This document shows positions 1 through 64,000 of a stretch of 64,000 bases of DNA, piece after piece. Made by a program: the position numbers and the translations under genes. The notes under the pieces were generated by a model. That model was not told the DNA's origin, made no database searches, and was given only the letters and a program-made list of their open reading frames with translations. The stretch comes from Streptomyces sp. NBC_01476 (GTDB lineage Bacteria; Actinomycetota; Actinomycetes; Streptomycetales; Streptomycetaceae). The stretch is from the NCBI RefSeq assembly GCF_036227265.1, contig NZ_CP109446.1:3667001-3731000 (forward strand). Direction: 5' to 3'. Every line of letters begins with the position of its first letter. Position 1 is the stretch's first letter.

Positions 1-442
1 CCTCTATGCGCCCAAGCCTCCGAGACCACCCAATCGGGACTCCCGTTCGACGCACATCCCTCAAGACCGGAACGACAACAGCGACTGAGGAGTCCCCGTC
101 TCGGCGGCAGACCATCAGCACATCGCTCTCCCGTATGACGACAGCTATGGCGACTCGAAGCACCTCCGGCTCGCGTGCACCGTGTCCGGTGCTCCGGGCC
201 CGGAGGCCGTCGCTCCGGGATAAGAGGAGGAACCTCGCTCGGACCCCTGGGCCCGCCCTTTCGTAAGCCTCGTCAAGCAGTTGCTGCATCTCTGCGCGGG
301 GAAGGACTTCCGGGTCCGCGTGCCAGGTGGCGACCGTGCGCAGGGCTATGCCCAGATGGTTGGCGAAGGCTTCATTGGTCATGCGCAGAGCCGCCTGAAG
401 AACGCAGGCGTTGTGGCCGCTCCAGACCTCGACGACGTCCAA
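1..442 (-). CDS. HTH/NUDIX-type regulator, 3' end outside window
   Basis: The reading frame is open from a TTG at 442 to the window edge. A GGGGGAGG ribosome site lies about 8 bases upstream of the TTG. The first ~65 residues look like the helix-turn-helix region of Streptomyces HTH-NUDIX proteins (LRMTNEAFANHLGIALRTVA, then a W-H-A-D-P stretch). A linker follows, then the opening strand of a NUDIX domain (VLRVAIAVVIRESDVLMVCR). The expected W-x-F-P-A-G segment and the NUDIX box are not visible in the last ~35 codons, so the gene may be frameshifted near the edge or simply divergent. It faces away from the NDP-kinase cluster. Family assignment is from motif memory. Confidence 0.6.
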   Translation of the reverse strand, partial: MDVVEVWSGHNACVLQAALRMTNEAFANHLGIALRTVATWHADPEVLPRAEMQQLLDEAYERAGPGVRARFLLLSRSDGLRARSTGHGAREPEVLRVAIAVVIRESDVLMVCRRDGDSSVAVVVPVLRDVRRTGVPIGWSRRLGRIE

Positions 443-869
443 TGTTGTGCCTCCCCCTTCTTCGGAGACGACGAACAGGGCTGCTGCACAGCGGCTGCAC
501 CGTCATTGCACTGTCGGTGCATGGCGCTCAAGGGAACCAGGCTGTTGACTCGTAGTCAGGCACTCCCCCGTCGTCGCCTGCCCAACCCCCTGGAGCCAAC
601 TTTGTCCCATAGGAGTCCTCTTGATGGCCTACCAAGGTCCTCGAATGGGGACAGAGCCTTCGGCAAGATAACTGCACCACCGCCCGAGTCGCGACAAGGA
701 AGCCGTCCGCGGCGGACGTCTGCGGGGAACCAATGTCTGGGCCCAGCGTCGGCTACGGCCCCGGGCGGACGGTACTGCACACCGGGTGTCCGGTCGGCGC
801 CGGTAACCTCAGGCAAATGACGCACTGAGTGTTCGTCATATTGCTTGCCTGAAAGTTGAAAGGGAACCG
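443..869. other. intergenic region, no gene seen
   Basis: This stretch separates the leftward HTH/NUDIX gene from the rightward NDP-kinase gene, so it should hold both promoters. The antisense frame at 556-825 has the arginine- and glycine-rich composition of a shadow frame and no ribosome site, so I do not call it. A GTTGAC half-site occurs near 543 but has no matching partner. Confidence 0.5.
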
Positions 870-1379
870 ATGGCCCAGGATCAGGAACAGACGGTGGAGC
901 GCACTCTCGTGCTCCTCAAGCCCGACGCGGTAGTCCGCGGCTTCGCCGGGAAGATCATCACCCGCTTCGAGGACGCGGCGCTGAAGATCGTCGGCGTCAA
1001 GATGAAGCAGATGGACGCTGACTTCACCCGTCGCCACTACTTCGACCTGGAAGAGCGCCTCGGCTCCGAGGTCTACAACTTCACCGCCACGTTCATGCAG
1101 CAGGGTCCAGTCATCGCACTGGTGCTGGAGGGCTTCGACGCGGTGGCGACCGTCCGCAAGATCGTCGGAAGCACTTACCCCAACGAAGCCCCGGCCGGCA
1201 CGGTACGCGGCGACTTCTCGCACTACAGCAAGGCCGCGAGCGTCGTCTCGGGCAAGGCGGTGGCGAACCTGGTGCACGCCTCCGGCAACCGGGACGAGGC
1301 GGCCCAGGAGGTCGACCTGTGGTTCGACAAGGACGAGTTGCAGGACTACCGCACGCTCGCCGAGATCTTCACTTACTGA
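870..1379 (+). CDS. nucleoside diphosphate kinase family protein
   Basis: NDP kinases transfer the gamma phosphate between nucleoside tri- and diphosphates through a phosphohistidine. The 169-residue protein has the family opening (RTLVLLKPDAVVRG, K18), the GPVIALVLEG strand (79-88), VRKIVGSTYP (95-104), GTVRGDF (110-116) and the active-site segment NLVHASGN with H136 as the expected phosphorylated histidine. Housekeeping bacterial enzymes are about 137 residues. This one has an N-terminal extension and longer loops between RGDF and the histidine and at the C-terminus, so it is probably a specialised paralogue. The ATG at 870 follows GAAAGGGA. It heads a rightward cluster of nucleotide- and phosphate-linked genes and is probably co-transcribed with them. 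Confidence 0.88.
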   Translation: MAQDQEQTVERTLVLLKPDAVVRGFAGKIITRFEDAALKIVGVKMKQMDADFTRRHYFDLEERLGSEVYNFTATFMQQGPVIALVLEGFDAVATVRKIVGSTYPNEAPAGTVRGDFSHYSKAASVVSGKAVANLVHASGNRDEAAQEVDLWFDKDELQDYRTLAEIFTY

Positions 1380-1453
1380 GCGGGGGCATCGTCACCGAAG
1401 GGGCTTCGGGACGTTGATCACCGTTGAAGCACCACCGTACGAGAGAGGGCACC

Positions 1454-1753
1454 ATGACCAACCAGACCCGCGTCGCCTCCGTCGGCGAGCTGGAGACGAG
1501 TTTTCAGCGGGAACTGGCGACGGACCGCTGGGCAGCGGCCGAGACAGCGTTCGCGCTCGCGACGCGCAACCGGGACGCCGGCGACTGGGAGCAGTCCCGG
1601 GAGTGGGTCGCACAGTGCCTCCGGATTCTGGAGGGATTCCCGGGCGAGACAGAGGAACAAGCTGCCACCACTCGCGTGTCAGTAGGCGGGGTCCTGCTCC
1701 CCAACTACCTGCATGAGGGTGTCGTGCGCGGCCGATTCGGTCAGGTCGCCTGA
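1454..1753 (+). CDS. small helical protein, function unknown
   Basis: This is a 99-residue protein starting at an ATG preceded by GAGAGAGGG. An in-frame ATG 30 bases earlier has no comparable ribosome site. Residues ~9-60 are predicted helical and alanine/glutamate rich (ELETSFQRELATDRWAAAET, then a W-E-Q-S-R-E-W-V stretch), resembling one or two TPR-like hairpins. The C-terminus is glycine/valine rich. I do not recognise a family. It sits between the NDP-kinase and CYTH genes in the same orientation, which suggests a partner or adaptor role in that cluster. Confidence 0.6.
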   Translation: MTNQTRVASVGELETSFQRELATDRWAAAETAFALATRNRDAGDWEQSREWVAQCLRILEGFPGETEEQAATTRVSVGGVLLPNYLHEGVVRGRFGQVA

Positions 1754-1928
1754 CACCTGCTCTTCCCCACGGGGCACGCACAGCGGCGGTGCGGTCTACG
1801 CAGTTCCTCGGCCGCGCCGCCACGCCCCAGACATCACCTATAACCCCCTTAACCCCTTCCGAGCCAATCGAGGCCCTGCCTCACCTGTCTCGGCTGGAAG
1901 AGCTACGCCCAAGAAGGGAAAGAGACCG

Positions 1929-2513
1929 TTGGCCACTGAGATCGAGATGCGAGCGCGCTTCGACCAGCACGCACACGACCGGCTGATCTCGCGCCTGGAG
2001 CGAGACGGCGAAGACCTCGGGTGCGACGACAAGCGCATCTACTTCTACGTACTGCCGGACAAGCTGCTGAAAGTCACGGACAACACTGCCGCCGGCTCGG
2101 CCAAAATCACGCTCAAGACCAGCAGGATCGGCCAGGGCTCCGCCTTCCCCGAGACCGAGATCCCCATCGCGAGGGAGGACGTCGCGGCGGCGGTACGCAT
2201 CTTCAACGCCCTCGGCTTCGAGTCGGAGATGCACGAGGCGTTCAACCAGCGCCGCAACTTCCGCTTCCGAGGCGTCGAGATCGCAGTGAAGTGGAGCCAG
2301 GCGTGGGGGCACCATGCCGAGTTCGAGGTGCTGCTCGACGACGCCCCGGGACAGACCGCGCTGGACGAAGCCGAAGCCCGTATCCGCACCGTCGCACAAG
2401 AACTGGACGTCTCGTTGATGAGCGAGCAGGAACTCGCCGACTTCACCGAGGCATTCGAGGCAGCTGAACGCGACCGCAAGGCCGGCGCCGCACAGCCGGC
2501 GAACGCCCGCTGA
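1929..2513 (+). CDS. CYTH-fold protein (class IV adenylate cyclase / triphosphatase family)
   Basis: CYTH proteins bind triphosphates and metal inside an eight-strand tunnel; members include class IV adenylate cyclases, thiamine triphosphatases and inorganic triphosphatases. This 194-residue protein shows the tunnel-strand pattern: EIEMRARF near the N-terminus, KITLKTSRIG, ETEIPI, NFRFRGVEIAVKW, and HHAEFEVLL followed by an acidic helix with LDEAEARI. The canonical E-x-E-x-K signature reads E-I-E-M-R here, with arginine for the lysine. I chose the TTG at 1929 because AAGAAGGGAAAGAG lies just upstream and the fold starts immediately after it; the frame is open further upstream without support. 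Its place beside an NDP-kinase and an HD protein suggests nucleotide or polyphosphate metabolism or signalling. The actual substrate cannot be read. Confidence 0.75.
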   Translation: MATEIEMRARFDQHAHDRLISRLERDGEDLGCDDKRIYFYVLPDKLLKVTDNTAAGSAKITLKTSRIGQGSAFPETEIPIAREDVAAAVRIFNALGFESEMHEAFNQRRNFRFRGVEIAVKWSQAWGHHAEFEVLLDDAPGQTALDEAEARIRTVAQELDVSLMSEQELADFTEAFEAAERDRKAGAAQPANAR

Positions 2514-2551
2514 CCGACTCATCGCTGTTGACCACCGAGGGGGTGGGCCAG

Positions 2552-3319
2552 GTGAGCACGACCCCGCCGACCGAGAGTCTGGTCGAGCTGGCTGCATGCA
2601 AGCGGCTTCCGCACCACCAATACATCGACCATGCCACTGTGACCTGGATCGATGCGAACCGGCCCGACTTCACCGACGACTTGGTTCTGCGACTTCGGCC
2701 CACGTCCCAACAGCTGCTCCACGGATCTGCCATCCCTGCTGGCTGGTGGGCCGAGGCCAAGACAACGGATTCCCTGCACGGGGTCCGGCACGGGATGCGT
2801 ACCGCAGCGTTAGCGGCGCTGCTGGCCGAGGACGCCGGACTGGACAAGGACGAGACCGCGGATCTCGTCCTGGCCGCGGCTCTGCACGACTGCCGCCGGC
2901 TCCACGACAAAGACGATCACCGGCATGGTGCCCGCGCCGCCCTGTGGCTGACGAAGAACGCGGACGAGGTCTGGGGACACTTCCACCTCACCGCCACGCC
3001 CCTACGCATCGATCGCGTGGCGACCGCGGTGCGACTGCACGACGTGCCGTACTCCGACTTCAGCCCGGACGACCGAACGGACCACGCCCGCACCGAGAAC
3101 GTTTGCGATCTACTCAAAGCCGCCGACGCACTCGACCGCTACCGCCTGCCGAAATTGAGCTGGTGGCCAGACCCGGCCCAGGTCCGCGCGCACGCCTTCG
3201 ACTGCCTCCGCGCAACCGCCTTCGATCTGGTCGTACGGTCCGAAACAGCCCACCTGGCGGGGCTGGACAGCGCGGATGCCGTCTTCACAGCGTTAAGACA
3301 GAGGGAGCTGCTCTCCTGA
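2552..3319 (+). CDS. HD-domain phosphohydrolase-like protein
   Basis: HD-domain enzymes hydrolyse phosphomonoesters, phosphodiesters or nucleotide phosphates with a His/Asp metal site. The 255-residue protein has LHGVRHGMRTAALA (first His), LVLAAALHDCRRLHDKDDHRHG (the HD doublet plus further His residues) and VRLHDVPYSDFSP (a later His-Asp). The GTG at 2552 follows ACCGAGGGGG; a TTG at 2528 is possible but has no ribosome site. The stop overlaps the next gene by one base, so the two are translationally coupled. With the CYTH and NDP-kinase neighbours it fits a nucleotide-turnover role, but specificity is unknown. Confidence 0.78.
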   Translation: MSTTPPTESLVELAACKRLPHHQYIDHATVTWIDANRPDFTDDLVLRLRPTSQQLLHGSAIPAGWWAEAKTTDSLHGVRHGMRTAALAALLAEDAGLDKDETADLVLAAALHDCRRLHDKDDHRHGARAALWLTKNADEVWGHFHLTATPLRIDRVATAVRLHDVPYSDFSPDDRTDHARTENVCDLLKAADALDRYRLPKLSWWPDPAQVRAHAFDCLRATAFDLVVRSETAHLAGLDSADAVFTALRQRELLS

Positions 3320-4722
3320 TGGACTTCCTCGACACATACGAGGAATGGGCCGACGCCCACGTGTTCTTCGATACGGCGCTGATACCCGGCCCGGCCTGCA
3401 ACCCCCGCGACCCGCTCGCCGAGCAGACTCGGGCGTGGGAGAGGCGTCTGACCGAGGACACCCCCAACGGGGGGCTCCTCCGCAGCAACGCTCTCTTCGA
3501 CTCGCTCAGCGGCGACCGGACGCTGCACCTGCTGCACGTCACCCACGCATTGGAGCAGATCAGCGAGCACGGCGTTCTCTACCCGTCGGGCGGATGCCTG
3601 GTCGGAAGCATTTACTGTGCTCCACTCGTCGCCACGGGCAGCGGCTTCCGTATGCACAACCTCGGCGCTTACGTGCTCGACAAGGAAGCGCCGGCTTTCG
3701 TCACGAAGATGGGTGCGCCGAACCGCATCCCCACTCCGCTGATCTTCGAGGTACAGCTTCCGGCCCAGGCGTACCGGGGTCTGGCCGGAGTCGACTACCT
3801 GCGCCTGGGCTCGATCCACCTGCAGATCTACAGCCGTCTTGAGTACCTGCTCTCCAAGGCAGAGCGGCACCGGTTGCGCGAGACGGTCGTCAGCCGGACC
3901 AAGAACTCGACGGCCTTCCTCGCACTCGCCACCGCCATCGCCTACGAGGGCGCCCGTGTGCTGCCGGAATCTTTCCTGCGGCTGCTGGACGAGACCACCC
4001 CTCGCCTGCCAATCCTCGGGTACGTGTACTTCGAGGCACTGGCCGAGTACCTGATGCTGCACTCGGCTACTCCGCAGACCAAGCAGTACGCCGAGGTCGG
4101 CGAGTTCAACAACTGGCTCTACAAGGAGATGCTGTTCGTCTCCTTCCCCCACATGGCCGGCAAGTTCGACCTCGCGAAGTTCCGTCCACCGCCGGGAGAC
4201 CTGGACGCGTTTCTCGCTCGTATCGACGGCAGCATCGACCCAGCGCACGCTCACGCCTACCTGACCGACCGAATCAGCTACCTGGTAGCCGCCCGCCTGT
4301 TCACCCCGGGCCAGATCCCGCGAGCGTGGCACCACACGCGCTGGGAGTTCGACAGCCTCGCCAGCCAGCTCGGTCCGCTCCTGGGACATCTGATCCACCG
4401 GGAACTGCGCACATTCGGCCGTTACCCCGACTTCTACTTCTACTACGACCAGCACAAGGCCCTGCAGGCGTGGAACTACTGGAACCACATGGACATCGTG
4501 GTCCCCTTCAACGGCACCTTCCCCAAAGGCGAGGTCGGTATCAACCCGGCCTACCCCGACCTGCAATACCGGGTGTGGCGAGCCGAGCAGGACGGGGCCG
4601 GCCGCCTGCACCCCGCGGAAGAGCTGGCACTGACCATCGCCCCGCGCCTGGTGGACATCAAGTACACGCTCATGCGCAACAACAAGTGGGCGGAGCCGGC
4701 GACCGCTGCTTCAGCGGTATAG
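3319..4722 (+). CDS. unrecognised 467-aa protein coupled to the HD gene
   Basis: The gene starts at an ATG that overlaps the HD stop by one base. I do not recognise the family. The N-terminal third contains a segment (LHVTHALEQISEHGVLYPSG, residues ~72-91, followed by GSIYCAPL) that loosely resembles the opening of DarT/DUF4433-type ADP-ribosyltransferases, where a His-x-Thr leads into a helix and a Gly-Leu. The rest is helical and aromatic rich, with a Y-F-Y-Y-D run near 374. No transmembrane segment or signal peptide is evident. The tight coupling implies it works with the HD protein. The ADP-ribosyltransferase idea is weak inference only. Confidence 0.6.
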   Translation: MDFLDTYEEWADAHVFFDTALIPGPACNPRDPLAEQTRAWERRLTEDTPNGGLLRSNALFDSLSGDRTLHLLHVTHALEQISEHGVLYPSGGCLVGSIYCAPLVATGSGFRMHNLGAYVLDKEAPAFVTKMGAPNRIPTPLIFEVQLPAQAYRGLAGVDYLRLGSIHLQIYSRLEYLLSKAERHRLRETVVSRTKNSTAFLALATAIAYEGARVLPESFLRLLDETTPRLPILGYVYFEALAEYLMLHSATPQTKQYAEVGEFNNWLYKEMLFVSFPHMAGKFDLAKFRPPPGDLDAFLARIDGSIDPAHAHAYLTDRISYLVAARLFTPGQIPRAWHHTRWEFDSLASQLGPLLGHLIHRELRTFGRYPDFYFYYDQHKALQAWNYWNHMDIVVPFNGTFPKGEVGINPAYPDLQYRVWRAEQDGAGRLHPAEELALTIAPRLVDIKYTLMRNNKWAEPATAASAV

Positions 4723-4823
4723 GCACTGGACCCGTCCGGGTCCCGATCTCCGCCTCCGCTGCATTGCCTCGGTAGCCCGCCAACTTCTCTTCATCCGCGC
4801 CCAAAGAAACGCGAGAAACCACA

Positions 4824-5570
4824 ATGACCAACCACCGCGATCCCGCACGCCCGGAACTCGACCACTTCGGTGACCAGATCACCACGCTTCTCAAAGATCC
4901 GACAACCACGCATGGCCTCGCCCGCACCCTCCGTGCCGTCGCCAAGGAACTCGACCTGGCACGCCACCACCAGGCCAGTCAGAAGGCGTGGCCCGACGGC
5001 CGGATCGAAGAGACCCCCGCCATGGTGCAGATCGGCGGGGGCGCTCATCGCATCGACGGCTTCTTCAATATCGACGCCGTACCGCCGGCCGACCTTCTGT
5101 GGGACGTACGGGAAGGCATCCCGCTACGGGATTCCACCGTGCGATTCCTCTTCTCCGAGCACTTCCTGGAACACATCGACTACCCGCGCTCGGCCAAGCA
5201 GTACGCCCGGGAAGCCCACCGCGTCCTGGCCCCGGGCGGCCAACTCGTCACCGGCGTCCCGGACGCAGCCCACGTCCTCAAGCAGTACCCGGCTCCTCCG
5301 GACCAGACGGCCGAAATGATCGAGCGCTGGTATGCGAACCGGAACTGCCGCGAGGAAATCAACACGTTCCTCGACCTGATCAACTACGTCTTCCGCGACC
5401 AGGACGACGACCCGACGTACAACCCCCACTACTGGGCCTACGACTTCGAAAAGCTCGTTCAGCTCTTCACGGAGGCGGGGTTCGCCGGGGTGGAGCCGTG
5501 GTCCTTCGACCCGGAGATCGCGAACCCGAAGCGAGAGTGGGCGAGCGTGTACGTCGTAGCGACGAAATAG
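4824..5570 (+). CDS. class I SAM-dependent methyltransferase (Methyltransf_11-like)
   Basis: This 248-residue protein has the class I fold in the usual order: a short first glycine motif (QIGGGAHRIDGFFNID, ~72-87), an acidic second motif (LLWDVREGIPL), the post-motif helix with FSEHFLEHID (~109-118), and AHRVLAPGGQLVTGVPD (~134-150). The layout is that of small-molecule methyltransferases that read like predicted SAM methyltransferase (DUF) members. The ATG at 4824 follows AAGAAACGCGAGAA. It is the last intact gene of the cluster; an IS3-type fragment starts 42 bases after its stop. The acceptor substrate is unknown. Confidence 0.75.
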   Translation: MTNHRDPARPELDHFGDQITTLLKDPTTTHGLARTLRAVAKELDLARHHQASQKAWPDGRIEETPAMVQIGGGAHRIDGFFNIDAVPPADLLWDVREGIPLRDSTVRFLFSEHFLEHIDYPRSAKQYAREAHRVLAPGGQLVTGVPDAAHVLKQYPAPPDQTAEMIERWYANRNCREEINTFLDLINYVFRDQDDDPTYNPHYWAYDFEKLVQLFTEAGFAGVEPWSFDPEIANPKREWASVYVVATK

Positions 5571-5611
5571 GCCCAGGGCCCGGGAGCTGAAGACCCAGGA
5601 TCGACCTGTTC

Positions 5612-5860
5612 CTACGCGGCCAACCGGTCCTGCGCCACACCGAGTCGGGCCCGCGCCGAGTCCCGGCCGAGCCGTTCCAGCGACTCGAACACCGAGGCAC
5701 AGACTTCCCAACGTCGGCGGATCTGCGTCTGAAGATCCGGGCCGCGAAGCCTCTCCGGAATCACGCCGAGCTCACGGGCGACCTCGGTGACGTTTCGGCC
5801 GGACGACCAGAACAGTGCCACCGCCTCCCGCTTGAACTCCGCCGTGTACCGCTTGCTCAT
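5612..5860 (-). mobile_element. IS3-type transposase OrfA N-terminal fragment
   Basis: The first ~40 residues (SKRYTAEFKREAVALFWSSG, then NVTEVARELGV) are the HTH_Tnp_1 N-terminus of IS3-family OrfA proteins. After E-R-L-R-G the sequence loses similarity and ends about 40 residues later, so this is a remnant and not a working transposase. No OrfB and no clear terminal repeats are visible. It abuts the truncated creatininase gene and probably caused that truncation. Confidence 0.65.
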
Positions 5861-5930
5861 ATTGCTCTTGCCACTTAACCTGGACTGCTTCCTCCGGGAC
5901 CCAACCGTCCCAGTATCAAGCTGTCCAGAT

Positions 5931-6368
5931 CAACGGGGGAACTTCAAAGCATCGGGCATCCGCAAGCTCGTGCTCGTCAACGCCCACGGCGGGAACTACG
6001 TCCTGTCCAACATCGTCCAGGAAACCAACCTCACCGAGCCGCGCATGTCGCTCTTCCCGCGGGGCCGGGAATGGCAACGTGCCCGTGACCGAGCCGACCT
6101 CGTATCCGATGCGCACGGCGACATGCACGCGGGCGAGATCGAAACATCCATCCTCCTACACGCCGAACCGTCCCTCGTACGCGCTGGCTACGAGACCGCC
6201 GACCACGACGACGGCGAGCGTCCGTTCCTCCTCACCGAGGGCATGAAGGCATATACCGAGGCAGGCGTCATCGGCTTCCCCCCGTACGCCACGGCTGAGT
6301 AGGGCAAGGCAGTGCTGGCGAGCCTGGTCGAAGATTTCGCCGCTCACCTTCGCGTTCTCGGCGAATGA
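5931..6368 (+). pseudogene. creatininase (creatinine amidohydrolase) family remnant
   Basis: The translation contains the family hallmark LVLVNAHGGNYVL followed by D-M-H-A-G-E-I-E-T-S, the metal-ligand segment typical of creatininase/MftE-type amidohydrolases. The N-terminal half, including the first metal ligands, is missing and the upstream DNA is IS3-related. A TAG at 6300-6302 interrupts the C-terminus; reading through it restores a normal tail (GKAVLASLVEDFAAHLRVLG) ending at a TGA at 6366-6368. Truncation plus an in-frame amber codon make it a pseudogene. Confidence 0.7.
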
Positions 6369-6765
6369 ATCCCGAACCGCGACGCAGTCCCCTCGAAGCC
6401 GCCTCTGGGTTGTCTAATTGCGTTACAACCGCCTCGGTGCCGTACAACCATGGACGCTGGCAGACTGTTCACGCAGGCCATCCGCACTTCAATCACAGGT
6501 CGTGAGGCCAACCGGATTACTTCGACAGCAGACACCACTGAAGCGGCTCGGCATGATGATGGGCGCCCAACAGCGCCTCCTGATCCATCTCGGGCGAGGC
6601 ATTCTGACCAGTCAAGAGGTTCCACATAAGGCATATGCGGCATATCGACGTCTGGTCGATAGAAGATTCGCGAGTCGCCTAAATTCAGAAGCCCACACCA
6701 ACCGAGTGACCGTCGCCGCCAGACTCATCAGCGGTCATTTCCATACCACACCGGACAACAATAGA
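6369..6765. other. scar region, no supported gene
   Basis: An open frame at 6418-6780 (+) has no ribosome site, unusual codon choice and no recognisable motif. GC content visibly drops from about 6600 onward compared with neighbouring genes, which is a sign of foreign or decayed DNA. Confidence 0.4.
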
Positions 6766-6954
6766 CTACGCAAGTCTTGACACAATTAAATGCGTCGATA
6801 TTTCTGAGCACGGGCGTGATCCATGATCATGTCTCGTATATCCTCTAGCATCGACATCATCGCGGTAGAGCGAAAGCACTTCACCGATAGACATCGGATA
6901 CCCATCGGTGTGGATCTCTTTCGCGCGGGAAGCGATTTGATCTTCAAGGAGCAT
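6766..6954 (-). pseudogene. truncated DUF262 (GmrSD-like) N-terminus
   Basis: The 62-residue frame begins MLLEDQIASRAKEIHTDGYP followed by M-S-I-G-E-V-L-S-L-Y-R-D. This matches the start of DUF262 proteins, whose usual text is 'D-x-Y-x-M-S-I-G-E-L-I-S-L-Y-R-D-G-E-L'. DUF262 is the nucleotide-sensing/nuclease N-domain of GmrS-type modification-dependent restriction enzymes. Similarity stops right after the Y-R-D, just before the conserved D-I-x-P-x-[FY]-Q-R segment, and the frame ends soon after. A full gene is 350-700 residues, so only the first ~40 codons survive. The DNA is AT-richer than its surroundings. Confidence 0.55.
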
Positions 6955-7360
6955 TGACTACCTACCGTGTGAGCGAATAATTACTAGCTTATGTTAGCGC
7001 GGTGCCGCACCCTTTGGGCAGGAATGGGACATCCGCACCGAGAACGCTCGCCCTACATGGCTGTGGGACAGCGCACTCTGCGAGGAAGCTAGCGTCACAG
7101 AAGATGGCCCACACGGCGGTAGCCCACCGGAACGGGGGGACACCAACCGTCCGACTGTCCGATTAGGCCACTGAATTGCATGTTTTTAATGGACTGGGAC
7201 AATTATCCGTGATATCCGGTCAGAGAGTGCTGCAACACGGGGGGTGTTTTACAGCACGTCGGCGAAGCCGACCAAGTAGGTCGCGGGCGTCGGAGGCGTC
7301 TTCCGCTCTCGGTGTCGGCGCCGGCTGAGTGTCTAACTGCGCGACAGCGGCCCTGGACCC
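6955..7360. other. AT-richer intergenic scar, no gene seen
   Basis: Nothing codes convincingly here on either strand. The antisense frame over 7203-7904 is a shadow of the pseudogene that follows. The region lies between the DUF262 remnant and the first copy of the duplicated nuclease-like gene. Confidence 0.4.
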
Positions 7361-7418
7361 TTGCCGATCCGGGGGACGCCACATGCAGGACCCACCAGCG
7401 GAACAGGGTCCGGGGGCC

Positions 7419-8058
7419 ATGACGACGTCCGGATCTCTCATCGCCGGAGAGGTACCGCTGGCCAAGGTCATCGCCCGGCTCCAGAAGGACCGACCGGTCT
7501 TCCACTCCGAAGCGGACCTCCAGCACAGCTTCGCGCGAGCGCTGTGGGAACTGGCACCCAAGATCCACTCCAGGCTGGAAGTACGCCAGCACATGCCGGA
7601 CGCACCCGGCGCCGAATACCTCGGCCCGCACCGCCATCGAGTTCAAGTACTTCACGGCACAGTGGACCGGAACAGCCGGACCCACCCCGGAGAAGTACGT
7701 GCTCAAGGAGCAAGCAGCCAACGACCTCGCCCGGCTGGGCTTCGTCTCCGACATCGCCCGCCTTGAGCGCTTCGGCAACCACGCCGACCAGAACGGTCTC
7801 GCCCTCATCATCACCAACGACAGATCCCTGTGGACCCCGCCGAAGCCCCCCGGCAAACCCACCCGAGACCGCGAATTCCGCATCCACGAGGACCGCACCC
7901 TCACGAGCCAACTCCTCTGGGCCTGCGGCGACTACCAACCGAACACCCGCACCCTTCACGGCACCTACACCCTCAACTGGCAGCCGTACTCGCAGCAAAC
8001 CGGCCCCCGGGGAGAGTTCCGCTACCTCGCTGTGTTCACCGACCCACAGCCCACATGA
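7419..8058 (+). pseudogene. frameshifted restriction-endonuclease-like gene, copy 1
   Basis: The first part (ATG 7419, V-I-A-R-L-Q-K-D-R-P-V-F-H-S-E, then L-Q-H-S-F-A-R-A-L-W-E-L) is in one frame. From about 7620 the coding continues in another frame with T-A-I-E-F-K-Y-F, then YVLKEQAANDLARLGFVSDI, LALIITNDRSLW and a C-terminal Y-T-L-N-W-Q-P-Y. Joining the frames gives about 210 residues whose E-F-K segment after a helical N-terminus resembles a PDDEXK nuclease core. A single frameshift near 7620 breaks it. A diverged second copy with the same 5' flank lies at 60309. The pair bracket the defence island as direct repeats. Confidence 0.6.
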
Positions 8059-8324
8059 CTGCCAGCGAAGATCCGGTCGACCACTCAGCACGGACGCCCG
8101 AGTCCGGAGCCGACGTGACCACAGGGGGCTGGGCGTTCCAGCGGATTCGGCGCGGCGCGGCTGTAGGAGGCATCGACCGCGACCGCCACGTGATTCTGTT
8201 CACCAGCGCGGTTCGTGAATCAAGTCCCGCATTGCATCACTTTGAGTCACCATTTGCATCTCGAAGAAGGCTTCCTCCCGTGACGGGATCGGAGGGTCGA
8301 GAACACCGCGAAGGAGGGTCATGA
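8055..8324 (+). CDS. possible small downstream gene, unknown, perhaps truncated
   Basis: An ATG overlaps the preceding pseudogene's stop by four bases (ATGA) and opens an 89-residue frame. The first ~55 residues (W-A-F-Q-R-I-R-R-G-A-A-V-G-G-I-D, R-H-V-I-L-F-T) look protein-like, after which composition turns low-complexity. It may be the truncated second gene of the decayed operon. The overlapping minus-strand frame at 8200-8490 is an alternative for the distal part. Confidence 0.3.
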   Translation: MTASEDPVDHSARTPESGADVTTGGWAFQRIRRGAAVGGIDRDRHVILFTSAVRESSPALHHFESPFASRRRLPPVTGSEGREHREGGS

Positions 8325-8490
8325 CTTGACGCCATTTCGGACCGTCCGCGGCTTCGCACCACAGTTCCGCGAGTTCAGACAGCCCCGCGACCACTTGATC
8401 CAGGGCGTCGACGGCGAACGAGGCCCGCCCTGCCCAATCGGCGCCGCAAGCTGACGCCGAGTCTTCAAGTCCCCAGCCAAGCAATGACAA
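8200..8490 (-). CDS. hypothetical 96-aa protein
   Basis: The frame encodes a plausible helical protein (LDQVVAGLSELAELWCEAAD, K-W-R-Q-V-M-T-L-L-R-G, then E-E-A-F-F-E-M-Q-M). No family is recognised and the start is uncertain. It faces the kinase-helicase operon. Its balanced composition is the only support. Confidence 0.33.
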   Translation of the reverse strand: MSLLGWGLEDSASACGADWAGRASFAVDALDQVVAGLSELAELWCEAADGPKWRQVMTLLRGVLDPPIPSREEAFFEMQMVTQSDAMRDLIHEPRW

Positions 8491-8742
8491 GCCTGACGCA
8501 GGAGCCTCTCCCCCATGCCGGTGGAAGATGTCTTCCCCTGAACCAGGGCAGGGCGGTCATGCCGAAGGGCCGGATCGAGCACGGGCGGGTGCGCAAGGGC
8601 GACGCTGTGAAGCGTCCTAGTTTCGGCGGCAGCACTGTCGGTCCCGTCAAGGAACATCGACGCTCGGCGGCAACGTACCCACGAGGCGCATGTGCGCATG
8701 AATGTGCGGCTGTTGGGTTGATCACTCGCGAGCTCGATATGC

Positions 8743-8757
8743 GTTGACATCGTCAAC
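8743..8757. promoter_or_regulatory. perfect dyad upstream of the kinase-helicase operon
   Basis: The 15 bases form GTTGAC-ATC-GTCAAC, a perfect inverted repeat with a 3-base centre, flanked by TGC on the left and ACA on the right. The left arm contains TTGACA, so the dyad would overlap a -35 element, although no good -10 lies 16-18 bases downstream. The same 21-base block recurs at 30072-30092 with two mismatches, and related dyads lie at 43462 and 43512. It lies about 100 bases before the kinase-helicase start. Confidence 0.65.
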
Positions 8758-8854
8758 ACATACATGCCACCCTCTTTTGAGCGAGGAAGGTGTACACTCC
8801 CTGGGGGCGTGGACACCTTGCACGCGACGAGGCACACGGGGAGGGGCGGTGGGC

Positions 8855-11800
8855 ATGGAGACGGTCGACGGACGGTTCCGGATCACAGGGATCGTGGGAC
8901 GCGGGAACATGGGCGAGGTGCACCGGGCCGAGGACCTCCAGGCAGCCCCGGACTCCCCGCACCGCGAGGTCGCGGTCAAGACCGTGCTGCGCGGCCGTAC
9001 CGGTGTCGCGGTCGACGCCTCGGGACCCGGGAAGGAGGTGGACCGCTTCCGTCGCGAAGTGCGCATCATGCGGATGCTCTCCCAGGGACATCCGAACCTC
9101 ACCCTGCTGATCGACGGCGGGGTGGACCGGACGCCGGGCGGCAGCGGACTGCCTTACCTGGCCATGGAGCTGCTGGACGGCCATCCGCTGGCGGATCTCA
9201 TCGACGAGGAACCCCAGCTCCCGATCTCCTGGGTCGCCGCGATCGGGGCGCAGATCGCCGCCGGCCTCACTGCCGCGCACACCGCCGGAGTCGTCCACCG
9301 CGACTTGAAGCCGGCCAATGTCATGCTGACCCGCGACGGCACGCTCAAGATCCTCGATTTCGGCATGGGTTCGATCGTCGACGACCCCGACCAGACGCGC
9401 CTGACCAGTACAGGCGTCAGCGTCGGCACGGCCCGGTACATGGCGCCCGAGCAGTTTCGTGCCGAGCGGGTCTCGGCCCTGGCCGACCTCTACGCGCTCG
9501 GCTGCATCCTGTACGAACTGCTGATCGGGCGGCCGCCGTTCTCCGCCAAGACCCCCTATGAGCTGTCCGAGCAGCACCAGCACGAGCAGCCGCCGCGGCT
9601 GACCCTCGTACGCCCGGATCTGCCCTCCGAGCTGGTCCGGCTGGTGGACCGCCTTCTGGAGAAGGACGCCGAGCTGCGGCCCGAGAACGCCGCCCTGGTC
9701 CGGGAGGTGCTGGTCCCGCTCGCGCTCGCGCCGGACCGCACGGCCTCCCTGCTCGCTCCGCACTGGCAGGTGATGGACCCGGTGGCGCGGCTGCGCGCCC
9801 TGCTTCCCGAGCGCGCTCCCGCCGCGTCGACGCCGGTGCCGCGCAGGGAGCCGCGCCTACCGGAGGCCATGGATGTCTTCGGTATCCATGCCGACCTGAT
9901 CAGCGAATACATGAGCTTCACCAAGAGTGCGACGGTGATCCGGGACGCCCGGATCACCGGCTTCGTCGAGGACGACCTCGCAGCCAAGTCGCAGTGGCCC
10001 GACCCGTGGCTGTCGCTGAACCCGTTCTTCGCCGACGGTGGCCAGGTCACCGACCTCGTGCGCGACGGAGTACTGCACCCCAAGTGCGCGGAGATCTTCC
10101 AGGCCGGCAAGAAGGCGACCTCTCGCCGGCCGGACGGCCGCCCACTGACCTTCCACCTTCACCAGCGGGAGGCGATCGAAGCCGCGCAGGCGGGCGACTC
10201 CTATGTCCTCACTACGGGCACCGGTTCCGGCAAGTCGCTGGCGTACATCGTTCCGATCGTGAACCGGGTACTGAAGGAGCGTCAGGCGGCTGGACCCGGA
10301 ACCCCGGGCCGGGTGCGTGCCATCGTCGTCTACCCGATGAACGCGCTGGCCAACTCCCAGCTGATGGAGCTGGAAAAGTACCTGCGCCACGGTTTCGGAG
10401 GGGGCCGCGAGCCGGTCACCTTCGCCCGCTACACCGGCCAGGAGTCCGATGAACAGCGTCGGGAGCTGCGTAAGAACCCTCCGGACATCTTGCTGACCAA
10501 CTACGTGATGCTTGAACTGATGCTGACCCGGCCGGACGACCGGTCCAGCCTGATCCGCATGGCCGAGGGGCTGCAGTTCCTTGTCTTCGACGAGCTGCAC
10601 ACCTACCGCGGTCGGCAGGGCGCGGATGTGGCGTTCCTGATCCGACGGGTCAGGGAGGCCTGCCGGGCCTCGGCAACTCTGCAATGCATCGGTACGTCGG
10701 CGACCATGTCCACCGAGGAGTCCTGGAAGCAGCAGCGGCGCGAGGTGGCAAAAGTCGCCGGGCGGCTGTTCGGCACGACGGTGCTGCCGGAGCGGGTCAT
10801 CGGCGAGACCCTGATTCGGGCGACCGAAGAGGCACCTGCGACCATGCCCGCCGAGCGGCTGCGAGTACCGGCGGCGCCCCGCTCGTACGAAGCCCTCACG
10901 AAGGACCCGCTGGCCCGCTGGGTGGAGTCCCGGTTCGGTTTGGAGCGCGAAGAGAGCACTGGGCGGTTGCGCCGCTGTTCCCCAAGTACCCTCGAAGCAG
11001 CGGCACTTGAGCTCTCCGCGCAGTACGGGGTGGCCGAGGAGCGCGTGCGCGAGGCGATCCGGACGACCCTGGAGGCGGGCGCGCAGGCCAAGCATCCGGT
11101 GACGGAACGGCCGCTGTTCGCGTTCCGGCTGCATCAGTTCCTCTCCAAGGGCGACACCGTCTACACGACGCTCGAGGATCCGCTCACCCGGCCGCTGACC
11201 CGCACGTACCAGCTGGAGCAGCCGGACAGCGATGGCAAGCCGCTGTTCCCGCTGGCATTCTGCCGCGAGTGCGGCCAGGAGTACCTGACGGTCTGGCGCA
11301 CCGAGGAGGGCGGCGCCTTCCAGTACGAGCCGCGCAGGAACACCGCCGCTTCCGGCGGCCGCGACGGGGAGGGGTACCTGTACCTGGGCATGCCCGGGGA
11401 GGATTACGAGTGGCCGGCTGATGCGCAGAAGGCCGTGGACGACCGACGGCTGCCGGAGTCATGGCTGGAACCGGACGCGCAGGGCGTAACGGTCGTCAAG
11501 AAGTCGTACCGGCCCCGAGTGCCCAAGCGCGTCGTCGTGGACGCGTACGGAAACGAGTCCGCCGAGGGACTGGCGGCGGCTTTCGTCCCGGCACCGTTCC
11601 TTTTCTGCGTGCACTGCCAGGTCTCCTACGAGCAGACCCGGGGCCGGGACTTCGCCAAACTGGCTGCCCTGGACCAGGAAGGCCGTTCCTCGGCCACTTC
11701 GCTGATCTCCGCATCGATCCTGAAGTCCCTGCGGGCGGTGCCTGCAGAGAGCCTCGGCAAGGAGGCGCGCAAGCTGCTCACCTTCGTCGACAACCGGCAG

Positions 11801-14800
11801 GACGCCTCACTGCAGGCCGGACACTTCAACGACTTCGCGCAGGTGACGCAGTTGCGGGGATCCCTGTACCAGGCCGCGGTGCGGGCGGGTGACGAAGGGC
11901 TGCATCACGATGACCTTGCCGAGGCCGTCACCGAGGTGATGGGGCTCTCGCCGCGCGCGTACGCGGCCGGCACGGACCTGGCGCCCTCCATGGAACGGCG
12001 TGCCGTCAAGGCGTTCCGAGACATCGTCGGCTTCCGCCTCTACCGCGACCTGGAGCGCGGCTGGCGCATCACGATGCCGAACCTGGAGCAGACGGGGCTG
12101 CTGCGCATCGACTACGAGGACCTGCACTGGATCGCTGAGAAGCCCGATCGCTGGCAGTCCGCCCACGAAGTACTGCGCGGCGCCGACCCTGCGCTGCGAG
12201 AGGAGATCGCCCGGGCGCTGCTCGACTACATGCGGCGTGCTCTCGCCATCGACGTGCAGTACTTCCGGGACGACTTCGACACCCTGCAGCGGGCGAGCGA
12301 GGAGCGCCTCACCGGGCCGTGGGTACTGGGCGAGAGCGACCGGCCGGCCGTCGGCACCGCCTACCCGTACGGCTCACGGCCGGGCATGGAGCGTTCCGCG
12401 CAGTTCCTGTCGGCCCGTGGCAAGTTCGGCAAGTACCTGCGGCGGAACATGCCCGAACTGCGCGATCTGCCGCTGGACGACGTTCAGTGCGTCATCGAGG
12501 ATCTGCTGAAGGTGCTGCGGGACGCGCAACTGGTCAACGAGGTGGAGGTGGCCCCCGAGCGTTCCGGGCCGGCCTTCCGCCGCCGAGCGGCGGAGAAGCG
12601 CACCGGTTACCGGGTCTCGGCCGCCGCGCTGATCTGGCGGGCCGGGAGCGGCGAACGGGGCGCTGTCGATCCGCTGGCGCGCACTTACAGCAGCGGTGAA
12701 GGCCCGCGCGTCAATCCGTTCTTCCGCGACCTGTACAAGACCGCGGCGGCCGAGCTGGCCGGCCTGTTCGCGAGGGAGCACACCGCGCAGGTCACTCCGG
12801 AGGACCGGCTGGAGCGCGAGAAGGAGTTCCGCAGCGCCGATCTGCCCCTGCTGTACTGCTCGCCGACGATGGAGCTCGGCGTGGACATCTCCTCGCTCAA
12901 CGCCGTACTGATGCGCAATGTGCCGCCGACACCGGCGAACTACGCGCAGCGCTCCGGCCGGGCAGGCCGTTCCGGCCAGCCCGCGCTGGTGGCCACGTAC
13001 TGCGCGACGGGCAACAGCCACGACCAGTACTACTTCCGCCGCTCCCAGGACATGGTGTCAGGGCAGGTGGCCCCGCCGCGCCTGGACCTCGCCAACGAGG
13101 ACCTGGTCCGCTCCCACCTGCAGGGCATCTGGCTGGCCGAGACCGGCATGAAGCTGGGCTCCGCGATCCCGGACATCGTGGACGTCGCCTACGACCCGGA
13201 GACCGGCGACCGGCCCGACCCCCACATGCAGCTGCCGCTGCTTCCGCACGTCCGCGATCTGTCCCTGGACGAGGATGCCCGCCGCCGCGCTGTCGCCGCC
13301 TCCCGCACCATCCTCGCGCCGCTGATCGCGGACTTCGAGGCCACCACCTGGTGGTACGACGAATGGATCGAAGACCGGATCGAGCGGGGCCCGAAGGAGT
13401 TCGACGCCTCCTTCGACCGGTGGCGTCAGCTGTTCCGGGCGGCCGTCATCGACCAGTACGAACAGAACAAGCGCGTCGTCGACCACACCCTCTCTCCGGG
13501 TGAGCAGGGCCGGGCGCGCTCCCGCCGGCGCGAAGCCGAGACGCAGACGAACCTGCTGCTGAACCGCTCCAGCGACAACAAGTCGATGATGAGCGACTTC
13601 AACCCGTACCGCTACTTGGCGTCCGAGGGGTTCCTGCCCGGCTACAGCTTCCCGCGACTTCCACTGGCTGCGTACATCCCGCGCTCCGGCAACCGCCGCA
13701 ACGCCGACGGCGACTACCTGCAGCGTCCCCGGTTCCTCGCGATCCGCGAGTTCGGCCCCGGCGCACTCATCTATCACGAGGGCGCCCGCTACCAGGTCAC
13801 CCGGGTCCAGCTGCCGCCGGACGCGTCAGGCGACTTGGCGACGGCAGAGGCCCGGCGCTGTGACGGCTGCGGCTACCACTACGACGTCAAGGTCGGCTCC
13901 GACATCTGCGCAATGTGCGGCGAGCCGCTGACGGGCAAGCGCACCGGCCTGTTGCACCTGCACACCGTGTACACCACCCCGCGCGAGCGGATCTCCTCCG
14001 ACGAGGAGGAACGCCGCCGGGCCGGCTTCCGTTTGGAGACCTCGTATGCGTTCCAGGACCACGGTGCCCGCAAGGGACGCCTCACCTCCCATGTGACCGA
14101 CGCCGACGGCGGCCTCGTCCTCGACCTGGACTACGGTGACTCGGCGACAATCCGTATCACCAATCTCGGCCGTGTCCGCGACAAGCAGGGGGAGACGGAC
14201 GGCTACTGGCTCGACCTGAGCGACGGGCGCTGGCTCAACGACCGGGCCGCCGCGGACGCCATCGAGGGCACCGGCATGCCGGTGGTCGACGAGGACGGCA
14301 ACGAGAAGCACCGCAAAAAGCGGGTCCTGCCCTATGTCGAAGATCGCCGCAACATCCTCGTGGTCACCCTGGACGAGGCACAACCCGAGCCCATCGCCTT
14401 GTCGTTCCTGTACGCGCTGGAGCGTGGCATCGAGGCCGCGTTCGAGCTGGAGGACTCCGAACTGACCGCGGAGCTGCTGCCTCCGGACGGCGGCCCGCAC
14501 CGCCGCATGCTGTTCACGGAGGCCGCTGAAGGCGGCGCCGGTGTCTTGCGCCGGATCCAACATGACAAGGACGCCTTCGCCAAGGCAGCCCGGACAGCCC
14601 TGGAGATCTGCCACTTCGACCCGGAGAACGGGGAGGACAAGGGCGGGCCGACGGACAACGAGAAGTGCGCCCGCGGCTGCTATGCCTGCCTGCTGACCTA
14701 CGCGAACCAGACGCACCACCGCCAGCTGAGCCGCCACGCGGCCCGCCCGCTGCTGGCGCGGCTGGCCGGCGCCCGTACCGAGCGGGAGGACCGCGGCGAG

Positions 14801-15205
14801 TCCCGCAGTGAACGGTTCCGCAGACTCGCCCCGGCGGTCAGCAACGGGAACAGCGCGTCCAACGGCGACCCAGCCTCCTCGCTGACACCGCTGGAGGCGA
14901 ATCTGGCGGACCTCACCGCGGAGGGAGACCTGCTCGGCTGGCTCAAGGCGAAGGGCCACCGGTTGCCGGATGAGGTCAAACCCTTCGTCCCAGCGGCGGC
15001 GGCGTGCCCCGACCTCGTCTTCCACCTGGACGGTGCCAACCTCGCCGTGTTCGTCGACATCCCCGGCCACGCACCCGACTCCACCCGCGACCTCGAAGCC
15101 GGCTATCGCCTGGAGGACGCGGGCTGGGATGTCCTGCGGTTCCCGACGGACGCGGACTGGGACGCCATCGCGGACACCAACGCCGCCTACTTCCACCTCC
15201 GTTGA
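8855..15205 (+). CDS. Ser/Thr kinase-SF2 helicase-DUF1998-nuclease-like fusion
   Basis: This is one 2116-residue polypeptide. Residues ~7-290 are a complete Hanks-type kinase: GRGNMGEV loop, K42 in V-A-V-K, HRDLKPAN with D150, DFG, A-P-E-Q-F. Residues ~345-1400 are a superfamily 2 helicase: TTGTGSGKSLAY (Walker A, K460), FDELH (~579), GTSATMS, and a distal helicase core with LGVDISSLN and RSGRAGRSG. Cysteine pairs near 804, 917 and 1669 look like zinc ribbons. A DUF1998-type region follows (EAAEGGAGVLRRI, CARGCYACL). The last ~110 residues (P-D-L-V-F-H-L, L-A-V-F-V-D, then YRLEDAGWDVLRFP) resemble a Vsr/PDDEXK-type nuclease. The ATG at 8855 follows GGGGAGGGG; the frame is open upstream to 8702. 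It heads an operon with DrmD- and DrmMI-like genes. The kinase fused to a DUF1998 helicase is unusual; Pgl/BREX systems use a separate kinase (PglW). Confidence 0.85.
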   Translation: METVDGRFRITGIVGRGNMGEVHRAEDLQAAPDSPHREVAVKTVLRGRTGVAVDASGPGKEVDRFRREVRIMRMLSQGHPNLTLLIDGGVDRTPGGSGLPYLAMELLDGHPLADLIDEEPQLPISWVAAIGAQIAAGLTAAHTAGVVHRDLKPANVMLTRDGTLKILDFGMGSIVDDPDQTRLTSTGVSVGTARYMAPEQFRAERVSALADLYALGCILYELLIGRPPFSAKTPYELSEQHQHEQPPRLTLVRPDLPSELVRLVDRLLEKDAELRPENAALVREVLVPLALAPDRTASLLAPHWQVMDPVARLRALLPERAPAASTPVPRREPRLPEAMDVFGIHADLISEYMSFTKSATVIRDARITGFVEDDLAAKSQWPDPWLSLNPFFADGGQVTDLVRDGVLHPKCAEIFQAGKKATSRRPDGRPLTFHLHQREAIEAAQAGDSYVLTTGTGSGKSLAYIVPIVNRVLKERQAAGPGTPGRVRAIVVYPMNALANSQLMELEKYLRHGFGGGREPVTFARYTGQESDEQRRELRKNPPDILLTNYVMLELMLTRPDDRSSLIRMAEGLQFLVFDELHTYRGRQGADVAFLIRRVREACRASATLQCIGTSATMSTEESWKQQRREVAKVAGRLFGTTVLPERVIGETLIRATEEAPATMPAERLRVPAAPRSYEALTKDPLARWVESRFGLEREESTGRLRRCSPSTLEAAALELSAQYGVAEERVREAIRTTLEAGAQAKHPVTERPLFAFRLHQFLSKGDTVYTTLEDPLTRPLTRTYQLEQPDSDGKPLFPLAFCRECGQEYLTVWRTEEGGAFQYEPRRNTAASGGRDGEGYLYLGMPGEDYEWPADAQKAVDDRRLPESWLEPDAQGVTVVKKSYRPRVPKRVVVDAYGNESAEGLAAAFVPAPFLFCVHCQVSYEQTRGRDFAKLAALDQEGRSSATSLISASILKSLRAVPAESLGKEARKLLTFVDNRQDASLQAGHFNDFAQVTQLRGSLYQAAVRAGDEGLHHDDLAEAVTEVMGLSPRAYAAGTDLAPSMERRAVKAFRDIVGFRLYRDLERGWRITMPNLEQTGLLRIDYEDLHWIAEKPDRWQSAHEVLRGADPALREEIARALLDYMRRALAIDVQYFRDDFDTLQRASEERLTGPWVLGESDRPAVGTAYPYGSRPGMERSAQFLSARGKFGKYLRRNMPELRDLPLDDVQCVIEDLLKVLRDAQLVNEVEVAPERSGPAFRRRAAEKRTGYRVSAAALIWRAGSGERGAVDPLARTYSSGEGPRVNPFFRDLYKTAAAELAGLFAREHTAQVTPEDRLEREKEFRSADLPLLYCSPTMELGVDISSLNAVLMRNVPPTPANYAQRSGRAGRSGQPALVATYCATGNSHDQYYFRRSQDMVSGQVAPPRLDLANEDLVRSHLQGIWLAETGMKLGSAIPDIVDVAYDPETGDRPDPHMQLPLLPHVRDLSLDEDARRRAVAASRTILAPLIADFEATTWWYDEWIEDRIERGPKEFDASFDRWRQLFRAAVIDQYEQNKRVVDHTLSPGEQGRARSRRREAETQTNLLLNRSSDNKSMMSDFNPYRYLASEGFLPGYSFPRLPLAAYIPRSGNRRNADGDYLQRPRFLAIREFGPGALIYHEGARYQVTRVQLPPDASGDLATAEARRCDGCGYHYDVKVGSDICAMCGEPLTGKRTGLLHLHTVYTTPRERISSDEEERRRAGFRLETSYAFQDHGARKGRLTSHVTDADGGLVLDLDYGDSATIRITNLGRVRDKQGETDGYWLDLSDGRWLNDRAAADAIEGTGMPVVDEDGNEKHRKKRVLPYVEDRRNILVVTLDEAQPEPIALSFLYALERGIEAAFELEDSELTAELLPPDGGPHRRMLFTEAAEGGAGVLRRIQHDKDAFAKAARTALEICHFDPENGEDKGGPTDNEKCARGCYACLLTYANQTHHRQLSRHAARPLLARLAGARTEREDRGESRSERFRRLAPAVSNGNSASNGDPASSLTPLEANLADLTAEGDLLGWLKAKGHRLPDEVKPFVPAAAACPDLVFHLDGANLAVFVDIPGHAPDSTRDLEAGYRLEDAGWDVLRFPTDADWDAIADTNAAYFHLR

Positions 15206-15245
15206 TCGCCTCAGCGGCTCCCGACCACAGGAACTGGGACATTTC

Positions 15246-18203
15246 ATGAGCCTCACGTACACCGCCGGCTCGCTCGTGGCCGCCCGCGGCCGCGAATGGG
15301 TGGTGCTGCCGGAGAGCGCCCCCGACATGCTGGTGCTGCGCCCCCTGGGCGGGAGCGAGGACGACATCGCAGCCGTCTTCCCCGCGTTCGAGGACGTCCT
15401 TCCCGCCGAGTTCGCCGTGCCGAGCGCGGACGACCTGGGCGACCAGCGCGCCGCCGGCCTGCTGCGTACCGCTCTGCGCATCGGGTTCCGGTCGGGTGCG
15501 GGCCCGTTCCGCTCGCTGGCGTCGATCGCCGTGGAACCACGCGCCTATCAGCTGGTCCCGCTGCTCATGGCGCTGCGGCAGCGCACTGTGCGGCTGCTGA
15601 TCTCGGACGACGTCGGTATCGGCAAGACGATCGAGGCGGGTCTGATCGCCAAAGAGCTGCTCGCACAGGGCGAGGCGACCCGACTGGCCGTGTTGTGTTC
15701 CCCGGCGCTGGCCGAGCAGTGGCAGACCGAGCTGCGGGAGAAGTTCGGCATCGACGCCGAACTGGTCCTGGCCTCCACGGTGTCGCGCCTGGAGCGCGGT
15801 CTGGAGCTGGGCCAGTCCCTGTTCGACAGGCACCCGTTCACGATCATCTCGACGGATTTCATCAAGTCGACCCGCCACCGCGAGGACTTCCTGCGGCGCT
15901 GCCCCGATCTGGTGATCGTCGACGAGGCCCACACGTGTGTGGCCGCCGACGACACCGCGCAGGGCAGCACGTCCTCCTCGAACCAGCTCCGCTACGAGCT
16001 CCTGCGGAAGGTCTCCGCCGGCGCCGACCGTCATCTACTGCTGCTGACCGCGACCCCGCATTCCGGCAAGGAGTCCGCCTTCCGCAACCTGCTCGGCCTG
16101 GTGCGGCCCGAACTGGCGACGTTGGACCTGGAAGCCCCGGCGGGACGGGCGAAGCTGGCCGAGCATTTCGTGGCCCGCAAGCGCGCCGACGTCCGTGAGT
16201 ACCTCACCAGGGAGGACGGCCTCGCCGACGACTCCCTGGCCGAGCGGACCGCCTTCCCGTCCGACCGCTGGACGAAGGACGAACCGTACAAGCTGACCCC
16301 CGATTACCGGGCGCTGCTCGACGACGCCATCGCCTATGCCAGGGACCGCGTCCAAGCGGCTGGCGAGCAGGGCAAGCGGGAGGCCCGTATCGCCTGGTGG
16401 TCCGTGATCGCGTTGCTGCGTTCGATGGTCTCCTCGCCGGCAGCCGCTGCGCAGACCCTGAAAACTCGCTCCGAGTCTGCCGCCGCCCGCACTGCGCACG
16501 AGGCGGACGTGCTCGGCGCCCCGGTGGCTGCTGACTCCGCGGACAGCGACCGGCTGGAAGGCATGGACGTCGCGCCGGGGGCAGCCGAGACGGAGGAGGC
16601 GGGCGCCCGGCTGCTCGAACTCGCCGAGCGGGCCGAAAAGCTCGTCGGTCCGGCCCAGGACGCGAAGCTGAAGGCGCTCACCCGGCACCTGAAGAACCTC
16701 ATCGCCGACGGCTACAACCCGATCGTCTTCTGCCGCTACATCCCCACCGCCGAGTACCTCGCCGAGCAGCTCGACGGCAAACTCGGCAAGAAGACCAGGA
16801 TCGCCGCCGTGACAGGCACCGTCTCCCCGCAGCAGCGCCTGGAGCGCATCGAACAGCTCGCCGCCGAGTCCGCCGAGGAGGCCGGCGACCCAGCCGTTCG
16901 CCACGTGCTGATCGCCACTGACTGCCTCTCCGAGGGCGTCAACCTCCAGCACCACTTCGACGCCGTAGTCCACTACGACCTGGCCTGGAACCCGACCCGC
17001 CACGACCAGCGAGAGGGCCGCGTCGACCGCTACGGCCAAAAGCGCGACCAGGTCCGTGTCATCACCATGTTCGGCGAGGACAACGGCATCGACGGCAAGG
17101 TCCTCGAGGTGCTGTTCGAGAAGCACCGCCAGATCAAGAAGGACCTGGGCATCTCCGTCTCCGTCCCCGACGAGACCGCCTCCGGCGTCACCGACGCCGT
17201 CGTGGAGTGGCTGCTGCTGCACGGACGGCAAGGCAGCCAGGAGAGTCTGTTCGACATCGGCGGCCGCCAGGAGTCCTTCGACCGCATCGAGCGCGAGTGG
17301 AACTCGGCCGCCGAACGCGAGAAGACCTCCCGCTCCAAGTACGCCCAGCGCGCCATCCACCCGGAGGAGGTGGCTCGCGAGGTCACCGCCGTGCGGGCCG
17401 CGCTCGGCGGTGCCCAGGAGGTCCGCAGCTTCGTCCTGGAGGCGCTGCGCGACCTGGACGCCCTGGTCCGTGACCCGCGCGACGGGAGCGGCGACTTCAC
17501 CGCCCAGGCGGGCGGCGCCCCGGCAGGCTTGCGGGACGCGCTCGCCGCAACCCTCGGCGGCCGGCTCGTCGAGGAGGACCGCGAGATCCCGTTCCGCACC
17601 ACGCCGGCGATCGCCCGCGGCGAGGCCGCCCTCGTCCGCACCGACCCGGCGATCGGAGCCATCGCCTCCTACGTCCTGGATTCGGCACTCGACGCGAACA
17701 CACCCGGCCCCCGCCCCGCCCGCCGCTGCGGTGTGGTGACCACGGGCGCGGTCACCACGCGCACCACGCTCCTGCTGGTCCGCTACCGCTTCCACCTCAC
17801 CCTCCCGTCCCGCACCGGAGAACGGCAGGTGGTGGCCGAGGACGCCCGCCTGCTCGCCTACGAGGGCATGCCGTCGCGCGCCCGCTGGCTGGACGACGAC
17901 GCGGCCACCGCCCTCCTCGCGGCCGGCGCCACCGCCAACACCCATGAGCAGTCGGCCCGCAATCACATCTCCCGCACTCTGGACGGCCTGCCGGACCTGT
18001 CCGCGCACCTCACCGAGTACGGCGCCGGCCTGGCCGCGGAACTCGACGCCTCGCACCGCCGGGTCCGCAAGGCCAACGAGGAGATCGTCCGCGGCCTGAA
18101 GGTCGTACCGCAGGAACCGGCCGACGTCCTCGGCGTGTATGTCTACCTGCCGGAACAGCCCGTCGCCCCTGCCGCCTCTACCGTGTCCGGAGCCGAAGCC
18201 TGA
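15246..18203 (+). CDS. drmD: DrmD-like SNF2-family helicase
   Basis: This is a 985-residue SNF2/RapA-type ATPase. Motifs in order: DDVGIGKTIEAG (Walker A, K127), V-I-V-D-E-A-H (~223-229), LLTATPHSGKE, VFCRYIPTAEYLAEQL, TDCLSEGVNLQHHFD and the motif VI segment QREGRVDRYGQ. DrmD is the SNF2-type subunit of class 1 DISARM, where it accompanies the adenine methylase DrmMI; the length and the immediately following methylase fit that pair. It starts 40 bases after the kinase-helicase gene behind AGGAACTGGG, and its stop overlaps the methylase ATG (ATGTGA-type, TGATG). RapA-like ATPases of other systems (for example DpdE) are the alternative. Confidence 0.8.
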   Translation: MSLTYTAGSLVAARGREWVVLPESAPDMLVLRPLGGSEDDIAAVFPAFEDVLPAEFAVPSADDLGDQRAAGLLRTALRIGFRSGAGPFRSLASIAVEPRAYQLVPLLMALRQRTVRLLISDDVGIGKTIEAGLIAKELLAQGEATRLAVLCSPALAEQWQTELREKFGIDAELVLASTVSRLERGLELGQSLFDRHPFTIISTDFIKSTRHREDFLRRCPDLVIVDEAHTCVAADDTAQGSTSSSNQLRYELLRKVSAGADRHLLLLTATPHSGKESAFRNLLGLVRPELATLDLEAPAGRAKLAEHFVARKRADVREYLTREDGLADDSLAERTAFPSDRWTKDEPYKLTPDYRALLDDAIAYARDRVQAAGEQGKREARIAWWSVIALLRSMVSSPAAAAQTLKTRSESAAARTAHEADVLGAPVAADSADSDRLEGMDVAPGAAETEEAGARLLELAERAEKLVGPAQDAKLKALTRHLKNLIADGYNPIVFCRYIPTAEYLAEQLDGKLGKKTRIAAVTGTVSPQQRLERIEQLAAESAEEAGDPAVRHVLIATDCLSEGVNLQHHFDAVVHYDLAWNPTRHDQREGRVDRYGQKRDQVRVITMFGEDNGIDGKVLEVLFEKHRQIKKDLGISVSVPDETASGVTDAVVEWLLLHGRQGSQESLFDIGGRQESFDRIEREWNSAAEREKTSRSKYAQRAIHPEEVAREVTAVRAALGGAQEVRSFVLEALRDLDALVRDPRDGSGDFTAQAGGAPAGLRDALAATLGGRLVEEDREIPFRTTPAIARGEAALVRTDPAIGAIASYVLDSALDANTPGPRPARRCGVVTTGAVTTRTTLLLVRYRFHLTLPSRTGERQVVAEDARLLAYEGMPSRARWLDDDAATALLAAGATANTHEQSARNHISRTLDGLPDLSAHLTEYGAGLAAELDASHRRVRKANEEIVRGLKVVPQEPADVLGVYVYLPEQPVAPAASTVSGAEA

Positions 18204-21200
18204 TGTCCGCCGCCACCCGCACCGCTCTGGCCTTCACCGCCGTCACCACGGTCGGCGGGCTGCTCCCCTCCGACATGCTGCTGCGCATCGCCGAGGCTCG
18301 GAACCTGCCGGGCACCAAGCCCGCCGACTACGGCCTGCCCGCGTCGGTGCCCGTACGGGACGAGGCCGAGCGCGCCTGGGAGTACCTGAAGCCGCTCTGG
18401 CGCGAGCTGCGCGCCGCCCTGCCCTCCGACCCCACGACCGGGGCGCCCGCCGCCGACCCCACCGGCAGGGCCGGCACCGACTGGCTCGCCCAGCTCTTCC
18501 GCAAGCTGGACTTCGGCGCGCTCACCGAGGTCGGCCCGGACGGCATCCCCGCCGACTCCGACGCGGACAATCGCTTCCCGGTCTCCCACCGCCACGGCCC
18601 GGCCCTCGTGCATCTCCTGCACTGGAACCAGGAACTCGACAAGCGCCCAGCCCCCGGTCAGCTCCCCGCGCAATCCATGCTCCAGGACTGCCTCAACCGC
18701 ACCGAGGCCCACCTGTGGGCGATGCTCACCAACGGCCGCCACCTGCGACTGCTGCGCGACTCCTCGTCCTTCGCCACGGCGGCCTACGTCGACTTCGACC
18801 TGGAAGCCATCTTCGACGGTGAGCTGTTCAGCGAGTTCGTACTGCTGTACTCCGTGCTGCACGCGTCCCGGTTCACCGTGCCGGAGGGCGCGGCGCCTTC
18901 GGGGTGCTGGCTGGAGAAGTGGCGTGCCGAGGCTGTCACTTCGGGCGCCCGCGCCCTGGACCAGCTGCGCTTGGGCGTGCAGAACGCCCTGACCACGCTC
19001 GGCACCGGTTTCCTGCGTCACCCGGACAACTCCCGGCTGCGCGAGGACATTGACCCGAAGGCCCTCCGGGACGCCCTGCTCCGCCTTGTCTACCGGCTGT
19101 TGTTCGTCTTCGTCGCGGAGGACCGCGAGGCACTGCTTGACCCAGGGGCCGGCGAGCGGCAGCGGGAGGCATACGAGCGGTACTTCTCCTCTGCGCGGCT
19201 GCGTGAGCGAGCCCGCCGACGTCAGGGCACGGCCCACGGTGACCAGTACGAGGCTTTGCGCATCGTTCTCGGCGCCCTAGGAGCCGAGGGTGGTCGCCCC
19301 GAACTGGGCCTGCCCGGCCTCGGCGGCCTGTTCTCCCCCACGGACGCCGACACGCCGCTCGACGGCCTGAAGCTGTCCAACGAGGCCCTGCTGACCGCCG
19401 TCCGCCACCTCGCCCAGGTGCGCGACCCGGGCGCCCGCCGCTGGCGCTCCGTCGACTACCGCCACCTGGACGCCGAGGAGCTGGGCTCGGTCTACGAGTC
19501 CCTGCTGGAGCTGGAGCCCAAGCACTCCGCGACGGACCGTAGCTTCGAACTCATCGAGGTCGCAGGCAACAGTCGCAAGACGACGGGCAGTTATTACACC
19601 CCGTCCTCGCTCATCGAGTGCCTGCTGGATACGACGCTCGACCCGGTGATAGACGACGCCGTGTCGCGCGCCGAAAAGCGCGCCGCCGAGGCCGGCCGTC
19701 CCGATCCGGCCGACGACATCGTCTCCGAACTGCTCTCCCTGACGGTCTGTGACCCGGCCTGCGGCTCGGGCCACTTCCTCGTTGCCTCAGCCCGCCGCAT
19801 CGCTAAGCGCGTGGCGTCAGTCCGCGAGCGCAACCCGGAGCCGACGGTTGACGCCGTGCGCCATGCCCTGCACGAAGTCGTCGCCCGATGCATCTACGGC
19901 GTGGACCTCAACCCAATGGCGGTGGACCTGGCGAAGGTCTCGCTGTGGCTGGAGGCCCTGGAGCCGGGCAAGGCACTGGGGTTCTTGGACGCGCACGTCA
20001 GGCACGGCAACGGTCTGATCGGCGCGACGCCGAAGCTGCTGGCCGAGGGCATCCCGGACGACGCGTTCAAGCCCATTGAGGGCGACGACAGGAAGTACGC
20101 GGCCGGGCTCGTCAAGCGCAACAAGGCCCAGCGGAGCGGCCACGACGAACTCACCTTCGACACGGACACTTTGCCTGGCAACGAACGATACGCCGCCGAA
20201 TTCGCACGTATCACCGCCGCCTCTGCTGACCTCCTGGAGCACGTGCGGGCTCAGGAGTCCGCGTACCTTGCCTACACGGAGTCCACGGCCTACGTCCAGG
20301 ACATGCACGCCGCCGACTCCTGGTGCGCAGCGTTCGTCTGGCCCAAGCACGACGGTGCCCCCGAGGCCCCGACGGACCAGGTCTTTCGCGCCCTGCGCAG
20401 CCGCAACCAGTCCGCTGTCCCGGACACCACCCACGCCGAAATCCTGCGCCTACGCGACCAATACCACTTCTTCCACTGGCATCTGGAGTTCCCAGAGGTC
20501 TTCTCGGTCCCGAAATCGGGTGCGGGTGTCGGCGTCCAGCCGGGCACGGGCTGGGCCGACGGGTTCGACGCGGTGGTGGGAAACCCGCCGTGGGAAAGGG
20601 TCAAGCTTCAGGAGCAGGAGTTCTTCGCGCAGCGAGCCCCGGAGATCGCCGGGGCCAAGAACGCGGCGGCCCGCAAGGCCCTGATCGCAGCCCTCCACCA
20701 GGACCGCGACCGCTCGCACCTCGTCACCGAGTTCGAGGACTCCAAACGTCGGGCTGAAGGGGAGAGCCATTTCTTGCGGGCCGGCAACCGCTTCCCCCTC
20801 ACTGGCCGCGGCGACATCAACACCTACGCGGTCTTCACCGAGACCGGCCGCACGCTGACAGGCCCCCGGGGACGGACGGGCGTGATCGTCCCGACCGGCA
20901 TCGCGACAGACGCGACGACGCAGTTCTTTTTCAAGGATCTGGTCACGAAGGGGCAACTGGCCGCACTGTACGACTTCGAGAACGAGGACAAAGTATTTCC
21001 CGAAGTACATAACCAACTGCGCTTCTGCCTCTTCATGCTGCGCGGACAGGGCGATATTGACGATCACGCCCAGATCGTCTTCAAGGTTCGTCGGACCGAA
21101 CAAATTCCCGAGCGTCGTTACCAGTTGACGTCGGCGGAGATTCTCCTTCTCAATCCCAACACCGGTACCTGTCCAGTGTTTAGCAGTCGCCGCGATGCGG

Positions 21201-22330
21201 AGATCACCCTCAGTATCTACCGCCGTATCCCCGTCCTCGTCGACGAGACAAAGACCACCGACGGCAACCCTTGGGGCATCTCGTTTATGCGCATGTTCGA
21301 CATGTCGAACGACTCCCAACTCTTCCGCCCCAACGCCCAGCGTGGCGAAACCTTCGACGACCTCCTCAAAGACGGCTGGCACCTCGACGGCAACCTGCTG
21401 GTGCGCGGCGAAGAGCGTCTGCTGCCACTCTATGAGGCGAAGATGCTCCACCACTACGACCACCACTTCTCGACCTACGAGGGCGCAACGGAGAAGCAGC
21501 TCAATAAGGGCACCCTTCCCCGCTTCACCCTCGACCGACACCAGGCACCCGATGCTGCTCCGCTCCCCCGCTACTGGGTCCCTGAACAGGACGTCGCCAC
21601 TGAGGAGTTCGACAAGAAAGGCGCAGAGTTCACGGTGTCGGGCGTGCGCAGCCGCTTGTCCGCCAAGGGATGGGACCGGGAATGGCTGATGGGGTGGCGG
21701 GACATCACGAACAAGAGCAATGAGCGAACGTTGATCACTGCCGCCGCGCCCGCTCACGGCTTCGGCCACCCCTTTCCTCTCGTACTCCTCGCCACGCCGA
21801 ATCACGCCCCGCTTCTCGCTGCCGTCTGGTCATCTATGGCCTGCGACTTCGCCGTCCGCCAGAAGATCGGCGGCACCCACCTAACGTACGGATATGTTGA
21901 GCAGCTCCCCATCCCCTTCCCCGACCAACTCACGCCTCATAACAACACAATTCTCCCCCGCCTTCTCGAACTCACCTACACCGCAAATGACATGGCCGCC
22001 TTTGCCCGCGACCTCGGTGACGCAGGATCCCCTTTCCGCTGGGATGAGCACCGTCGCTCCGTCATCCGTGCCGAGTTGGACGCACTCTTTTTCCACATCT
22101 ACGGAATCGACCGCACCGACGCCGCATACATCCTTGACACCTTCAACGTCACCCGCGACAACGACATCAAGGCCCATGGCACCTACCGCACCAAGGACCT
22201 AATCCTCGCCGAGTACGACCGCATGGCCGCTGCGGGGCTGACGCTGGAGAGCCCGCTCAGCGAAGGCGAGGGCGGGACCTACCGCTCCACCCTCACCCCG
22301 CCCCCCGGCCACGGGCCCCGCCACAGCTGA
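18203..22330 (+). CDS. drmMI: DrmMI-like adenine-specific DNA methylase (Eco57I type)
   Basis: This 1375-residue N6-adenine methylase has motif I DPACGSGHF at ~517-525, a motif II region with G-V-D-L-N-P-M-A-V-D-L-A-K, and the catalytic motif IV NPPW at ~794-797 inside DAVVGNPPWERVK. Its order and size are those of Eco57I-type class 1 DISARM methylases (DrmMI), which mark host DNA. A PglX-like origin is possible since the families are related, but the upstream neighbour is DrmD. The ATG overlaps the DrmD stop. A strong hairpin follows the stop, so this ends the operon. Confidence 0.82.
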   Translation: MSAATRTALAFTAVTTVGGLLPSDMLLRIAEARNLPGTKPADYGLPASVPVRDEAERAWEYLKPLWRELRAALPSDPTTGAPAADPTGRAGTDWLAQLFRKLDFGALTEVGPDGIPADSDADNRFPVSHRHGPALVHLLHWNQELDKRPAPGQLPAQSMLQDCLNRTEAHLWAMLTNGRHLRLLRDSSSFATAAYVDFDLEAIFDGELFSEFVLLYSVLHASRFTVPEGAAPSGCWLEKWRAEAVTSGARALDQLRLGVQNALTTLGTGFLRHPDNSRLREDIDPKALRDALLRLVYRLLFVFVAEDREALLDPGAGERQREAYERYFSSARLRERARRRQGTAHGDQYEALRIVLGALGAEGGRPELGLPGLGGLFSPTDADTPLDGLKLSNEALLTAVRHLAQVRDPGARRWRSVDYRHLDAEELGSVYESLLELEPKHSATDRSFELIEVAGNSRKTTGSYYTPSSLIECLLDTTLDPVIDDAVSRAEKRAAEAGRPDPADDIVSELLSLTVCDPACGSGHFLVASARRIAKRVASVRERNPEPTVDAVRHALHEVVARCIYGVDLNPMAVDLAKVSLWLEALEPGKALGFLDAHVRHGNGLIGATPKLLAEGIPDDAFKPIEGDDRKYAAGLVKRNKAQRSGHDELTFDTDTLPGNERYAAEFARITAASADLLEHVRAQESAYLAYTESTAYVQDMHAADSWCAAFVWPKHDGAPEAPTDQVFRALRSRNQSAVPDTTHAEILRLRDQYHFFHWHLEFPEVFSVPKSGAGVGVQPGTGWADGFDAVVGNPPWERVKLQEQEFFAQRAPEIAGAKNAAARKALIAALHQDRDRSHLVTEFEDSKRRAEGESHFLRAGNRFPLTGRGDINTYAVFTETGRTLTGPRGRTGVIVPTGIATDATTQFFFKDLVTKGQLAALYDFENEDKVFPEVHNQLRFCLFMLRGQGDIDDHAQIVFKVRRTEQIPERRYQLTSAEILLLNPNTGTCPVFSSRRDAEITLSIYRRIPVLVDETKTTDGNPWGISFMRMFDMSNDSQLFRPNAQRGETFDDLLKDGWHLDGNLLVRGEERLLPLYEAKMLHHYDHHFSTYEGATEKQLNKGTLPRFTLDRHQAPDAAPLPRYWVPEQDVATEEFDKKGAEFTVSGVRSRLSAKGWDREWLMGWRDITNKSNERTLITAAAPAHGFGHPFPLVLLATPNHAPLLAAVWSSMACDFAVRQKIGGTHLTYGYVEQLPIPFPDQLTPHNNTILPRLLELTYTANDMAAFARDLGDAGSPFRWDEHRRSVIRAELDALFFHIYGIDRTDAAYILDTFNVTRDNDIKAHGTYRTKDLILAEYDRMAAAGLTLESPLSEGEGGTYRSTLTPPPGHGPRHS

Positions 22331-22336
22331 CCCCTC

Positions 22337-22369
22337 CTCCGGGTGGCCGCAACTACCGGCCACCCGGAG
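22337..22369 (+). terminator. hairpin after the methylase gene
   Basis: A perfect 13-bp stem (CTCCGGGTGGCCG pairing with CGGCCACCCGGAG) with a 7-base loop starts 6 bases after the methylase stop. There is no T-run, as is usual in Streptomyces. It probably ends the kinase-helicase/DrmD/DrmMI transcript. Confidence 0.75.
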
Positions 22370-22479
22370 ATACCCGCGCAGTCGGCTTCGGACATCGGCC
22401 CCCGCACTGCGACTTCAGCCACTTGTCGGCTGGTCAGACATCGTGACCGCAGCGATCACCATCGAGATGGAGAACCTCA

Positions 22480-23493
22480 TTGAGCGCTCACGCCGACCCA
22501 CTCGTCGACGGTGAAACCCCGATGAGCGCGTACGAAGGGCAGGTATGGGACAAGCTCAACGAGCACTGGGAGCACCGCAACAACCCCCGTGGTCTCCCGA
22601 ACTGGGCGAGCGCCGCGCTCGGTCGCACCGGTGAGGTCGCGGGAAACGCCGTGAGACGGGTTACGGACGCTGTGCCAGAGGCAGTCACGGAACCGATACG
22701 TCGCGCAGGCGACGCGGTCGCCGACAAGGCCATGCGACCGGCGCTCGCGGCCGCGATAGCGTTGCTCGAGCTGGTCAACGACTGGGCCATGGAGCTCAAC
22801 GACCCGAAGAACGTCGAGAAGCTCTCCCGCAAGCGAGGTTTCGATCTCAACAGTTTCACGGAACTACGGCAGCAGGATCTCAAGGTCTGCGACCGGCTGC
22901 TGACCCGCAACACCCTTCGGTGGCGGACTGCCGGTGCGATCGAAGGTGGCGCCATGGGCCTGCTGGCTATGGTCCCCGTCGCCGGTATCCCCGTCGCGAT
23001 GACAGCAGACATCCTCGTCATCCAGGTCCTGAGCACGTCGATCGCAGCGCGCATCGCGTATTCCTACGGCTACGACGCCAAAGACCCCGATGAGCAGATC
23101 TTCATCCAACGCCTCGTACGCCGATCCTTCATGGCACAGGCAGCCAAAGCCAAGCCGTTGCATGAGGCCGCACGGGCGGCGGAGGCGGTCAAGGGACGCA
23201 TAAAGTGGTCGGCAAAGCTCCGCCAGGATCACCGCCTCCTGGCCGCCCTTGAGAAGTTGATGCAGCAGCTGGGCCCGGCCGGCTCCAGGGTGCCAGTCCA
23301 AAACGTCGCCAAGGTCGTGCCGTTCGTGGGTGTCCTCATCGGTGCCGGCATGAATTCCGCGATCCTCGGCAGGGTGGCCGCCGACGCCCAGCGGTACTGC
23401 CAGACCCGATTCCTGTGCGACAAGTACGGGCTGCGGCTGCCGGTCGCACTGGCGACCGACCAGGACGATGACCTCCAGACCGACACCACATAA
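22480..23493 (+). CDS. EcsC family protein
   Basis: The 337-residue protein has the EcsC-family layout: a helical N-terminus, a glycine-rich hydrophobic segment (GAMGLLAMVPVAGIPVAMTA, ~165-184), then D-I-L-V-I-Q-V-L, I-A-Y-S-Y-G-Y-D and, near the C-terminus, a second glycine-rich hydrophobic stretch (VVPFVGVLIGAGMNSAILG). EcsC proteins are peripheral or membrane-associated and poorly characterised; homologues recur next to conflict systems. The TTG at 22480 follows a GGAG; an ATG at 22522 is an alternative. It lies 150 bases past the methylase hairpin, so it may have its own promoter. Confidence 0.72.
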   Translation: MSAHADPLVDGETPMSAYEGQVWDKLNEHWEHRNNPRGLPNWASAALGRTGEVAGNAVRRVTDAVPEAVTEPIRRAGDAVADKAMRPALAAAIALLELVNDWAMELNDPKNVEKLSRKRGFDLNSFTELRQQDLKVCDRLLTRNTLRWRTAGAIEGGAMGLLAMVPVAGIPVAMTADILVIQVLSTSIAARIAYSYGYDAKDPDEQIFIQRLVRRSFMAQAAKAKPLHEAARAAEAVKGRIKWSAKLRQDHRLLAALEKLMQQLGPAGSRVPVQNVAKVVPFVGVLIGAGMNSAILGRVAADAQRYCQTRFLCDKYGLRLPVALATDQDDDLQTDTT

Positions 23494-23586
23494 GTGGTGG
23501 CCGTTGGGTCCACGATGCAGCCTCTGCGGGTCCCCGCTGGCGGGCAAGCACCCGCGCCCCGTCAGGGTCGTGCTTCGCTGTCCCGG

Positions 23587-23709
23587 TTAGACGTGCCGGC
23601 AGAGGGCCTGCCAGCGGATTTCGAGCTCCTTGTGGAGCTCGGCGACGTTGACGTCGGCCTGGGTGTCTGAGGTGACGTCAAGTCCAATTCCGCTCCGCCG
23701 AGGAGGCAT
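23587..23709 (-). CDS. possible 40-aa protein or gene fragment
   Basis: An ATG at 23709 opens a 40-codon frame ending L-D-V-T-S-D-T-Q-A-D-V-N-V-A-E-L-H-K-E-L and then E-I-R-W-Q-A-L-C-R-H-V. The composition is protein-like but no ribosome site is obvious and no family is recognised. It may be the tail of a decayed gene. The rest of 23494-23822 holds nothing I can support. Confidence 0.25.
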   Translation of the reverse strand: MPPRRSGIGLDVTSDTQADVNVAELHKELEIRWQALCRHV

Positions 23710-23822
23710 AGGTCAGCGCCGGCGCGCGGGTGTACCGCACGCCGCTTCGGACCCCGGCGACGGACGGCACACCCTGGGCTCCCCAACCGCGGGCGCAGAG
23801 GAAGACGACCCGGGCGGCGGGG

Positions 23823-24020
23823 CTAGGCGTTCGGTACGTCCTGTGCGGCGGCGAACGCCGTGAACGCGGACCATGCGGCGGGGTCGAACGTGAAGGCGGG
23901 ACCCTCAGGGTCCTTCGAATCCCGCACGTGGACGGCACCGGGGTACGCGGCGACCTCGACGCAGTTGCCACCCTCGCTGCCGCTGTAGCTGGACTTGAAC
24001 CACTTCAAGGACTCGGTCAT
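23823..24020 (-). CDS. DUF397 protein
   Basis: This 65-residue protein has the DUF397 pattern: L-K-W-F-K-S-S-Y-S-G near the start, G-G-N-C-V-E-V-A, V-H-V-R-D-S-K, and a C-terminal W-S-A-F. DUF397 genes in Streptomyces typically follow an XRE/DUF5753 regulator and may act as its partner; the family also includes small toxin-like members. Its start overlaps the XRE stop by four bases (ATGA), so the two are coupled. Confidence 0.9.
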   Translation of the reverse strand: MTESLKWFKSSYSGSEGGNCVEVAAYPGAVHVRDSKDPEGPAFTFDPAAWSAFTAFAAAQDVPNA

Positions 24021-24853
24021 TGCTCTCCTAGCAGCTGGTCCAACAGGCCCTTCGTCTCGACGGTGTTGAGGGCCTGCGTGCGCAGCATGGCATATTTCGC
24101 CGCCAGAATGCTGACCTCGTCCGGGTCGTGCACGAGGTGGCTGCCACGCTGCGTTTCAGCGTAGGCGAGGTGTTCGTGTTCCGGGGTTTCGAGGAGTACG
24201 TACGGTCCGTCGAGCGCCGCGTGAGCGGTCAGGCCGAGTGGCAGGATCTGGATGGTGGTGCCCGGCACATCCGCGCAGGCGCGTAGGTGGCGAAGCTGGC
24301 CTAAGTGAACCTCATCGCCGCCGAGTCGGTCACGGACGGTGGCCTCCGACAGGACAAAGCTGACGACGGGCGGCACCCTGCGCTGCAGTATCTCCTGCCG
24401 CTCCAACCGGACGGCGATCTGCAGAGCGATTTCGTCGGGGTCGAGGATCGGCACACGGCTGTCGAAAACCGCGCGCATGTATTCCTCGGTCTGCAGCAGG
24501 CCGGGCAACACCTGGTTCTCGAACGACGAGATGGCGATGGCGTCGCGCTCCAGGTCAACAAAGGCCAAGGCCCAGGCCGGGATCACGCTGTCGGCATCGG
24601 GTAGGTGCTCAACGCCGACCTCCAGCAAGCCGTTCGCGCCCAGCAGCATGTCGAACTGCCTGGCCAGGTCCGGCGTCAGCGGGCGACGGCCCTGCTCTAT
24701 GGACTCCAGCTTGGCCAGGCTGACAATGGCCGCCTCCGCCAACTGGGCCTGCGTGTATCCCTTCGCGACGCGGGCCCGGGCTAATTGCGCGCCCAGCGAC
24801 TCGAAAGGTGTCGGGCTCTTCTTCCTCGGCAGTCGCCGCCTCCGTGGTGCCAT
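24017..24853 (-). CDS. XRE-family regulator with DUF5753 domain
   Basis: In this 278-residue protein, residues ~18-75 form a Cro/CI-type helix-turn-helix (L-G-A-Q-L-A-R-A-R, then GYTQAQLAEAAIVSLAKLES, E-Q-G-R-R-P). Residues ~95-270 match the DUF5753 domain: V-L-P-G-L-L-Q-T-E-E-Y-M-R, a central LERQEILQRR, I-Q-I-L-P-L-G, and a late D-E-V-S-I-L-A. It is the middle member of the Streptomyces trio DUF397 / XRE / RsbW-like ATPase. A 29-base dyad in the divergent promoter is its likely binding site. Confidence 0.92.
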   Translation of the reverse strand: MAPRRRRLPRKKSPTPFESLGAQLARARVAKGYTQAQLAEAAIVSLAKLESIEQGRRPLTPDLARQFDMLLGANGLLEVGVEHLPDADSVIPAWALAFVDLERDAIAISSFENQVLPGLLQTEEYMRAVFDSRVPILDPDEIALQIAVRLERQEILQRRVPPVVSFVLSEATVRDRLGGDEVHLGQLRHLRACADVPGTTIQILPLGLTAHAALDGPYVLLETPEHEHLAYAETQRGSHLVHDPDEVSILAAKYAMLRTQALNTVETKGLLDQLLGEQ

Positions 24854-24894
24854 GGCTCTGGATTACCCCACTTCAACCCGTGCCGTATCGCTCC

Positions 24895-24923
24895 TTACCC
24901 GTACATCGACGATGTACGAGTAA
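24895..24923. promoter_or_regulatory. 29-base dyad between XRE and RsbW-like genes
   Basis: TTAC-c-CGTACATCG-a-CGATGTACG-a-GTAA is an inverted repeat with a perfect 9-bp inner arm, a single central A, and a matching TTAC/GTAA outer step. It is centred in the 113 bases between the two divergent starts. It is the natural candidate operator for the XRE regulator. Confidence 0.65.
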
Positions 24924-24966
24924 CGGGACTGGTATATCCCGATTACCCTGCGCGACGCTGGGGTTC

Positions 24967-25395
24967 ATGAACAAAGAGCCACAACAGGAAGCTCTCCGGG
25001 AGCGGTTCTACCGCCGGGAGCGACGTTCGGTGCCCGCCGCACGGGAGTTCGCGCGCGAGGCGCTGGTCGCGTGGGGGTACACGAGCCGGGCCGACGACGT
25101 GCTGCTGTCCGTCAGCGAGCTGACGACCAACGCGCTGCTGCACGGTGTGCCGCCCGGGCGCGGCTTCCTGCTCCAGCTGAGCCGCGACGTGGGCGGCGTG
25201 CTGCGCGTCGAGGTCCACGACAGCGGCGACGGCCGACCGCGAATGCCCACCCAGGCGGACGGCGAACAGGCCGCGGACCCGGACGAGATGGAGTCGGGTC
25301 GCGGTCTCTTCCTGGTCGATGCGCTCGCGGACAAGTGGGACGTCGGCGAGCGGATGCCCGGCAAGGTCGTCTGGTGCGAATTCGCCCCGCGCTGA
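24967..25395 (+). CDS. RsbW-like anti-sigma ATPase (HATPase_c_2)
   Basis: This 142-residue GHKL-type ATP-binding protein has an N-box ELTTNALLHG (~55-64), a G1 box V-H-D-S-G-D-G-R-P (~84-92) and a G2 box GRGLFLVDALADKWDV (~114-129). Such proteins bind or phosphorylate partner factors and are abundant in Streptomyces beside XRE/DUF397 pairs. The ATG at 24967 diverges from the XRE gene. Its downstream sequence and 3' end are mirrored by a decayed copy at about 29700-29860. Confidence 0.88.
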   Translation: MNKEPQQEALRERFYRRERRSVPAAREFAREALVAWGYTSRADDVLLSVSELTTNALLHGVPPGRGFLLQLSRDVGGVLRVEVHDSGDGRPRMPTQADGEQAADPDEMESGRGLFLVDALADKWDVGERMPGKVVWCEFAPR

Positions 25396-25479
25396 GCGCT
25401 GAGCGAACCTCGGCCCGGCAGCCCTTGGCCCCCAGCGCCCAGCGCCCACTTTGCGAACAGTCCGGACTCGACTCAGCCT

Positions 25480-25614
25480 TGGGCTCTCGACGGGCTCGCC
25501 GACAGCGCCGAGCTGATCGCCAGTGAACTCGTCACCAACACCGTGAAGGCAACCAGGACCCCGATGGCGAAGACGTCGTACGCGCGGTTTCCGGCCATCA
25601 CGCAAAGCCGATCT
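25480..25614 (+). pseudogene. RsbW-like N-terminal/N-box remnant
   Basis: In one frame this stretch reads L-D-G-L-A-D-S-A-E-L-I-A-S-E-L-V-T-N-T-V followed by K-A-T. That is the N-box helix of an RsbW-like ATPase (usual text E-L-V-x-N-A-V-x-H/K). There is no start, no G-boxes and no ribosome site, so only a fragment of a third family copy remains. The surrounding 25396-25763 is otherwise empty and must hold the nSTAND promoter. Confidence 0.45.
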
Positions 25615-25763
25615 TGTGCCCGTGTCGGCTCCCCCGGATGATGGCGATGGGTAGTCGTCCGGTGACCGGTCGATGCGCCGGGAAGCCATGGGCTGGGGGA
25701 GCCGGACATGCAAGGTGGTTGCAGGAGGGGCCGAAGGAGCAACAGCCGGGCGGGGGAAAACCC

Positions 25764-28700
25764 ATGAGGCGGCGCCGACCTTTGGAGCTGTCGCTCCAGA
25801 TCCTGCTTGTGCTGGTGGCGAGTCTGCTCGGCATCGTCACCAACTACGCGACCAACGTTCAGAGTGCACCACTGGCCCTCCACATCCTCCAGCGGGTCTC
25901 GGTGCCCGCTATCGGTCTGTTGATCGTCGCACTCGTCGTAGGACAGATTGCCGCCTACCGGCTGGAGAATCCGGCGCCGCCCCGGCCCGAGTGGGACCGC
26001 AGTCGCGTTCCCTATCCGGGGCTGGACGCGTTCACCGAGACCGAGGCCGCCGTCTTCTGCGGCCGGGACGCGCAGAGTGCCGAGCTGATTCGCCGGTTGC
26101 ACGAGCCGCCGAACCGGCCCACGGACCGGTTCGTGGCGCTGGTCGGGGCCTCCGGCAGTGGCAAGTCGTCCCTGGTACGGGCAGGCGTGATGCCGCGCCT
26201 GCGGGACCGGCGCTGGACCCTGCTTCCCCCTTTTACACCCGGCTCCAGCCCCATGGGAGCCCTGGCCGCCTCGCTGGCGGAAGCCGGAGGCGGGCGTGAG
26301 CCCGCCGCAGCGGTCCTGCGCCGGATGCGGCAAGAGCCCAGAGCCCTCGCAAGGGAGCTGGAGAACATCCGCCGCAACAGCAGGTTCCGCCGGATGCTTC
26401 TCGTGGTGGACCAGCTCGAGGAGATCGTCTCCCTTGCCGGCGAACATGAGCGGACGCTGTTCCTGGAGGCAGTCCGTGAGGCCCTCGCCCGGGACCCCAG
26501 GCTGTCGGTGCTTTCCACGGTCCGCATCGACTTCCTGCGCGAACTGCTGGACACCGGGCAGGCCGACCTCTTCCAGAATCCGGTGGCCATCGGCGCGATC
26601 GCACGGCCACAACTGGCCCTGGTGGTCGAATCGCCCGGTGCGCTGGTGGGCATGGCCTTCGCACCCGGAGTGGTCGAGGTGATCGTCGAGGACGTCGGTA
26701 CCAGCGATGCTCTGCCATTGCTCGCCTATCTGCTCCAGGAGTTGTACTTCGCCGCCGGCCCCGGGGAGACAGTCACCGAGGAGCTGTACCGAAGTCTCGG
26801 CGGAGTAGCGGGGGCACTGGCCCGACAGGCCGACAACGCGGTGGCCGGGCTGCAGGGCACCGACCGTATCGAGACGGTGCTGCGCGTCCTGGTCAAGTTC
26901 GTCACGATCGACGGACAGGAGGCCGCCCGTCGCCGCGTGCCGATCGCCGAACTGACCGCAGCGGAACGCCGCGTCGTCGATGCCTTCGTCGACGCCCGAC
27001 TGCTGGTGTCGGGTGCGTCCGGCGACGATCCCGCGACGGGCACGGCCTCTGCCCAGGTCGCCCACGAAGCGCTCTTCCGCCAGTGGCCACCGCTGCGCCA
27101 GGAAGTCGAAACCCGGGCCGAGCAACTGCGGGAGCGCGCCGAACTGGAGCGGTGGGCGGCCGACTGGCAGCGGTCTGGACGCAGCGCCGACTACCTCGTC
27201 ACCGGTGAACGGCTCGTTCTCGCCCGACGGTGGCTGGCCGGCCTGGAGGAATCGGGGCAGGCCTCAGAGGCCGTCCGAGCACTCGTGAGCACCTCCCGCA
27301 GCCGGGACCTGGCCTTCCTGCGGAGAGTCTCGGACGGTATCGGCCGGCATGTCCTCGGCAACGCCGAACAGTACCCGGAGCTGTCGATCCTGCTGTCGCT
27401 GGCCGCACTCGGGGAGTGCTCCGAGACACCCGCCGCTCAGCGGGCGTTGATGGCCGCGCTGGCCTTCAGCCACCTGCGGACCAACCTGACCGGGCACACG
27501 GACACGGTACGCAAGGTGGCCTGGTCACCCGACGGCAGCCGTGTGGCGACCGCCTCAAGGGACGGCACGGCCCGGATTTTCGACGCCGCCTCCGGCCGGG
27601 CTCTCGCCGCGTTCTCCACAGGCGGATGCATGGTCGAGGGCGTGGCCTGGTCACCCGACTCCGGCCGCGTCGTCACCGCCTCCCGGGACCTGGTGCTCCG
27701 TGTCTGGGACGTGGCGACGGGTGAGGTGGTCCGGATGCTCACCGGTGCGACCGACATCGGACGCCAGGTGGCCTGGTCACCCGACGGGCGGCTGGTCGCG
27801 GGAACATCGAGGGACCAAGTCGTGCGGATCTGGGACGCCGAAACGGGCGACCTGGTACACGAGCTGCGCGGCCACCAGGACGATGTCTGGGGTGTCGGCT
27901 GGTCCCCCGACGGCTCCCGGCTGGCCACGGCATCCCACGACCGGACGGCGATCGTCTGGGACCCCGGTACCGGCACGGCCACCGCCACCGTTCGCGGCCA
28001 CAACGACTTCGTCGAGGGACTGGCCTGGTCACCCGACGGTCGCGGCCTCGCCACATCCTCGGGCGACCACACCATCCGGATCTCCGATCCGGAGACCGGG
28101 CAACTGCGGCTGCTCATCCGCGGCCACACCGACTATGTCTGGAACCTCACTTGGTCGCCCGACGGCCGGATGCTCGCCTCGGCCTCCTCGGACCGCACGG
28201 CCCGGATCTTCGACACGCAGGACGCCAAGCCGATCGCCGTGCTACGCGGCCACACCGATACGGTGTGGGATGTGGCATGGTCCCCGGACGGTGCCGGGAT
28301 CGCCACAGGCTCCGCCGACGGCACCGCCCGGATCTGGGACGTCCGGCCCAGGGGGGCGGAAGACGTGCTCCTGGCCGGGCACCGGCAGCCGGTCAATCAA
28401 GCAGCCTGGTCGTCCGACGAACAGCGTGTCGGTACGGCGTCCGACGACGGGACGGTGCGGCTGTGGGAGACCTCCAGCGGCCTCCCGGCCGACCAGGCGG
28501 TCGAGCACCGGGACCGCGTGTGGTCCGTGGCGTGGTCGCCTGTGGACGGTCGGCTCGCCACCGGTTCCGGCGACCGGACTGCCCGGATCGTCGAGAACGG
28601 CCGGTTCAAGGTGCTCGACCATCACGGCGCCGTCGTCGAGGCCGTGACTTGGTCACCTGATGGCAGCCGCGTCGCCACCGGCGGCCACGACGCCGTGTTG

Positions 28701-29321
28701 CGTGTGTGGGCAGCGGACTCGGGGACGGAACTCACGGCGATGGTGGGGCATCAGGACTGGGTCGGCGCCGCCGCCTGGTCGCCCAGCGGGCGGTTCCTGG
28801 CCACCGCCTCCGACGACCGGACCTGTCGGCTCTGGGACGTGGCGGACGGTCGGCAGGTCACCGTGTTACGGGGCCACGAGAGCTACGTCGACGACGTCGC
28901 GTGGTCACCCGACGAGGGAATGGTCGCCACGGCCTCCGGCGACTGGACGGCGGCGCTGTGGGACGTCACCACCGGACACCGCATCGGCACTCTGCGGGGG
29001 CACGAGGGGCGCGTACGTGCCGTCGCCTGGTCCCCGGACGGGACCAGGATCGCCACAGGCTCCGACGACCGCACGGTCCGGGTCTGGTCGGCCGATACCC
29101 GCGAGGAGGTCGTTGTCGCCGGAGTCCACCAGGACAAGGTGACGTCCGTGGCATGGTCTGCGGACGGGCGCCGGCTGCTCACCGCCTCGTACGACGGCAC
29201 CGCCCGGATCTGGTCGGCCGATCCGGACTTCGCCCGCCTTCAGGCTGCCGCGCGCAACCGTGTCTTCCGGGTCCTGACCGAGGAGGAACGCCGGCACCAC
29301 ATGCTGCCGCTCAATCCGTGA
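25764..29321 (+). CDS. membrane-anchored nSTAND NTPase with 14 WD40 repeats
   Basis: STAND NTPases are sensor switches: ligand binding at the repeat domain drives nucleotide exchange and oligomerisation. This 1185-residue protein has two predicted membrane helices at ~9-31 and ~40-62. The nSTAND1 signature follows (P-Y-P-G-L-D-A-F-T-E at ~87, V-F-C-G-R-D), then Walker A GASGSGKSS (~126-134) and Walker B-like L-L-V-V-D-Q-L-E-E-I. Residues ~574-1170 hold 14 WD40 repeats, each carrying W-S-P-D-G or a variant, which fits two seven-blade propellers. The ATG at 25764 is preceded by GGGGGAAA; the frame is open upstream without a start. No effector domain is fused, so the output is either membrane action or a partner. 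Related WD40-STAND proteins occur in antiphage and developmental loci. Confidence 0.85.
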   Translation: MRRRRPLELSLQILLVLVASLLGIVTNYATNVQSAPLALHILQRVSVPAIGLLIVALVVGQIAAYRLENPAPPRPEWDRSRVPYPGLDAFTETEAAVFCGRDAQSAELIRRLHEPPNRPTDRFVALVGASGSGKSSLVRAGVMPRLRDRRWTLLPPFTPGSSPMGALAASLAEAGGGREPAAAVLRRMRQEPRALARELENIRRNSRFRRMLLVVDQLEEIVSLAGEHERTLFLEAVREALARDPRLSVLSTVRIDFLRELLDTGQADLFQNPVAIGAIARPQLALVVESPGALVGMAFAPGVVEVIVEDVGTSDALPLLAYLLQELYFAAGPGETVTEELYRSLGGVAGALARQADNAVAGLQGTDRIETVLRVLVKFVTIDGQEAARRRVPIAELTAAERRVVDAFVDARLLVSGASGDDPATGTASAQVAHEALFRQWPPLRQEVETRAEQLRERAELERWAADWQRSGRSADYLVTGERLVLARRWLAGLEESGQASEAVRALVSTSRSRDLAFLRRVSDGIGRHVLGNAEQYPELSILLSLAALGECSETPAAQRALMAALAFSHLRTNLTGHTDTVRKVAWSPDGSRVATASRDGTARIFDAASGRALAAFSTGGCMVEGVAWSPDSGRVVTASRDLVLRVWDVATGEVVRMLTGATDIGRQVAWSPDGRLVAGTSRDQVVRIWDAETGDLVHELRGHQDDVWGVGWSPDGSRLATASHDRTAIVWDPGTGTATATVRGHNDFVEGLAWSPDGRGLATSSGDHTIRISDPETGQLRLLIRGHTDYVWNLTWSPDGRMLASASSDRTARIFDTQDAKPIAVLRGHTDTVWDVAWSPDGAGIATGSADGTARIWDVRPRGAEDVLLAGHRQPVNQAAWSSDEQRVGTASDDGTVRLWETSSGLPADQAVEHRDRVWSVAWSPVDGRLATGSGDRTARIVENGRFKVLDHHGAVVEAVTWSPDGSRVATGGHDAVLRVWAADSGTELTAMVGHQDWVGAAAWSPSGRFLATASDDRTCRLWDVADGRQVTVLRGHESYVDDVAWSPDEGMVATASGDWTAALWDVTTGHRIGTLRGHEGRVRAVAWSPDGTRIATGSDDRTVRVWSADTREEVVVAGVHQDKVTSVAWSADGRRLLTASYDGTARIWSADPDFARLQAAARNRVFRVLTEEERRHHMLPLNP

Positions 29322-29616
29322 CCACTTCTTCGACCACGCGGTCCTCCGTACGCACCAAGTAGTCATCAGGGTCCAGGTCCATCTTCTCGCGAGCAGTCGA
29401 CGCCCAGTACCGGGCGTTCCGCTCGGCGAACGTCTCCGGACCTTCGTAGGAGATCAGCCAGACGAACTGGTTCCGCTCCCGGTCCACCCAGGCCCCGCCG
29501 ATCTCGAACCCCAACTCCAGGCGCAGCGGCACGATCTGCGAGCGCCACCGCTCCACCCACTCATCGAGCATCCCTTCACGAACGGTGTACGTGCGCAGTT
29601 GGGTGGTTCTGGGCAT
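29311..29616 (-). CDS. NIPSNAP family protein
   Basis: This 101-residue protein opens L-R-T-Y-T-V-R-E-G-M-L-D-E-W and contains W-V-D-R-E-R-N-Q-F-V-W-L-I-S-Y-E and A-R-Y-W-A-S, the NIPSNAP dimeric alpha-beta barrel pattern. Its function in bacteria is unclear; it is usually a small-molecule or quality-control protein. It converges on and overlaps the 3' end of the nSTAND gene by 11 bases. It is probably an unrelated host gene. Confidence 0.85.
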   Translation of the reverse strand: MPRTTQLRTYTVREGMLDEWVERWRSQIVPLRLELGFEIGGAWVDRERNQFVWLISYEGPETFAERNARYWASTAREKMDLDPDDYLVRTEDRVVEEVVTD

Positions 29617-29699
29617 GCTCGGGTTTCTCCTCACCGGTCCGGGCCTACGACACGACCCACCATCACACACCGGCCAACTCCTTGTCCCCGTACCGGCAA

Positions 29700-29860
29700 C
29701 GCTCCTACGTGCAGGAGTTCCCGCCGACCTGGCCGGAGAAGCGGGAAGGCGGCCGCGGCCTCTTCCTCTTCCCCGTCGACGCTCTCGCGGACAAGTCGGA
29801 CGTTTGGCGAGCGGATGCCCGGCAAGGTCGTCTGGCGCGAATTCGCTCCGGGCTGAGCGT
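29700..29860 (+). pseudogene. RsbW-like C-terminal remnant
   Basis: Across two frames the stretch reads G-G-R-G-L-F-L-F-P-V-D-A-L-A-D-K-S-D-V and then G-E-R-M-P-G-K-V-V-W-R-E-F-A-P-G. It is the same ending as the intact RsbW-like protein at 24967 (G-R-G-L-F-L-V-D-A-L-A-D-K and P-G-K-V-V-W-C-E-F-A-P). The DNA match continues past the stop for about 20 bases (gagcgaacctcgg). A frameshift in the G2 region and the lost 5' half make it a pseudogene. Confidence 0.6.
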
Positions 29861-29904
29861 TGAGCGAACCTCGGGCCGGGAGTTCCCCAGCCCCCGGCTC
29901 CAGG

Positions 29905-30016
29905 TGTGAACCGAACCCCGCAGGATCCGCCCTGCCGCGATCTCCCCGTAGCCCTCGTCCTGGCCGCCGCTGTGGCTGGACTTGAGCGAGGCGAGTTCCG
30001 TCGCACCGCCGCTCAT
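29905..30016 (-). pseudogene. DUF397 N-terminal remnant
   Basis: From an ATG at 30016 the frame reads M-S-G-G-A-T-E-L-A-S-L-K-S-S-H-S-G-G-Q, close to the DUF397 start (K-S-S-Y-S-G-G). The following D-E-G-Y-G-E-I-A lacks the conserved N-C-V-E-V and the frame then decays. Together with the RsbW remnant it looks like a second, decayed DUF397/XRE/RsbW locus that has lost its XRE gene. Confidence 0.42.
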
Positions 30017-30074
30017 AACGCCCATCGGCCTGGAGCCACGCCGCACGAAGACCAGCCCCTCAGTCGGATAGTGC

Positions 30075-30089
30075 GTTGACGTCGCCAAC
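30075..30089. promoter_or_regulatory. dyad upstream of the chaperone-like operon
   Basis: GTTGAC-GTC-GCCAAC matches the 8743 dyad at 13 of 15 positions and shares its TGC and ACA flanks. Here TTGACG (30076-30081) is followed after 17 bases by TACGGT (30099-30104), a plausible Streptomyces -35/-10 pair, so the dyad overlaps the -35 element. The first gene starts about 50 bases downstream of the -10. Confidence 0.65.
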
Positions 30090-30149
30090 ACATCTATCTA
30101 CGGTGGTTGTTGCTACGTGAGGGGCTCAAGGGGGCAGGAGACCGTACGG

Positions 30150-31973
30150 GTGAAGGACACCGGCGAACCCGGCCGAACCGTCACGGCGGATCGTCTGCTG
30201 AACTCTGCCGAACATGCCGTGCTGCGGGCTGAGTTCGATGTCGTGAGGCCGCTTCTGCAACGGCTCCGGAACGAGTTCGGTACACCCGACGCCGATGGCG
30301 AAGCAGCACGCTACGCCGTGCTGTGCGGCGCGCTGGCCGCGCGGGTCGGAAACTGGCCGGAGGCCGTCCGGCAGTGTCCCGACAGCAGTGACCTGGACGC
30401 GGCGGCAACGGGGGTCGTACACGCCCTTGCGGTGAGTGCCCTCCGCAGGCTGGGAGGGGATGGGCGGCACGCCGATGCCGGCACTGCTGCGCTCGTGATC
30501 GTGCTGTGGGCGTATCTCCTGAACGAGGAGGACCCGGGCGGCTTCCGCGTGCTGATCACCGGGCGGCGCGGAACTCCGGCGCCCGACGAGCTCTGGGAGG
30601 ATTCCCGGCGCCAACTGCTCGGGCGCATCGCCAACCTGCTGCGTGCCTTGGACGTCCGGGGCGGGCGGGATGCCCTCAGCGCCTGGGAGACGGCCTGGGA
30701 GGCCGAGCGTGTCGACCCTGTGGTTGTCCCTTCGGACGCCGGGCCCGACGGCCTGATCCCGCTCGGGCGTGCTGCCCGGCATCTCGCGCACTACGGCGGC
30801 CGCCTCGCCCTCCTCGACGCCTACACCACCCGCCACCCCGACACCGCCACCTGGAGCGCGGACTCTCCCGACCACCGCGCGTGCGCCGACCCCCTTGCCC
30901 GGGCCCTCGCAGAGAGAGGCGAGAACCGGGTGCGGGGCCGAGAGTGGAGCGAGGCGCTCACGGACTTCAGCACTGCGGCACGGCTCGGGCGCACCCCCGA
31001 CACCAAGGAGCGGGCTGCTGTGCTCCTCGCAGGGAAGAACGTCGGGCGGAAGCTCACTGGCCGCGGTTCCTCCCCCATCGCACGTATCCAGGGCCTGGAG
31101 CTGGCCCACGCGCTGCTGCCCGAGGATGGTTCGCTGGCCGCCGAGCTGACCGCCGAGCTGGTGCGGCAGGGCCAACAGGTCTTCGACAGCGACCCGCTGC
31201 AGAGCAGGAACCGTTTCGCGCGGGCCCTGCTCGTGTCGCCTCGTGAACGGGACGCCAGGGCCGGTCTCGATCGCCACCTGAGAGCGGACCTGCGCCGGAC
31301 GCTCGACGGGGCACAGCCTCGGGTCAAGATCCGCACAGGCGCGGTGCGGGACCTGTTGGGGCGCGATCCGGACTGCGCACCGGCCCGGAGCTGGCTGAGA
31401 GATCATTACGCAGCGCGGGCGGTGGCCGCGGCGTCCGGCGGGCGTACCGCAGAGGCGCGGTCCGCCGTGCGCAGCATGCTCCGGTACAGCGGCGGGGAGA
31501 GCCCGTATCGAGAGGAACTCCTCGACAGTGTGCTGGTCGACCTCTTGATCAACGCGGCTCGGCTTCCCGCAGCCGAGGGCACTCGCGCCGGGAGGGAGCG
31601 GCGCGTCGACCTGCTGAGCACGGCCGTTGACATCGCGGGCCCTGCCCGCAGCCTCGTCAGGGAGGAATGCGAAGCAGCGGTGCTGGATCTCGCCGAGCAC
31701 CTTGAGGCCACGGCCTCCCCATCGGACGTCATTGAGCTGTTCCTGCGAGACCGGATGCAGACCGGCGTCAGCGCACGCTTCGACCAGACCGTGGGAACCG
31801 CCTATCTGCGCCGCGCCGAGGCACGCGAGGAGGGAGGCGACTTCGGCGGGGCGCAGCACGACCGCGCGTGCGCGGACCGGATCCGTGCCGGGCTGCCGCA
31901 CCAGGGTCTGCTGTTCGGCCCCGCACCCGGGGGCCGCCGCCACATCGACTCAGGACAGGGAGCCCTCTTTTGA
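30150..31973 (+). CDS. helical-repeat protein of chaperone-like operon, unknown
   Basis: This 607-residue protein is rich in Ala/Arg/Leu helices and shows loosely repeated helix pairs (for example A-L-A-E-R-G-E-N-R-V-R-G-R-E-W-S-E-A-L and, near the end, Y-L-R-R-A-E-A-R-E-E-G-G-D-F), which is TPR-like. No catalytic motif is visible. I chose the GTG at 30150 because GGGGGCAGGAG lies upstream; an in-frame GTG at 30117 has no ribosome site. Its last codons overlap the next TTG start (TTGA). As first gene before a GrpE-like protein and an Hsp70, it could be the client- or J-domain-like specificity factor, but no HPD motif is present. Confidence 0.68.
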   Translation: MKDTGEPGRTVTADRLLNSAEHAVLRAEFDVVRPLLQRLRNEFGTPDADGEAARYAVLCGALAARVGNWPEAVRQCPDSSDLDAAATGVVHALAVSALRRLGGDGRHADAGTAALVIVLWAYLLNEEDPGGFRVLITGRRGTPAPDELWEDSRRQLLGRIANLLRALDVRGGRDALSAWETAWEAERVDPVVVPSDAGPDGLIPLGRAARHLAHYGGRLALLDAYTTRHPDTATWSADSPDHRACADPLARALAERGENRVRGREWSEALTDFSTAARLGRTPDTKERAAVLLAGKNVGRKLTGRGSSPIARIQGLELAHALLPEDGSLAAELTAELVRQGQQVFDSDPLQSRNRFARALLVSPRERDARAGLDRHLRADLRRTLDGAQPRVKIRTGAVRDLLGRDPDCAPARSWLRDHYAARAVAAASGGRTAEARSAVRSMLRYSGGESPYREELLDSVLVDLLINAARLPAAEGTRAGRERRVDLLSTAVDIAGPARSLVREECEAAVLDLAEHLEATASPSDVIELFLRDRMQTGVSARFDQTVGTAYLRRAEAREEGGDFGGAQHDRACADRIRAGLPHQGLLFGPAPGGRRHIDSGQGALF

Positions 31974-32245
31974 CCGTCGACGAACCCGCATCGGGCGCCG
32001 AAGCGCCCTCGATTCCCTGGTTCGGCCCCACGCTCCAGGAACTCCTCCCCGGCACCGCGCCGGGCGCCCGGCCCCCGATCCTTCGCAGGCAGGCGGCGCG
32101 CGCCCTCGCCGCAGCCCGGCAGGATCCGGTCAGGCAGGAGCACATTCACCGGGCCGACCAGGGCTCCCGCAGCGCCGTCGCCGCCCTCGTCGCCGAAATG
32201 CTCACCCCGCCCCTGCCCCGCCGAGACAGCGAGGAACCTTCGTGA
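31970..32245 (+). CDS. 91-aa protein, unknown, coupled to the helical gene
   Basis: The TTG at 31970 overlaps the upstream stop by four bases and follows GGGAG. The product has a short motif with P-W-F-G-P-T-L-Q-E-L-L-P and a helical second half (RRQAARALAAARQDPVRQEH). Its stop overlaps the following GTG by three bases. The overlapping starts on both sides argue strongly that this small gene is real and co-translated. No family is recognised. Confidence 0.62.
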   Translation: MTVDEPASGAEAPSIPWFGPTLQELLPGTAPGARPPILRRQAARALAAARQDPVRQEHIHRADQGSRSAVAALVAEMLTPPLPRRDSEEPS

Positions 32246-32886
32246 AGGGTACCGACCCGGCCGCACCCGCCGCCCCGTCGTCCGAAGTCGACAAACTCCG
32301 GCGCCGGGTCGAGGCACTGTCCCGCAAACGTGACGAGGCCGAGGCACGGCTGCGTGCCCTGCTGAGCTCCCTGCTACCCCTGGACGACCTCCTCGCCGAC
32401 ACGCGTCGCCGGGCCGGCGCCCTGCACGAGGCGCGATCGGCCCGCGAGGCGGCCTCGGCGGCCATTGCACTGAGTGAGCAGATCGACGCGGCACACCTGA
32501 TGCTGCGTGGCGAGTTCGCCCGGCACGACGTCAGCCAGATGCATGTGGTGGGCAGGGCCGCCGACCCGGCGGAGATGCGCGTCGTCGGGACGGAAGCTCA
32601 TCCCTCCGCCCTGGACGGCACGGTGCTGAGGGAGCGACTCACAGGGTTCCGCCTGGGCACATCCACCCTGCGGCCTGCGCAGGTAGTCATCGCGGTGGCC
32701 GGCGTCGCACCAGAGCCCCGGCCTGAGCCGGAGCCGGTTCCGGGACTCGAGAACGGTGCGGATCCGGCGGCGCCCGGGGCGACCAAGGCCGACAGCAGGG
32801 GGGCGCAGCCACGGACCTCCCGCTCCCAGCGGCGCCTGATGCCCAAGCTCTCGGCATGGCGGGAACGTCTCTCCCGCCGCGCCTGA
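32242..32886 (+). CDS. GrpE-like nucleotide-exchange factor
   Basis: GrpE proteins release ADP from Hsp70 and consist of a long N-terminal coiled coil and a C-terminal beta wing. This 214-residue protein has a charged coiled coil at ~15-85 (KLRRRVEALSRKRDEAEARL) and a later segment G-T-E-A-H-P-S-A-L-D-G-T-V then F-R-L-G-T-S-T-L-R-P-A-Q-V-V-I-A-V, which resembles the GrpE wing ending in G-Y-x-x-x-x-R-x-L-R-P-A-x-V-x-V. A proline-rich linker and a basic tail follow. The GTG start overlaps the upstream stop. An Hsp70-type gene comes next, which supports the call. Confidence 0.6.
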   Translation: MKGTDPAAPAAPSSEVDKLRRRVEALSRKRDEAEARLRALLSSLLPLDDLLADTRRRAGALHEARSAREAASAAIALSEQIDAAHLMLRGEFARHDVSQMHVVGRAADPAEMRVVGTEAHPSALDGTVLRERLTGFRLGTSTLRPAQVVIAVAGVAPEPRPEPEPVPGLENGADPAAPGATKADSRGAQPRTSRSQRRLMPKLSAWRERLSRRA

Positions 32887-33047
32887 CCCGGCGGCCGCAC
32901 CCTGCCGGCACGCCCTTCCGCAGCACACCCGGCGGATCGAGGGCCCGGGCGCTCCCCGCCCGGCCCGGCCTTACACCGCAGCCCTCGTATCGCGCCGCGC
33001 TGCCCCTCCTACGTCCGACGCTCCACGACGATCAGGAAGCACCTTCC

Positions 33048-35552
33048 ATGCACCGGATTCTCGGCATCGATCTCGGCACCACCAACTCCGTCACGGCCTG
33101 GCTGCACGACGGCATCCCCGTCGTCCTGCCCAACCGGCACGGCGATCAGGCCACCCCCTCGGCTCTCGGGTTGGACTCCCGCAGTGCCCTGCTGGTCGGG
33201 AACGAAGCCCTGAACTGGCGTGCCGGGGCGCCCGGTTCCGTGATCACGGAGGCCAAGCGGCTGATCGGGCGGCGCTGGGACGACGAACTCATGCAGCAGG
33301 CGCTGAAGGCGCGGCCCCACGATGCGCCGCCCGTCCGGAAGAGTGACGACGGCTCGGTGGAGATCCGGCTCGGCGAGCACTACCTCTCCGCGGTGCAGGT
33401 CTCCGCCATCCTGCTGCGCCGGCTCAAGGAGGACGCCGAGAGGGCCGCGGGGACGCCGTTCCGGCGTGCGGTGATCACGGTGCCCGCGTACTTCGCCGAG
33501 CCGCAGATCAACGCGGTGCGCGAAGCCGGGCGGCTGGCTGGTTTCCATGTGGCGCGGATCGTGCCGGAGCCGACCGCCGCCGCGCACGCCTTCGGTGTCG
33601 GGCCGAGCGGGAACGAAACAAAGGACTACGTCACCGTGCTCGTCTTCGATCTGGGCGGAGGCACCTTCGACGTGTCGCTGCTGACGATCGGACCAGGCTA
33701 CTTCTCGGTGGACAAGCTGGGCGGGGACAACCTCCTGGGCGGAACCGACTTCGACGCGTTGCTCGACGACCATCTTCGCAAGCAGCTCCACGGACGTGAC
33801 CACAGCGGCGAAGGGGACGCCTCCCGGATCCGAGCCGCCGCCGAGCGCGCGAAGGTCGAACTGTCCGCGCGGGACGTCTCCGAGGTGACCCTCGCTCCGC
33901 TCGGTCGCAAGGGGGGATCATGGTCCGGGGCGGTGCGGCGCACAGTCTTCGAAGAGCTCCTGGCAGAACACCTGCGCAGGATGCGGGAGACGATCGGGTC
34001 GGTACTGAAGGAAGCTCCGGCGCTGCCCGAGGACATCCAGCGCGTCCTCCTGGTCGGCGGCTCCACCCGCATCCCCGCCGTCCGGCGCGACCTCCAGGAT
34101 CTCTTCGGCGAGGACAAGGTGTCGGACGCGATTGATCCCATGATGGCCGTCGCCCACGGCGCCGCCGTGGAGGCCGGTCTCCTCAGCACTCTCGACTGCC
34201 CCGCCGAGAACTGCACCGTCGAGAACATTCCCGTCGGCGCCGAGGTCTGCCCGGGCTGTGCCACCCCGCTGCTCGGCCCGGCCACCGTGAACTGCCCGGT
34301 CTGCCACGTTCCCGCCCCCGAACTCACCGCGGCCTGCCCGGTGTGTACCAACGACCTGTCCGCGCTGCGTGCGGCCGCTCTGACAGCCACCCGCGCCGAG
34401 TGCCCCGAATGCGGCCGGACCGACAACCCCGCCTCCGCGACCGTGTGCCTCGACTGCGACGCGGCGCTGGACGCGGGTGGCTTGAAGTGCCCCAAGTGCG
34501 GAATGATCAATACCGCCGGTCTCACCACCTGCTCCTTCTGCAGCGGCGACTTCGGCACCGCCCCTCCCCAACAGGTCACAGCGCAGCACATCGGGCTTGA
34601 ACTCGACGACGGCACCGTGGAGGTCCTCTTCCCCGCCGGCACGCCCTACCCAACCGAATGGGACCGGCTGGACACCCTTGCGGTACGCGGCGAGGGCCGT
34701 GGTCGGGTGTGGTTTCACCTCTGGGAGGGGCCGCACCTGGGCTCGGCGCAGCGCAACGAGTTCTGCGGCGGCGTCGTCCACGAGCGGGTCGACGGACTCC
34801 GCGGAGACGTACCGCTCACACTTCAGGTCCGGCTGGACGCCGACCGGACTGTCGACCTGAAGTACCGCATCGGCTCGGGCGACTGGCACGGCCGCCAACT
34901 CCGGCGCAGCATGGTTTCCGCCGTCATCGGACGGAAAGCGGCCGAACTCCACGCCCGCTACGCCGAGTTCCTTGATACCTGGGGCGTGGAGGTCACTCCC
35001 GCCGAGCGCGACGCCCTCGGTGAAGCCATGGCAGACCTGGCGGCCCTCAGCGTGGGGGAAACCGTGGGCCGTTCCCTGGACGGACTGCTGGATGCGGCCC
35101 GCGAGACGCTGGAACTGTGCAAAGAGAGCCGGGTTGCCTCCGCACAGGCGACGATCGCCGCCCAGAGCGGACGTGGACTTCTCCCCCCGCCGCTCCTGGA
35201 GGAACTGCGGGAATCCGCGGAGGCAGTCATGGATGCACGCAAGGCCATGGACGCCGACGCGATGCGGGCGAGCACGGAGCGGGCCCTGGAACTGTGGACC
35301 GGACTCGACCCGACCGTCCGCACCGCAATCCTCACCATCCGCCTCGCCGAGCAGGACTCCTACCCAGCGACCCTCCGCAAGGAGGTCTTGGCCGCGCGCG
35401 ACGCGTTGCGAAGCGCAGTGCAACGCGGCGACCAGGCCGCCCAGGACACCCAGCTCGTAGGCCTCGGACGCCTCGCCGAACGAGGCCGCAGCCAGTTCGT
35501 AGGGATGAGCACCCCCTCCGCCGCCGGCGGCGTACTGCCGTCCAGGCGGTAA
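33048..35552 (+). CDS. Hsp70/DnaK-like ATPase with inserted zinc-ribbon array
   Basis: The 834-residue protein has a complete Hsp70 ATPase domain (~1-380): G-I-D-L-G-T-T-N-S-V (phosphate loop), V-I-T-V-P-A-Y-F, V-P-E-P-T-A-A-A, V-F-D-L-G-G-G-T-F-D-V, and L-L-V-G-G-S-T-R-I-P. Where DnaK has its linker and substrate-binding beta domain, residues ~382-500 carry eight cysteine pairs (C-P-A-E-N-C, then seven C-x-x-C motifs such as CPVCHV, CPVCTN, CPECGR, CPKCGM). A beta-rich section and a helical C-terminus follow. The client site thus looks replaced by zinc ribbons that could bind nucleic acid or protein. It ends a four-gene operon with a GrpE-like partner and is not the housekeeping dnaK. AGGAAG precedes the ATG. 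Confidence 0.85.
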   Translation: MHRILGIDLGTTNSVTAWLHDGIPVVLPNRHGDQATPSALGLDSRSALLVGNEALNWRAGAPGSVITEAKRLIGRRWDDELMQQALKARPHDAPPVRKSDDGSVEIRLGEHYLSAVQVSAILLRRLKEDAERAAGTPFRRAVITVPAYFAEPQINAVREAGRLAGFHVARIVPEPTAAAHAFGVGPSGNETKDYVTVLVFDLGGGTFDVSLLTIGPGYFSVDKLGGDNLLGGTDFDALLDDHLRKQLHGRDHSGEGDASRIRAAAERAKVELSARDVSEVTLAPLGRKGGSWSGAVRRTVFEELLAEHLRRMRETIGSVLKEAPALPEDIQRVLLVGGSTRIPAVRRDLQDLFGEDKVSDAIDPMMAVAHGAAVEAGLLSTLDCPAENCTVENIPVGAEVCPGCATPLLGPATVNCPVCHVPAPELTAACPVCTNDLSALRAAALTATRAECPECGRTDNPASATVCLDCDAALDAGGLKCPKCGMINTAGLTTCSFCSGDFGTAPPQQVTAQHIGLELDDGTVEVLFPAGTPYPTEWDRLDTLAVRGEGRGRVWFHLWEGPHLGSAQRNEFCGGVVHERVDGLRGDVPLTLQVRLDADRTVDLKYRIGSGDWHGRQLRRSMVSAVIGRKAAELHARYAEFLDTWGVEVTPAERDALGEAMADLAALSVGETVGRSLDGLLDAARETLELCKESRVASAQATIAAQSGRGLLPPPLLEELRESAEAVMDARKAMDADAMRASTERALELWTGLDPTVRTAILTIRLAEQDSYPATLRKEVLAARDALRSAVQRGDQAAQDTQLVGLGRLAERGRSQFVGMSTPSAAGGVLPSRR

Positions 35553-35616
35553 CAGGCTGCGGGATCCGGCACGGCGTGACGCCCGTTCTGTCCTGCACCG
35601 CACGCTCCGAGCGGCC

Positions 35617-36738
35617 TCAGGCCACTCTGACCCACCCCTGCAACCCCTCCAGGTGCCGCGGCAGCCGGCTGCCCTGCCAGCCCAGGACCAGCCGCTGCCG
35701 GGCCCGGGTGATCATGACGTAGTAGGCCATGCGCAGGGATGCCGCGGTGGGGTCGGTGGCGGCGTCGGTCTCGGTGTCGGGGATGACGACGGTGTCGAAG
35801 TCGAGGCCCTTGGTGCTGGCGCGGTGGACCAGGACGACGCCGGGGCGGGTGAGGTCGAGGTCGCGATAGCGGCCCGAGGCTGCCGCCGAGCTGTAGAGCT
35901 GGGGCTCGTGGGCGAGTCCGGCCCGTTCGAGGCGCGGCATCAGATCGGCTCCGGTGCGAAGGGAGTTGACGATGACGCCGACCCGGTGCCGTGGCTGTTC
36001 GGTTGCCATGGTGGCGATGTCGTCGGCGAGATCCTTGTTACTGGAGTAGGAGCGGATGACGGGCCGGGGGCCGCTGCGAAAGGGCATGTCAGGGCGGGTA
36101 CCACCAGTGCGGAAGTGCTCCGCGAGGGAGGAGATCTCACGGGTGTTGCGGTGGTTCCCGGCGACCTCGACGCGTCCCGTGGACCGGCCGAGGGCGTCGG
36201 TGATCTCGGTGAGGGTGCAGTTCGTCTCGGTGAGGCGCTGGCACTCGTCAGCGAACACCGTGACCGAAGCGGCGGCGAGGCGGGCCAGCCGGTAGAAAGC
36301 TGGCGGCAGGTCTTGACCCTCGTCGATGACGAGGTGAGGTGTGGACGCGTCGGTCTCTCCGAAGGTGGCTGCGGCTCGGTGGGTGAGGGCCGTCCAGTCG
36401 AACCAGCCGTCCTCGGTGCGCGGTGCGTCGCGGCCGAAGCGGCGCAGGATCCAGCTGTGGGCAGTGGCGGCTTCGACGGGTGCGCCGGGGATGGTGATGC
36501 CTTGAAGGGTGTCGCCCAGGAGCTGGCGAAGGAGGTTGGAGCGCGACAGCAGCAATGTGGGGCGGCCGGTGAGGGCGAGGTGGACGGCGCGATGCGCGGC
36601 GAGCAGGCTCTTGCCACTGCCGGGCGGGCCGCTGACGACATGGTTACCCCTGAGCGGGAGGGTGTCCAGGCAGTCACGCTGAGCCGAGGTGAGGTCGGTG
36701 TGGAGAACGGGGGATTTCGCAGTGGTCATGGGTGTCAT
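35617..36738 (-). CDS. compact UvrD/Rep-like SF1 helicase
   Basis: This 373-residue SF1 ATPase has GPPGSGKSLLAAHRA (Walker A, ~35-49), V-I-D-E-G-Q-D-L-P (Walker B/motif II), G-N-H-R-N-T-R-E-I (motif IV-like), and a C-terminal S-T-K-G-L-D-F-D-T-V-V-I-P followed by Y-V-M-I-T-R-A-R-Q-R-L (motifs V-VI). It is about half the size of UvrD and lacks the large insertion domains. The ATG at 36738 overlaps the DrmB stop (ATGA), so it is the fourth gene of the sigma-drmA-drmB operon. It could supply the unwinding or nuclease-recruiting role that DrmC normally fills, which is inference only. Confidence 0.82.
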   Translation of the reverse strand: MTPMTTAKSPVLHTDLTSAQRDCLDTLPLRGNHVVSGPPGSGKSLLAAHRAVHLALTGRPTLLLSRSNLLRQLLGDTLQGITIPGAPVEAATAHSWILRRFGRDAPRTEDGWFDWTALTHRAAATFGETDASTPHLVIDEGQDLPPAFYRLARLAAASVTVFADECQRLTETNCTLTEITDALGRSTGRVEVAGNHRNTREISSLAEHFRTGGTRPDMPFRSGPRPVIRSYSSNKDLADDIATMATEQPRHRVGVIVNSLRTGADLMPRLERAGLAHEPQLYSSAAASGRYRDLDLTRPGVVLVHRASTKGLDFDTVVIPDTETDAATDPTAASLRMAYYVMITRARQRLVLGWQGSRLPRHLEGLQGWVRVA

Positions 36739-38609
36739 CCCAGAGCGGTGGCGGCAGCGTATTCGCGGCTCGCGGTGAGGACGTCGGTGAAGTAGCCGGG
36801 GACGCCGGCGGAGCCGACGATCAGGGCGCGGTCGAGCAGGGTGTTGCCCGTCTGGCAGCTCGTCTCGGGCAGCAGGGTGCAGGCGTGGCAAGCAGCCCGG
36901 TTGAGGTTACCGAAGCCCTGTCCGGTGTGCTCGGCGCACAGCGGGTCGGCGGAGCACCAGGCCGCAGCTTCCAACATCCGGATGAGGGTTTCGGCGAAGT
37001 GCGGTGCTTCTCCCTGCCGGACGAGGCCGCCGAGCGTGCCTGCCGCATCACCGGCGGCCGTGTAGATCAGCAGCCCGCGCTGGCCGTACTCGGGGCGGCC
37101 GTAAACGCGCTCGCAGAGGCTTGCCGTGGTGTAGCCGGAGTCGAAGGAGAGCTGGCGGATGAGGAGGTGGGCGAGAGTGTGCAGGAGCAGGAAGCGGGGT
37201 GAGAGTTTGCTGCCCACGGTGTCGGCGAGTTGCTCGTCCCGGAACGACGCGTCGAGGTCCGTACGGACTCCGTCGACGTGCGCCTGAACGCGGGGGTCGC
37301 CTTCCCAGGCGATCAGGCGTTGTTCGTCGAGGGTGAGGACGATGCCCTCGCCGTAGACCTCCGTCGCGGGCAGCCAGCGCAGGCGGCCGCTGGTGTCGGC
37401 GGATACATGAGTGCCGCCCGGCGAGTGGCGACGGAATCCGGTCAGTGCCCGCACCTCGCGGAGGCGGTCGGCGAGGACGACGCCATCGATGTGCGTGTCG
37501 AGGGCGGCCCAGGGCTCCTCCCTCTCACCGTCGAGACCGAGACCACTTCGGCGTATCGCGAACTCCTTTGTGGGCTCGGGAAGTTCGACGGCATCGAAGG
37601 CGTACCACTCGTCGCGGCTCAGGTCGATCTTTTCGGAGTCCGATCGGCCGCCGGACAGCATCGCCGGTGCACCCGTGGCCTCTGCAACGAGTTGGTCGAT
37701 GAGGCTGTCGGGGGCGTCGGTGTCCTCCTTGATCATGCCGCGGAAGGCATCGGCTCTACGCGTACCGAGTGCGCCCAGCAGGATCGGCCAGTAGTCGTGA
37801 CCGCGCACCGCCTCTGCCGTGTCCTGCTCCGCGCGCGGGGGTTCGGCGGACTGGGGGATGGCGAGTGCCGAGTAGACGACCGGGTAGTAGACATTGCCGG
37901 CGGTGCGCTGCACGATGTGGACCTGCTGGCCGCAGGTGGCGTTCTCGTTCCGGCGCTGCCAAGGATTGCAACCCGAGCAGCGTCCACCCTGGGGTCCGAG
38001 AATGTCGAGCAGGTCGCGCTCGGCAGCGCACGGCTTGCCGTCCAGCCTGGTCGCCCCGCAACGCACCGAGAGCGCTTCGAGTCCTGAGGCGCGGTCGGCC
38101 ACTCGGAAGCTGAGACGGCGCGCCTTCCAGGCATGCTTCGACTCGGAGCAGGAAGAGCGCAGTTCGGGTGCGAGGTGGGAGTGGGCCCAATACCACCAGT
38201 CCACGTCGTCGAGATGCCCGTCCGGGCAGATGCGGACGAACCGCATCGGGGTGAGGCGGGGTGCGGCCGCGCAGGACGTGCAGACGGGCGGCTCACCGGG
38301 CTTCTCGTTCTCGCGCAGGAAGCGGACCATGGCCCGGCAGGAGCCGCAGAACAGCCAGCCGGGGAAGCGCACATAGGGAACGCCGGGGCGGTCGGGCTGG
38401 TCGTAGCGGTCGTTGAGGGTGGCGGGTGCGGCGAAGAGGCCCTTGACGCCCAGCCGAACGGCAAGTCGTTCGGAGAGGACGGGGGTCTTCAGCTGCGGCC
38501 AGGACTCGATGCCCGCGGCGACGAAGGACTCCCCCTGGACATCGAGGATGGCGCCGACGCCGAACGGCAGCACCGTCTGTGCCTGGCGGACCCGGAGTTT
38601 GCGCTTCAC
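36735..38609 (-). CDS. drmB: DrmB-like DUF1998 protein of DISARM
   Basis: DrmB is the DUF1998 partner of the DISARM helicase DrmA. This 624-residue protein starts R-K-L-R-V-R-Q-A-Q-T-V-L-P-F-G-V-G-A-I-L, which is the DrmB N-terminal pattern. It has several zinc-binding cysteine pairs (C-G-S-C-R, C-T-S-C-A-A, C-S-G-C-N) and ends with the DUF1998 domain (LLHTLAHLLIRQLSFDSGY and G-F-G-N-L-N-R-A-A-C-H-A-C-T). I chose the GTG at 38609, which overlaps the DrmA stop by four bases (GTGA) and follows GGGAGCGGG; an ATG at 38639 is also in frame. Neighbour DrmA makes the identification strong. Confidence 0.87.
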   Translation of the reverse strand: MKRKLRVRQAQTVLPFGVGAILDVQGESFVAAGIESWPQLKTPVLSERLAVRLGVKGLFAAPATLNDRYDQPDRPGVPYVRFPGWLFCGSCRAMVRFLRENEKPGEPPVCTSCAAAPRLTPMRFVRICPDGHLDDVDWWYWAHSHLAPELRSSCSESKHAWKARRLSFRVADRASGLEALSVRCGATRLDGKPCAAERDLLDILGPQGGRCSGCNPWQRRNENATCGQQVHIVQRTAGNVYYPVVYSALAIPQSAEPPRAEQDTAEAVRGHDYWPILLGALGTRRADAFRGMIKEDTDAPDSLIDQLVAEATGAPAMLSGGRSDSEKIDLSRDEWYAFDAVELPEPTKEFAIRRSGLGLDGEREEPWAALDTHIDGVVLADRLREVRALTGFRRHSPGGTHVSADTSGRLRWLPATEVYGEGIVLTLDEQRLIAWEGDPRVQAHVDGVRTDLDASFRDEQLADTVGSKLSPRFLLLHTLAHLLIRQLSFDSGYTTASLCERVYGRPEYGQRGLLIYTAAGDAAGTLGGLVRQGEAPHFAETLIRMLEAAAWCSADPLCAEHTGQGFGNLNRAACHACTLLPETSCQTGNTLLDRALIVGSAGVPGYFTDVLTASREYAAATALG

Positions 38610-41600
38610 TTTCCCGCTCCCGTCACGGTTATCTGGCATTCGCGGTCCACGCTCCGCATGGAGTTGAGGGTTTCCCACAGGCCGTAGCGCTGCTCGAAGG
38701 TCTTGAGCAGATTGTGCTGGCCCTTGCCCTGGCTGCGGTAGTGGAGATCCTTGCCCTCGGCAGCGGCCGCCTTGGCCTGCTGGTACCAGTCGTCGAGGAG
38801 GTAGCCCAGCTCCGCGCGGACGTCGGCGCGGACCGCATCGCTGTCGGCTCCCGAGGCGCCGCTCTCGGCGATCGCGGCGCGCTCGGCAAGGGCGTCCGCG
38901 ATCCGCTCGGCCTCGTCCTTGTGAAGGGTGATCCGTCCGGCCTGGTTCTCGGCGGACAGGCCGAGCCGGTGGCGGACCAGGATGACAAGAGCGGCATGCA
39001 GGGCGCGGCGGCGTGCGGGCGGGGACCAGGGGGTGACGCTGGCGGGTTCGACGTAGCGGTAGAGGGCGCGGTGGTAGTCCAGGAAAGTCTCGTAGTGGGA
39101 CCGGTCACGCGGCCGGGTGGCGTTGAAGTAGGTGACGACGAGTCCCGGCACGTGGTGGCGGCCGACACGGCTGGTGGCCTGGATGTATTCGGCGGTTGTC
39201 TTGGGCTGGCCCTGCATGAGCAGGTAGGCGAGCCGCTTCACGTCGACACCGACGGAAAGCATGTTGGTGCAGGGCAGGAACGAGACCGACCTGGGGTCCG
39301 TCCAGGGCTTCTCGAGACGGTCGAGAAGGATGGGCTGTTCGGCTCGCGGCAGGTTGCTGGTGAGTTCCTGCACATCGCCGTCGTCGAGCGCACGGACACC
39401 GGCGCCCTCGTCGAGTCCGCGGAGCTGGGCGGGGATTTCGTCACCGGCCGCGGTGACCGTTCGGCCCAGTTCGCGCAGGCTGTGGTGGTAGGCGACGAGC
39501 GTCCAGTAGTCGTCGCGGTGCTCCTCGGGAAGCTGGTGGACGCCCTGGAGCATGGCCGCCGTGGTGGCCACGGCGCCGCGGCCCGCGGTGTGGCCCTGCG
39601 CCATGACGCCCAGGTAGAGGCGGCCCTGGGAGCCGGAGTCGGGGACGGCGAAAAAGCTGTCGCGGGCGTCGAGTCCCGACGGCGGGAAGAGCTGGACGTC
39701 CTGGTGGTGCAATGCACGGACCTGTTCGGCGGAGCGCCGGATGGTGGCCGTGGCGGCAACGATCTTGGGCGGCCGGCCGGCCGAGTCGGTGCACAGCTCC
39801 AGAATGGCCGCCTCGTAGAGACCGACCGTGGTGCCGAGCGGCCCGGTGAGCAAATGCAGCTCGTCCTGGATGATCAAGGATGGCGGCGGGTTGCCGACGC
39901 CGGCCCCGAAGAGGTGTCCGGAGTCGCGCTCCCAGGCGAGCCGGGCGAATTTGTCGACGGTGCCGAGGACGAAGGTGGGAGGTTGCCGGTAGAGGTGCTG
40001 GTCGACCACGGCAACAGGCAGAAGGTCGTGAAAGGCGCACTCGTCGCGTGTGCAGAAGAAGGCGAAGTCATCTGTATCGGCGCGGACTCCGTAGTCGGAG
40101 CGGACGCTGGAGTGGGTCGGCGGCAGGATGCGGGTGCCGCACCACGGGCAGCGGTCGAGGATGAAGACATCCTCGGGGTGGGTGGCCTCGCGCTGCTGCT
40201 CGAAGGCGTCCTTGGCCGCCTCGAACTTGTTGGGGGTAGTGGTCTCTCCAACCCACAGGCCGACGGTGATCGGCTCGTCGCCGAGACCAAGTCCGGGTTC
40301 ACTGCGACGGAGGTGTTCGAAGGCGCAGATCGTGGTGGCGGCGCGCTGGAACTGCTGGGTGGTGAGCAGGCTGAGGGTGTAGCGGCTGAGTACGGCGGTG
40401 CCTCCGCCTTCGCCGCGGATCCGGCGCAGGGCGATCACGAAGGCGGCCAGGAGCAGATACGCCTCCGTCTTGCCTCCACCGGTGGGGAACCAGATCAGAT
40501 CGGTGGTATCGCGGTCCCGGTGGCCGGGTTCGGCTACGCCGTCAAGGGCGAGAAGGAAGAAGGCGAGCTGGAAGGGACGCCAGGTGGCCTTGGGGTCCAC
40601 GGGCGGGTCGATGGCCACGGCTTCGGAGCGGCGGCGTCGCTGTCCGGCCTGGTCGGGCGCCGAATGCCGCATCTGGAGCAGCATGGCACGCTGGGCGATG
40701 CGGAAAGCGTCGAGGAGTTCGGGGCGGTTCGGGTCGCACAGGGTACGCACGCCCGCTTCGATGCGGGTGACTGCCTGGTGGATGCGGCCGAGGATCCGCT
40801 CTGCCGCCTCCTGCCCCCAGGCCGGCACCTCAACGGATCGCTGGCCCACGTACCAGGCGTGGTACGACGCAGCGAACTCGGCCAGCTCCTCGCGAAGTTG
40901 GTCGGTGCTGACGGCCGGGTCCGCCAGGTGGGAGATCGTGAGCGCGGGGGCGTCGAGCGGGCCGCCGGCCCGGATGGCGGACACCTCAGCACGCGGCAGG
41001 GCTTCGCAGGCGAGGAGTAGGACGCCGCCGCCCTCGCCCTCGGCGTGGTACTCGCGAACGGCGCAGCCGTGGCCGACAGCGTGGGTGACGACGTGCCGGT
41101 ACTGAAGGCGAAGTTCGCGTTCCTCGGGGTCACGGCTGGCGAGCCGGACACTGGGATAGGGAAGCACGGCACCGCCGGCCGGCCGAACGGTGAGTCCGCA
41201 CTGGAACAGCATGTCGTCCCAGCTCGGCGCCTTACCGTCGGAGCCGTCATGGCGGGCGGCGTTGACCAGCGCCACGGTGACCAGCGTGCCCTCGCCGTAG
41301 GAGCGGCGGCGCACCCGGATCTCTGCACGGCCGTCGAGGACGGACACGGTCTCCCGGTCGGGGCCGATCGTGTGCGTCTCGGGCATGTGAGGGACACGCC
41401 GCCAGCGCCGCCCGCGTCCTGGTTCGCTCCTCGACGTCTCGTAGCGGGCACCGGTGCAGGTCACCTCGACGCGTTCGGCATCGGTGTAGAAGCTGACGCC
41501 GAGGGAAGCGGGAAGCCAGCTGTTTGTCTCGGGCACGGGGTCGGGAGCCGGGTCCACGTCGGGGGCGTCCTGCTCGGCGCCAGGCGCGTCGGGGTCGTCG

Positions 41601-41761
41601 GCAGCGAGGGCGAGTTGCCGCTGGAGGTCCGCCTGTTGCGGGTAGAGCGTGCCCATCAGGTACTGCCGGTCCGGCGGCGCGTCGAGCACTTCGTCGTCAC
41701 CGCCAGCGGGGCCGACGAGCTGGCGGGAGAGGTAGTCCGCCAGCTCCTGGCGCGGGTCCAT
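38606..41761 (-). CDS. drmA: DrmA-like DISARM helicase
   Basis: This 1051-residue SF2 helicase has a long N-terminal region (~1-400), Walker A FPTGGGKTEAYL (~430), C-P-W-C-G and a following cysteine pair in an insert, the box Q-D-E-L-H-L-L-T-G-P-L-G-T (~632), V-A-A-T-A-T-I-R-R-S, and a C-terminal helicase segment with L-S-V-G-V-D-V-K-R-L and Y-I-Q-A-T-S-R-V-G-R. The F-P-T-G-G-G-K-T and Q-D-E-L-H forms are typical of DrmA. It sits between the sigma factor (64-base gap) and DrmB (4-base overlap). Its DrmD and DrmMI partners lie more than 13 kb away. Confidence 0.88.
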   Translation of the reverse strand: MDPRQELADYLSRQLVGPAGGDDEVLDAPPDRQYLMGTLYPQQADLQRQLALAADDPDAPGAEQDAPDVDPAPDPVPETNSWLPASLGVSFYTDAERVEVTCTGARYETSRSEPGRGRRWRRVPHMPETHTIGPDRETVSVLDGRAEIRVRRRSYGEGTLVTVALVNAARHDGSDGKAPSWDDMLFQCGLTVRPAGGAVLPYPSVRLASRDPEERELRLQYRHVVTHAVGHGCAVREYHAEGEGGGVLLLACEALPRAEVSAIRAGGPLDAPALTISHLADPAVSTDQLREELAEFAASYHAWYVGQRSVEVPAWGQEAAERILGRIHQAVTRIEAGVRTLCDPNRPELLDAFRIAQRAMLLQMRHSAPDQAGQRRRRSEAVAIDPPVDPKATWRPFQLAFFLLALDGVAEPGHRDRDTTDLIWFPTGGGKTEAYLLLAAFVIALRRIRGEGGGTAVLSRYTLSLLTTQQFQRAATTICAFEHLRRSEPGLGLGDEPITVGLWVGETTTPNKFEAAKDAFEQQREATHPEDVFILDRCPWCGTRILPPTHSSVRSDYGVRADTDDFAFFCTRDECAFHDLLPVAVVDQHLYRQPPTFVLGTVDKFARLAWERDSGHLFGAGVGNPPPSLIIQDELHLLTGPLGTTVGLYEAAILELCTDSAGRPPKIVAATATIRRSAEQVRALHHQDVQLFPPSGLDARDSFFAVPDSGSQGRLYLGVMAQGHTAGRGAVATTAAMLQGVHQLPEEHRDDYWTLVAYHHSLRELGRTVTAAGDEIPAQLRGLDEGAGVRALDDGDVQELTSNLPRAEQPILLDRLEKPWTDPRSVSFLPCTNMLSVGVDVKRLAYLLMQGQPKTTAEYIQATSRVGRHHVPGLVVTYFNATRPRDRSHYETFLDYHRALYRYVEPASVTPWSPPARRRALHAALVILVRHRLGLSAENQAGRITLHKDEAERIADALAERAAIAESGASGADSDAVRADVRAELGYLLDDWYQQAKAAAAEGKDLHYRSQGKGQHNLLKTFEQRYGLWETLNSMRSVDRECQITVTGAGK

Positions 41762-41825
41762 GTGCGGGTTCCTTCGGATCGGGGGTGGGGCGGAGACCTG
41801 GCAGATGGGACGTACGGACCTGCGA

Positions 41826-43382
41826 TCAGGGACGCGAAGGGATGATTCCCAGTCGGATCAGCCCATCGCGGAAGACCGGTTTGGCCTTCCCCTCGATCTG
41901 CCGAATGCGCTCACGGGTGACCCCGAAGACCGCGCCGATCGCGTCCAGGGTGGCCGGCTCGTCACCGTCGAGACCGGCACGCCGAACAAGAACGTGGCGT
42001 TCACGTTCCGTGAAGCCGTCCAGGAGCTGCCCAACCTGCTCGAAGAACTCCTTGCGAAGCACCACAGCAGAAGGCCCGGGCAGTCGGCTCGGCCCGATGA
42101 TCAGCTCGCCGAGGGCTGCGTCATCGCCGACGATCCGGTCCAGGGAATCGGTGGACCGACTGATCCTGCGAATCTTTTCCACCTCGGCGAAGGTGAGTCC
42201 GGTGACATAAGCCACGTTCTCGACCGTCCTGGCACGGCCTTCGCCCAGAAGCTTGCGCTCGGCTGCGGCGACCTTGCTGACCTTTTCGTGGAGATGCACG
42301 GGCAGTCGTATCAGGTTGCCCTCGTCGGCGATGGCCCGGGTGATGGCTTGCTTGATCCACCAGGTCGCGTAGGTCGAGAGCTTGTTACCTTGTGTGGCGT
42401 CGAACTTGCGGACCGCGCGCAGCAGTCCGACGCTTCCGTGCTGAACGCTGTCCTCAATGTCCAGTCCGCGCCCTTGGTAACCCTGCGCGATCTTCCACAC
42501 GAGCCGCTGGTTGTGCAGGACGAGGCACTCGTAGGCGTGCCACCGCTCGCCGTCACGGAGCAGCGCCGCAATCTCGTCCGGCGGAACATCGCGGCTGAGG
42601 AGGTCCGTACCGCCGCGGAGAAGAACGGCGAGGCCGACCTCCTCCTCCGCCTTGAGCACTACTCTGGCTGGGTCCCGCCGCCACCGGTCTGCTTCCAGGA
42701 CGGCACGGGCGGCACGAACCGCCTCAGCCAGGCGCGCGTCCACGGCGGCAGAAGCAACCCGAGCCGGGGCCTTGCCGACTGGCGGCCTCACGGGTGCGGT
42801 CCTGGACGTCGGCGCGAGTGCAGGCCCGACGGGGCGGCCCCCACGACGCTCCACCGGTTCGTCGAACACGCGGGGCGTCCCGGGTCGGGTGATCGGGAAG
42901 TCGGCGGTCAGCTCACGCACTTCGGCAGGGTTGAGCCCGTGGAGCCGTACCACGCCGTCGTGGGCGAGCTTGCTGACGGTGCCGTCGATGTCGGCGTAGC
43001 GGGCCAGCATGCGCCGAGCCTGGGCCAAGCGGCTGGCCGCCTCGGTTGCACCGAGCCCGGGCTCGGGGACTTCAGTCGGTGGGGCGGGCGTCTTCGTTAA
43101 CGACGTCGCAGCCTGCACCTCGAGGTCCGGGACAGGCCCGGCGCGATGGCCCGTACCTCCCCGGCGAGAAAGCTTCACATGGATGCCAACAGCGGCGAGC
43201 CCGTTGCGAAGCCTTCGCTGCTGCTCCGTGGTTCTCAGCCCGAGTCGACCCGCCTCCAGAGCGAAAGCTCGCTGACTGACAACGCCCGCAGGAGACGCGC
43301 ACCGCTTCAGCCTCTCGATGACGAACGGCAACTCCGCCTCGATCGCGCCCCGTTCGATCGCGGCCATCGAGTCCCCACCCAT
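41826..43382 (-). CDS. sigma-70 family sigma factor heading the drmA operon
   Basis: The 518-residue protein has a poorly conserved N-terminal ~270 residues, then region 2 (LVWKIAQGYQGRGLDIEDSV, F-D-A-T-Q-G-N-K-L-S-T-Y-A-T-W-W-I-K-Q-A-I), a region 3 segment (R-L-P-V-H-L-H-E-K), and region 4 with T-L-D-A-I-G-A-V-F-G-V-T-R-E-R-I-R-Q-I-E. These are principal-type (RpoD/HrdB-like) residues. The ATG at 43382 (M-G-G-D-S) is chosen; ATG 43367 and GTG 43445 are alternatives. A sigma factor as first gene of a DISARM operon is unusual and suggests dedicated or autoregulated expression. The GTTGAC-type dyads lie just upstream. Confidence 0.82.
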   Translation of the reverse strand: MGGDSMAAIERGAIEAELPFVIERLKRCASPAGVVSQRAFALEAGRLGLRTTEQQRRLRNGLAAVGIHVKLSRRGGTGHRAGPVPDLEVQAATSLTKTPAPPTEVPEPGLGATEAASRLAQARRMLARYADIDGTVSKLAHDGVVRLHGLNPAEVRELTADFPITRPGTPRVFDEPVERRGGRPVGPALAPTSRTAPVRPPVGKAPARVASAAVDARLAEAVRAARAVLEADRWRRDPARVVLKAEEEVGLAVLLRGGTDLLSRDVPPDEIAALLRDGERWHAYECLVLHNQRLVWKIAQGYQGRGLDIEDSVQHGSVGLLRAVRKFDATQGNKLSTYATWWIKQAITRAIADEGNLIRLPVHLHEKVSKVAAAERKLLGEGRARTVENVAYVTGLTFAEVEKIRRISRSTDSLDRIVGDDAALGELIIGPSRLPGPSAVVLRKEFFEQVGQLLDGFTERERHVLVRRAGLDGDEPATLDAIGAVFGVTRERIRQIEGKAKPVFRDGLIRLGIIPSRP

Positions 43383-43461
43383 AGCGCCCCCACTCCAGCG
43401 ACCAAGCGCCGATTCTGCTCGAGCGAGCCAGCCTGGCGCAGCCACACTCTAGGGTCAGCCC

Positions 43462-43476
43462 GTTAGCACCGTCAAC
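43462..43476. promoter_or_regulatory. imperfect dyad upstream of the sigma factor
   Basis: GTTAGC-ACC-GTCAAC keeps the right arm of the 8743 dyad exactly and differs at two positions in the left arm. It lies 80 bases before the chosen sigma start and between the two divergent operons. Confidence 0.42.
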
Positions 43477-43511
43477 AGATTCACCTAGTGGATCACTGTG
43501 TTCTTTGGTCG

Positions 43512-43540
43512 CTTGACAGTGTCAACGGGTAAGGTAATGA
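43512..43540 (+). promoter_or_regulatory. McrBC promoter with overlapping dyad
   Basis: CTTGAC-AGT-GTCAAC (43512-43526) is the fourth member of the dyad family, with one arm mismatch. It contains a consensus -35 TTGACA (43513-43518) followed after 16 bases by TAATGA (43535-43540), a good -10. The McrB ATG is 38 bases further. A factor bound at this dyad would block the -35. Confidence 0.62.
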
Positions 43541-43577
43541 GCGTTCGCGCAGGCCTCGCCCACACAGAAGGTCACTC

Positions 43578-45404
43578 ATGCCGCACCCCGACCGCCTCCC
43601 CGGCACGCCCGAGTTCCGCATCAAGCTTCCCAAAGACGGTGGGGAGGCGCGCGGACATCTGCTCACTGAGTTCGGCGGCAACGGCACGCACAAGTTCCTC
43701 CTGCGCGAGGGTTCGACGGTGGCCGCCGAGGCGTGGCCCGGGCTCAGTGACCACGCACGTCGGACCCGCGCGGATCTGCGCGCGAGCGGCGGGCTCGCCG
43801 ACGCGCCGGCCGATCCCGACCGGCAAGAAGCACCACGGCGCTGGGTGGCGGCCCAGGACATCGAGTGCAACTCCTCCTCGGCCGCCGCCGCGCTCGTGTA
43901 CGGCTACGACGCGTCCGGCCCGGAGTCCTGGCGGACCGCCGAGGGCCATCCGCTCGCCGACTATCTGTCCACCGGCTGGCGCCCCCCGCGCAAAGCGTGG
44001 CTGGTGCGCGGCTCGAATGTCTCCGGGCACAACCTGGTGCGGCAGTCGTGGCTGAAAGAGGGGTTCGTCTCGCTCGCGGGCGCGCACCTGCCGCCTCTGG
44101 AGGAGTCCGATCCGACGAAGAGCGCGCTGCGCCGCTACGTAGAGGAGGGATACGAGGGGGCGGCCTCGTACAACCAGAAGCAGAGCCTCGTCGATGATCT
44201 GCACGCATTCCTGACGCAGATGCGCATGGGCGACACAGTGGCCACCATCGGCGACGGCCGGCTGCACATCGGGCGAATCACCGGGGAGGCCCTCCAGACC
44301 TCGTCGCCAGGCGGGCTGTCCAATCTGCGAAGGACCGTCGACTGGCTGCCGAAGAACCATGCCTATGAAGAGCTGCAGGAGGAGGTGCAGCAGAAGCTGT
44401 CCGTTCAGCATGACGTCGTCGACCTGACCGGCGTCCTGGACGCGCTGGGCGCGCTCACCGGGCACTTGGAGCGCACGGACCCGGCAGCAGCCGACGCCAG
44501 CGGTGAGTACCCCGCCGTCGAAGGGCCGACGCAGCGGGAGCTGTCACTGCCGGACACCACCGGGGCACTTGCCGCAGACCTCCTCGTCCACGACAGTTCC
44601 TGGCTGGAGGAGCTGCGTGAACTGCTGCTCGATGAAAGGCAGTTGGTCTTCTACGGCCCTCCGGGCACGGGCAAGACGTATCTGGCGATGAAGCTGGCCG
44701 AGTACTTCGGCGGCGGCCCGGAACAGGTCAAGATCGTGCAGTTCCACCCTTCGTACGCCTATGAGGACTTCTTCGAAGGGTTCCGGCCGGTGGAGGATCC
44801 CGAGACGCGAGAGGTTGCCTTCCGGCTGACGGCCGGCCCGCTTCGGGAACTCGCCGATCTCGCCTCCCTCGAGGGCAACCGACACCTCCCGCACTTCCTG
44901 ATCATCGACGAGATCAACCGCGCCAATCTGGCGAAGGTCTTCGGTGAGCTGTACTTCCTCCTGGAGTACCGGACGAGGTCCGTCCGCCTCACCTACTCAG
45001 GAGACGACTTCGCGCTGCCGCCGAATCTGTTCGTGATCGGGACAATGAACACCGCCGACCGATCGATCGCCCTGGTCGACGCGGCGATGCGGCGCCGGTT
45101 CGCGTTCGTCGAGCTGTCCCCGCGCACCGAGCCGACCGCCGGGCTGCTCGCTCGCTGGCTGAAGCGCGAAGGCAGGGATCCGGAGCCCGCCCACCTCCTC
45201 GATGCCCTCAATGCCCGCATCGACGACGCCGACTTCGCCATCGGTCCCTCGTACTTGATGAAGCCAGGCGTGTACCGCGACGGCGGCCTCGAACGGACCT
45301 GGCGCACGAAGATTCTGCCGCTGCTCGAGGAGCACCACTACGGCGAGGGGCTCGATGTCACCGCCCGCTATGGCCTCGACTCGCTGCGCGAGCAGCGCCC
45401 GTGA
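43578..45404 (+). CDS. mcrB: McrB-like GTPase with DUF4357 and EVE-like N-domains
   Basis: McrB subunits bind modified DNA and use GTP to drive the McrC nuclease. This 608-residue protein starts with a DUF4357/RAMA-like domain (~10-120; F-L-L-R-E-G-S-T-V, N-S-S-S-A-A-A-A-L-V-Y-G, E-S-W-R). A PUA/EVE-like segment follows (~135-240; K-A-W-L-V-R-G-S, G-D-T-V-A-T-I-G-D-G-R-L-H-I-G-R-I-T-G), then the AAA+ motor: GPPGTGKTYLA (~360), F-L-I-I-D-E-I-N-R-A-N (~440) and I-G-T-M-N-T-A-D-R-S (~487), the McrB-type signature. The two N-domains probably recognise modified bases. The start follows AGAAGG, and the stop overlaps McrC by four bases. Confidence 0.88.
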   Translation: MPHPDRLPGTPEFRIKLPKDGGEARGHLLTEFGGNGTHKFLLREGSTVAAEAWPGLSDHARRTRADLRASGGLADAPADPDRQEAPRRWVAAQDIECNSSSAAAALVYGYDASGPESWRTAEGHPLADYLSTGWRPPRKAWLVRGSNVSGHNLVRQSWLKEGFVSLAGAHLPPLEESDPTKSALRRYVEEGYEGAASYNQKQSLVDDLHAFLTQMRMGDTVATIGDGRLHIGRITGEALQTSSPGGLSNLRRTVDWLPKNHAYEELQEEVQQKLSVQHDVVDLTGVLDALGALTGHLERTDPAAADASGEYPAVEGPTQRELSLPDTTGALAADLLVHDSSWLEELRELLLDERQLVFYGPPGTGKTYLAMKLAEYFGGGPEQVKIVQFHPSYAYEDFFEGFRPVEDPETREVAFRLTAGPLRELADLASLEGNRHLPHFLIIDEINRANLAKVFGELYFLLEYRTRSVRLTYSGDDFALPPNLFVIGTMNTADRSIALVDAAMRRRFAFVELSPRTEPTAGLLARWLKREGRDPEPAHLLDALNARIDDADFAIGPSYLMKPGVYRDGGLERTWRTKILPLLEEHHYGEGLDVTARYGLDSLREQRP

Positions 45405-46648
45405 CTGTGATGGAGGTGACGCTGCGCGAGTACGGGCCCGAAGTCTCCGTCCCACTCGGCTCCGAGGCCGGGCGGGCCCTCGCCGCCTCCGGGATCCTGC
45501 AAAGTGCGACCCCGGATTCGGGTCGAGACGGGCACTGGCTACTGCGGGCGGGTAGCCGGGTCGGCGCCGTGCGCACCCCCGATGGTTCGGTGGTACGGAT
45601 CACGCCCAAGACCCCCGTCGGCCGGCTGTTCTTCCTCCTCGGGTTCAGCCTCGCCCCGGCACGCGCGTGGCGCGACGGCCGGGAGGGCACCGTCGACATC
45701 GGCACGTACGACGATGTCGTCCCCGCACTCGCGCACGCCGTCGAGCGGCAGATCGATGCCGCGCTCCGGCAGGGGGTCCTCCAGGGCTACCGCGAGGTGG
45801 AGGAATCCGCGCTGGTCGTGCGCGGGCGGCTGCGCGAGGCCGAGCAGATCCGGCAGCACTTCGGCCGAACACCGCCCGTGGAGATCGCCTACGACGCGTA
45901 CACCGCCGACACCGCCGAGAACCGCATCCTGCGTGCCGCCGCCGAACGGTTGCTGCGGCTGCCGGGGGTTCCCGGCCCCGTCCGACGGCGCCTCGCCCAC
46001 CAGCGCGTACGTCTCGCAGACGCGCTGCCACTGGTACGAGGGCAGGAGCTGCCGCGTTGGCGGCCGTCGCGCCTGAACTCCCGCTATCAGCCCGCACTGC
46101 GGCTCGCCGAGGCCGTCCTGCACGGCACTTCACCAGAACACCGGCCAACCGGGTCCGAACCACTCACCATCGACGGCTTCCTGCTCGACATGAACAAGCT
46201 GTTCGAGGACTTCGTCACGGTCGCCCTGCGTGAGGCCCTTCGGGAGCACGGCCTGACCGCGAACCTCCAGGACCTCCACCACCTCGACACCGCGGGTCTC
46301 GTACGGGTGCGCCCCGATCTCGTCGTCCGCACCGGCGATGGCCGCACTCCGCTTGCCGTCGTCGACGCCAAGTACAAGGTCGAGAAGGCCGATGGACTCC
46401 TCAACGCCGATCTGTACCAGGCGCTCGCGTACGCCACCGTGCTCGGTCTGCACGAGGCGCACCTGGTGTACGCGGCCGGGCGACAGCCCGAGCGCTTCCA
46501 CGAGGTGCGCGGAACGACGGCAGGGCCGGACGGACGGGGAGTGCGGCTGTACCAGCACAGCCTCGATCTCTCCCGCGAACCCCGACAGCTCCTGTCGGCA
46601 CTCCGGGAGATCGCCGGACAGCTGGCCGCAGCCACCCCACATCCGTGA
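45401..46648 (+). CDS. mcrC: McrC-like PDDEXK nuclease
   Basis: McrC is the nuclease partner of McrB. The 415-residue protein has an N-terminal beta-rich region, a central helical section (E-N-R-I-L-R-A-A-A-E-R-L-L-R-L) typical of McrC, and the catalytic PDDEXK core near the C-terminus: V-R-P-D-L-V-V (~304) and V-V-D-A-K-Y-K-V (~321), giving D...D-x-K. The GTG start overlaps the McrB stop (GTGA), so the pair is translationally coupled. Confidence 0.88.
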   Translation: MTVMEVTLREYGPEVSVPLGSEAGRALAASGILQSATPDSGRDGHWLLRAGSRVGAVRTPDGSVVRITPKTPVGRLFFLLGFSLAPARAWRDGREGTVDIGTYDDVVPALAHAVERQIDAALRQGVLQGYREVEESALVVRGRLREAEQIRQHFGRTPPVEIAYDAYTADTAENRILRAAAERLLRLPGVPGPVRRRLAHQRVRLADALPLVRGQELPRWRPSRLNSRYQPALRLAEAVLHGTSPEHRPTGSEPLTIDGFLLDMNKLFEDFVTVALREALREHGLTANLQDLHHLDTAGLVRVRPDLVVRTGDGRTPLAVVDAKYKVEKADGLLNADLYQALAYATVLGLHEAHLVYAAGRQPERFHEVRGTTAGPDGRGVRLYQHSLDLSREPRQLLSALREIAGQLAAATPHP

Positions 46649-46684
46649 TGATGAAACACCGTCAGGCAGAAAGGGAGGGACCTT

Positions 46685-48820
46685 ATGCCCCGGCTCGCCT
46701 TCGCCCAGAGTTTCTGGGACGGCTACGACACCCTGGACAAGCCCATCCGAGCCGGAGTGCGCAAGGCCATGGCGAAATTCCAGGCCATGAGCGTCGCCGA
46801 ACTCAACGCGGACAAGGGCCTGCACCTGGAGTCCGTGGAGAACGCCCGTGACCCGCGCATGCGCACCATTCGGATCACCGGCTTCTGGCGGGGCATCGTC
46901 CTCGCCCCCGACGACGGCAGCGACATGTTCCTCCTGGTCAATGTCCTGCCGCACGACGACGCCTATACGTGGGCGGCGAAGCGTCTGTACAGCGCGAACT
47001 CCGCGACCCGCGCCCTGGAGGTACGCAACGCCGTCGCCCTGGACGAGCTGACGCCGTTGTACGAGACGGCCGCACGCACGGCTCCGCGGCTGCTGTTCGC
47101 GAGCATCTCCGACGGCACGCTGCGCGAACTCGGCGTCGATGTGCAAGTGCTGCGGGCCGCGCGCTCGCTGGTGGACAAGGCCCAACTGGAGGCGTTCTCC
47201 CTGCTCCTGCCAGAGGATCAGCTGGAGGTGCTGCAGTACCTGGCCGAGGGGTTCAGCCCGGAAGAGGTCTACCGGGACGTGGTGGCCGTCCGTCGGCCTG
47301 CCGATGCGCCCGCCGAACCGGTCGAGGATCTGGCCACGGTGATCGCCAACACTCCGGCACGCATCCGCCTGGTCACCGGGCCGCAGGAGCTGGAGGAGAT
47401 CCTGGAGAAGCCGTTCGATGCTTGGCGGGTTTTCCTCCACCCCTCCCAACGGCGCGTCGCCTACCGCACCTCGTACGGGGGTCCTGTCCAGGTCACCGGC
47501 GGGCCCGGGACAGGCAAGACAGTGGCTGCCCTGCATCGGGTCAAGCACCTGCTCGGCCGTTCCGAGGACGGCCGCATCCTGCTCACCACGTACACGAACG
47601 CGCTGGCCGCAGGGCTGCGTGACCTGCTTCACCTACTCCTCGAACAGGACGAGAAGCTTCTGGCCCGAGTCGATGTGACGACGGTTGACGCCTATGCGAA
47701 CGGCATCGTGCGCGCCAAGTCGGCGGCTACGCCCAGACCTGTCGGGGACCGGGAACAGCTGCAGTTGTGGGAAAAGGCCGTCAAGCAGCTCGATCTGCCC
47801 TTCACCGCCCGGTTCCTGGCCCAGGAGTACCGGCACATCGTTCTTGGCCAGAACCTCCGCAGTCTCGATACCTACCTCGGCGCAAGCCGCCGAGGCCGTG
47901 GAACCGGTCTCGGTCCCACACGCCGCCAAGAGGTGTGGAACGGCGTGGAGCGGTTCGAACAGTTCCTGCGCGACCGCGGGGAGACAACACACCTCCGGAT
48001 CTGCGCCCATGCGGCGGAACTCCTCATCAATGAGCAGGCTCCGTACACCCATGTTGTTGTCGACGAGGCCCAGGACCTGCACCCCGCGCAGTGGCGTGTG
48101 CTGCGGGCCGCCGTGTCCCGCGGCCCGGACGACCTGTTCGTCACCGGCGATCCACACCAGCGGATCTACGACTCACGGGTCTCCCTCGGCTCGCTGGGCA
48201 TCACCACGGCCGGCCGCAGCTTCCGGCTGCGCGTCAACTACCGCTCGACCGAAGAAATCCTCGCCTGGTCGGCGCGACTCCTCGCGCCCGTCACCGTCGA
48301 CACACTCGACGGCGAGGGAACGGACTCGCTGGCGGGGTACCGCTCCCTCCTGCACGGGCGCCGTCCACAGGCGCAGGGATACGCGACCCGGCGGGAGGAG
48401 ATCGAGTCCCTGGTGGACCGAATCCGAGCGTTGCTCGCCGAAGGCCTCGCACCGCGCGAGATCGGCGTGTGCGCACGCTTCAACCTTTCCCTGGACGCGG
48501 CCGAGGAGAAACTGAAGGCCGCCGGTATCCCGGTGCTAAGGGTCAAGGGGCAGGTCACGCAGAGTACCGAGGGGGTACGTCTGGCAACGATGCACGCGAT
48601 GAAGGGGCTGGAGTTCCGTGCTGTGTCCGTCCTCAGTGTCGACGAGGGCACAGTCCCGTTCGCCCGTGGGATCACCCCACGCGAGGCGGAACCGGTGCAG
48701 CATGACGCCGACCTGCTCCGGGAACGCTGCCTGCTCTTCGTCGCATGCACTCGCGCTCGCGAAGCGCTGAGTGTGACGTGGAGCGGAACCCCGAGCCCGT
48801 TCCTGCCACGCCTTGCCTGA
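46685..48820 (+). CDS. UvrD-like helicase with RelE-like N-terminal domain
   Basis: This 711-residue SF1A helicase follows McrC by 36 bases behind AGGGAGGGA. The N-terminal ~120 residues (R-D-P-R-M-R-T-I-R-I-T-G-F-W-R-G-I-V-L, H-D-D-A-Y-T-W-A) resemble a RelE/YafQ-type toxin fold often found before such helicases. The helicase has G-G-P-G-T-G-K-T-V-A-A-L-H-R (~272), V-V-V-D-E-A-Q-D-L-H (~457), R-V-N-Y-R-S-T-E-E-I, T-M-H-A-M-K-G-L-E-F and V-A-C-T-R-A-R-E-A-L. No nuclease domain is seen. The operon position suggests it assists McrBC, but it is not part of the classical system. Confidence 0.85.
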   Translation: MPRLAFAQSFWDGYDTLDKPIRAGVRKAMAKFQAMSVAELNADKGLHLESVENARDPRMRTIRITGFWRGIVLAPDDGSDMFLLVNVLPHDDAYTWAAKRLYSANSATRALEVRNAVALDELTPLYETAARTAPRLLFASISDGTLRELGVDVQVLRAARSLVDKAQLEAFSLLLPEDQLEVLQYLAEGFSPEEVYRDVVAVRRPADAPAEPVEDLATVIANTPARIRLVTGPQELEEILEKPFDAWRVFLHPSQRRVAYRTSYGGPVQVTGGPGTGKTVAALHRVKHLLGRSEDGRILLTTYTNALAAGLRDLLHLLLEQDEKLLARVDVTTVDAYANGIVRAKSAATPRPVGDREQLQLWEKAVKQLDLPFTARFLAQEYRHIVLGQNLRSLDTYLGASRRGRGTGLGPTRRQEVWNGVERFEQFLRDRGETTHLRICAHAAELLINEQAPYTHVVVDEAQDLHPAQWRVLRAAVSRGPDDLFVTGDPHQRIYDSRVSLGSLGITTAGRSFRLRVNYRSTEEILAWSARLLAPVTVDTLDGEGTDSLAGYRSLLHGRRPQAQGYATRREEIESLVDRIRALLAEGLAPREIGVCARFNLSLDAAEEKLKAAGIPVLRVKGQVTQSTEGVRLATMHAMKGLEFRAVSVLSVDEGTVPFARGITPREAEPVQHDADLLRERCLLFVACTRAREALSVTWSGTPSPFLPRLA

Positions 48821-48840
48821 ACAACCGCCGGGTGCGGACC

Positions 48841-48871
48841 TGTGCGGGCGCCCACCGGGGCGTCCCGCACA
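48841..48871. terminator. bidirectional hairpin between convergent genes
   Basis: TGTGCGGG-CGCCC and GGGCG-T-CCCGCACA pair over 13 bp with a one-base bulge and a short loop. It lies between the stops of the UvrD-like gene and the N6-methylase gene, which converge with a 55-base gap. Confidence 0.65.
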
Positions 48872-48875
48872 ATCC

Positions 48876-50528
48876 TCATTCCTCGGGCGCCAGGCCGCCC
48901 GAGGCGAGGCCGTCACGGGCGACGTCGGCGAGTCGCCGGCTCAGCTCGTCTACCTTGCGCGTTCCTTCCTCGAACGCAGACAGGGCCCGGAAGACCGAGC
49001 CGTACCTACGCTGCTCGTCAATGCCCATACGGGGGATCCGTGCACCCTTACCGTCAAAACGGTAGGTCCCACTGGCACTTGTGGACCGGCGAGCATTGGC
49101 CGAGCTCCGCAGAAATCCTTGCAAAAAGTCCGTGTCGAGTTGCTCACTGGCCGAGACAGGTTCCGAGCCCTCGTACGCGACAAATCCGGCACGAGCGAGA
49201 TCCGCAACGCTGGTAGTGGCGCCGTCCAGTGAGCCCGCTCCGCTGGCCGGCGCAAGCTCGGGCAGAATGGCAGCAAGGCGGCGGAGTTCGTCCCCCAGCT
49301 CCTTGCGCAGGGCAGCGTATTCACCGGGATAGTCGCGGTGCCGGGCCCGAAGATGGCTGCCAGGCGTCAGGTCGACGATGTCGTCGAGGAGCTCGATCAA
49401 CGGCACGTCCGCGACCTGATCGGGACGGGGTTCCAGGCTCCCATCCGGGCTGTTGCCGGTCAGGTCAACCATGCGCACGGTGTGGTTGGTATCCGTACCT
49501 CCGTTGTTCCCGGGACGCCGGAGACACCAAAGGTGGACGGGCAGCGCATGAGATGTCGCCGTCCCTGGTGGCAGAGCGACCACTTGGCGGACGACGCCCC
49601 GCCGCACGAGTTCCGCTCGAATGCGTCGGCCTGCCTTGCGGTAAGCAACTGAAGCCGGCATGACCATGAGGACTTGACCGCCGGGCTCGGTGTGCGCGTA
49701 GGCGTGCTGGAGCCACGCGAGTTCCCCCTCGGCCTTGGACGGAGTACCGAGTTCCCAGCGAGAGTCGAGCAACAGCTCCTCTCGTCCCCACTCGGTCACG
49801 CCGACGGGGGGGTCGCAGACGACTAGATCCGCCTTCAGATCCGGCCATTTGTCCGCGCGCAGGGAATCACCTGCCGCAACGCGCACACCTGATCGCCCCA
49901 TGATTCCGGCGCGGTGCTGCGCGAAGCGGACGCTGTCAGCATCCATGTCCTGGCCGCGGCAACTCCCCACCTCGGAGGCGACGGAAAGGAGCAGCACCCC
50001 GATTCCGCAGGCGGGATCGAAAACCGTGGCATCGGCCGACAGTTCGGGAGCGAAGTGACACACAGCACGCACCACGCGCTCGGAGGTAACCTGGTCCGAT
50101 CCCGCGCGCCGAGCGGAGTCCATGAACCGTTCGGTCAGGCCGTTCACAAGGTCGACGGGTGCCTCGGTCTGCGTGAGCCCCTGCAATCGGCTGGCAACGT
50201 CATCCGGCAGTCCCGGCCGATGCTCCCCGGCCAGCACGCCGGCCACCTCTGCCAGGCCCACGATCATCTGTTCCCCGTAAGCAGCCCGCATGGCCTGCCA
50301 CAACTCGACCTCGGGTGATACTTCCTGGCCTTTGCGCTGCTTGTCCAGCCACCCTTGGACCTCGGCGAGCGCGTAAAGCGGACTGTTCGCAGCACCTCCC
50401 GCCGGCGCGGGGAAGTCGTCGTAGCGCCGGCGCCAATTGGAGACAGCAGCCCGAGTGACTCCGGCCAGCCGAGCGATCTCGGAACCGGTGACAAGAGGGC
50501 CGGCCGGGGAAGCAACCTTGTCCGTCAT
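48876..50528 (-). CDS. HTH-containing N6-adenine DNA methylase (HsdM-like, solitary)
   Basis: This 550-residue protein starts with a MerR/HTH_17-like helix-turn-helix (GSEIARLAGVTRAAVSNWRR, ~15-34). It continues with an N6-adenine methylase core: motif I V-F-D-P-A-C-G-I-G-V-L-L-L and, at motif IV, V-V-C-D-P-P-V-G. The C-terminal ~130 residues look like a type I specificity-subunit helix (R-A-L-S-A-F-E-E-G-T-R-K-V-D-E-L). Motif IV normally ends in an aromatic residue (P-P-Y/F/W); valine here may impair catalysis. No HsdR or HsdS gene is adjacent. The ATG at 50528 is chosen; a TTG at 50552 is possible. Confidence 0.78.
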   Translation of the reverse strand: MTDKVASPAGPLVTGSEIARLAGVTRAAVSNWRRRYDDFPAPAGGAANSPLYALAEVQGWLDKQRKGQEVSPEVELWQAMRAAYGEQMIVGLAEVAGVLAGEHRPGLPDDVASRLQGLTQTEAPVDLVNGLTERFMDSARRAGSDQVTSERVVRAVCHFAPELSADATVFDPACGIGVLLLSVASEVGSCRGQDMDADSVRFAQHRAGIMGRSGVRVAAGDSLRADKWPDLKADLVVCDPPVGVTEWGREELLLDSRWELGTPSKAEGELAWLQHAYAHTEPGGQVLMVMPASVAYRKAGRRIRAELVRRGVVRQVVALPPGTATSHALPVHLWCLRRPGNNGGTDTNHTVRMVDLTGNSPDGSLEPRPDQVADVPLIELLDDIVDLTPGSHLRARHRDYPGEYAALRKELGDELRRLAAILPELAPASGAGSLDGATTSVADLARAGFVAYEGSEPVSASEQLDTDFLQGFLRSSANARRSTSASGTYRFDGKGARIPRMGIDEQRRYGSVFRALSAFEEGTRKVDELSRRLADVARDGLASGGLAPEE

Positions 50529-50813
50529 GCTCCCAGCGTACACGGACTGCAACCATCATTCGAGAATGGGATACGTTGACAGAATACACACGCTCTGCCA
50601 TGTCACGTGCTCCCAGGGCAGCCCGAATCGTAGCCAGTCGGCCTGCCGACGGATCGGTAGGTGGGTCCAGTTCGCCGCTCCAGCCCGCGGCGCACGGAGG
50701 ACGGAATGGCACCACGTACGGGGCTAGCCACGGGCAGAGAGCCAGACAGGAAAGCCGTGACTCGCAGCTGACCCTGGGCATTCAGCGGCATTTGGCTATC
50801 TGACGCCCGGTAG

Positions 50814-50888
50814 CAGAAAGGTGCCGCTGACCTGCAAGGATGCGAATGTCTAGATCGTATCTGCTACAGAAGTCAGGGCACCTTTCTG
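50814..50888. repeat. inverted repeat bordering IS1380 remnant
   Basis: CAGAAAGGTGCC (50814-50825) is repeated inverted as GGCACCTTTCTG (50877-50888), with a further CTGAC match inside and 51 bases between the arms. The right arm abuts the transposase start codon of the IS1380-type fragment. It may be an IS-end junction or a hairpin. Confidence 0.6.
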
Positions 50889-51118
50889 GTGAGCGAGCGT
50901 ACAGGGTGGGATCGCCGGCTGTCCGTGCGGGCCGATGGCAAAGGGCTGATCGGGCATGCCGGGGCGGTGCTGCTGCGCGTGCGCACGGACCGTACGGGGC
51001 TGACCGGTGCGCCGGCGAAGGTGCTGCCGACTGGAACGGGCAACGGCTGTCGGGACCGCCTTTCTGGCCGACTGCACCCGCTGACACCCGCTTCTCAGCG
51101 GACCGGCGGCGGCGCTAC
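50889..51118 (+). mobile_element. IS1380-family transposase N-terminal remnant
   Basis: From the GTG at 50889 the frame reads V-S-E-R-T-G-W-D-R-R-L-S-V-R-A-D-G-K and G-H-A-G-A-V-L-L-R-V-R-T-D-R-T-G-L-T, which is the opening of IS1380-type transposases. It then continues A-P-A-K-V-L-P-T-G-T-G-N-G before losing the family pattern. About 60 of roughly 450 codons remain, so it is inactive. Confidence 0.55.
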
Positions 51119-51147
51119 TGTCCTTGCGGCGTGCTAGGCATGACCTC

Positions 51148-51555
51148 ATGCACTCTGCGGCACCCCTGCCCCACGTGGATCTCACGGATGCACAGTGGCG
51201 ACTCCTCGCGCGACTGGCGTCGGGGTCTCTCCCCGACTGCAGCGACCGACACACCTTCGCCCGGGCGTTGGCCCCGGACGATCTCGATGCGGATCAGGCC
51301 CGGGAGGACCTGCCGACCCTCCGGTGGATGAAGCTGATCGAGCTGACAGACGGTTCACTCGTGCTCACCGATTTGGGCGCCGCGGTTTATTTCCGGGCTC
51401 TGTACGAGTCCTCGCAGGAGAGACTGGGCGAGGTCGCCCGACTGGCCGAGATACGGGAGACGGCAGCTCCCCGGTTTGCACGTGCGGTTCGGCGGCTGGC
51501 GGACGGCTCCTGCTCGTTGCCGGAGGCGCTGGCCGGCATGGACGAAGCCCCGTGA
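51148..51555 (+). CDS. winged-helix-like hypothetical protein
   Basis: The 135-residue protein has D-L-T-D-A-Q-W-R-L-L-A-R-L, then R-W-M-K-L-I-E-L-T-D-G-S-L-V-L-T-D-L-G-A-A-V-Y, the wing and last helix of a winged-helix fold as in MarR-like or phage-type regulators. The C-terminus is a coiled helix. Start choice is uncertain (ATG 51148; GTG 51124 in frame). It converges on the nuclease-methylase gene. Function unknown; it may be a DNA-binding accessory. Confidence 0.5.
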   Translation: MHSAAPLPHVDLTDAQWRLLARLASGSLPDCSDRHTFARALAPDDLDADQAREDLPTLRWMKLIELTDGSLVLTDLGAAVYFRALYESSQERLGEVARLAEIRETAAPRFARAVRRLADGSCSLPEALAGMDEAP

Positions 51556-51568
51556 TATTCGGAAGGGC

Positions 51569-54500
51569 TCACGTCACCTCCGACCCGTTGAAGAGGACAT
51601 CGACCGCAGCATGCCGGGCCTTTCGGGCAGAGGCCGGAACAGGCAGCACTCCGGCTGTCGTCAGCTCCACCTCCGTGAGCATGGGGCCGGCCAGGATCTC
51701 CTCCAACAGCTCGCTCTGGACGGGCGCAAGATCGGTGAGTCGACGGAGCACGGAGATCAGGTCGATGAGTTCCACCGTCCACTCGTGTGGCCAGCGCTGG
51801 GCGTGAATGTCATCCAGGGGGCTCGTCCGTTTGCTGGTCGGCGCGGCCTTCCGGTAGCCGAACCACTTGCCGACGATCTTCATGCCCCCGACGTCGTAGG
51901 CCCATACGGCATCGGGAACGGGTGCGAACGATCCTTTCCCGATGTAGAGCGTCCGCGTGGGAGCGTCGTAGTGCAGCCGGTCAGGGATCCGGGTACCGAT
52001 CGGCGTGAGATAGCGCACCTGCCGCTCGTCGCCCGAAGCGAACTGCACATGGCCAGGGTGCCGCCCGAGGGTCGGGTCAGCGCAGCATTCGCCGTAGGTC
52101 GAGGCCCAGAGAATTTCACGGCCGAGTCCGACGGCACGGGACCACAGCACTCCGTCTCGAGTCAGGGGTACACGCACGCCTGGCGTCAGCAGTTCCTCGG
52201 CGAACCTCTCCGTGAAGGCTTCGTGCCCTGCCACGGCCACGACATAGGCGGCGAGATCGGTGGCCGTCATCCGGTCCTGACCCAATAAGCTCGCCAGATA
52301 GGGAAGAAGGCGTGGCGCCAGGTTGGGCGACCCATCGGGGTGCAGGAGCGGCAGGATCCGACCCCCGCGACCGTTGAAGTGGTGTGTGTCTGGGATGAGG
52401 TTCGTGGCCACGACCGCCGGGCCGGAGTCGATCTCATGGGACGACTGCTGGTTGAGGAAAATCTGCCCTGCCTTCAAGGACGCCCACAGGTCAGGCCGCG
52501 GGTAGTCGAGCACGCGGTTGTCGGCGATCAGCCACTGCCGGTCGAAGCTGCGGAGGGCCGTGCGTATGAGGTCTGGGCGGACACTCGTCTCTCGACCGAT
52601 TGGCTGTATCCGAGGGTCATGTCCGGGAAGCGGATCCTTCTTGCTGGCAAGCCTGCGATCGCGCGTTTCTTTGAACAGCATTGCCTTTTCGTCCTGATCG
52701 ACCTCGCGGATGAGAGTGGTCCATCGGCGACGCAGATCCTCGTCCGAGGGACTGCTTACCCAAGAGCGGTTCGAGGTGATCCCCAGCGTCCCCCACGGGA
52801 AAAGATCATCTAGCGCCAGAAAGTCTTCCCAGCCAGACTGCGCGTGCGGCGTGAACGGCCGCGGGCTCCGGGAGTGCGCGTCGCGCCAGCCGCCGTCATC
52901 GATACGCACCTCGTGCAGTTGCATGAACTTGTCTGCCCGGCGGCCGGCCAGAACGCGGTAGTGCACCCTCGCCCGGTGGTCCTCGCCCCGCACAACCCCC
53001 GCCTTACGGACGAATATTGATATCGCCAGGGGCTGCGCAACGCCGGGGAAGGGGCGAGTGGCGACGTCGGAGCGGTGTCCCTCCGGCGACAGGTTGATGA
53101 TCCAGCCCTCGTCGCAAGTGCGGCGCAAGTACTCCCGCATACCGCGGCCGCCAGGGCCCGTGGCCCAGCCCGAGGGCGTGATGAAGCAGACCACTCCGTG
53201 GCGTTCGTCGTCGTGCGCGTCGAAGACCTTCCAGGTCGCCCAGCGCCAGAAGTACACGTACATGTTCTTCAGAACATGCTCGTAACGCCCGTTACCCGGG
53301 TAGCGGAAGGCGTCGAGCAAAGGCACCTCACGGCGGTCGCTGCGCTTCTCCACCCAGCCGCCGCGGTCTTCGGCCTTGTCGTCGTATGGTGGGTTGGCGA
53401 TCACGACGGTCACGGGGACGTTCGCCTTGACGTTGTTCGCCCGCCGTCGGGACTCGGACAAGGCGTCGTAAGTGGACGCCAGGTAGTCATCCTCGACGAA
53501 CGGGTTGTCCAGCGTGTCGGTGACGAAGAGGTTGAGTCCCCCGTCGGGCAGCGCGGTTTCGTAGCGCTTCAGCAGGTCGGAGGTCCGTAACTCAGCGACG
53601 GCGAACGGTCCCATCTGCATCTCGAATCCGTACAGCCGTGTGGCCAGGCGCGATATGGCGTCCGCGGACATCGCGGGTCCGGAGCAGGCGGCGGCCTGCT
53701 CGGCGACTCGTTCGATGATCGTATGGAGAAAGGTCCCGGTTCCCATGGCGGGATCGACGATCCGAACCCCGTCGCATCCAAAGCCGTCGGACTGGCCGAG
53801 CCGGGTCCGCAGCACGTCCTCGGTGAGACGCACCATCTCCTGCACGACCTCGTGCGGAGTGTAGTAGGAGCCGCTTCTCTGGCGCAACACGGGGTCGTAG
53901 ACCGTGAGGAAGTGTTCGTAGAGGTGGAGGTACGCGTCACGGTTGCCTGTGCGGATGGCCGGCCAGTCCACCTGGGCGATGGTGCGGCGCAGCAGTTCCA
54001 ACGTGACGGTGAACCGCTCGTTGACGTTGTCGGTGAGGAGTTGGAGAGCCTTCCCCATGAGCGCGTGGTCGGCGTCCAGGCGACGACCGATGTCGTGGAG
54101 GCCGATCCCGTCATCGAGGACGTCCTCGGAACGGGCCAGCAGCAGCGCGAAGGTGACCGCCTGGGCGTAGCCGTCGGCGAAGGTCACGTCGTCGGCAGAC
54201 GGGAAGAGCATCCGCCGCCAGTCGTTCTTCAAGCCGGTGAACGGTCGGGCACGGACATCGTCATCACGGCTGGACGAGCGTGACTCGGCTACCAGTTGTT
54301 CGAGAACAGCAGCACGCAGCAGCCGACACAACGGAGCCACGTGCTGTACGAGCCGGGCAACGCGCTTGATAGGCGGAGGTTTCCACACCAGGAATTGCTT
54401 GAGCAGAGCGTCCAACGCCCCCGGGTCCGCGGGCGCCAGCTTCTCGCCCGCGGTACGGAGCGACCCTGCGAGGTAGACCGTCTCGCCGAACTGCCGGCCG

Positions 54501-54880
54501 TCGCGGAACAACCGCCACTCGGTGCCGTTGGAGTACAGCAGGTTGGGCAGGTTCCGCAGCTTCTCCCACTGCGCACGGTTGCTCTTGCCGAAGGTGTCGG
54601 GATCGACCGAGAGTCCCGGCTTCTTGAGCTCGATGTAGCCGGCCAGCTCACCGCTCGCGCGGACGGCGTAGTCGGGCCGGACGCCGAGATCGGGGACAGG
54701 GAACTCGTCGTGCCACGAGACCTCGTGCTGCTCGTGGTGCTCACCGACTGTTTGGAGAAGCGCCTCAAGGGGTGCGCGGATGGAGGCTTCCGGACTCCCA
54801 CCACCCGACAGTTTGACCTTGCAGGCACGTCCGAACTCCGCCACGGCAACGAGCAACCAACCGTCTAACCCCCCTGACAT
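51569..54880 (-). CDS. single-chain restriction-modification enzyme (type IIG-like)
   Basis: This 1103-residue polypeptide has an N-terminal PDDEXK nuclease motif: D70 in V-R-P-D-Y-A-V and E84/K86 in Y-I-E-L-K-K-P-G. A central helical region leads to an N6-adenine methylase: V-D-P-A-M-G-T-G-T-F (~373) and V-I-A-N-P-P-Y-D-D (~491). The C-terminal third presumably holds the target-recognition domain. There is no helicase between nuclease and methylase, so it is not a type ISP enzyme; the order fits type IIG/IIL enzymes, where one protein cuts and methylates. The ATG at 54880 follows GGGGGGAAG. It appears monocistronic. Confidence 0.82.
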   Translation of the reverse strand: MSGGLDGWLLVAVAEFGRACKVKLSGGGSPEASIRAPLEALLQTVGEHHEQHEVSWHDEFPVPDLGVRPDYAVRASGELAGYIELKKPGLSVDPDTFGKSNRAQWEKLRNLPNLLYSNGTEWRLFRDGRQFGETVYLAGSLRTAGEKLAPADPGALDALLKQFLVWKPPPIKRVARLVQHVAPLCRLLRAAVLEQLVAESRSSSRDDDVRARPFTGLKNDWRRMLFPSADDVTFADGYAQAVTFALLLARSEDVLDDGIGLHDIGRRLDADHALMGKALQLLTDNVNERFTVTLELLRRTIAQVDWPAIRTGNRDAYLHLYEHFLTVYDPVLRQRSGSYYTPHEVVQEMVRLTEDVLRTRLGQSDGFGCDGVRIVDPAMGTGTFLHTIIERVAEQAAACSGPAMSADAISRLATRLYGFEMQMGPFAVAELRTSDLLKRYETALPDGGLNLFVTDTLDNPFVEDDYLASTYDALSESRRRANNVKANVPVTVVIANPPYDDKAEDRGGWVEKRSDRREVPLLDAFRYPGNGRYEHVLKNMYVYFWRWATWKVFDAHDDERHGVVCFITPSGWATGPGGRGMREYLRRTCDEGWIINLSPEGHRSDVATRPFPGVAQPLAISIFVRKAGVVRGEDHRARVHYRVLAGRRADKFMQLHEVRIDDGGWRDAHSRSPRPFTPHAQSGWEDFLALDDLFPWGTLGITSNRSWVSSPSDEDLRRRWTTLIREVDQDEKAMLFKETRDRRLASKKDPLPGHDPRIQPIGRETSVRPDLIRTALRSFDRQWLIADNRVLDYPRPDLWASLKAGQIFLNQQSSHEIDSGPAVVATNLIPDTHHFNGRGGRILPLLHPDGSPNLAPRLLPYLASLLGQDRMTATDLAAYVVAVAGHEAFTERFAEELLTPGVRVPLTRDGVLWSRAVGLGREILWASTYGECCADPTLGRHPGHVQFASGDERQVRYLTPIGTRIPDRLHYDAPTRTLYIGKGSFAPVPDAVWAYDVGGMKIVGKWFGYRKAAPTSKRTSPLDDIHAQRWPHEWTVELIDLISVLRRLTDLAPVQSELLEEILAGPMLTEVELTTAGVLPVPASARKARHAAVDVLFNGSEVT

Positions 54881-55038
54881 CTTCCCCCCAAGGATCGAGT
54901 CAGGGCGCCGATGCTATCTACGTACGGTCATTGGGGGAAGACGGAACGTCAATACGGTGTCATCCGGGTGTGATGTGACGGTGGATCGTCCGCTCTGTCG
55001 GCATAGCGGGGGTCCAGCAGCGACGCCATAGTCGGGCC

Positions 55039-55650
55039 ATGCCACTGACGCGGCGGGTCCTTGAGATGCGCGGTTTCTGCGGTTTCGTGCCCTTCTCCGT
55101 TCTCTCGGGCCGGCTGGTCCCTTCCGCCAGCGGAATCTATGTAGTGGTCAGGGCTTCCGACTCCGCGCCGACATTCCTGGCGAGCAGCACGGCCGGTTGG
55201 CGCAAGGGGCGCGATCCAGCCGTGAGCGTGACGCGGCTCACGGCGAAGTGGGTCGCAAACGCCGAGGTCCTCTACGTCGGCAAGGCGGATTCGGGCGCTG
55301 CTGCCGACCACGGCCTTCGCGGTCGGCTCATGCAGTACGCCCGCCACGGTTCCGGCGGAACCAGCCACCACGGCGGGCGGTACATCTGGCAGCTGCACGA
55401 CTCCGCTGCGTTGCTGGTCGCATGGAAGCAGACAATCGACCCGCGTAGCGAGGAGAGGGCTCTGCTCGCCGAGTTCGAAGCGCTGTACGACACGCTGCCC
55501 TTTGCCTCAGGCATTGACAGCCCCGTGGCCCGGTTGGACGAGGCGAGGCCAGTGACTGGGCAGTCGTCATTTGGTGTGGGAGTGGAGGTCCTCGTGACTG
55601 TTTTCGACTGTGAGCGATCACGAAATTCGGCTCTGTCGCTGATCTTGTGA
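55039..55650 (+). CDS. GIY-YIG-like nuclease, C-terminus ending in an IS
   Basis: S-G-I-Y-V-V-V (G32-I33-Y34) and V-L-Y-V-G-K-A (Y79-V80-G81) form the GIY-YIG signature. L-R-G-R-L-M-Q-Y-A-R follows (catalytic Arg region), then EERALLAEFEALYDTLPFA (late Glu). The product is 203 residues, but the last ~14 are encoded by the ISL3 inverted repeat that starts at 55609, so the native C-terminus may be lost. It diverges from the nuclease-methylase gene, with 158 bases between. A nuclease that trims or senses foreign DNA is plausible; it is not a known named system. Confidence 0.7.
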   Translation: MPLTRRVLEMRGFCGFVPFSVLSGRLVPSASGIYVVVRASDSAPTFLASSTAGWRKGRDPAVSVTRLTAKWVANAEVLYVGKADSGAAADHGLRGRLMQYARHGSGGTSHHGGRYIWQLHDSAALLVAWKQTIDPRSEERALLAEFEALYDTLPFASGIDSPVARLDEARPVTGQSSFGVGVEVLVTVFDCERSRNSALSLIL

Positions 55651-57354
55651 TCGGGGTCAGGTCCGATGCAGGATTCGTTTGCGCAGGAGGTCGAAGTTGG
55701 CGCGACCGTATCCGGCCCGTTTGATGAGCTTCACTCGCGTGTTCTGTCCCTCGACCTGGCCGGAGCTCCAGGGACTGGAGAGTCCGGCGGTGACGGCGTC
55801 CTGGTCTCGGTGTAGGCCGTTGACCAGGGAGTGCAGTGCTGGCAGGGGGTCCTGCTCGACCCGCTCCATCCAGTCGGCCAACTGGTCGCCGCGCCGGTCG
55901 CGCATCATCTCGGCGAAATCGCGGACGTGGTCGGTGAGCGCGTCGAGTTCAGGGCAGCCAGCGCGTATCTCCTTGAGGACGAGACTGTCCTCGTCGGTGA
56001 GATTGCCCGGGTTGGTCATGATCCATCGCACGATACGGCGGGGCCGTGGTGCTGGTCTGGGTGCCGGCGCGGGAGCGGACGGCGTGAAGGTTCGCAGGTA
56101 GCGGCGGACGGTCTGGATGCTCCCGGTGAAGCCGCGGGTGGTGATGCCGCGGTGCAGTTGGGCGGTGTCGTGGCAGCCCTCGTTCCACCGCTGGTGGAGA
56201 TAGGGCCGGTACTCGTCCAGGACCGTGGACCGGTTGACCGCCTTGACCAGGAGTTCCTCGATGCCGGTCGCGCGGGCGAAACGGCGCACCGTGGAACGGT
56301 CCAGCTGGAGTTGGTGGCAGATCGACTCGAGCGAGGCACCCTCACGCAGCAGGTCCTGGACCAGCGTGAACCGCTCCCGGGTCCGGACCACCAGGCGTCG
56401 CTCGCGCCCGCAGACATCCAGGTTCCCGACCGGTGTGGGCGCCGGGCCTTGGTCATCGGTGGGCACGTCGGCGGGTTCAGGGGCCGATGTCCTCTCGAAC
56501 ACGGCCCGCACGCAGGCGAAATGAGCGCCGACCGTCTTCTCCACCGCCTCGCCGAGGTTCTTCCACAGGTGCCACGCGTCGGCTACCTGCACCGCCTGCG
56601 GGGCACCCGTGCGGGCACCGTCGGCATACGCACCGGCCCGGTCCCGGCAGATCACCTCCACCTCGGGGTGGCCGAGCAGCCAGGCGGCCAGCGGTTCTGC
56701 CTCGCGTCCCGGCAGTACGTCGATGGGGCGGCGTCGCTCCAGATCGACCAGGATGGTGGCGTACGAGTCGCCCTTCCGCAATGCGAAATCGTCGACACCC
56801 AGCACGCTGACCCGCCCGACGGGCTCCTCGGGGAAGGCCCTGAGCAGGCGTAACAGGGTGTCCTTCGCCGCCGGGACCCCCATCGCTGCCGCGAGCCGGC
56901 TGCCCGCCCGCCCCGCCAACGCGAGCGCGATCGAGGTCAGTGTCCCGCGCATCAGCGGGGTGTAACGGGCGTGTGGGCTGGTCAACCCGGTGACCTGCTC
57001 GGCGAACGTCACCGTCGGACAGATGCCGTTGAGACAGCGGAATCGTCGTACCAGCAGCTCGATGACCACCCGGGTGCCGCTGACCGCCGCGTCGGACAAG
57101 CGTCGCAGGTATCGGCCGTGCACCCGAACTGACGGGCTCTGACAGCGCGAGCACGGCGCATCTGCCGCACGGACACGAGCATGCATCGTGATCTCGTTCG
57201 CCGATCGCTCGACCAACTCGACCACGACGCCGGACAGATGGGGCAGAAGCGCCTCGAAACTCCGCGAAGTACACCAGGGACACGATCGCACGCACCACCA
57301 ATAACAGCCCGATCACAAGATCAGCGACAGAGCCGAATTACGTGATCGTTCACA
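55609..57354 (-). mobile_element. ISL3-family insertion sequence
   Basis: Near-identical terminal inverted repeats of about 47 bases border this 1746-base element (left starts TGTGAGCGATCACGAAATTC, right starts TGTGAACGATCACGTAATTC when read inward). Both continue into GGCTCTGTCGCTGATCTTGT. The 8-base flanks (ttttcgac and ctcctccg) are not a duplication, so the insertion was followed by deletion or rearrangement. It separates the GIY-YIG gene from a truncated ISKra4 transposase. Confidence 0.85.
55657..57291 (-). CDS. ISL3-family transposase
   Basis: This 544-residue intact transposase has an N-terminal zinc-binding region (C-S-R-C-Q-S-P, C-P-T-V-T-F) and a DDE core: [10 protein letters not shown] (first Asp), C-R-D-R-A-G-A-Y-A (second Asp) and [14 protein letters not shown] (Glu). 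A helix-turn-helix insert lies between the second Asp and the Glu ([11 protein letters not shown]). It fills the ISL3 element; the exact start is uncertain. Confidence 0.88.
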
Positions 57355-57374
57355 CTCCTCCGCTGATCGGTTTC

Positions 57375-57746
57375 TCACGGAAAAGCGACGGGTGCAGATC
57401 CAATGAGGGTTCTGGCGATGTGCAGATCCCCGGAGCAAGCGGCCCGGTAGGCGATCCGGGTCGCGGTGACCTTCCCGAACACCGTGGCCAGGATCCGGGT
57501 CCGGCCCCGCTCGATCCGGGTGCGCTCGACACCGGCCGCGTCGGCCACCTGTCCGGCCCGCCGCTCGCGCACCGCGCGCAGATCCAGATGGTCCTGGAAC
57601 AGCTGCCGGGTCACCTCGCGCATCCGCGCTGCGAGCAGGTCTTCCACTGAATGCGTCAAGGCGGCGGCGTCCGGCGACGTCAGATCCGTGGCGACCTGCT
57701 CGAACAGGCCGCGGGAGGCGGCGAACGCAGTCCTAGCCACCGCCAT
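57375..57746 (-). pseudogene. truncated ISKra4-family transposase
   Basis: The N-terminal ~120 residues match ISKra4 transposases: A-A-S-R-G-L-F-E-Q-V, L-F-Q-D-H-L-D-L-R-A-V-R-E-R, R-T-R-I-E-R-G-R-T-R-I-L-A-T-V-F-G-K-V-T-A-T-R-I-A-Y-R-A. The rest of the ~450-residue protein, including the DDE core, is missing and ISL3 DNA begins at once. The element was cut by the ISL3 insertion. Confidence 0.7.
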
Positions 57747-57770
57747 AGGACCGGTTCTCCAGGGCGGCGC

Positions 57771-58256
57771 TCACCAGCCCGATTCCCGTCCGTCCACCCT
57801 GAACAGCCCTGGCGCGGTCTCGGCCAGGATCCCCCGCTCCACCAGGCGCTTGAGCTTTGAGCGCATGCCCTCCACGTGACAGGCCCCGGTCTGAAGCCCC
57901 AGCTCCACGCACACGTCCTTGCACCGCCACGCCGACCCCGACGTCGCGAACAACGCGATGATCCGCTGATAGTCCGGCGAGATCACCGTCACATCACCCG
58001 CGGCCTCGGCGGCCAGCAGCGCCACGGCAGCATCGACCGGCCCGGACCCCACCGACACCGAGGCATCACGCGTAGCCACCGGACCGTCGGCCAGCACCTG
58101 CTTCACCGTCTCCCGCGTGATCTGCAGCCGGGACAGTTCGGCTTCCGCCTGGGACACCGCTTCGGAAATATCTGCGATCCGCTTGCGCAACTCCGCAACC
58201 CTGGCCCGGCATTCACTCTCTTTGGCATCCAACGCGCCCAACAACGACGGCACCAC
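57771..58256 (-). CDS. ISKra4-associated accessory protein
   Basis: This 161-residue protein has an N-terminal coiled coil (RVAELRKRIADISEAVSQAE) and a C-terminal winged helix (C-K-D-V-C-V-E-L-G-L, R-S-K-L-K-R-L-V-E-R-G-I-L-A-E, G-L-F). Proteins of this type accompany ISKra4 transposases in actinomycetes and lie directly upstream of them, as here with 24 bases between. Its role is unknown but it probably belongs to the element. Confidence 0.6.
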   Translation of the reverse strand: MVPSLLGALDAKESECRARVAELRKRIADISEAVSQAEAELSRLQITRETVKQVLADGPVATRDASVSVGSGPVDAAVALLAAEAAGDVTVISPDYQRIIALFATSGSAWRCKDVCVELGLQTGACHVEGMRSKLKRLVERGILAETAPGLFRVDGRESGW

Positions 58257-58505
58257 ACCACCCCGGCTTACCCGGTGCCCGCACCCACAGCTGGCTCACC
58301 TCGCCGACGGTAGAGACCACCCCGCGCCGGCATATCCCGAACTACCGCAAATCACCCAAACGAGGCACCCGCACAAGATCTTGACCCTTCGTCAACTGAG
58401 TCAAGCGACAAACGTCGGCGTGCGCCGCGACGAGCGGTCGACACGCGCCGCCTGGTCCTCCGGTATCGAGTTCGACCGAAGCCACAGAAACGAGATCGTT
58501 CTTGG

Positions 58506-59555
58506 TCATCGGTTCAGCAGATCGCTCGGTTCGTAGCGCAGCAGGTACGACCGGAGACCGTGCTCGGTCACTCGGTAGACCGTGATCGCGGCGAGAAACT
58601 GCTCCTTGACCATCTGAATCCGCTGTCGTTCCTTTCCCGCGATGTCGCCGATCCAAGTCTCCACATGATCGGGCAGTTTGAACGTAAGCCGATACGCATT
58701 CTGGGCTTCCCTCGGTGTCAGCATCCACTCGGCCGCCTCTGCGTGCCCCACGCGCCTGATCCGAACAGGATGATCCGGATGGGTGTCCGCGTACGCCAGG
58801 AATCTGTCCCTGTCTGCCGCAGCCAGCGGGAGGATGAAAGGAGCAGCGGGAAAGCCAAGCAGGAGTTCACGTTCGCTGTGCTCGTTCAGCATGGCCACAA
58901 AGCCGTCCAGTATCGGACCGGCAGCAGCGCGGAATTGCTCACCCACGGCCGTCGACGCGCTTACGGGAGTGACCTCACCCGTGCCGAGGGCAAGTCTCAA
59001 CTCGCCGCGCATCCAGGTCACGGGGAACCGCCTCACACCGGAGGGGATCTGTTCGTCGTACAAATCGCTTGCGGCGTCAGCGATGGAGGTGCGAAGCCAC
59101 TCGAAGGACTGTCCCGAGAGGTCTACCAGAGAGATCTGGTGCGCGAGTGCGTACTCCTGCGCTTCCTCCGTGAAGCCGTTGGCGGAGAAAAGGGCGTAGG
59201 AGTACTTGAAGCGCCGCCTGGGGCGGCGCCCAGGCAGCGTCACGAAGTTCTCGTTGACATCATGGACGACACCGTGCGCGTTGCGTACGACGTCCAGGCG
59301 GCATGGCGTCCGGTAGAACTTGGCCTCAAGGAAAAGCCGAACCGGCAGGGAGAAGGCCGGCGTAAAAGGGAACTCACCGAGGACATCGACCTGGTGCACG
59401 GCTCCACGGCCTTTGACCCGCAGCGTAATGCCGTCGGCTACGAGCTCGTAGGGGTCCTGGTCTTCCCTCACGAGCAGGCGATATCCGCTTTCACGGAGCA
59501 GCCATGCAAGCGCTTCCTCCAGAAGGTAACCCCGCAGCATCGCCCGTGTCGCCAT
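58506..59555 (-). CDS. Mrr-like restriction endonuclease
   Basis: This is a 349-residue protein with an Mrr-type N-terminal nuclease. R-G-Y-L-L-E-E-A-L-A-W-L-L-R-E-S-G-Y is the first helix and glycine-tyrosine turn, G-R-G-A-V-H-Q-V-D-V-L-G-E carries D57, and L-F-L-E-A-K-F carries E77-x-K79, the D...E-x-K triad. A conserved V-V-R-N-A-H-G-V follows. The C-terminal ~200 residues are unassigned (phosphate/ligand or DNA-recognition domain). The ATG at 59555 follows GGGGGAG. Mrr-like enzymes cut modified DNA; context in the island supports a defence role. Confidence 0.75.
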   Translation of the reverse strand: MATRAMLRGYLLEEALAWLLRESGYRLLVREDQDPYELVADGITLRVKGRGAVHQVDVLGEFPFTPAFSLPVRLFLEAKFYRTPCRLDVVRNAHGVVHDVNENFVTLPGRRPRRRFKYSYALFSANGFTEEAQEYALAHQISLVDLSGQSFEWLRTSIADAASDLYDEQIPSGVRRFPVTWMRGELRLALGTGEVTPVSASTAVGEQFRAAAGPILDGFVAMLNEHSERELLLGFPAAPFILPLAAADRDRFLAYADTHPDHPVRIRRVGHAEAAEWMLTPREAQNAYRLTFKLPDHVETWIGDIAGKERQRIQMVKEQFLAAITVYRVTEHGLRSYLLRYEPSDLLNR

Positions 59556-60029
59556 GTCTCCCCCAGCACGCTCCGTGTCAGCCCACGATCACGAGCTCAC
59601 ACTTCGCCCATCCTACGAACACCGCTTCGCCCCGTCGCACACTTGCGAGATCTTGCGGCAAAGCGGAACGGGGTAGGCACGAACGAGTCCGCTTCCGCGT
59701 GCGGCACGACCGCTGCAGGACGGCGCGCGCAGTTCCTGCCCGGACCGCTCCGCAAGACCACCTCTGAGTACTGGCCCCGCAGCGTCCTGCCGATCCCGGA
59801 CTCATCTTCCCTCGCGCAGGGGCTGATCTGGTGGCTGGACGGGACCGGCTGGCGGGAGGAGAACGTCCTGATGGCCGAGGACGCGGCAGACCCCCAACTC
59901 CCGGCTGGGAGCCATCTGGGAGCCGAATCGCTCCCCGAGCCCCCGTGACACCGCCCCGCCCCCACCCAGCCCAACCACCTGACCAGTAACAACGCCAACC
60001 ACCCCGCTAGCGAACTCGCCCCGACCGCA
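59556..60029. other. intergenic region with a possible coding fragment
   Basis: The plus frame at ~59725-59945 (F-L-P-G-P-L-R-K-T-T-S-E-Y-W-P-R-S, then L-I-W-W-L-D-G-T-G-W-R-E-E-N-V-L-M) reads like a piece of a real protein, but it has no start or ribosome site and no family is recognised. I treat it as a remnant beside the tRNA fragment. Confidence 0.3.
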
Positions 60030-60072
60030 TTCGGGACGAAGGGGCCGTGGGTTCACATCCCGCCACCCCGAC
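60030..60072 (+). tRNA. tRNA-Pro(CGG) 3' fragment, possible attachment site
   Basis: The 43 bases begin in an anticodon loop (ttCGGga), continue through the variable loop and a T-arm (GTGGG-TTCACAT-CCCGC) and end with CACCCCG plus discriminator A, then C. This is the 3' half of a Streptomyces proline tRNA whose 5' half starts CGGGGTG. No 5' half (acceptor, D-arm) is found upstream, so it is not a functional gene. The T-loop has C where A58 is expected. Such 3' tRNA copies are the usual footprints of site-specific integration. Confidence 0.6.
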
Positions 60073-60092
60073 GGTATAGCAGCAGGTCAGAA

Positions 60093-60116
60093 CCCTGATT
60101 CCTACGGGAATCGGGG
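60093..60116 (+). terminator. hairpin with UACG tetraloop after tRNA fragment
   Basis: CCCTGATTCC and GGAATCGGGG pair over 10 bp (one T-G wobble) around a TACG loop; C(UACG)G is an exceptionally stable tetraloop. It lies 20 bases after the tRNA-Pro 3' end, the normal position for its terminator. Confidence 0.7.
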
Positions 60117-60308
60117 CCCTGATCCGTTCCCGGGGGCGGCTTGGGAGCCGTTGGAGAGCCAAGCCCGGAATCCGGGTCACGGGCGGGGAGGCACCTGGCT
60201 CGGCGGAACGTCTGCGGGCCCCACAACGGCGTTACGGTCGCCTCCACGGATTGCCGATCCGGGGGACGCCACGTGCAGGAGAGGTCAGCGGAACAGGGTC
60301 CGGGGGCC

Positions 60309-60705
60309 GTGATGACGTCCGGGCCTCTCGTTGCCGGCGAAAATATCACTCCCCGAGGTCATGGCCCGGCTTCGGCAGGATCGACCGGTCTTCCATCCGG
60401 AGAGGTCCCTGCCGCACAGTTTCGGGCGCGTGCTCTGGAAGCTGGCTCGCTATATCCGGTCCAGGCTGGAGGTACGCCAGAGCGCACCGGACGCCGTCGG
60501 CGCCGAGTGCCTCGACCTCCTCCGCATCGACCGGGCAGCCCGGGGCGAAGACCTCCGGTCAGGGCACCCTTGTGCGCTCGTCAAATATCCGCAAAGCCCC
60601 AGGGCGTTCGTGCCGGATCAGCCGCATTTCGCCCCGTCCGGGTGGGATACCGGAATGGTCCCCTCCAGCTGCCGGTCCCTAGTCTGGCCCGCGCACACTC
60701 TGTGA
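60309..60705 (+). pseudogene. frameshifted restriction-endonuclease-like gene, copy 2
   Basis: The sequence from about 60249 repeats the start and 5' flank of the 7419 pseudogene with roughly 80% identity by eye (ttgccgatccgggggacgcc is shared exactly). The frame begins M-T-S-G-P-L-V-A-G-E, then an extra base near 60335-60350 shifts it. In the second frame it reads M-A-R-L-R-Q-D-R-P-V-F-H-P-E and L-V-L-x-type helix (H-S-F-G-R-V-L-W-K-L-A), E-V-R-Q. The E-F-K region seen in copy 1 is lost after ~60560. Confidence 0.55.
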
Positions 60706-60726
60706 ACTCTCTGTGGGGGGAACCGC

Positions 60727-62127
60727 ATGAAACACAGTCCGAATCGCCGTGCCATGGCGCTGACCGCAGTCGTCGGCGCGGCGATGGGCCTCACGCTCAC
60801 CGGGGTCGCCGTCGTCCCGGCGCAGGCGGCCGACCAGCCGGTCATCGCCCTCCAGCAGATCGCGCCGGTCGCGGTCTCCCCGGCCACCCTGGCCGGGGTG
60901 TCGAAGACGGCGATGCCCAACCTCTCGTTCACGACCACGGCGAAGAGCCTGAGCACCAGCGCCACGCTGACGATCGACGTGACGCAGCTCTCCGAGATCG
61001 CCAACGTGACGTTCTCGGGCAACTGCATGGTGGTCCAGCACGTGGCCAGCTGCGGGGAGTTGTTCTACTACGACGACCTGACCGGGGTCGGCACGATCGG
61101 CGCCGAGACCCAGATGACCGTCAAGGCGAAGGCCGGCGCGCCGGTCGGGTCGTCCGGCGGCTACACGATCAGCGGCACCGCGGACAACGCGGCGATCGTC
61201 GGCGGTCAGGGCACGGTGGAGATCGGCGGGCCGGCCTACGACCACGCCCAGCCGACGAACCTGACCGACCTGGCGGTCGGGTCGACCGTCAACGAGCCGG
61301 TGCGCTTCAAGAACATCGGCGACCGCGCCGCGGACAGCACGCAGGTGCTGCTGTGGGCGTCACCCGGGATCGGGTTCGCCAAGCACTTCGCCAACTGCGA
61401 GTACAGCACCGACGGCGGCCCCATGGTGGCGGAGGTGGCGCTGTGCACCATCCCCGGTCAGGTGCTGCCGGGGGAGAAGGCCGCGCTGGCGCCGGCGGTC
61501 CGGCTGAACGTCGAGACGACCGCGTACTACACCTACTTGGACTCGATGATCGCGCCGGCCGGTGACCCGGGCATCCAGCAGTTGGCCGCGGGGCACCAGT
61601 GGACGCAGGGGGCCGGCGGCCAGCTGACGCTGAAGGTCATCACGCCCGGAACCGCCAACGACGCGCCGTCCGGCGTCGTGTCGCTGTCCGAGCGCGGCAC
61701 GCACGGCGACTACCGCATCACCAGCCTGCAGGCCGCCAACACGGCGGACTTCTCGGTGACCGGCGCAAGCGCAACCGCAGCCGAGGGCGACACCGTGACG
61801 CTGGACTTCGCCATGACCAACAATGGTCCCGCGACCATCTTCTATCGCAGCGGCGACATCGTCGGCACCGTCGGCGTCCAGCTGCCGCCGGGCACGTCGC
61901 CCGTCGGCTCCTCCGCCAACTGTCGTCAGCAGGGCGGTGGGTACCACTGCTCGGGTCAGAGCATCGTCTCGACGGCCGGCTCCGTCACGGACTTCTCCGT
62001 CACCGTGCGCGTCGACCAGGTGATCCCGGGCGCCCAGGGCTCTGTCTCCATGGACTGGGGGCCAGCCGGGCAGCCGGCGTTCGACACGAACACGTCGAAC
62101 GACACGGCGGCGCTCACCGTCAACTGA
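60727..62127 (+). CDS. secreted DUF11-like repeat protein
   Basis: This 466-residue protein has a Sec-type signal peptide (K-H-S-P-N-R-R, then ALTAVVGAAMGLTLTGVAVV and A-Q-A-A, cleavage near 35). Three beta-sandwich-like modules follow, with motifs such as V-S-L-S-E-R-G-T-H-G-D-Y, L-D-F-A-M-T-N-N-G-P-A-T and, at the end, N-T-S-N-D-T-A-A-L-T-V-N, as in DUF11/CARDB-type cell-surface proteins. There is no sortase motif or transmembrane tail. GGGGGGAAC precedes the ATG. It is probably a host gene outside the island. Confidence 0.78.
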   Translation: MKHSPNRRAMALTAVVGAAMGLTLTGVAVVPAQAADQPVIALQQIAPVAVSPATLAGVSKTAMPNLSFTTTAKSLSTSATLTIDVTQLSEIANVTFSGNCMVVQHVASCGELFYYDDLTGVGTIGAETQMTVKAKAGAPVGSSGGYTISGTADNAAIVGGQGTVEIGGPAYDHAQPTNLTDLAVGSTVNEPVRFKNIGDRAADSTQVLLWASPGIGFAKHFANCEYSTDGGPMVAEVALCTIPGQVLPGEKAALAPAVRLNVETTAYYTYLDSMIAPAGDPGIQQLAAGHQWTQGAGGQLTLKVITPGTANDAPSGVVSLSERGTHGDYRITSLQAANTADFSVTGASATAAEGDTVTLDFAMTNNGPATIFYRSGDIVGTVGVQLPPGTSPVGSSANCRQQGGGYHCSGQSIVSTAGSVTDFSVTVRVDQVIPGAQGSVSMDWGPAGQPAFDTNTSNDTAALTVN

Positions 62128-62145
62128 CCCTGCCCGTCCCCGCAC

Positions 62146-62184
62146 CCGGAGGGCCGGTTCCCGCTACGGGAACCGGCCCTCCGG
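62146..62184 (+). terminator. strong hairpin after the secreted protein gene
   Basis: An 18-bp perfect stem (CCGGAGGGCCGGTTCCCG with CGGGAACCGGCCCTCCGG) and a three-base loop start 19 bases after the stop. It is a clear intrinsic-type Streptomyces terminator. Confidence 0.85.
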
Positions 62185-62189
62185 CCTTG

Positions 62190-62510
62190 ACGGGGTTGGC
62201 GGCGTGCCGTCCCGGTAACCGCCCCTGCCCGAGGGCGGTTGTCCGGTGGACGTAAGCGTGGACCTCGCGGGCGTGGAACTTCGCCCCTGGGTCCTGCTTG
62301 AGGTACCAAGTTCGCTCCCGGTTGCCTGCGGTGGTCCGCCAGACCTGGAAGTTGGCGCGCGGCCGGGAGCAGTCCTCGGCACTGCGGATCCGGCCGACGT
62401 TCCGCTCGGCGAAGGTGGGCAAGCTCCGGCGGCAGCACGGTGGCGTGTGCATCGGCCTCGTGCCTCGTGGTGTTCACCGTGCTCCCGCTCTCCAGAGCTG
62501 CGTGAAGGGA
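62190..62510 (-). pseudogene. aminoglycoside-phosphotransferase-like N-terminal remnant
   Basis: The minus-strand frame at 62120-62452 contains N-F-Q-V-W-R-T-T, T-W-Y-L-K-Q-D-P-G and F-H-A-R-E-V-H-A-Y. This is the N-lobe pattern of APH-type phosphotransferases (V-W-R-V, K-x-P and R-E-V-x-A-Y). No catalytic H-G-D or D-x-D is present; similarity ends near the terminator and the N-terminus seems to lie in another frame upstream. Confidence 0.5.
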
Positions 62511-62518
62511 GCCTACGT

Positions 62519-64000
62519 TCAGAAGAGGACGGCGTCCTGGTGGTGCGGGGGACGGGTGGACTGCGTGGGGATCGTGGTGGGTTCGCGGTCGTTCTGCAGG
62601 ACCCACAGATCGTGGAAGAGGCCGGGTTCGTCGCGGAGTTGGGTGAAGGTGCCGTACTGGACGAGGCGGCCCTTGTCGAGGACGGCGATCTTGTCGGCGA
62701 CGGTGACGTTGGTCAGGCGGTGGGTGACGAGCACGACGGCCCGGTCGGCGGCGAGTTCGCGCAGGCCGGTGAAGATGCGGTGTTCGGCGCGGGGGTCGAG
62801 GGCCGCCGTGGGTTCGTCCAGGACGAGCAGGCCGGCGTCGCGGTGGAAGGCGCGGGCCAGGGCGACGCGCTGCCACTGGCCGCCGGAGAGTTCCTGGCCG
62901 CCCCACCATTCACGGGCCAGCAGGGTGTCCAGACCGGAGCGCAGCGCGGTGATCACCTCGTCGGCGCCGGAGGAGTAGGCCGCCGCACGGACCGCGTCGT
63001 CGGCGTCGGCGGCAGCACCGTCGTCGGCGTCGGTGCCTCGTTTACGGGGCTGGCCCAGGGTGATGTTCTCGCGGGCGGTCAGCGGCCACTTCGCGTACTC
63101 CTGCGGTACGACGGCGACGCGGGACCAGGCAGCCTGTGCGTCCAGCGTACGGATGTCGGTACCGTCCCAGGTGATGCTGCCGCCGGTGGGGAGGTAGAGG
63201 GCGGACAGGAGCTTGCTGAGGGTGGTCTTGCCCGAGCCGTTCTCCCCTACCAGGGCGAGGACTTCGCCCCGCCGTACCTCCAAGGTGACGCCCTCCAGCG
63301 CCGGTTGGTCGGCGTGGGGATAGCGGTAGGTGAGGCGGTCGGCGCGCACGACCGCAGGGCCGGTGGGGATGACGTCGCCCCGGTCGATACGGTGGCCGCC
63401 GGCCTCGTCGAGGAAGTCGGACCAGTCGTCGAGATACATCCCCGTGCGGAAGATGATCGCCCCGTAGCCGATGATGCCGTGCAGCCCCATCGCGACCGAA
63501 CGCAGCGCGAACGTCGCGGTTCCGGCCGAGGCGACCGAGATGCGGCCGGTACTGATCAGGAAGAGCAGCGCCCCCCAGACCGCCCCCGCGGCCAGGCCGC
63601 CGGCCAGGCTCCCCAGCAGCGACATCTTCGCCGAGGCCCACGTCGCACGGTCCGTAGTGGCGTCGACCCGGGCTCCCGCGGCCCGGTACTTGCCCAGCAG
63701 GAAACCGGCCATGGTTCCGGAGCGGATCTGGTCGGCGTTCTGCTTGTCGACCAGATACCAGCGCAGGTTGCCGAGCAGCCTCCGGTCCTTCATGGTCTCC
63801 AGCGACGCCAGATACGTCAGCCGCGCGCCGCGCACTCCCGCGATCGCCTGCGGCAGCGCCGCGAGCACCAGTAGCGGCAGGAGCACCGGGTGGACGGCGG
63901 TGAGTACGGCCGCCGCGGCGATGAGAGAGGCGGCTGCCGCCAGGATGTTCTGCGACTGGTTGAGCATGTCCTGGGAGACCTCGACACCCCGGTCCGCGGC
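62519..64000 (-). CDS. ABC exporter, ATPase and half of membrane domain (5' end outside)
   Basis: The frame is open to the window edge, so the N-terminal part is missing. The visible 493 codons hold the last membrane helices of a type IV exporter (AAAVLTAVHPVLLPLLVLAA, and G-A-V-W-G-A-L-L-F-L-I), then the nucleotide-binding domain: Walker A G-E-N-G-S-G-K-T-T-L-S-K, Q-loop P-Q-E-Y, signature L-S-G-G-Q-W-Q-R, Walker B L-L-V-L-D-E-P-T-A-A, and H-loop V-T-H-R. It looks like the exporters next to lantipeptide or peptide-modification genes, but no such genes are in view. Confidence 0.88.
   Translation of the reverse strand, partial: AADRGVEVSQDMLNQSQNILAAAASLIAAAAVLTAVHPVLLPLLVLAALPQAIAGVRGARLTYLASLETMKDRRLLGNLRWYLVDKQNADQIRSGTMAGFLLGKYRAAGARVDATTDRATWASAKMSLLGSLAGGLAAGAVWGALLFLISTGRISVASAGTATFALRSVAMGLHGIIGYGAIIFRTGMYLDDWSDFLDEAGGHRIDRGDVIPTGPAVVRADRLTYRYPHADQPALEGVTLEVRRGEVLALVGENGSGKTTLSKLLSALYLPTGGSITWDGTDIRTLDAQAAWSRVAVVPQEYAKWPLTARENITLGQPRKRGTDADDGAAADADDAVRAAAYSSGADEVITALRSGLDTLLAREWWGGQELSGGQWQRVALARAFHRDAGLLVLDEPTAALDPRAEHRIFTGLRELAADRAVVLVTHRLTNVTVADKIAVLDKGRLVQYGTFTQLRDEPGLFHDLWVLQNDREPTTIPTQSTRPPHHQDAVLF

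Follow-up and report, generated by a model that had tools for sequence, protein, structure and literature searches.

The window analysed here, a 64,000-nucleotide stretch of the Streptomyces sp. NBC_01476 genome, contains a forward-strand frame that is open throughout from 8702 to 15205 and, read from the ATG at 8855, encodes a protein of 2116 residues with no internal stops (GC3 of the ORF 0.88; Table 1). In the numbering of this protein Pfam recovers Pkinase (residues 10-282, E 6e-42), DEAD (436-620, E 8e-27), Helicase_C (1305-1374, E 3e-11) and MZB/DUF1998 (1853-1946, E 1.7e-8) domains, and CxxC pairs at 803, 918, 1669, 1685 and 1942 form putative zinc-binding modules of the RecA2 and OB regions. 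The first-pass annotation of this DNA had described a complete Hanks kinase, an SF2 helicase with zinc-ribbon inserts and a DUF1998 segment on a single polypeptide; this architecture is genuine and of the YprA (DISARM-like) kind. We aligned 106 homologous rows. They were drawn from a scan (best 80 of 593 stretches), from plasmids and from samples at genus, family and class level, and frequencies among them are accordingly not census figures; the helicase residues K460 and D579/E580 are conserved in every one. That two genes were joined by a sequencing or assembly error is practically impossible, because the kinase lies in-frame within the ORF of the helicase in all 53 fused sequences read, a number that includes the window and one duplicate pair and thus comprises 52 distinct sequences.

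Table 1. Features of the kinase-helicase operon and of the neighbouring sigma-DrmA-DrmB-UvrD set, in window coordinates
Feature	Position	Strand	Basis or remark
Kinase-YprA/DUF1998 helicase-Vsr-like fusion, 2116 aa	8855..15205	+	YprA component of ARMADA Type I; homologous to ArmC (Bell nomenclature)
Hanks Ser/Thr kinase domain, residues 6-287	8870..9715	+	PknB E 1e-47
Post-kinase linker with W..xDPxxxLR-like tail	9716..9868	+	fast evolving (median omega 0.28)
DEAD domain / RecA1	10160..10714	+	Pfam; Walker A K460, Walker B D579/E580
Helicase_C / RecA2	12767..12976	+	Pfam
MZB/DUF1998 zinc-binding domain	14411..14692	+	Pfam
Vsr-like C-terminal domain, residues 2018-2116	14906..15202	+	motif degenerate in the window's subclade
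SNF2/RapA-type helicase, BrxHII/DrmD-like, ArmA homologue	15246..18203	+	Pfam, PADLOC, flank conservation
PglX/DrmMI-like N6-adenine DNA methyltransferase, ArmB homologue	18203..22330	+	start overlaps stop of SNF2 gene
Small UvrD-like ATPase	35617..36891	-	weak Pfam and PADLOC matches
DrmB (DUF1998)	36735..38678	-	
DrmA helicase	38606..41761	-	
Sigma-70-like protein (regions 2, 3, 4)	41826..43445	-	

A search for kinase-helicase homologues and their neighbours recovered a fused lineage with the same partners downstream, namely the SNF2 gene in 34/34 and the methylase gene in 31/31 fused loci having enough flank. The order YprA, BrxHII-like, PglX-like is that by which ARMADA Type I is defined, and on this ground the window operon is an ARMADA Type I system (YprA helicase, SNF2/BrxHII-like helicase, PglX-like methylase). 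As far as the available text of its 2025 description goes (Bell et al. 2025, PMC12458937), Type I has the same gene order, a single protein uniting helicase core and DUF1998, zinc-binding inserts and a predicted C-terminal Vsr-type tail and, like the window's system, is abundant in Actinomycetota. The window differs in adding an N-terminal Hanks kinase, the word "kinase" occurring nowhere in the main text of that paper, and its subclade differs in a degenerate nuclease motif; a frequent sigma-DrmAB-UvrD neighbour is a further difference. The fusion had been read as a bridge between Pgl-type phosphorylation and DISARM translocation; the protein is instead the helicase of an ARMADA Type I operon, for which a helicase-DUF1998 fusion with a Vsr tail is normal and the kinase is the sole extra. 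The DISARM-like assignment stands as regards the YprA-type fusion, but the helicase is nearer to DruE than to DrmA, and the two downstream partner genes had been overlooked.

DISARM shares with the window a YprA-type helicase, DUF1998, a DrmD-like SNF2 protein and a DrmMI-like adenine methylase, but keeps DrmA and DrmB as separate adjacent genes, whereas the window operon has helicase and DUF1998 in one ORF together with a kinase; DrmC, the PLD nuclease of DISARM, does not appear among the matches listed by PADLOC for 16 window proteins, four of these lists being limited to 25 rows. For the helicase part the top-ranked PADLOC matches are Druantia DruE models, which puts the one-protein helicase core and DUF1998 in the Druantia/ARMADA branch by such matches rather than by a rebuilt version of the published tree. 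However, the partners in the window are SNF2 and a methylase, no Druantia partner is among the listed PADLOC matches, and the available text on DruE makes no mention of a kinase. The combination of a kinase and a PglX-like methylase within a single defence operon recalls BREX type 2/Pgl, but PglW, as described in the available text, joins tandem kinases to a NERD nuclease and not to a helicase, and matches only the kinase part of the window protein; neither PglZ nor BrxC is among the PADLOC matches listed for the 16 window proteins. A similar kinase domain is found in Mad6, the Ser/Thr kinase of the methylation-associated defence system (MADS); the window kinase scores 127.6 bits against the Mad6 model, far below the NCBIfam cut-off of 460. 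To our knowledge Mad6 has not been described as helicase-fused. A BrxA-like helical insert following RecA1 is typical of ARMADA; for the window protein, fold searches with a model of pLDDT 79 gave no BrxA row.

The kinase carries the full Hanks catalytic set (beta3 Lys, alphaC Glu, HRD, Asn, DFG), with K42, E68, HRD 148-150, N155, DFG 168-170 and T184 invariant in 53/53 aligned kinases. Fused kinases occur in 51/106 of the homologues compared, across several actinomycete families, and form one clade with one kinase loss; by this phyletic pattern the fusion is a conserved single lineage that is new relative to published ARMADA. A further 51/106 rows are ARMADA Type I systems without a kinase, 11 of them with <1.2 kb of upstream sequence, and the kinase is thus dispensable for the core mechanism of ARMADA. 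The one row with a lost kinase (L063) is counted both here and in the 34-member subclade of the window discussed below. In four tree rows, and in L025, a separate kinase gene lies head-to-head with the helicase gene, about 245-280 nt upstream. A reduced helicase tree of 33 rows places these four as the sister group of the fused rows (SH-aLRT 99.6), whereas a FastTree of all 106 rows left this relation without resolution. The kinase tree sets the fused and divergent kinases apart, as two independent recruitments would, yet does not reject a single origin (p-AU 0.389); given the reduced helicase tree, we do not favour two recruitments. Prior to tree building we dropped L019, which is the window and was already present as WIN, the distant L026, the interrupted L127, L054, which a contig end truncates, the duplicates L061 and L085, and nine sequences with no single 1500-residue match (L016, L024, L025, L028, L029, L030, L048, L049 and L067); L096 was retained despite a C-terminus that looks frameshifted. 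In 14 comparisons with the window, median omega (pairwise NG86 estimates) was 0.119 for the kinase, 0.154 for the helicase, 0.281 for the linker and 0.313 for the Vsr-like domain, with the kinase value not below that of the helicase in 6/14 pairs. The single fused clade, the catalytic residues invariant in 53/53 and the lowest median omega argue that the kinase matters. Based on these observations we propose, with a probability of roughly 0.6, that the locus encodes an anti-phage system of ARMADA Type I in which an N-terminal PknB-type kinase on the YprA helicase acts as an on-board switch.

Alone, the C-terminal tail of the window protein has no significant sequence match (best DUF559, E 0.067); homologous tails, at E up to 0.1, match DUF559 in 59/72 cases (best 9e-8), MTES_1575 in 51 and Vsr in 7. 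Foldseek returned zero matches at E 0.001 or better for an AlphaFold model of the window tail (pLDDT 72). With the same model a second structural aligner ranked I-Bth0305I first (Z 8.0, a middling value) and also retrieved a Neisseria endonuclease-like protein (Z 7.0), VRR_NUC (Z 6.6 and 6.4) and E. coli Vsr (Z 6.2 and 6.2, likewise middling), so that nucleases lead its matches and the Vsr/PDDEXK-like fold assigned earlier is borne out. The D..DG..H nuclease motif is intact in 18/18 fused proteins beyond the window's subclade and in 0/34 within it, where the G-x-x-H portion is the part without conservation. The dN ratio of Vsr-like domain to helicase is 2.56 in 13 pairs from the window's subclade vs 1.37 in 18 intact pairs, the pairs being picked by hand from the tree (p 0.0055, shared ancestry uncorrected, as in all our Fisher and Mann-Whitney values). 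As judged from motif and substitution rates, the nuclease domain is decaying in the window's subclade and the tail is evolving fast. The suggestion that the fusion carries a missing nuclease activity thus finds no support in the window's subclade, though the window protein keeps the histidine: D2053, D2068, H2072 and D2079 are present at motif positions and only the G is absent, and because these residues are kept its nuclease could still be active.

Such decay beside the lowest median omega in the kinase would suit a distinctly less probable reading, in which the helicase senses phage DNA and the kinase is itself the effector, phosphorylating host proteins to bring about arrest or suicide and making the nuclease tail dispensable. 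The available text of a 2026 BREX analysis suggests a possible suicidal action of PglW kinases on proteins of their own cell. However, the ARMADA tested for defence, a Type II system from E. coli, protects without abortive infection as far as the available text reports (PMC12458937). In eighteen fused proteins an intact nuclease motif accompanies the kinase, which therefore did not displace the nuclease on arrival, and the motif is also lost in 12/54 proteins outside the fused clade; both observations weaken the idea that the kinase replaces the nuclease.

About 21 kb downstream of the fusion the window encodes a separate DrmA-DrmB pair. In a sample of 121 family genomes, 14 of which carry the fused form, a close DrmA (within 24 kb, opposite strand) is found in 9/14 kinase-ARMADA genomes, the window among them, and sigma, DrmB and UvrD genes adjoin it in all 9. 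The sigma gene is divergent from the kinase gene in 9 loci, the aligned ends being 200-340 nt apart in five (L060, L094, L102, L128 and L156, best sigma alignments), and the deep fused member L082/L172 bears the set too. This arrangement would be expected if the kinase regulated expression through the neighbouring sigma factor in an inducible two-arm locus made up of ARMADA and sigma-DrmAB-UvrD, a reading we regard as rather improbable. The set also occurs in six genomes without kinase-ARMADA, where sigma is divergent from DrmA; a close DrmA is missing in 5/14 kinase-ARMADA genomes and in 17/24 named records (DrmA-only search, with sigma not sought in L051, L062, L092 and L108); and joint transfer of a single island could account for the counts. 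Equally doubtful is a composite phosphorylation-controlled immune locus in which the kinase-helicase on DNA would signal via sigma to a DISARM-type killing arm as its own nuclease decays. A housekeeping role in DNA repair, as an MrfA-like helicase with an accessory kinase, is very unlikely, since in spite of the MZB/MrfA Zn-binding domain the fused form is patchy, its best PADLOC matches are DruE models, and it lies in a defence island beside SNF2 and PglX-like methylase genes.

Under the on-board switch that we favour, the PglX-like methylase would mark self DNA with an exchangeable specificity. This is suggested by comparison with six systems whose helicases are 85-89% identical: the identity of their methylases to that of the window is 82-96% in residues 1-250 and 501-625 and 37-81% in residues 626-1250, a mosaic that looks as if the recognition part had been exchanged between near-identical systems. 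Phage DNA that is unmarked or replicating would be recognised by the SNF2 and YprA motors, which would translocate along it. The kinase is joined where the N-terminal strand of the helicase begins, and several helicases loaded on foreign DNA may trans-phosphorylate the activation loop (T184 region) and so activate their kinases; phosphorylation of the complex by these, or of a neighbour such as the sigma factor, would follow and license restriction. Because the fused nuclease is decaying in the window's subclade, DNA damage there probably comes from the motors themselves or from co-resident DrmAB-UvrD or McrBC modules.

An on-board kinase allows a direct test of whether phosphorylation controls ARMADA-type immunity. 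If it gates the motor, ARMADA/DISARM-type systems would acquire an on/off control that can be tuned, and the restraint of DNA translocases from attacking the host could be approached by single-residue mutants of one polypeptide. Systems with no kinase, a separate kinase, a fused kinase, and a fused kinase with a decaying nuclease form a natural comparison series. New here are the conserved fusion lineage, the invariance of the kinase catalytic residues, the divergent kinase lineage, the motif decay in one subclade, the mosaic methylase and the proximity of sigma-DrmAB-UvrD.

The surroundings of the operon, which sits in a defence island, were also surveyed. Among 50,697 phage records there were 2 matches, each covering at most 23% of the query. 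The gene after the methylase encodes EcsC and not the GajB-like RelE-fused fourth gene that marks Type II. EcsC (22480-23493) was rejected as a fourth component, being matched in 3/29 fused loci whose flanks are long enough, of which two show 26-28% identity, and in L154. A GajB-like gene at 46685 follows McrBC, 24 kb from the methylase gene, and an HsdM-like methylase lies upstream of some fused loci in either orientation.

The 2116-residue protein encoded by the first gene of the operon in the window (Table) unites Pkinase, DEAD, Helicase_C and MZB domains (Pfam) in a stop-free reading frame, bearing out the first-pass annotation, which had placed a kinase, a helicase and a DUF1998-type segment in one protein. 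The SNF2 helicase and PglX/DrmMI-like methylase genes that follow make this operon an ARMADA Type I system by the definition in the accessible parts of Bell et al. 2025 (PMC12458937), and this gene content replaces the earlier reading of the fusion as a bridge between Pgl and DISARM. The same parts describe the Vsr tail and zinc modules as features of ARMADA, the N-terminal kinase being the extra of the window's system; for Type II ARMADA they describe an anti-phage, non-abortive action requiring every gene and the motor motifs. New are the kinase and a recurrent companion set, whereas the remainder belongs to a known class. The word 'kinase' is absent from the accessible main text of the ARMADA paper (word search) and from that of a Druantia III preprint (PMC13192584); the accessible part of a BREX survey (PMC12839542), which deals with PglW, lacks the words DrmA, YprA, DUF1998 and ARMADA; and no paper describing a kinase-helicase or kinase-ARMADA fusion was found by title or abstract in openly licensed PubMed Central.

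Table. Genes of the kinase-ARMADA operon and its surroundings (window positions)
Feature	Position	Strand	Remark
Kinase-YprA/DUF1998 helicase-Vsr-like fusion	8855-15205	+	2116 residues, stop-free ORF
SNF2 helicase	15246-18203		directly after kinase-helicase, tight gene order
PglX/DrmMI-like adenine methylase	18203-22330		directly after SNF2 gene, tight gene order
nSTAND1 NTPase fused to WD40 repeats	25614-29321		between ARMADA and DrmAB
UvrD-like protein, DrmB, DrmA, sigma-70-like protein (regions 2, 3, 4)	35617-43445	-	companion set
McrB-McrC	43578-46648	+
GajB-like UvrD	46685-48820	+
HsdM-like methylase	48876-50552	-
Type ISP/IIG restriction enzyme	51569-54880	-

We compared 106 distinct helicase bodies (best 80 of 593 stretches from a genome-contig scan, genome samples and plasmids; a selection and not a census). 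The kinase lies in the helicase's own ORF in 51, a separate divergent kinase about 245-280 nt upstream in 4, and no kinase was found in the available DNA of 51, 11 of which have less than 1.2 kb upstream. In a tree that leaves out the tail, all fused rows group in a single 52-member clade, which includes one kinase loss (L063) and has members in Streptomycetaceae, Micromonosporaceae, Pseudonocardiaceae, Nocardiaceae, Thermomonosporaceae, Nocardiopsidaceae and Glycomycetaceae. This recurrence of the same-ORF fusion across seven families disposes of the alternative that a sequencing error had joined two genes. The window lies in a single-contig genome of 8.4 Mb. The Melainabacteria label of one row (L064) is probably a binning error, and an 89%-identical Marinactinospora copy (L050) points to horizontal transfer. 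All 28 sampled fused kinases form one clade (support 99), and in a reduced 33-row tree the helicases with divergent kinases are sister to the fused ones (support 99.6). Fused and divergent kinases fall apart in the kinase tree, a common origin not being rejected (p-AU 0.389). A W..xDPxRP-like tail follows the kinase in both sets; it is weak in the most deeply branching fused rows and, among the kinases examined, also present in one other of the window's genome (L131). The simplest history would be one recruitment with two resulting architectures. Head-to-head pairs of a separate Ser/Thr kinase and an unfused ARMADA Type I helicase occur at L100, L103, L109, L040 and L025 (helicase broken).

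The C-terminal domain is predicted to assume a Vsr-like nuclease fold (pLDDT 72), as the first-pass annotation had proposed. Foldseek gave no match to the model at E <=0.001; a second aligner placed the I-Bth0305I homing endonuclease first (Z 8.0, 88 residues, 2.8 A), with a Neisseria endonuclease-like protein at Z 7.0 and Vsr at Z 6.2. Although their Z values are middling, each of the six best structural entries is a nuclease or resembles one (a homing endonuclease, an endonuclease-like protein, two VRR_NUC and two Vsr entries). Of 72 homologous tails, 59 match DUF559 at E <=0.1. I-Bth0305I, Vsr and DUF559 have the EDxHD/PD-(D/E)XK type in common. An intact D..DG..H motif is present in the tails of 42/54 rows outside the fused clade and 18/18 fused rows outside the window's subclade, versus 0/34 within it (33 fused and L063), H being missing in 26; this lends no support to the idea that the fusion supplies a missing nuclease. 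The window's protein itself keeps D2053, D2068, H2072 and D2079, with I replacing the motif G, so that its nuclease may still be active. The median tail/helicase relative dN is 2.56 in 13 pairs of this subclade versus 1.37 in 18 motif-intact pairs (p 0.0055, uncorrected for shared ancestry), with three of the 13 falling short of 1.37 (0.96, 1.19, 1.29) and two of the 18 being high (3.43, 2.24). In the kinase, whose closest solved structure is PknB (E 1e-47), the catalytic residues checked and activation-loop T184 are invariant in 53/53 sequences, and the helicase Walker A and B in 106/106. Median omega against the window over 14 pairs is 0.119 for the kinase, 0.154 for the helicase, 0.281 for the linker and 0.313 for the Vsr part, the kinase value not being lower than the helicase value in six pairs. 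The invariant residues, lowest median omega and degenerate, fast tail imply that in the window's subclade the kinase is retained while the nuclease relaxes; as other fused proteins keep both, the arrival of the kinase did not coincide with nuclease decay. Nuclease loss seems recurrent among ARMADA Type I-like helicases. Among those lacking a fused kinase, the Vsr motif is not intact in L045, L087, L090, L093, L096 (apparently frameshifted at the motif), L099, L101, L104, L120, L015, L017 and L018.

Methylase identity to the window was followed along its length across 15 systems. Six of these (L050-L053, L069, L092) have helicases 85-89% identical to that of the window. Their methylases reach 82-96% identity in residues 1-250 and again in 501-625, 63-93% in 251-500, where L050 and L053 are low, and 37-81% in 626-1250. 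Such a mosaic fits a putative exchangeable target-recognition part that would serve self/non-self marking. PglX-like methylases mark DNA, and YprA proteins translocate.

The companion set (sigma-70-like, DrmA, DrmB and small UvrD genes) occurs in at least 15 genomes (window, L150-L163, L172). In a family sample of 121 genomes 14 carry kinase-ARMADA; DrmA of at least 69% identity is found in nine of these, always within 24 kb on the opposite strand, and in no other genome of the sample (Fisher 1.8e-10, uncorrected for shared ancestry). The layout is convergent, with McrB, McrC and the GajB-like gene beyond, in the window and L150-L155; divergent, with sigma facing the kinase gene, in L156, L157, L057, L059, L060, L094, L098, L102 and L128; and downstream on the same strand in the deep fused Glycomyces member (L082/L172). 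Among 24 named records searched for DrmA only, seven have one of at least 64% identity, which lies on the ARMADA contig in six (L051, L057, L062, L082, L092, L108) and about 245 kb away in L063; in the remaining 17 DrmA is absent or more distant (39-43%). The set also occurs, at 54-62%, in six genomes that lack kinase-ARMADA, there with sigma divergent from DrmA; one of them (G058) has an unfused ARMADA on another contig. As each partly occurs without the other, we regard the set as a separate unit, a frequent fellow traveller and not an obligate part. No match to sigma or UvrD was found in two more distant DrmA loci inspected (L164, L165; ~40% identity), and among the papers listed by a literature search none was, judged by title and opening of the abstract, on a sigma-containing DISARM.

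Our observations on kinase-ARMADA concern anatomy, conservation and association. The kinase would most likely be a DNA-triggered switch acting on the motor complex. Less probably it would itself be the effector, or act on the sigma factor, whose gene faces the kinase gene in the divergent layout and belongs to the non-obligate set.

The window forms a dense island of defence genes; six relatives (L150-L155) retain its McrBC-GajB order beside sigma-DrmAB. The nSTAND1-WD40 protein is likely a conflict-system protein, and its first 560 residues have no match in the stretches of these six. Sixty-six plasmid records contain 80% or more of the helicase part; the gene neighbourhood was inspected in ten. 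A downstream 'helicase-related protein' is annotated in 9/9 annotated loci, followed by an annotated methylase in seven (intervening genes in L015, L016 and L018); in the unannotated L009, and in L012 and L017, the methylase was found by tblastn only. The PADLOC 'DpdE' model PDLC02853 (985 aa) aligns with the ARMADA SNF2 protein over the full length at 1654 bits, the remaining DpdE models among the matches listed reaching at most 129; PDLC02853 may have been built on ARMADA proteins and could get ARMADA loci called Dpd. On the conjugative Nocardioides plasmid pNOCA01 (L010, 1682-27979), DrmA-DrmB, a cytosine methylase, an unfused ARMADA Type I and an AAA ATPase-McrC pair stand consecutively.
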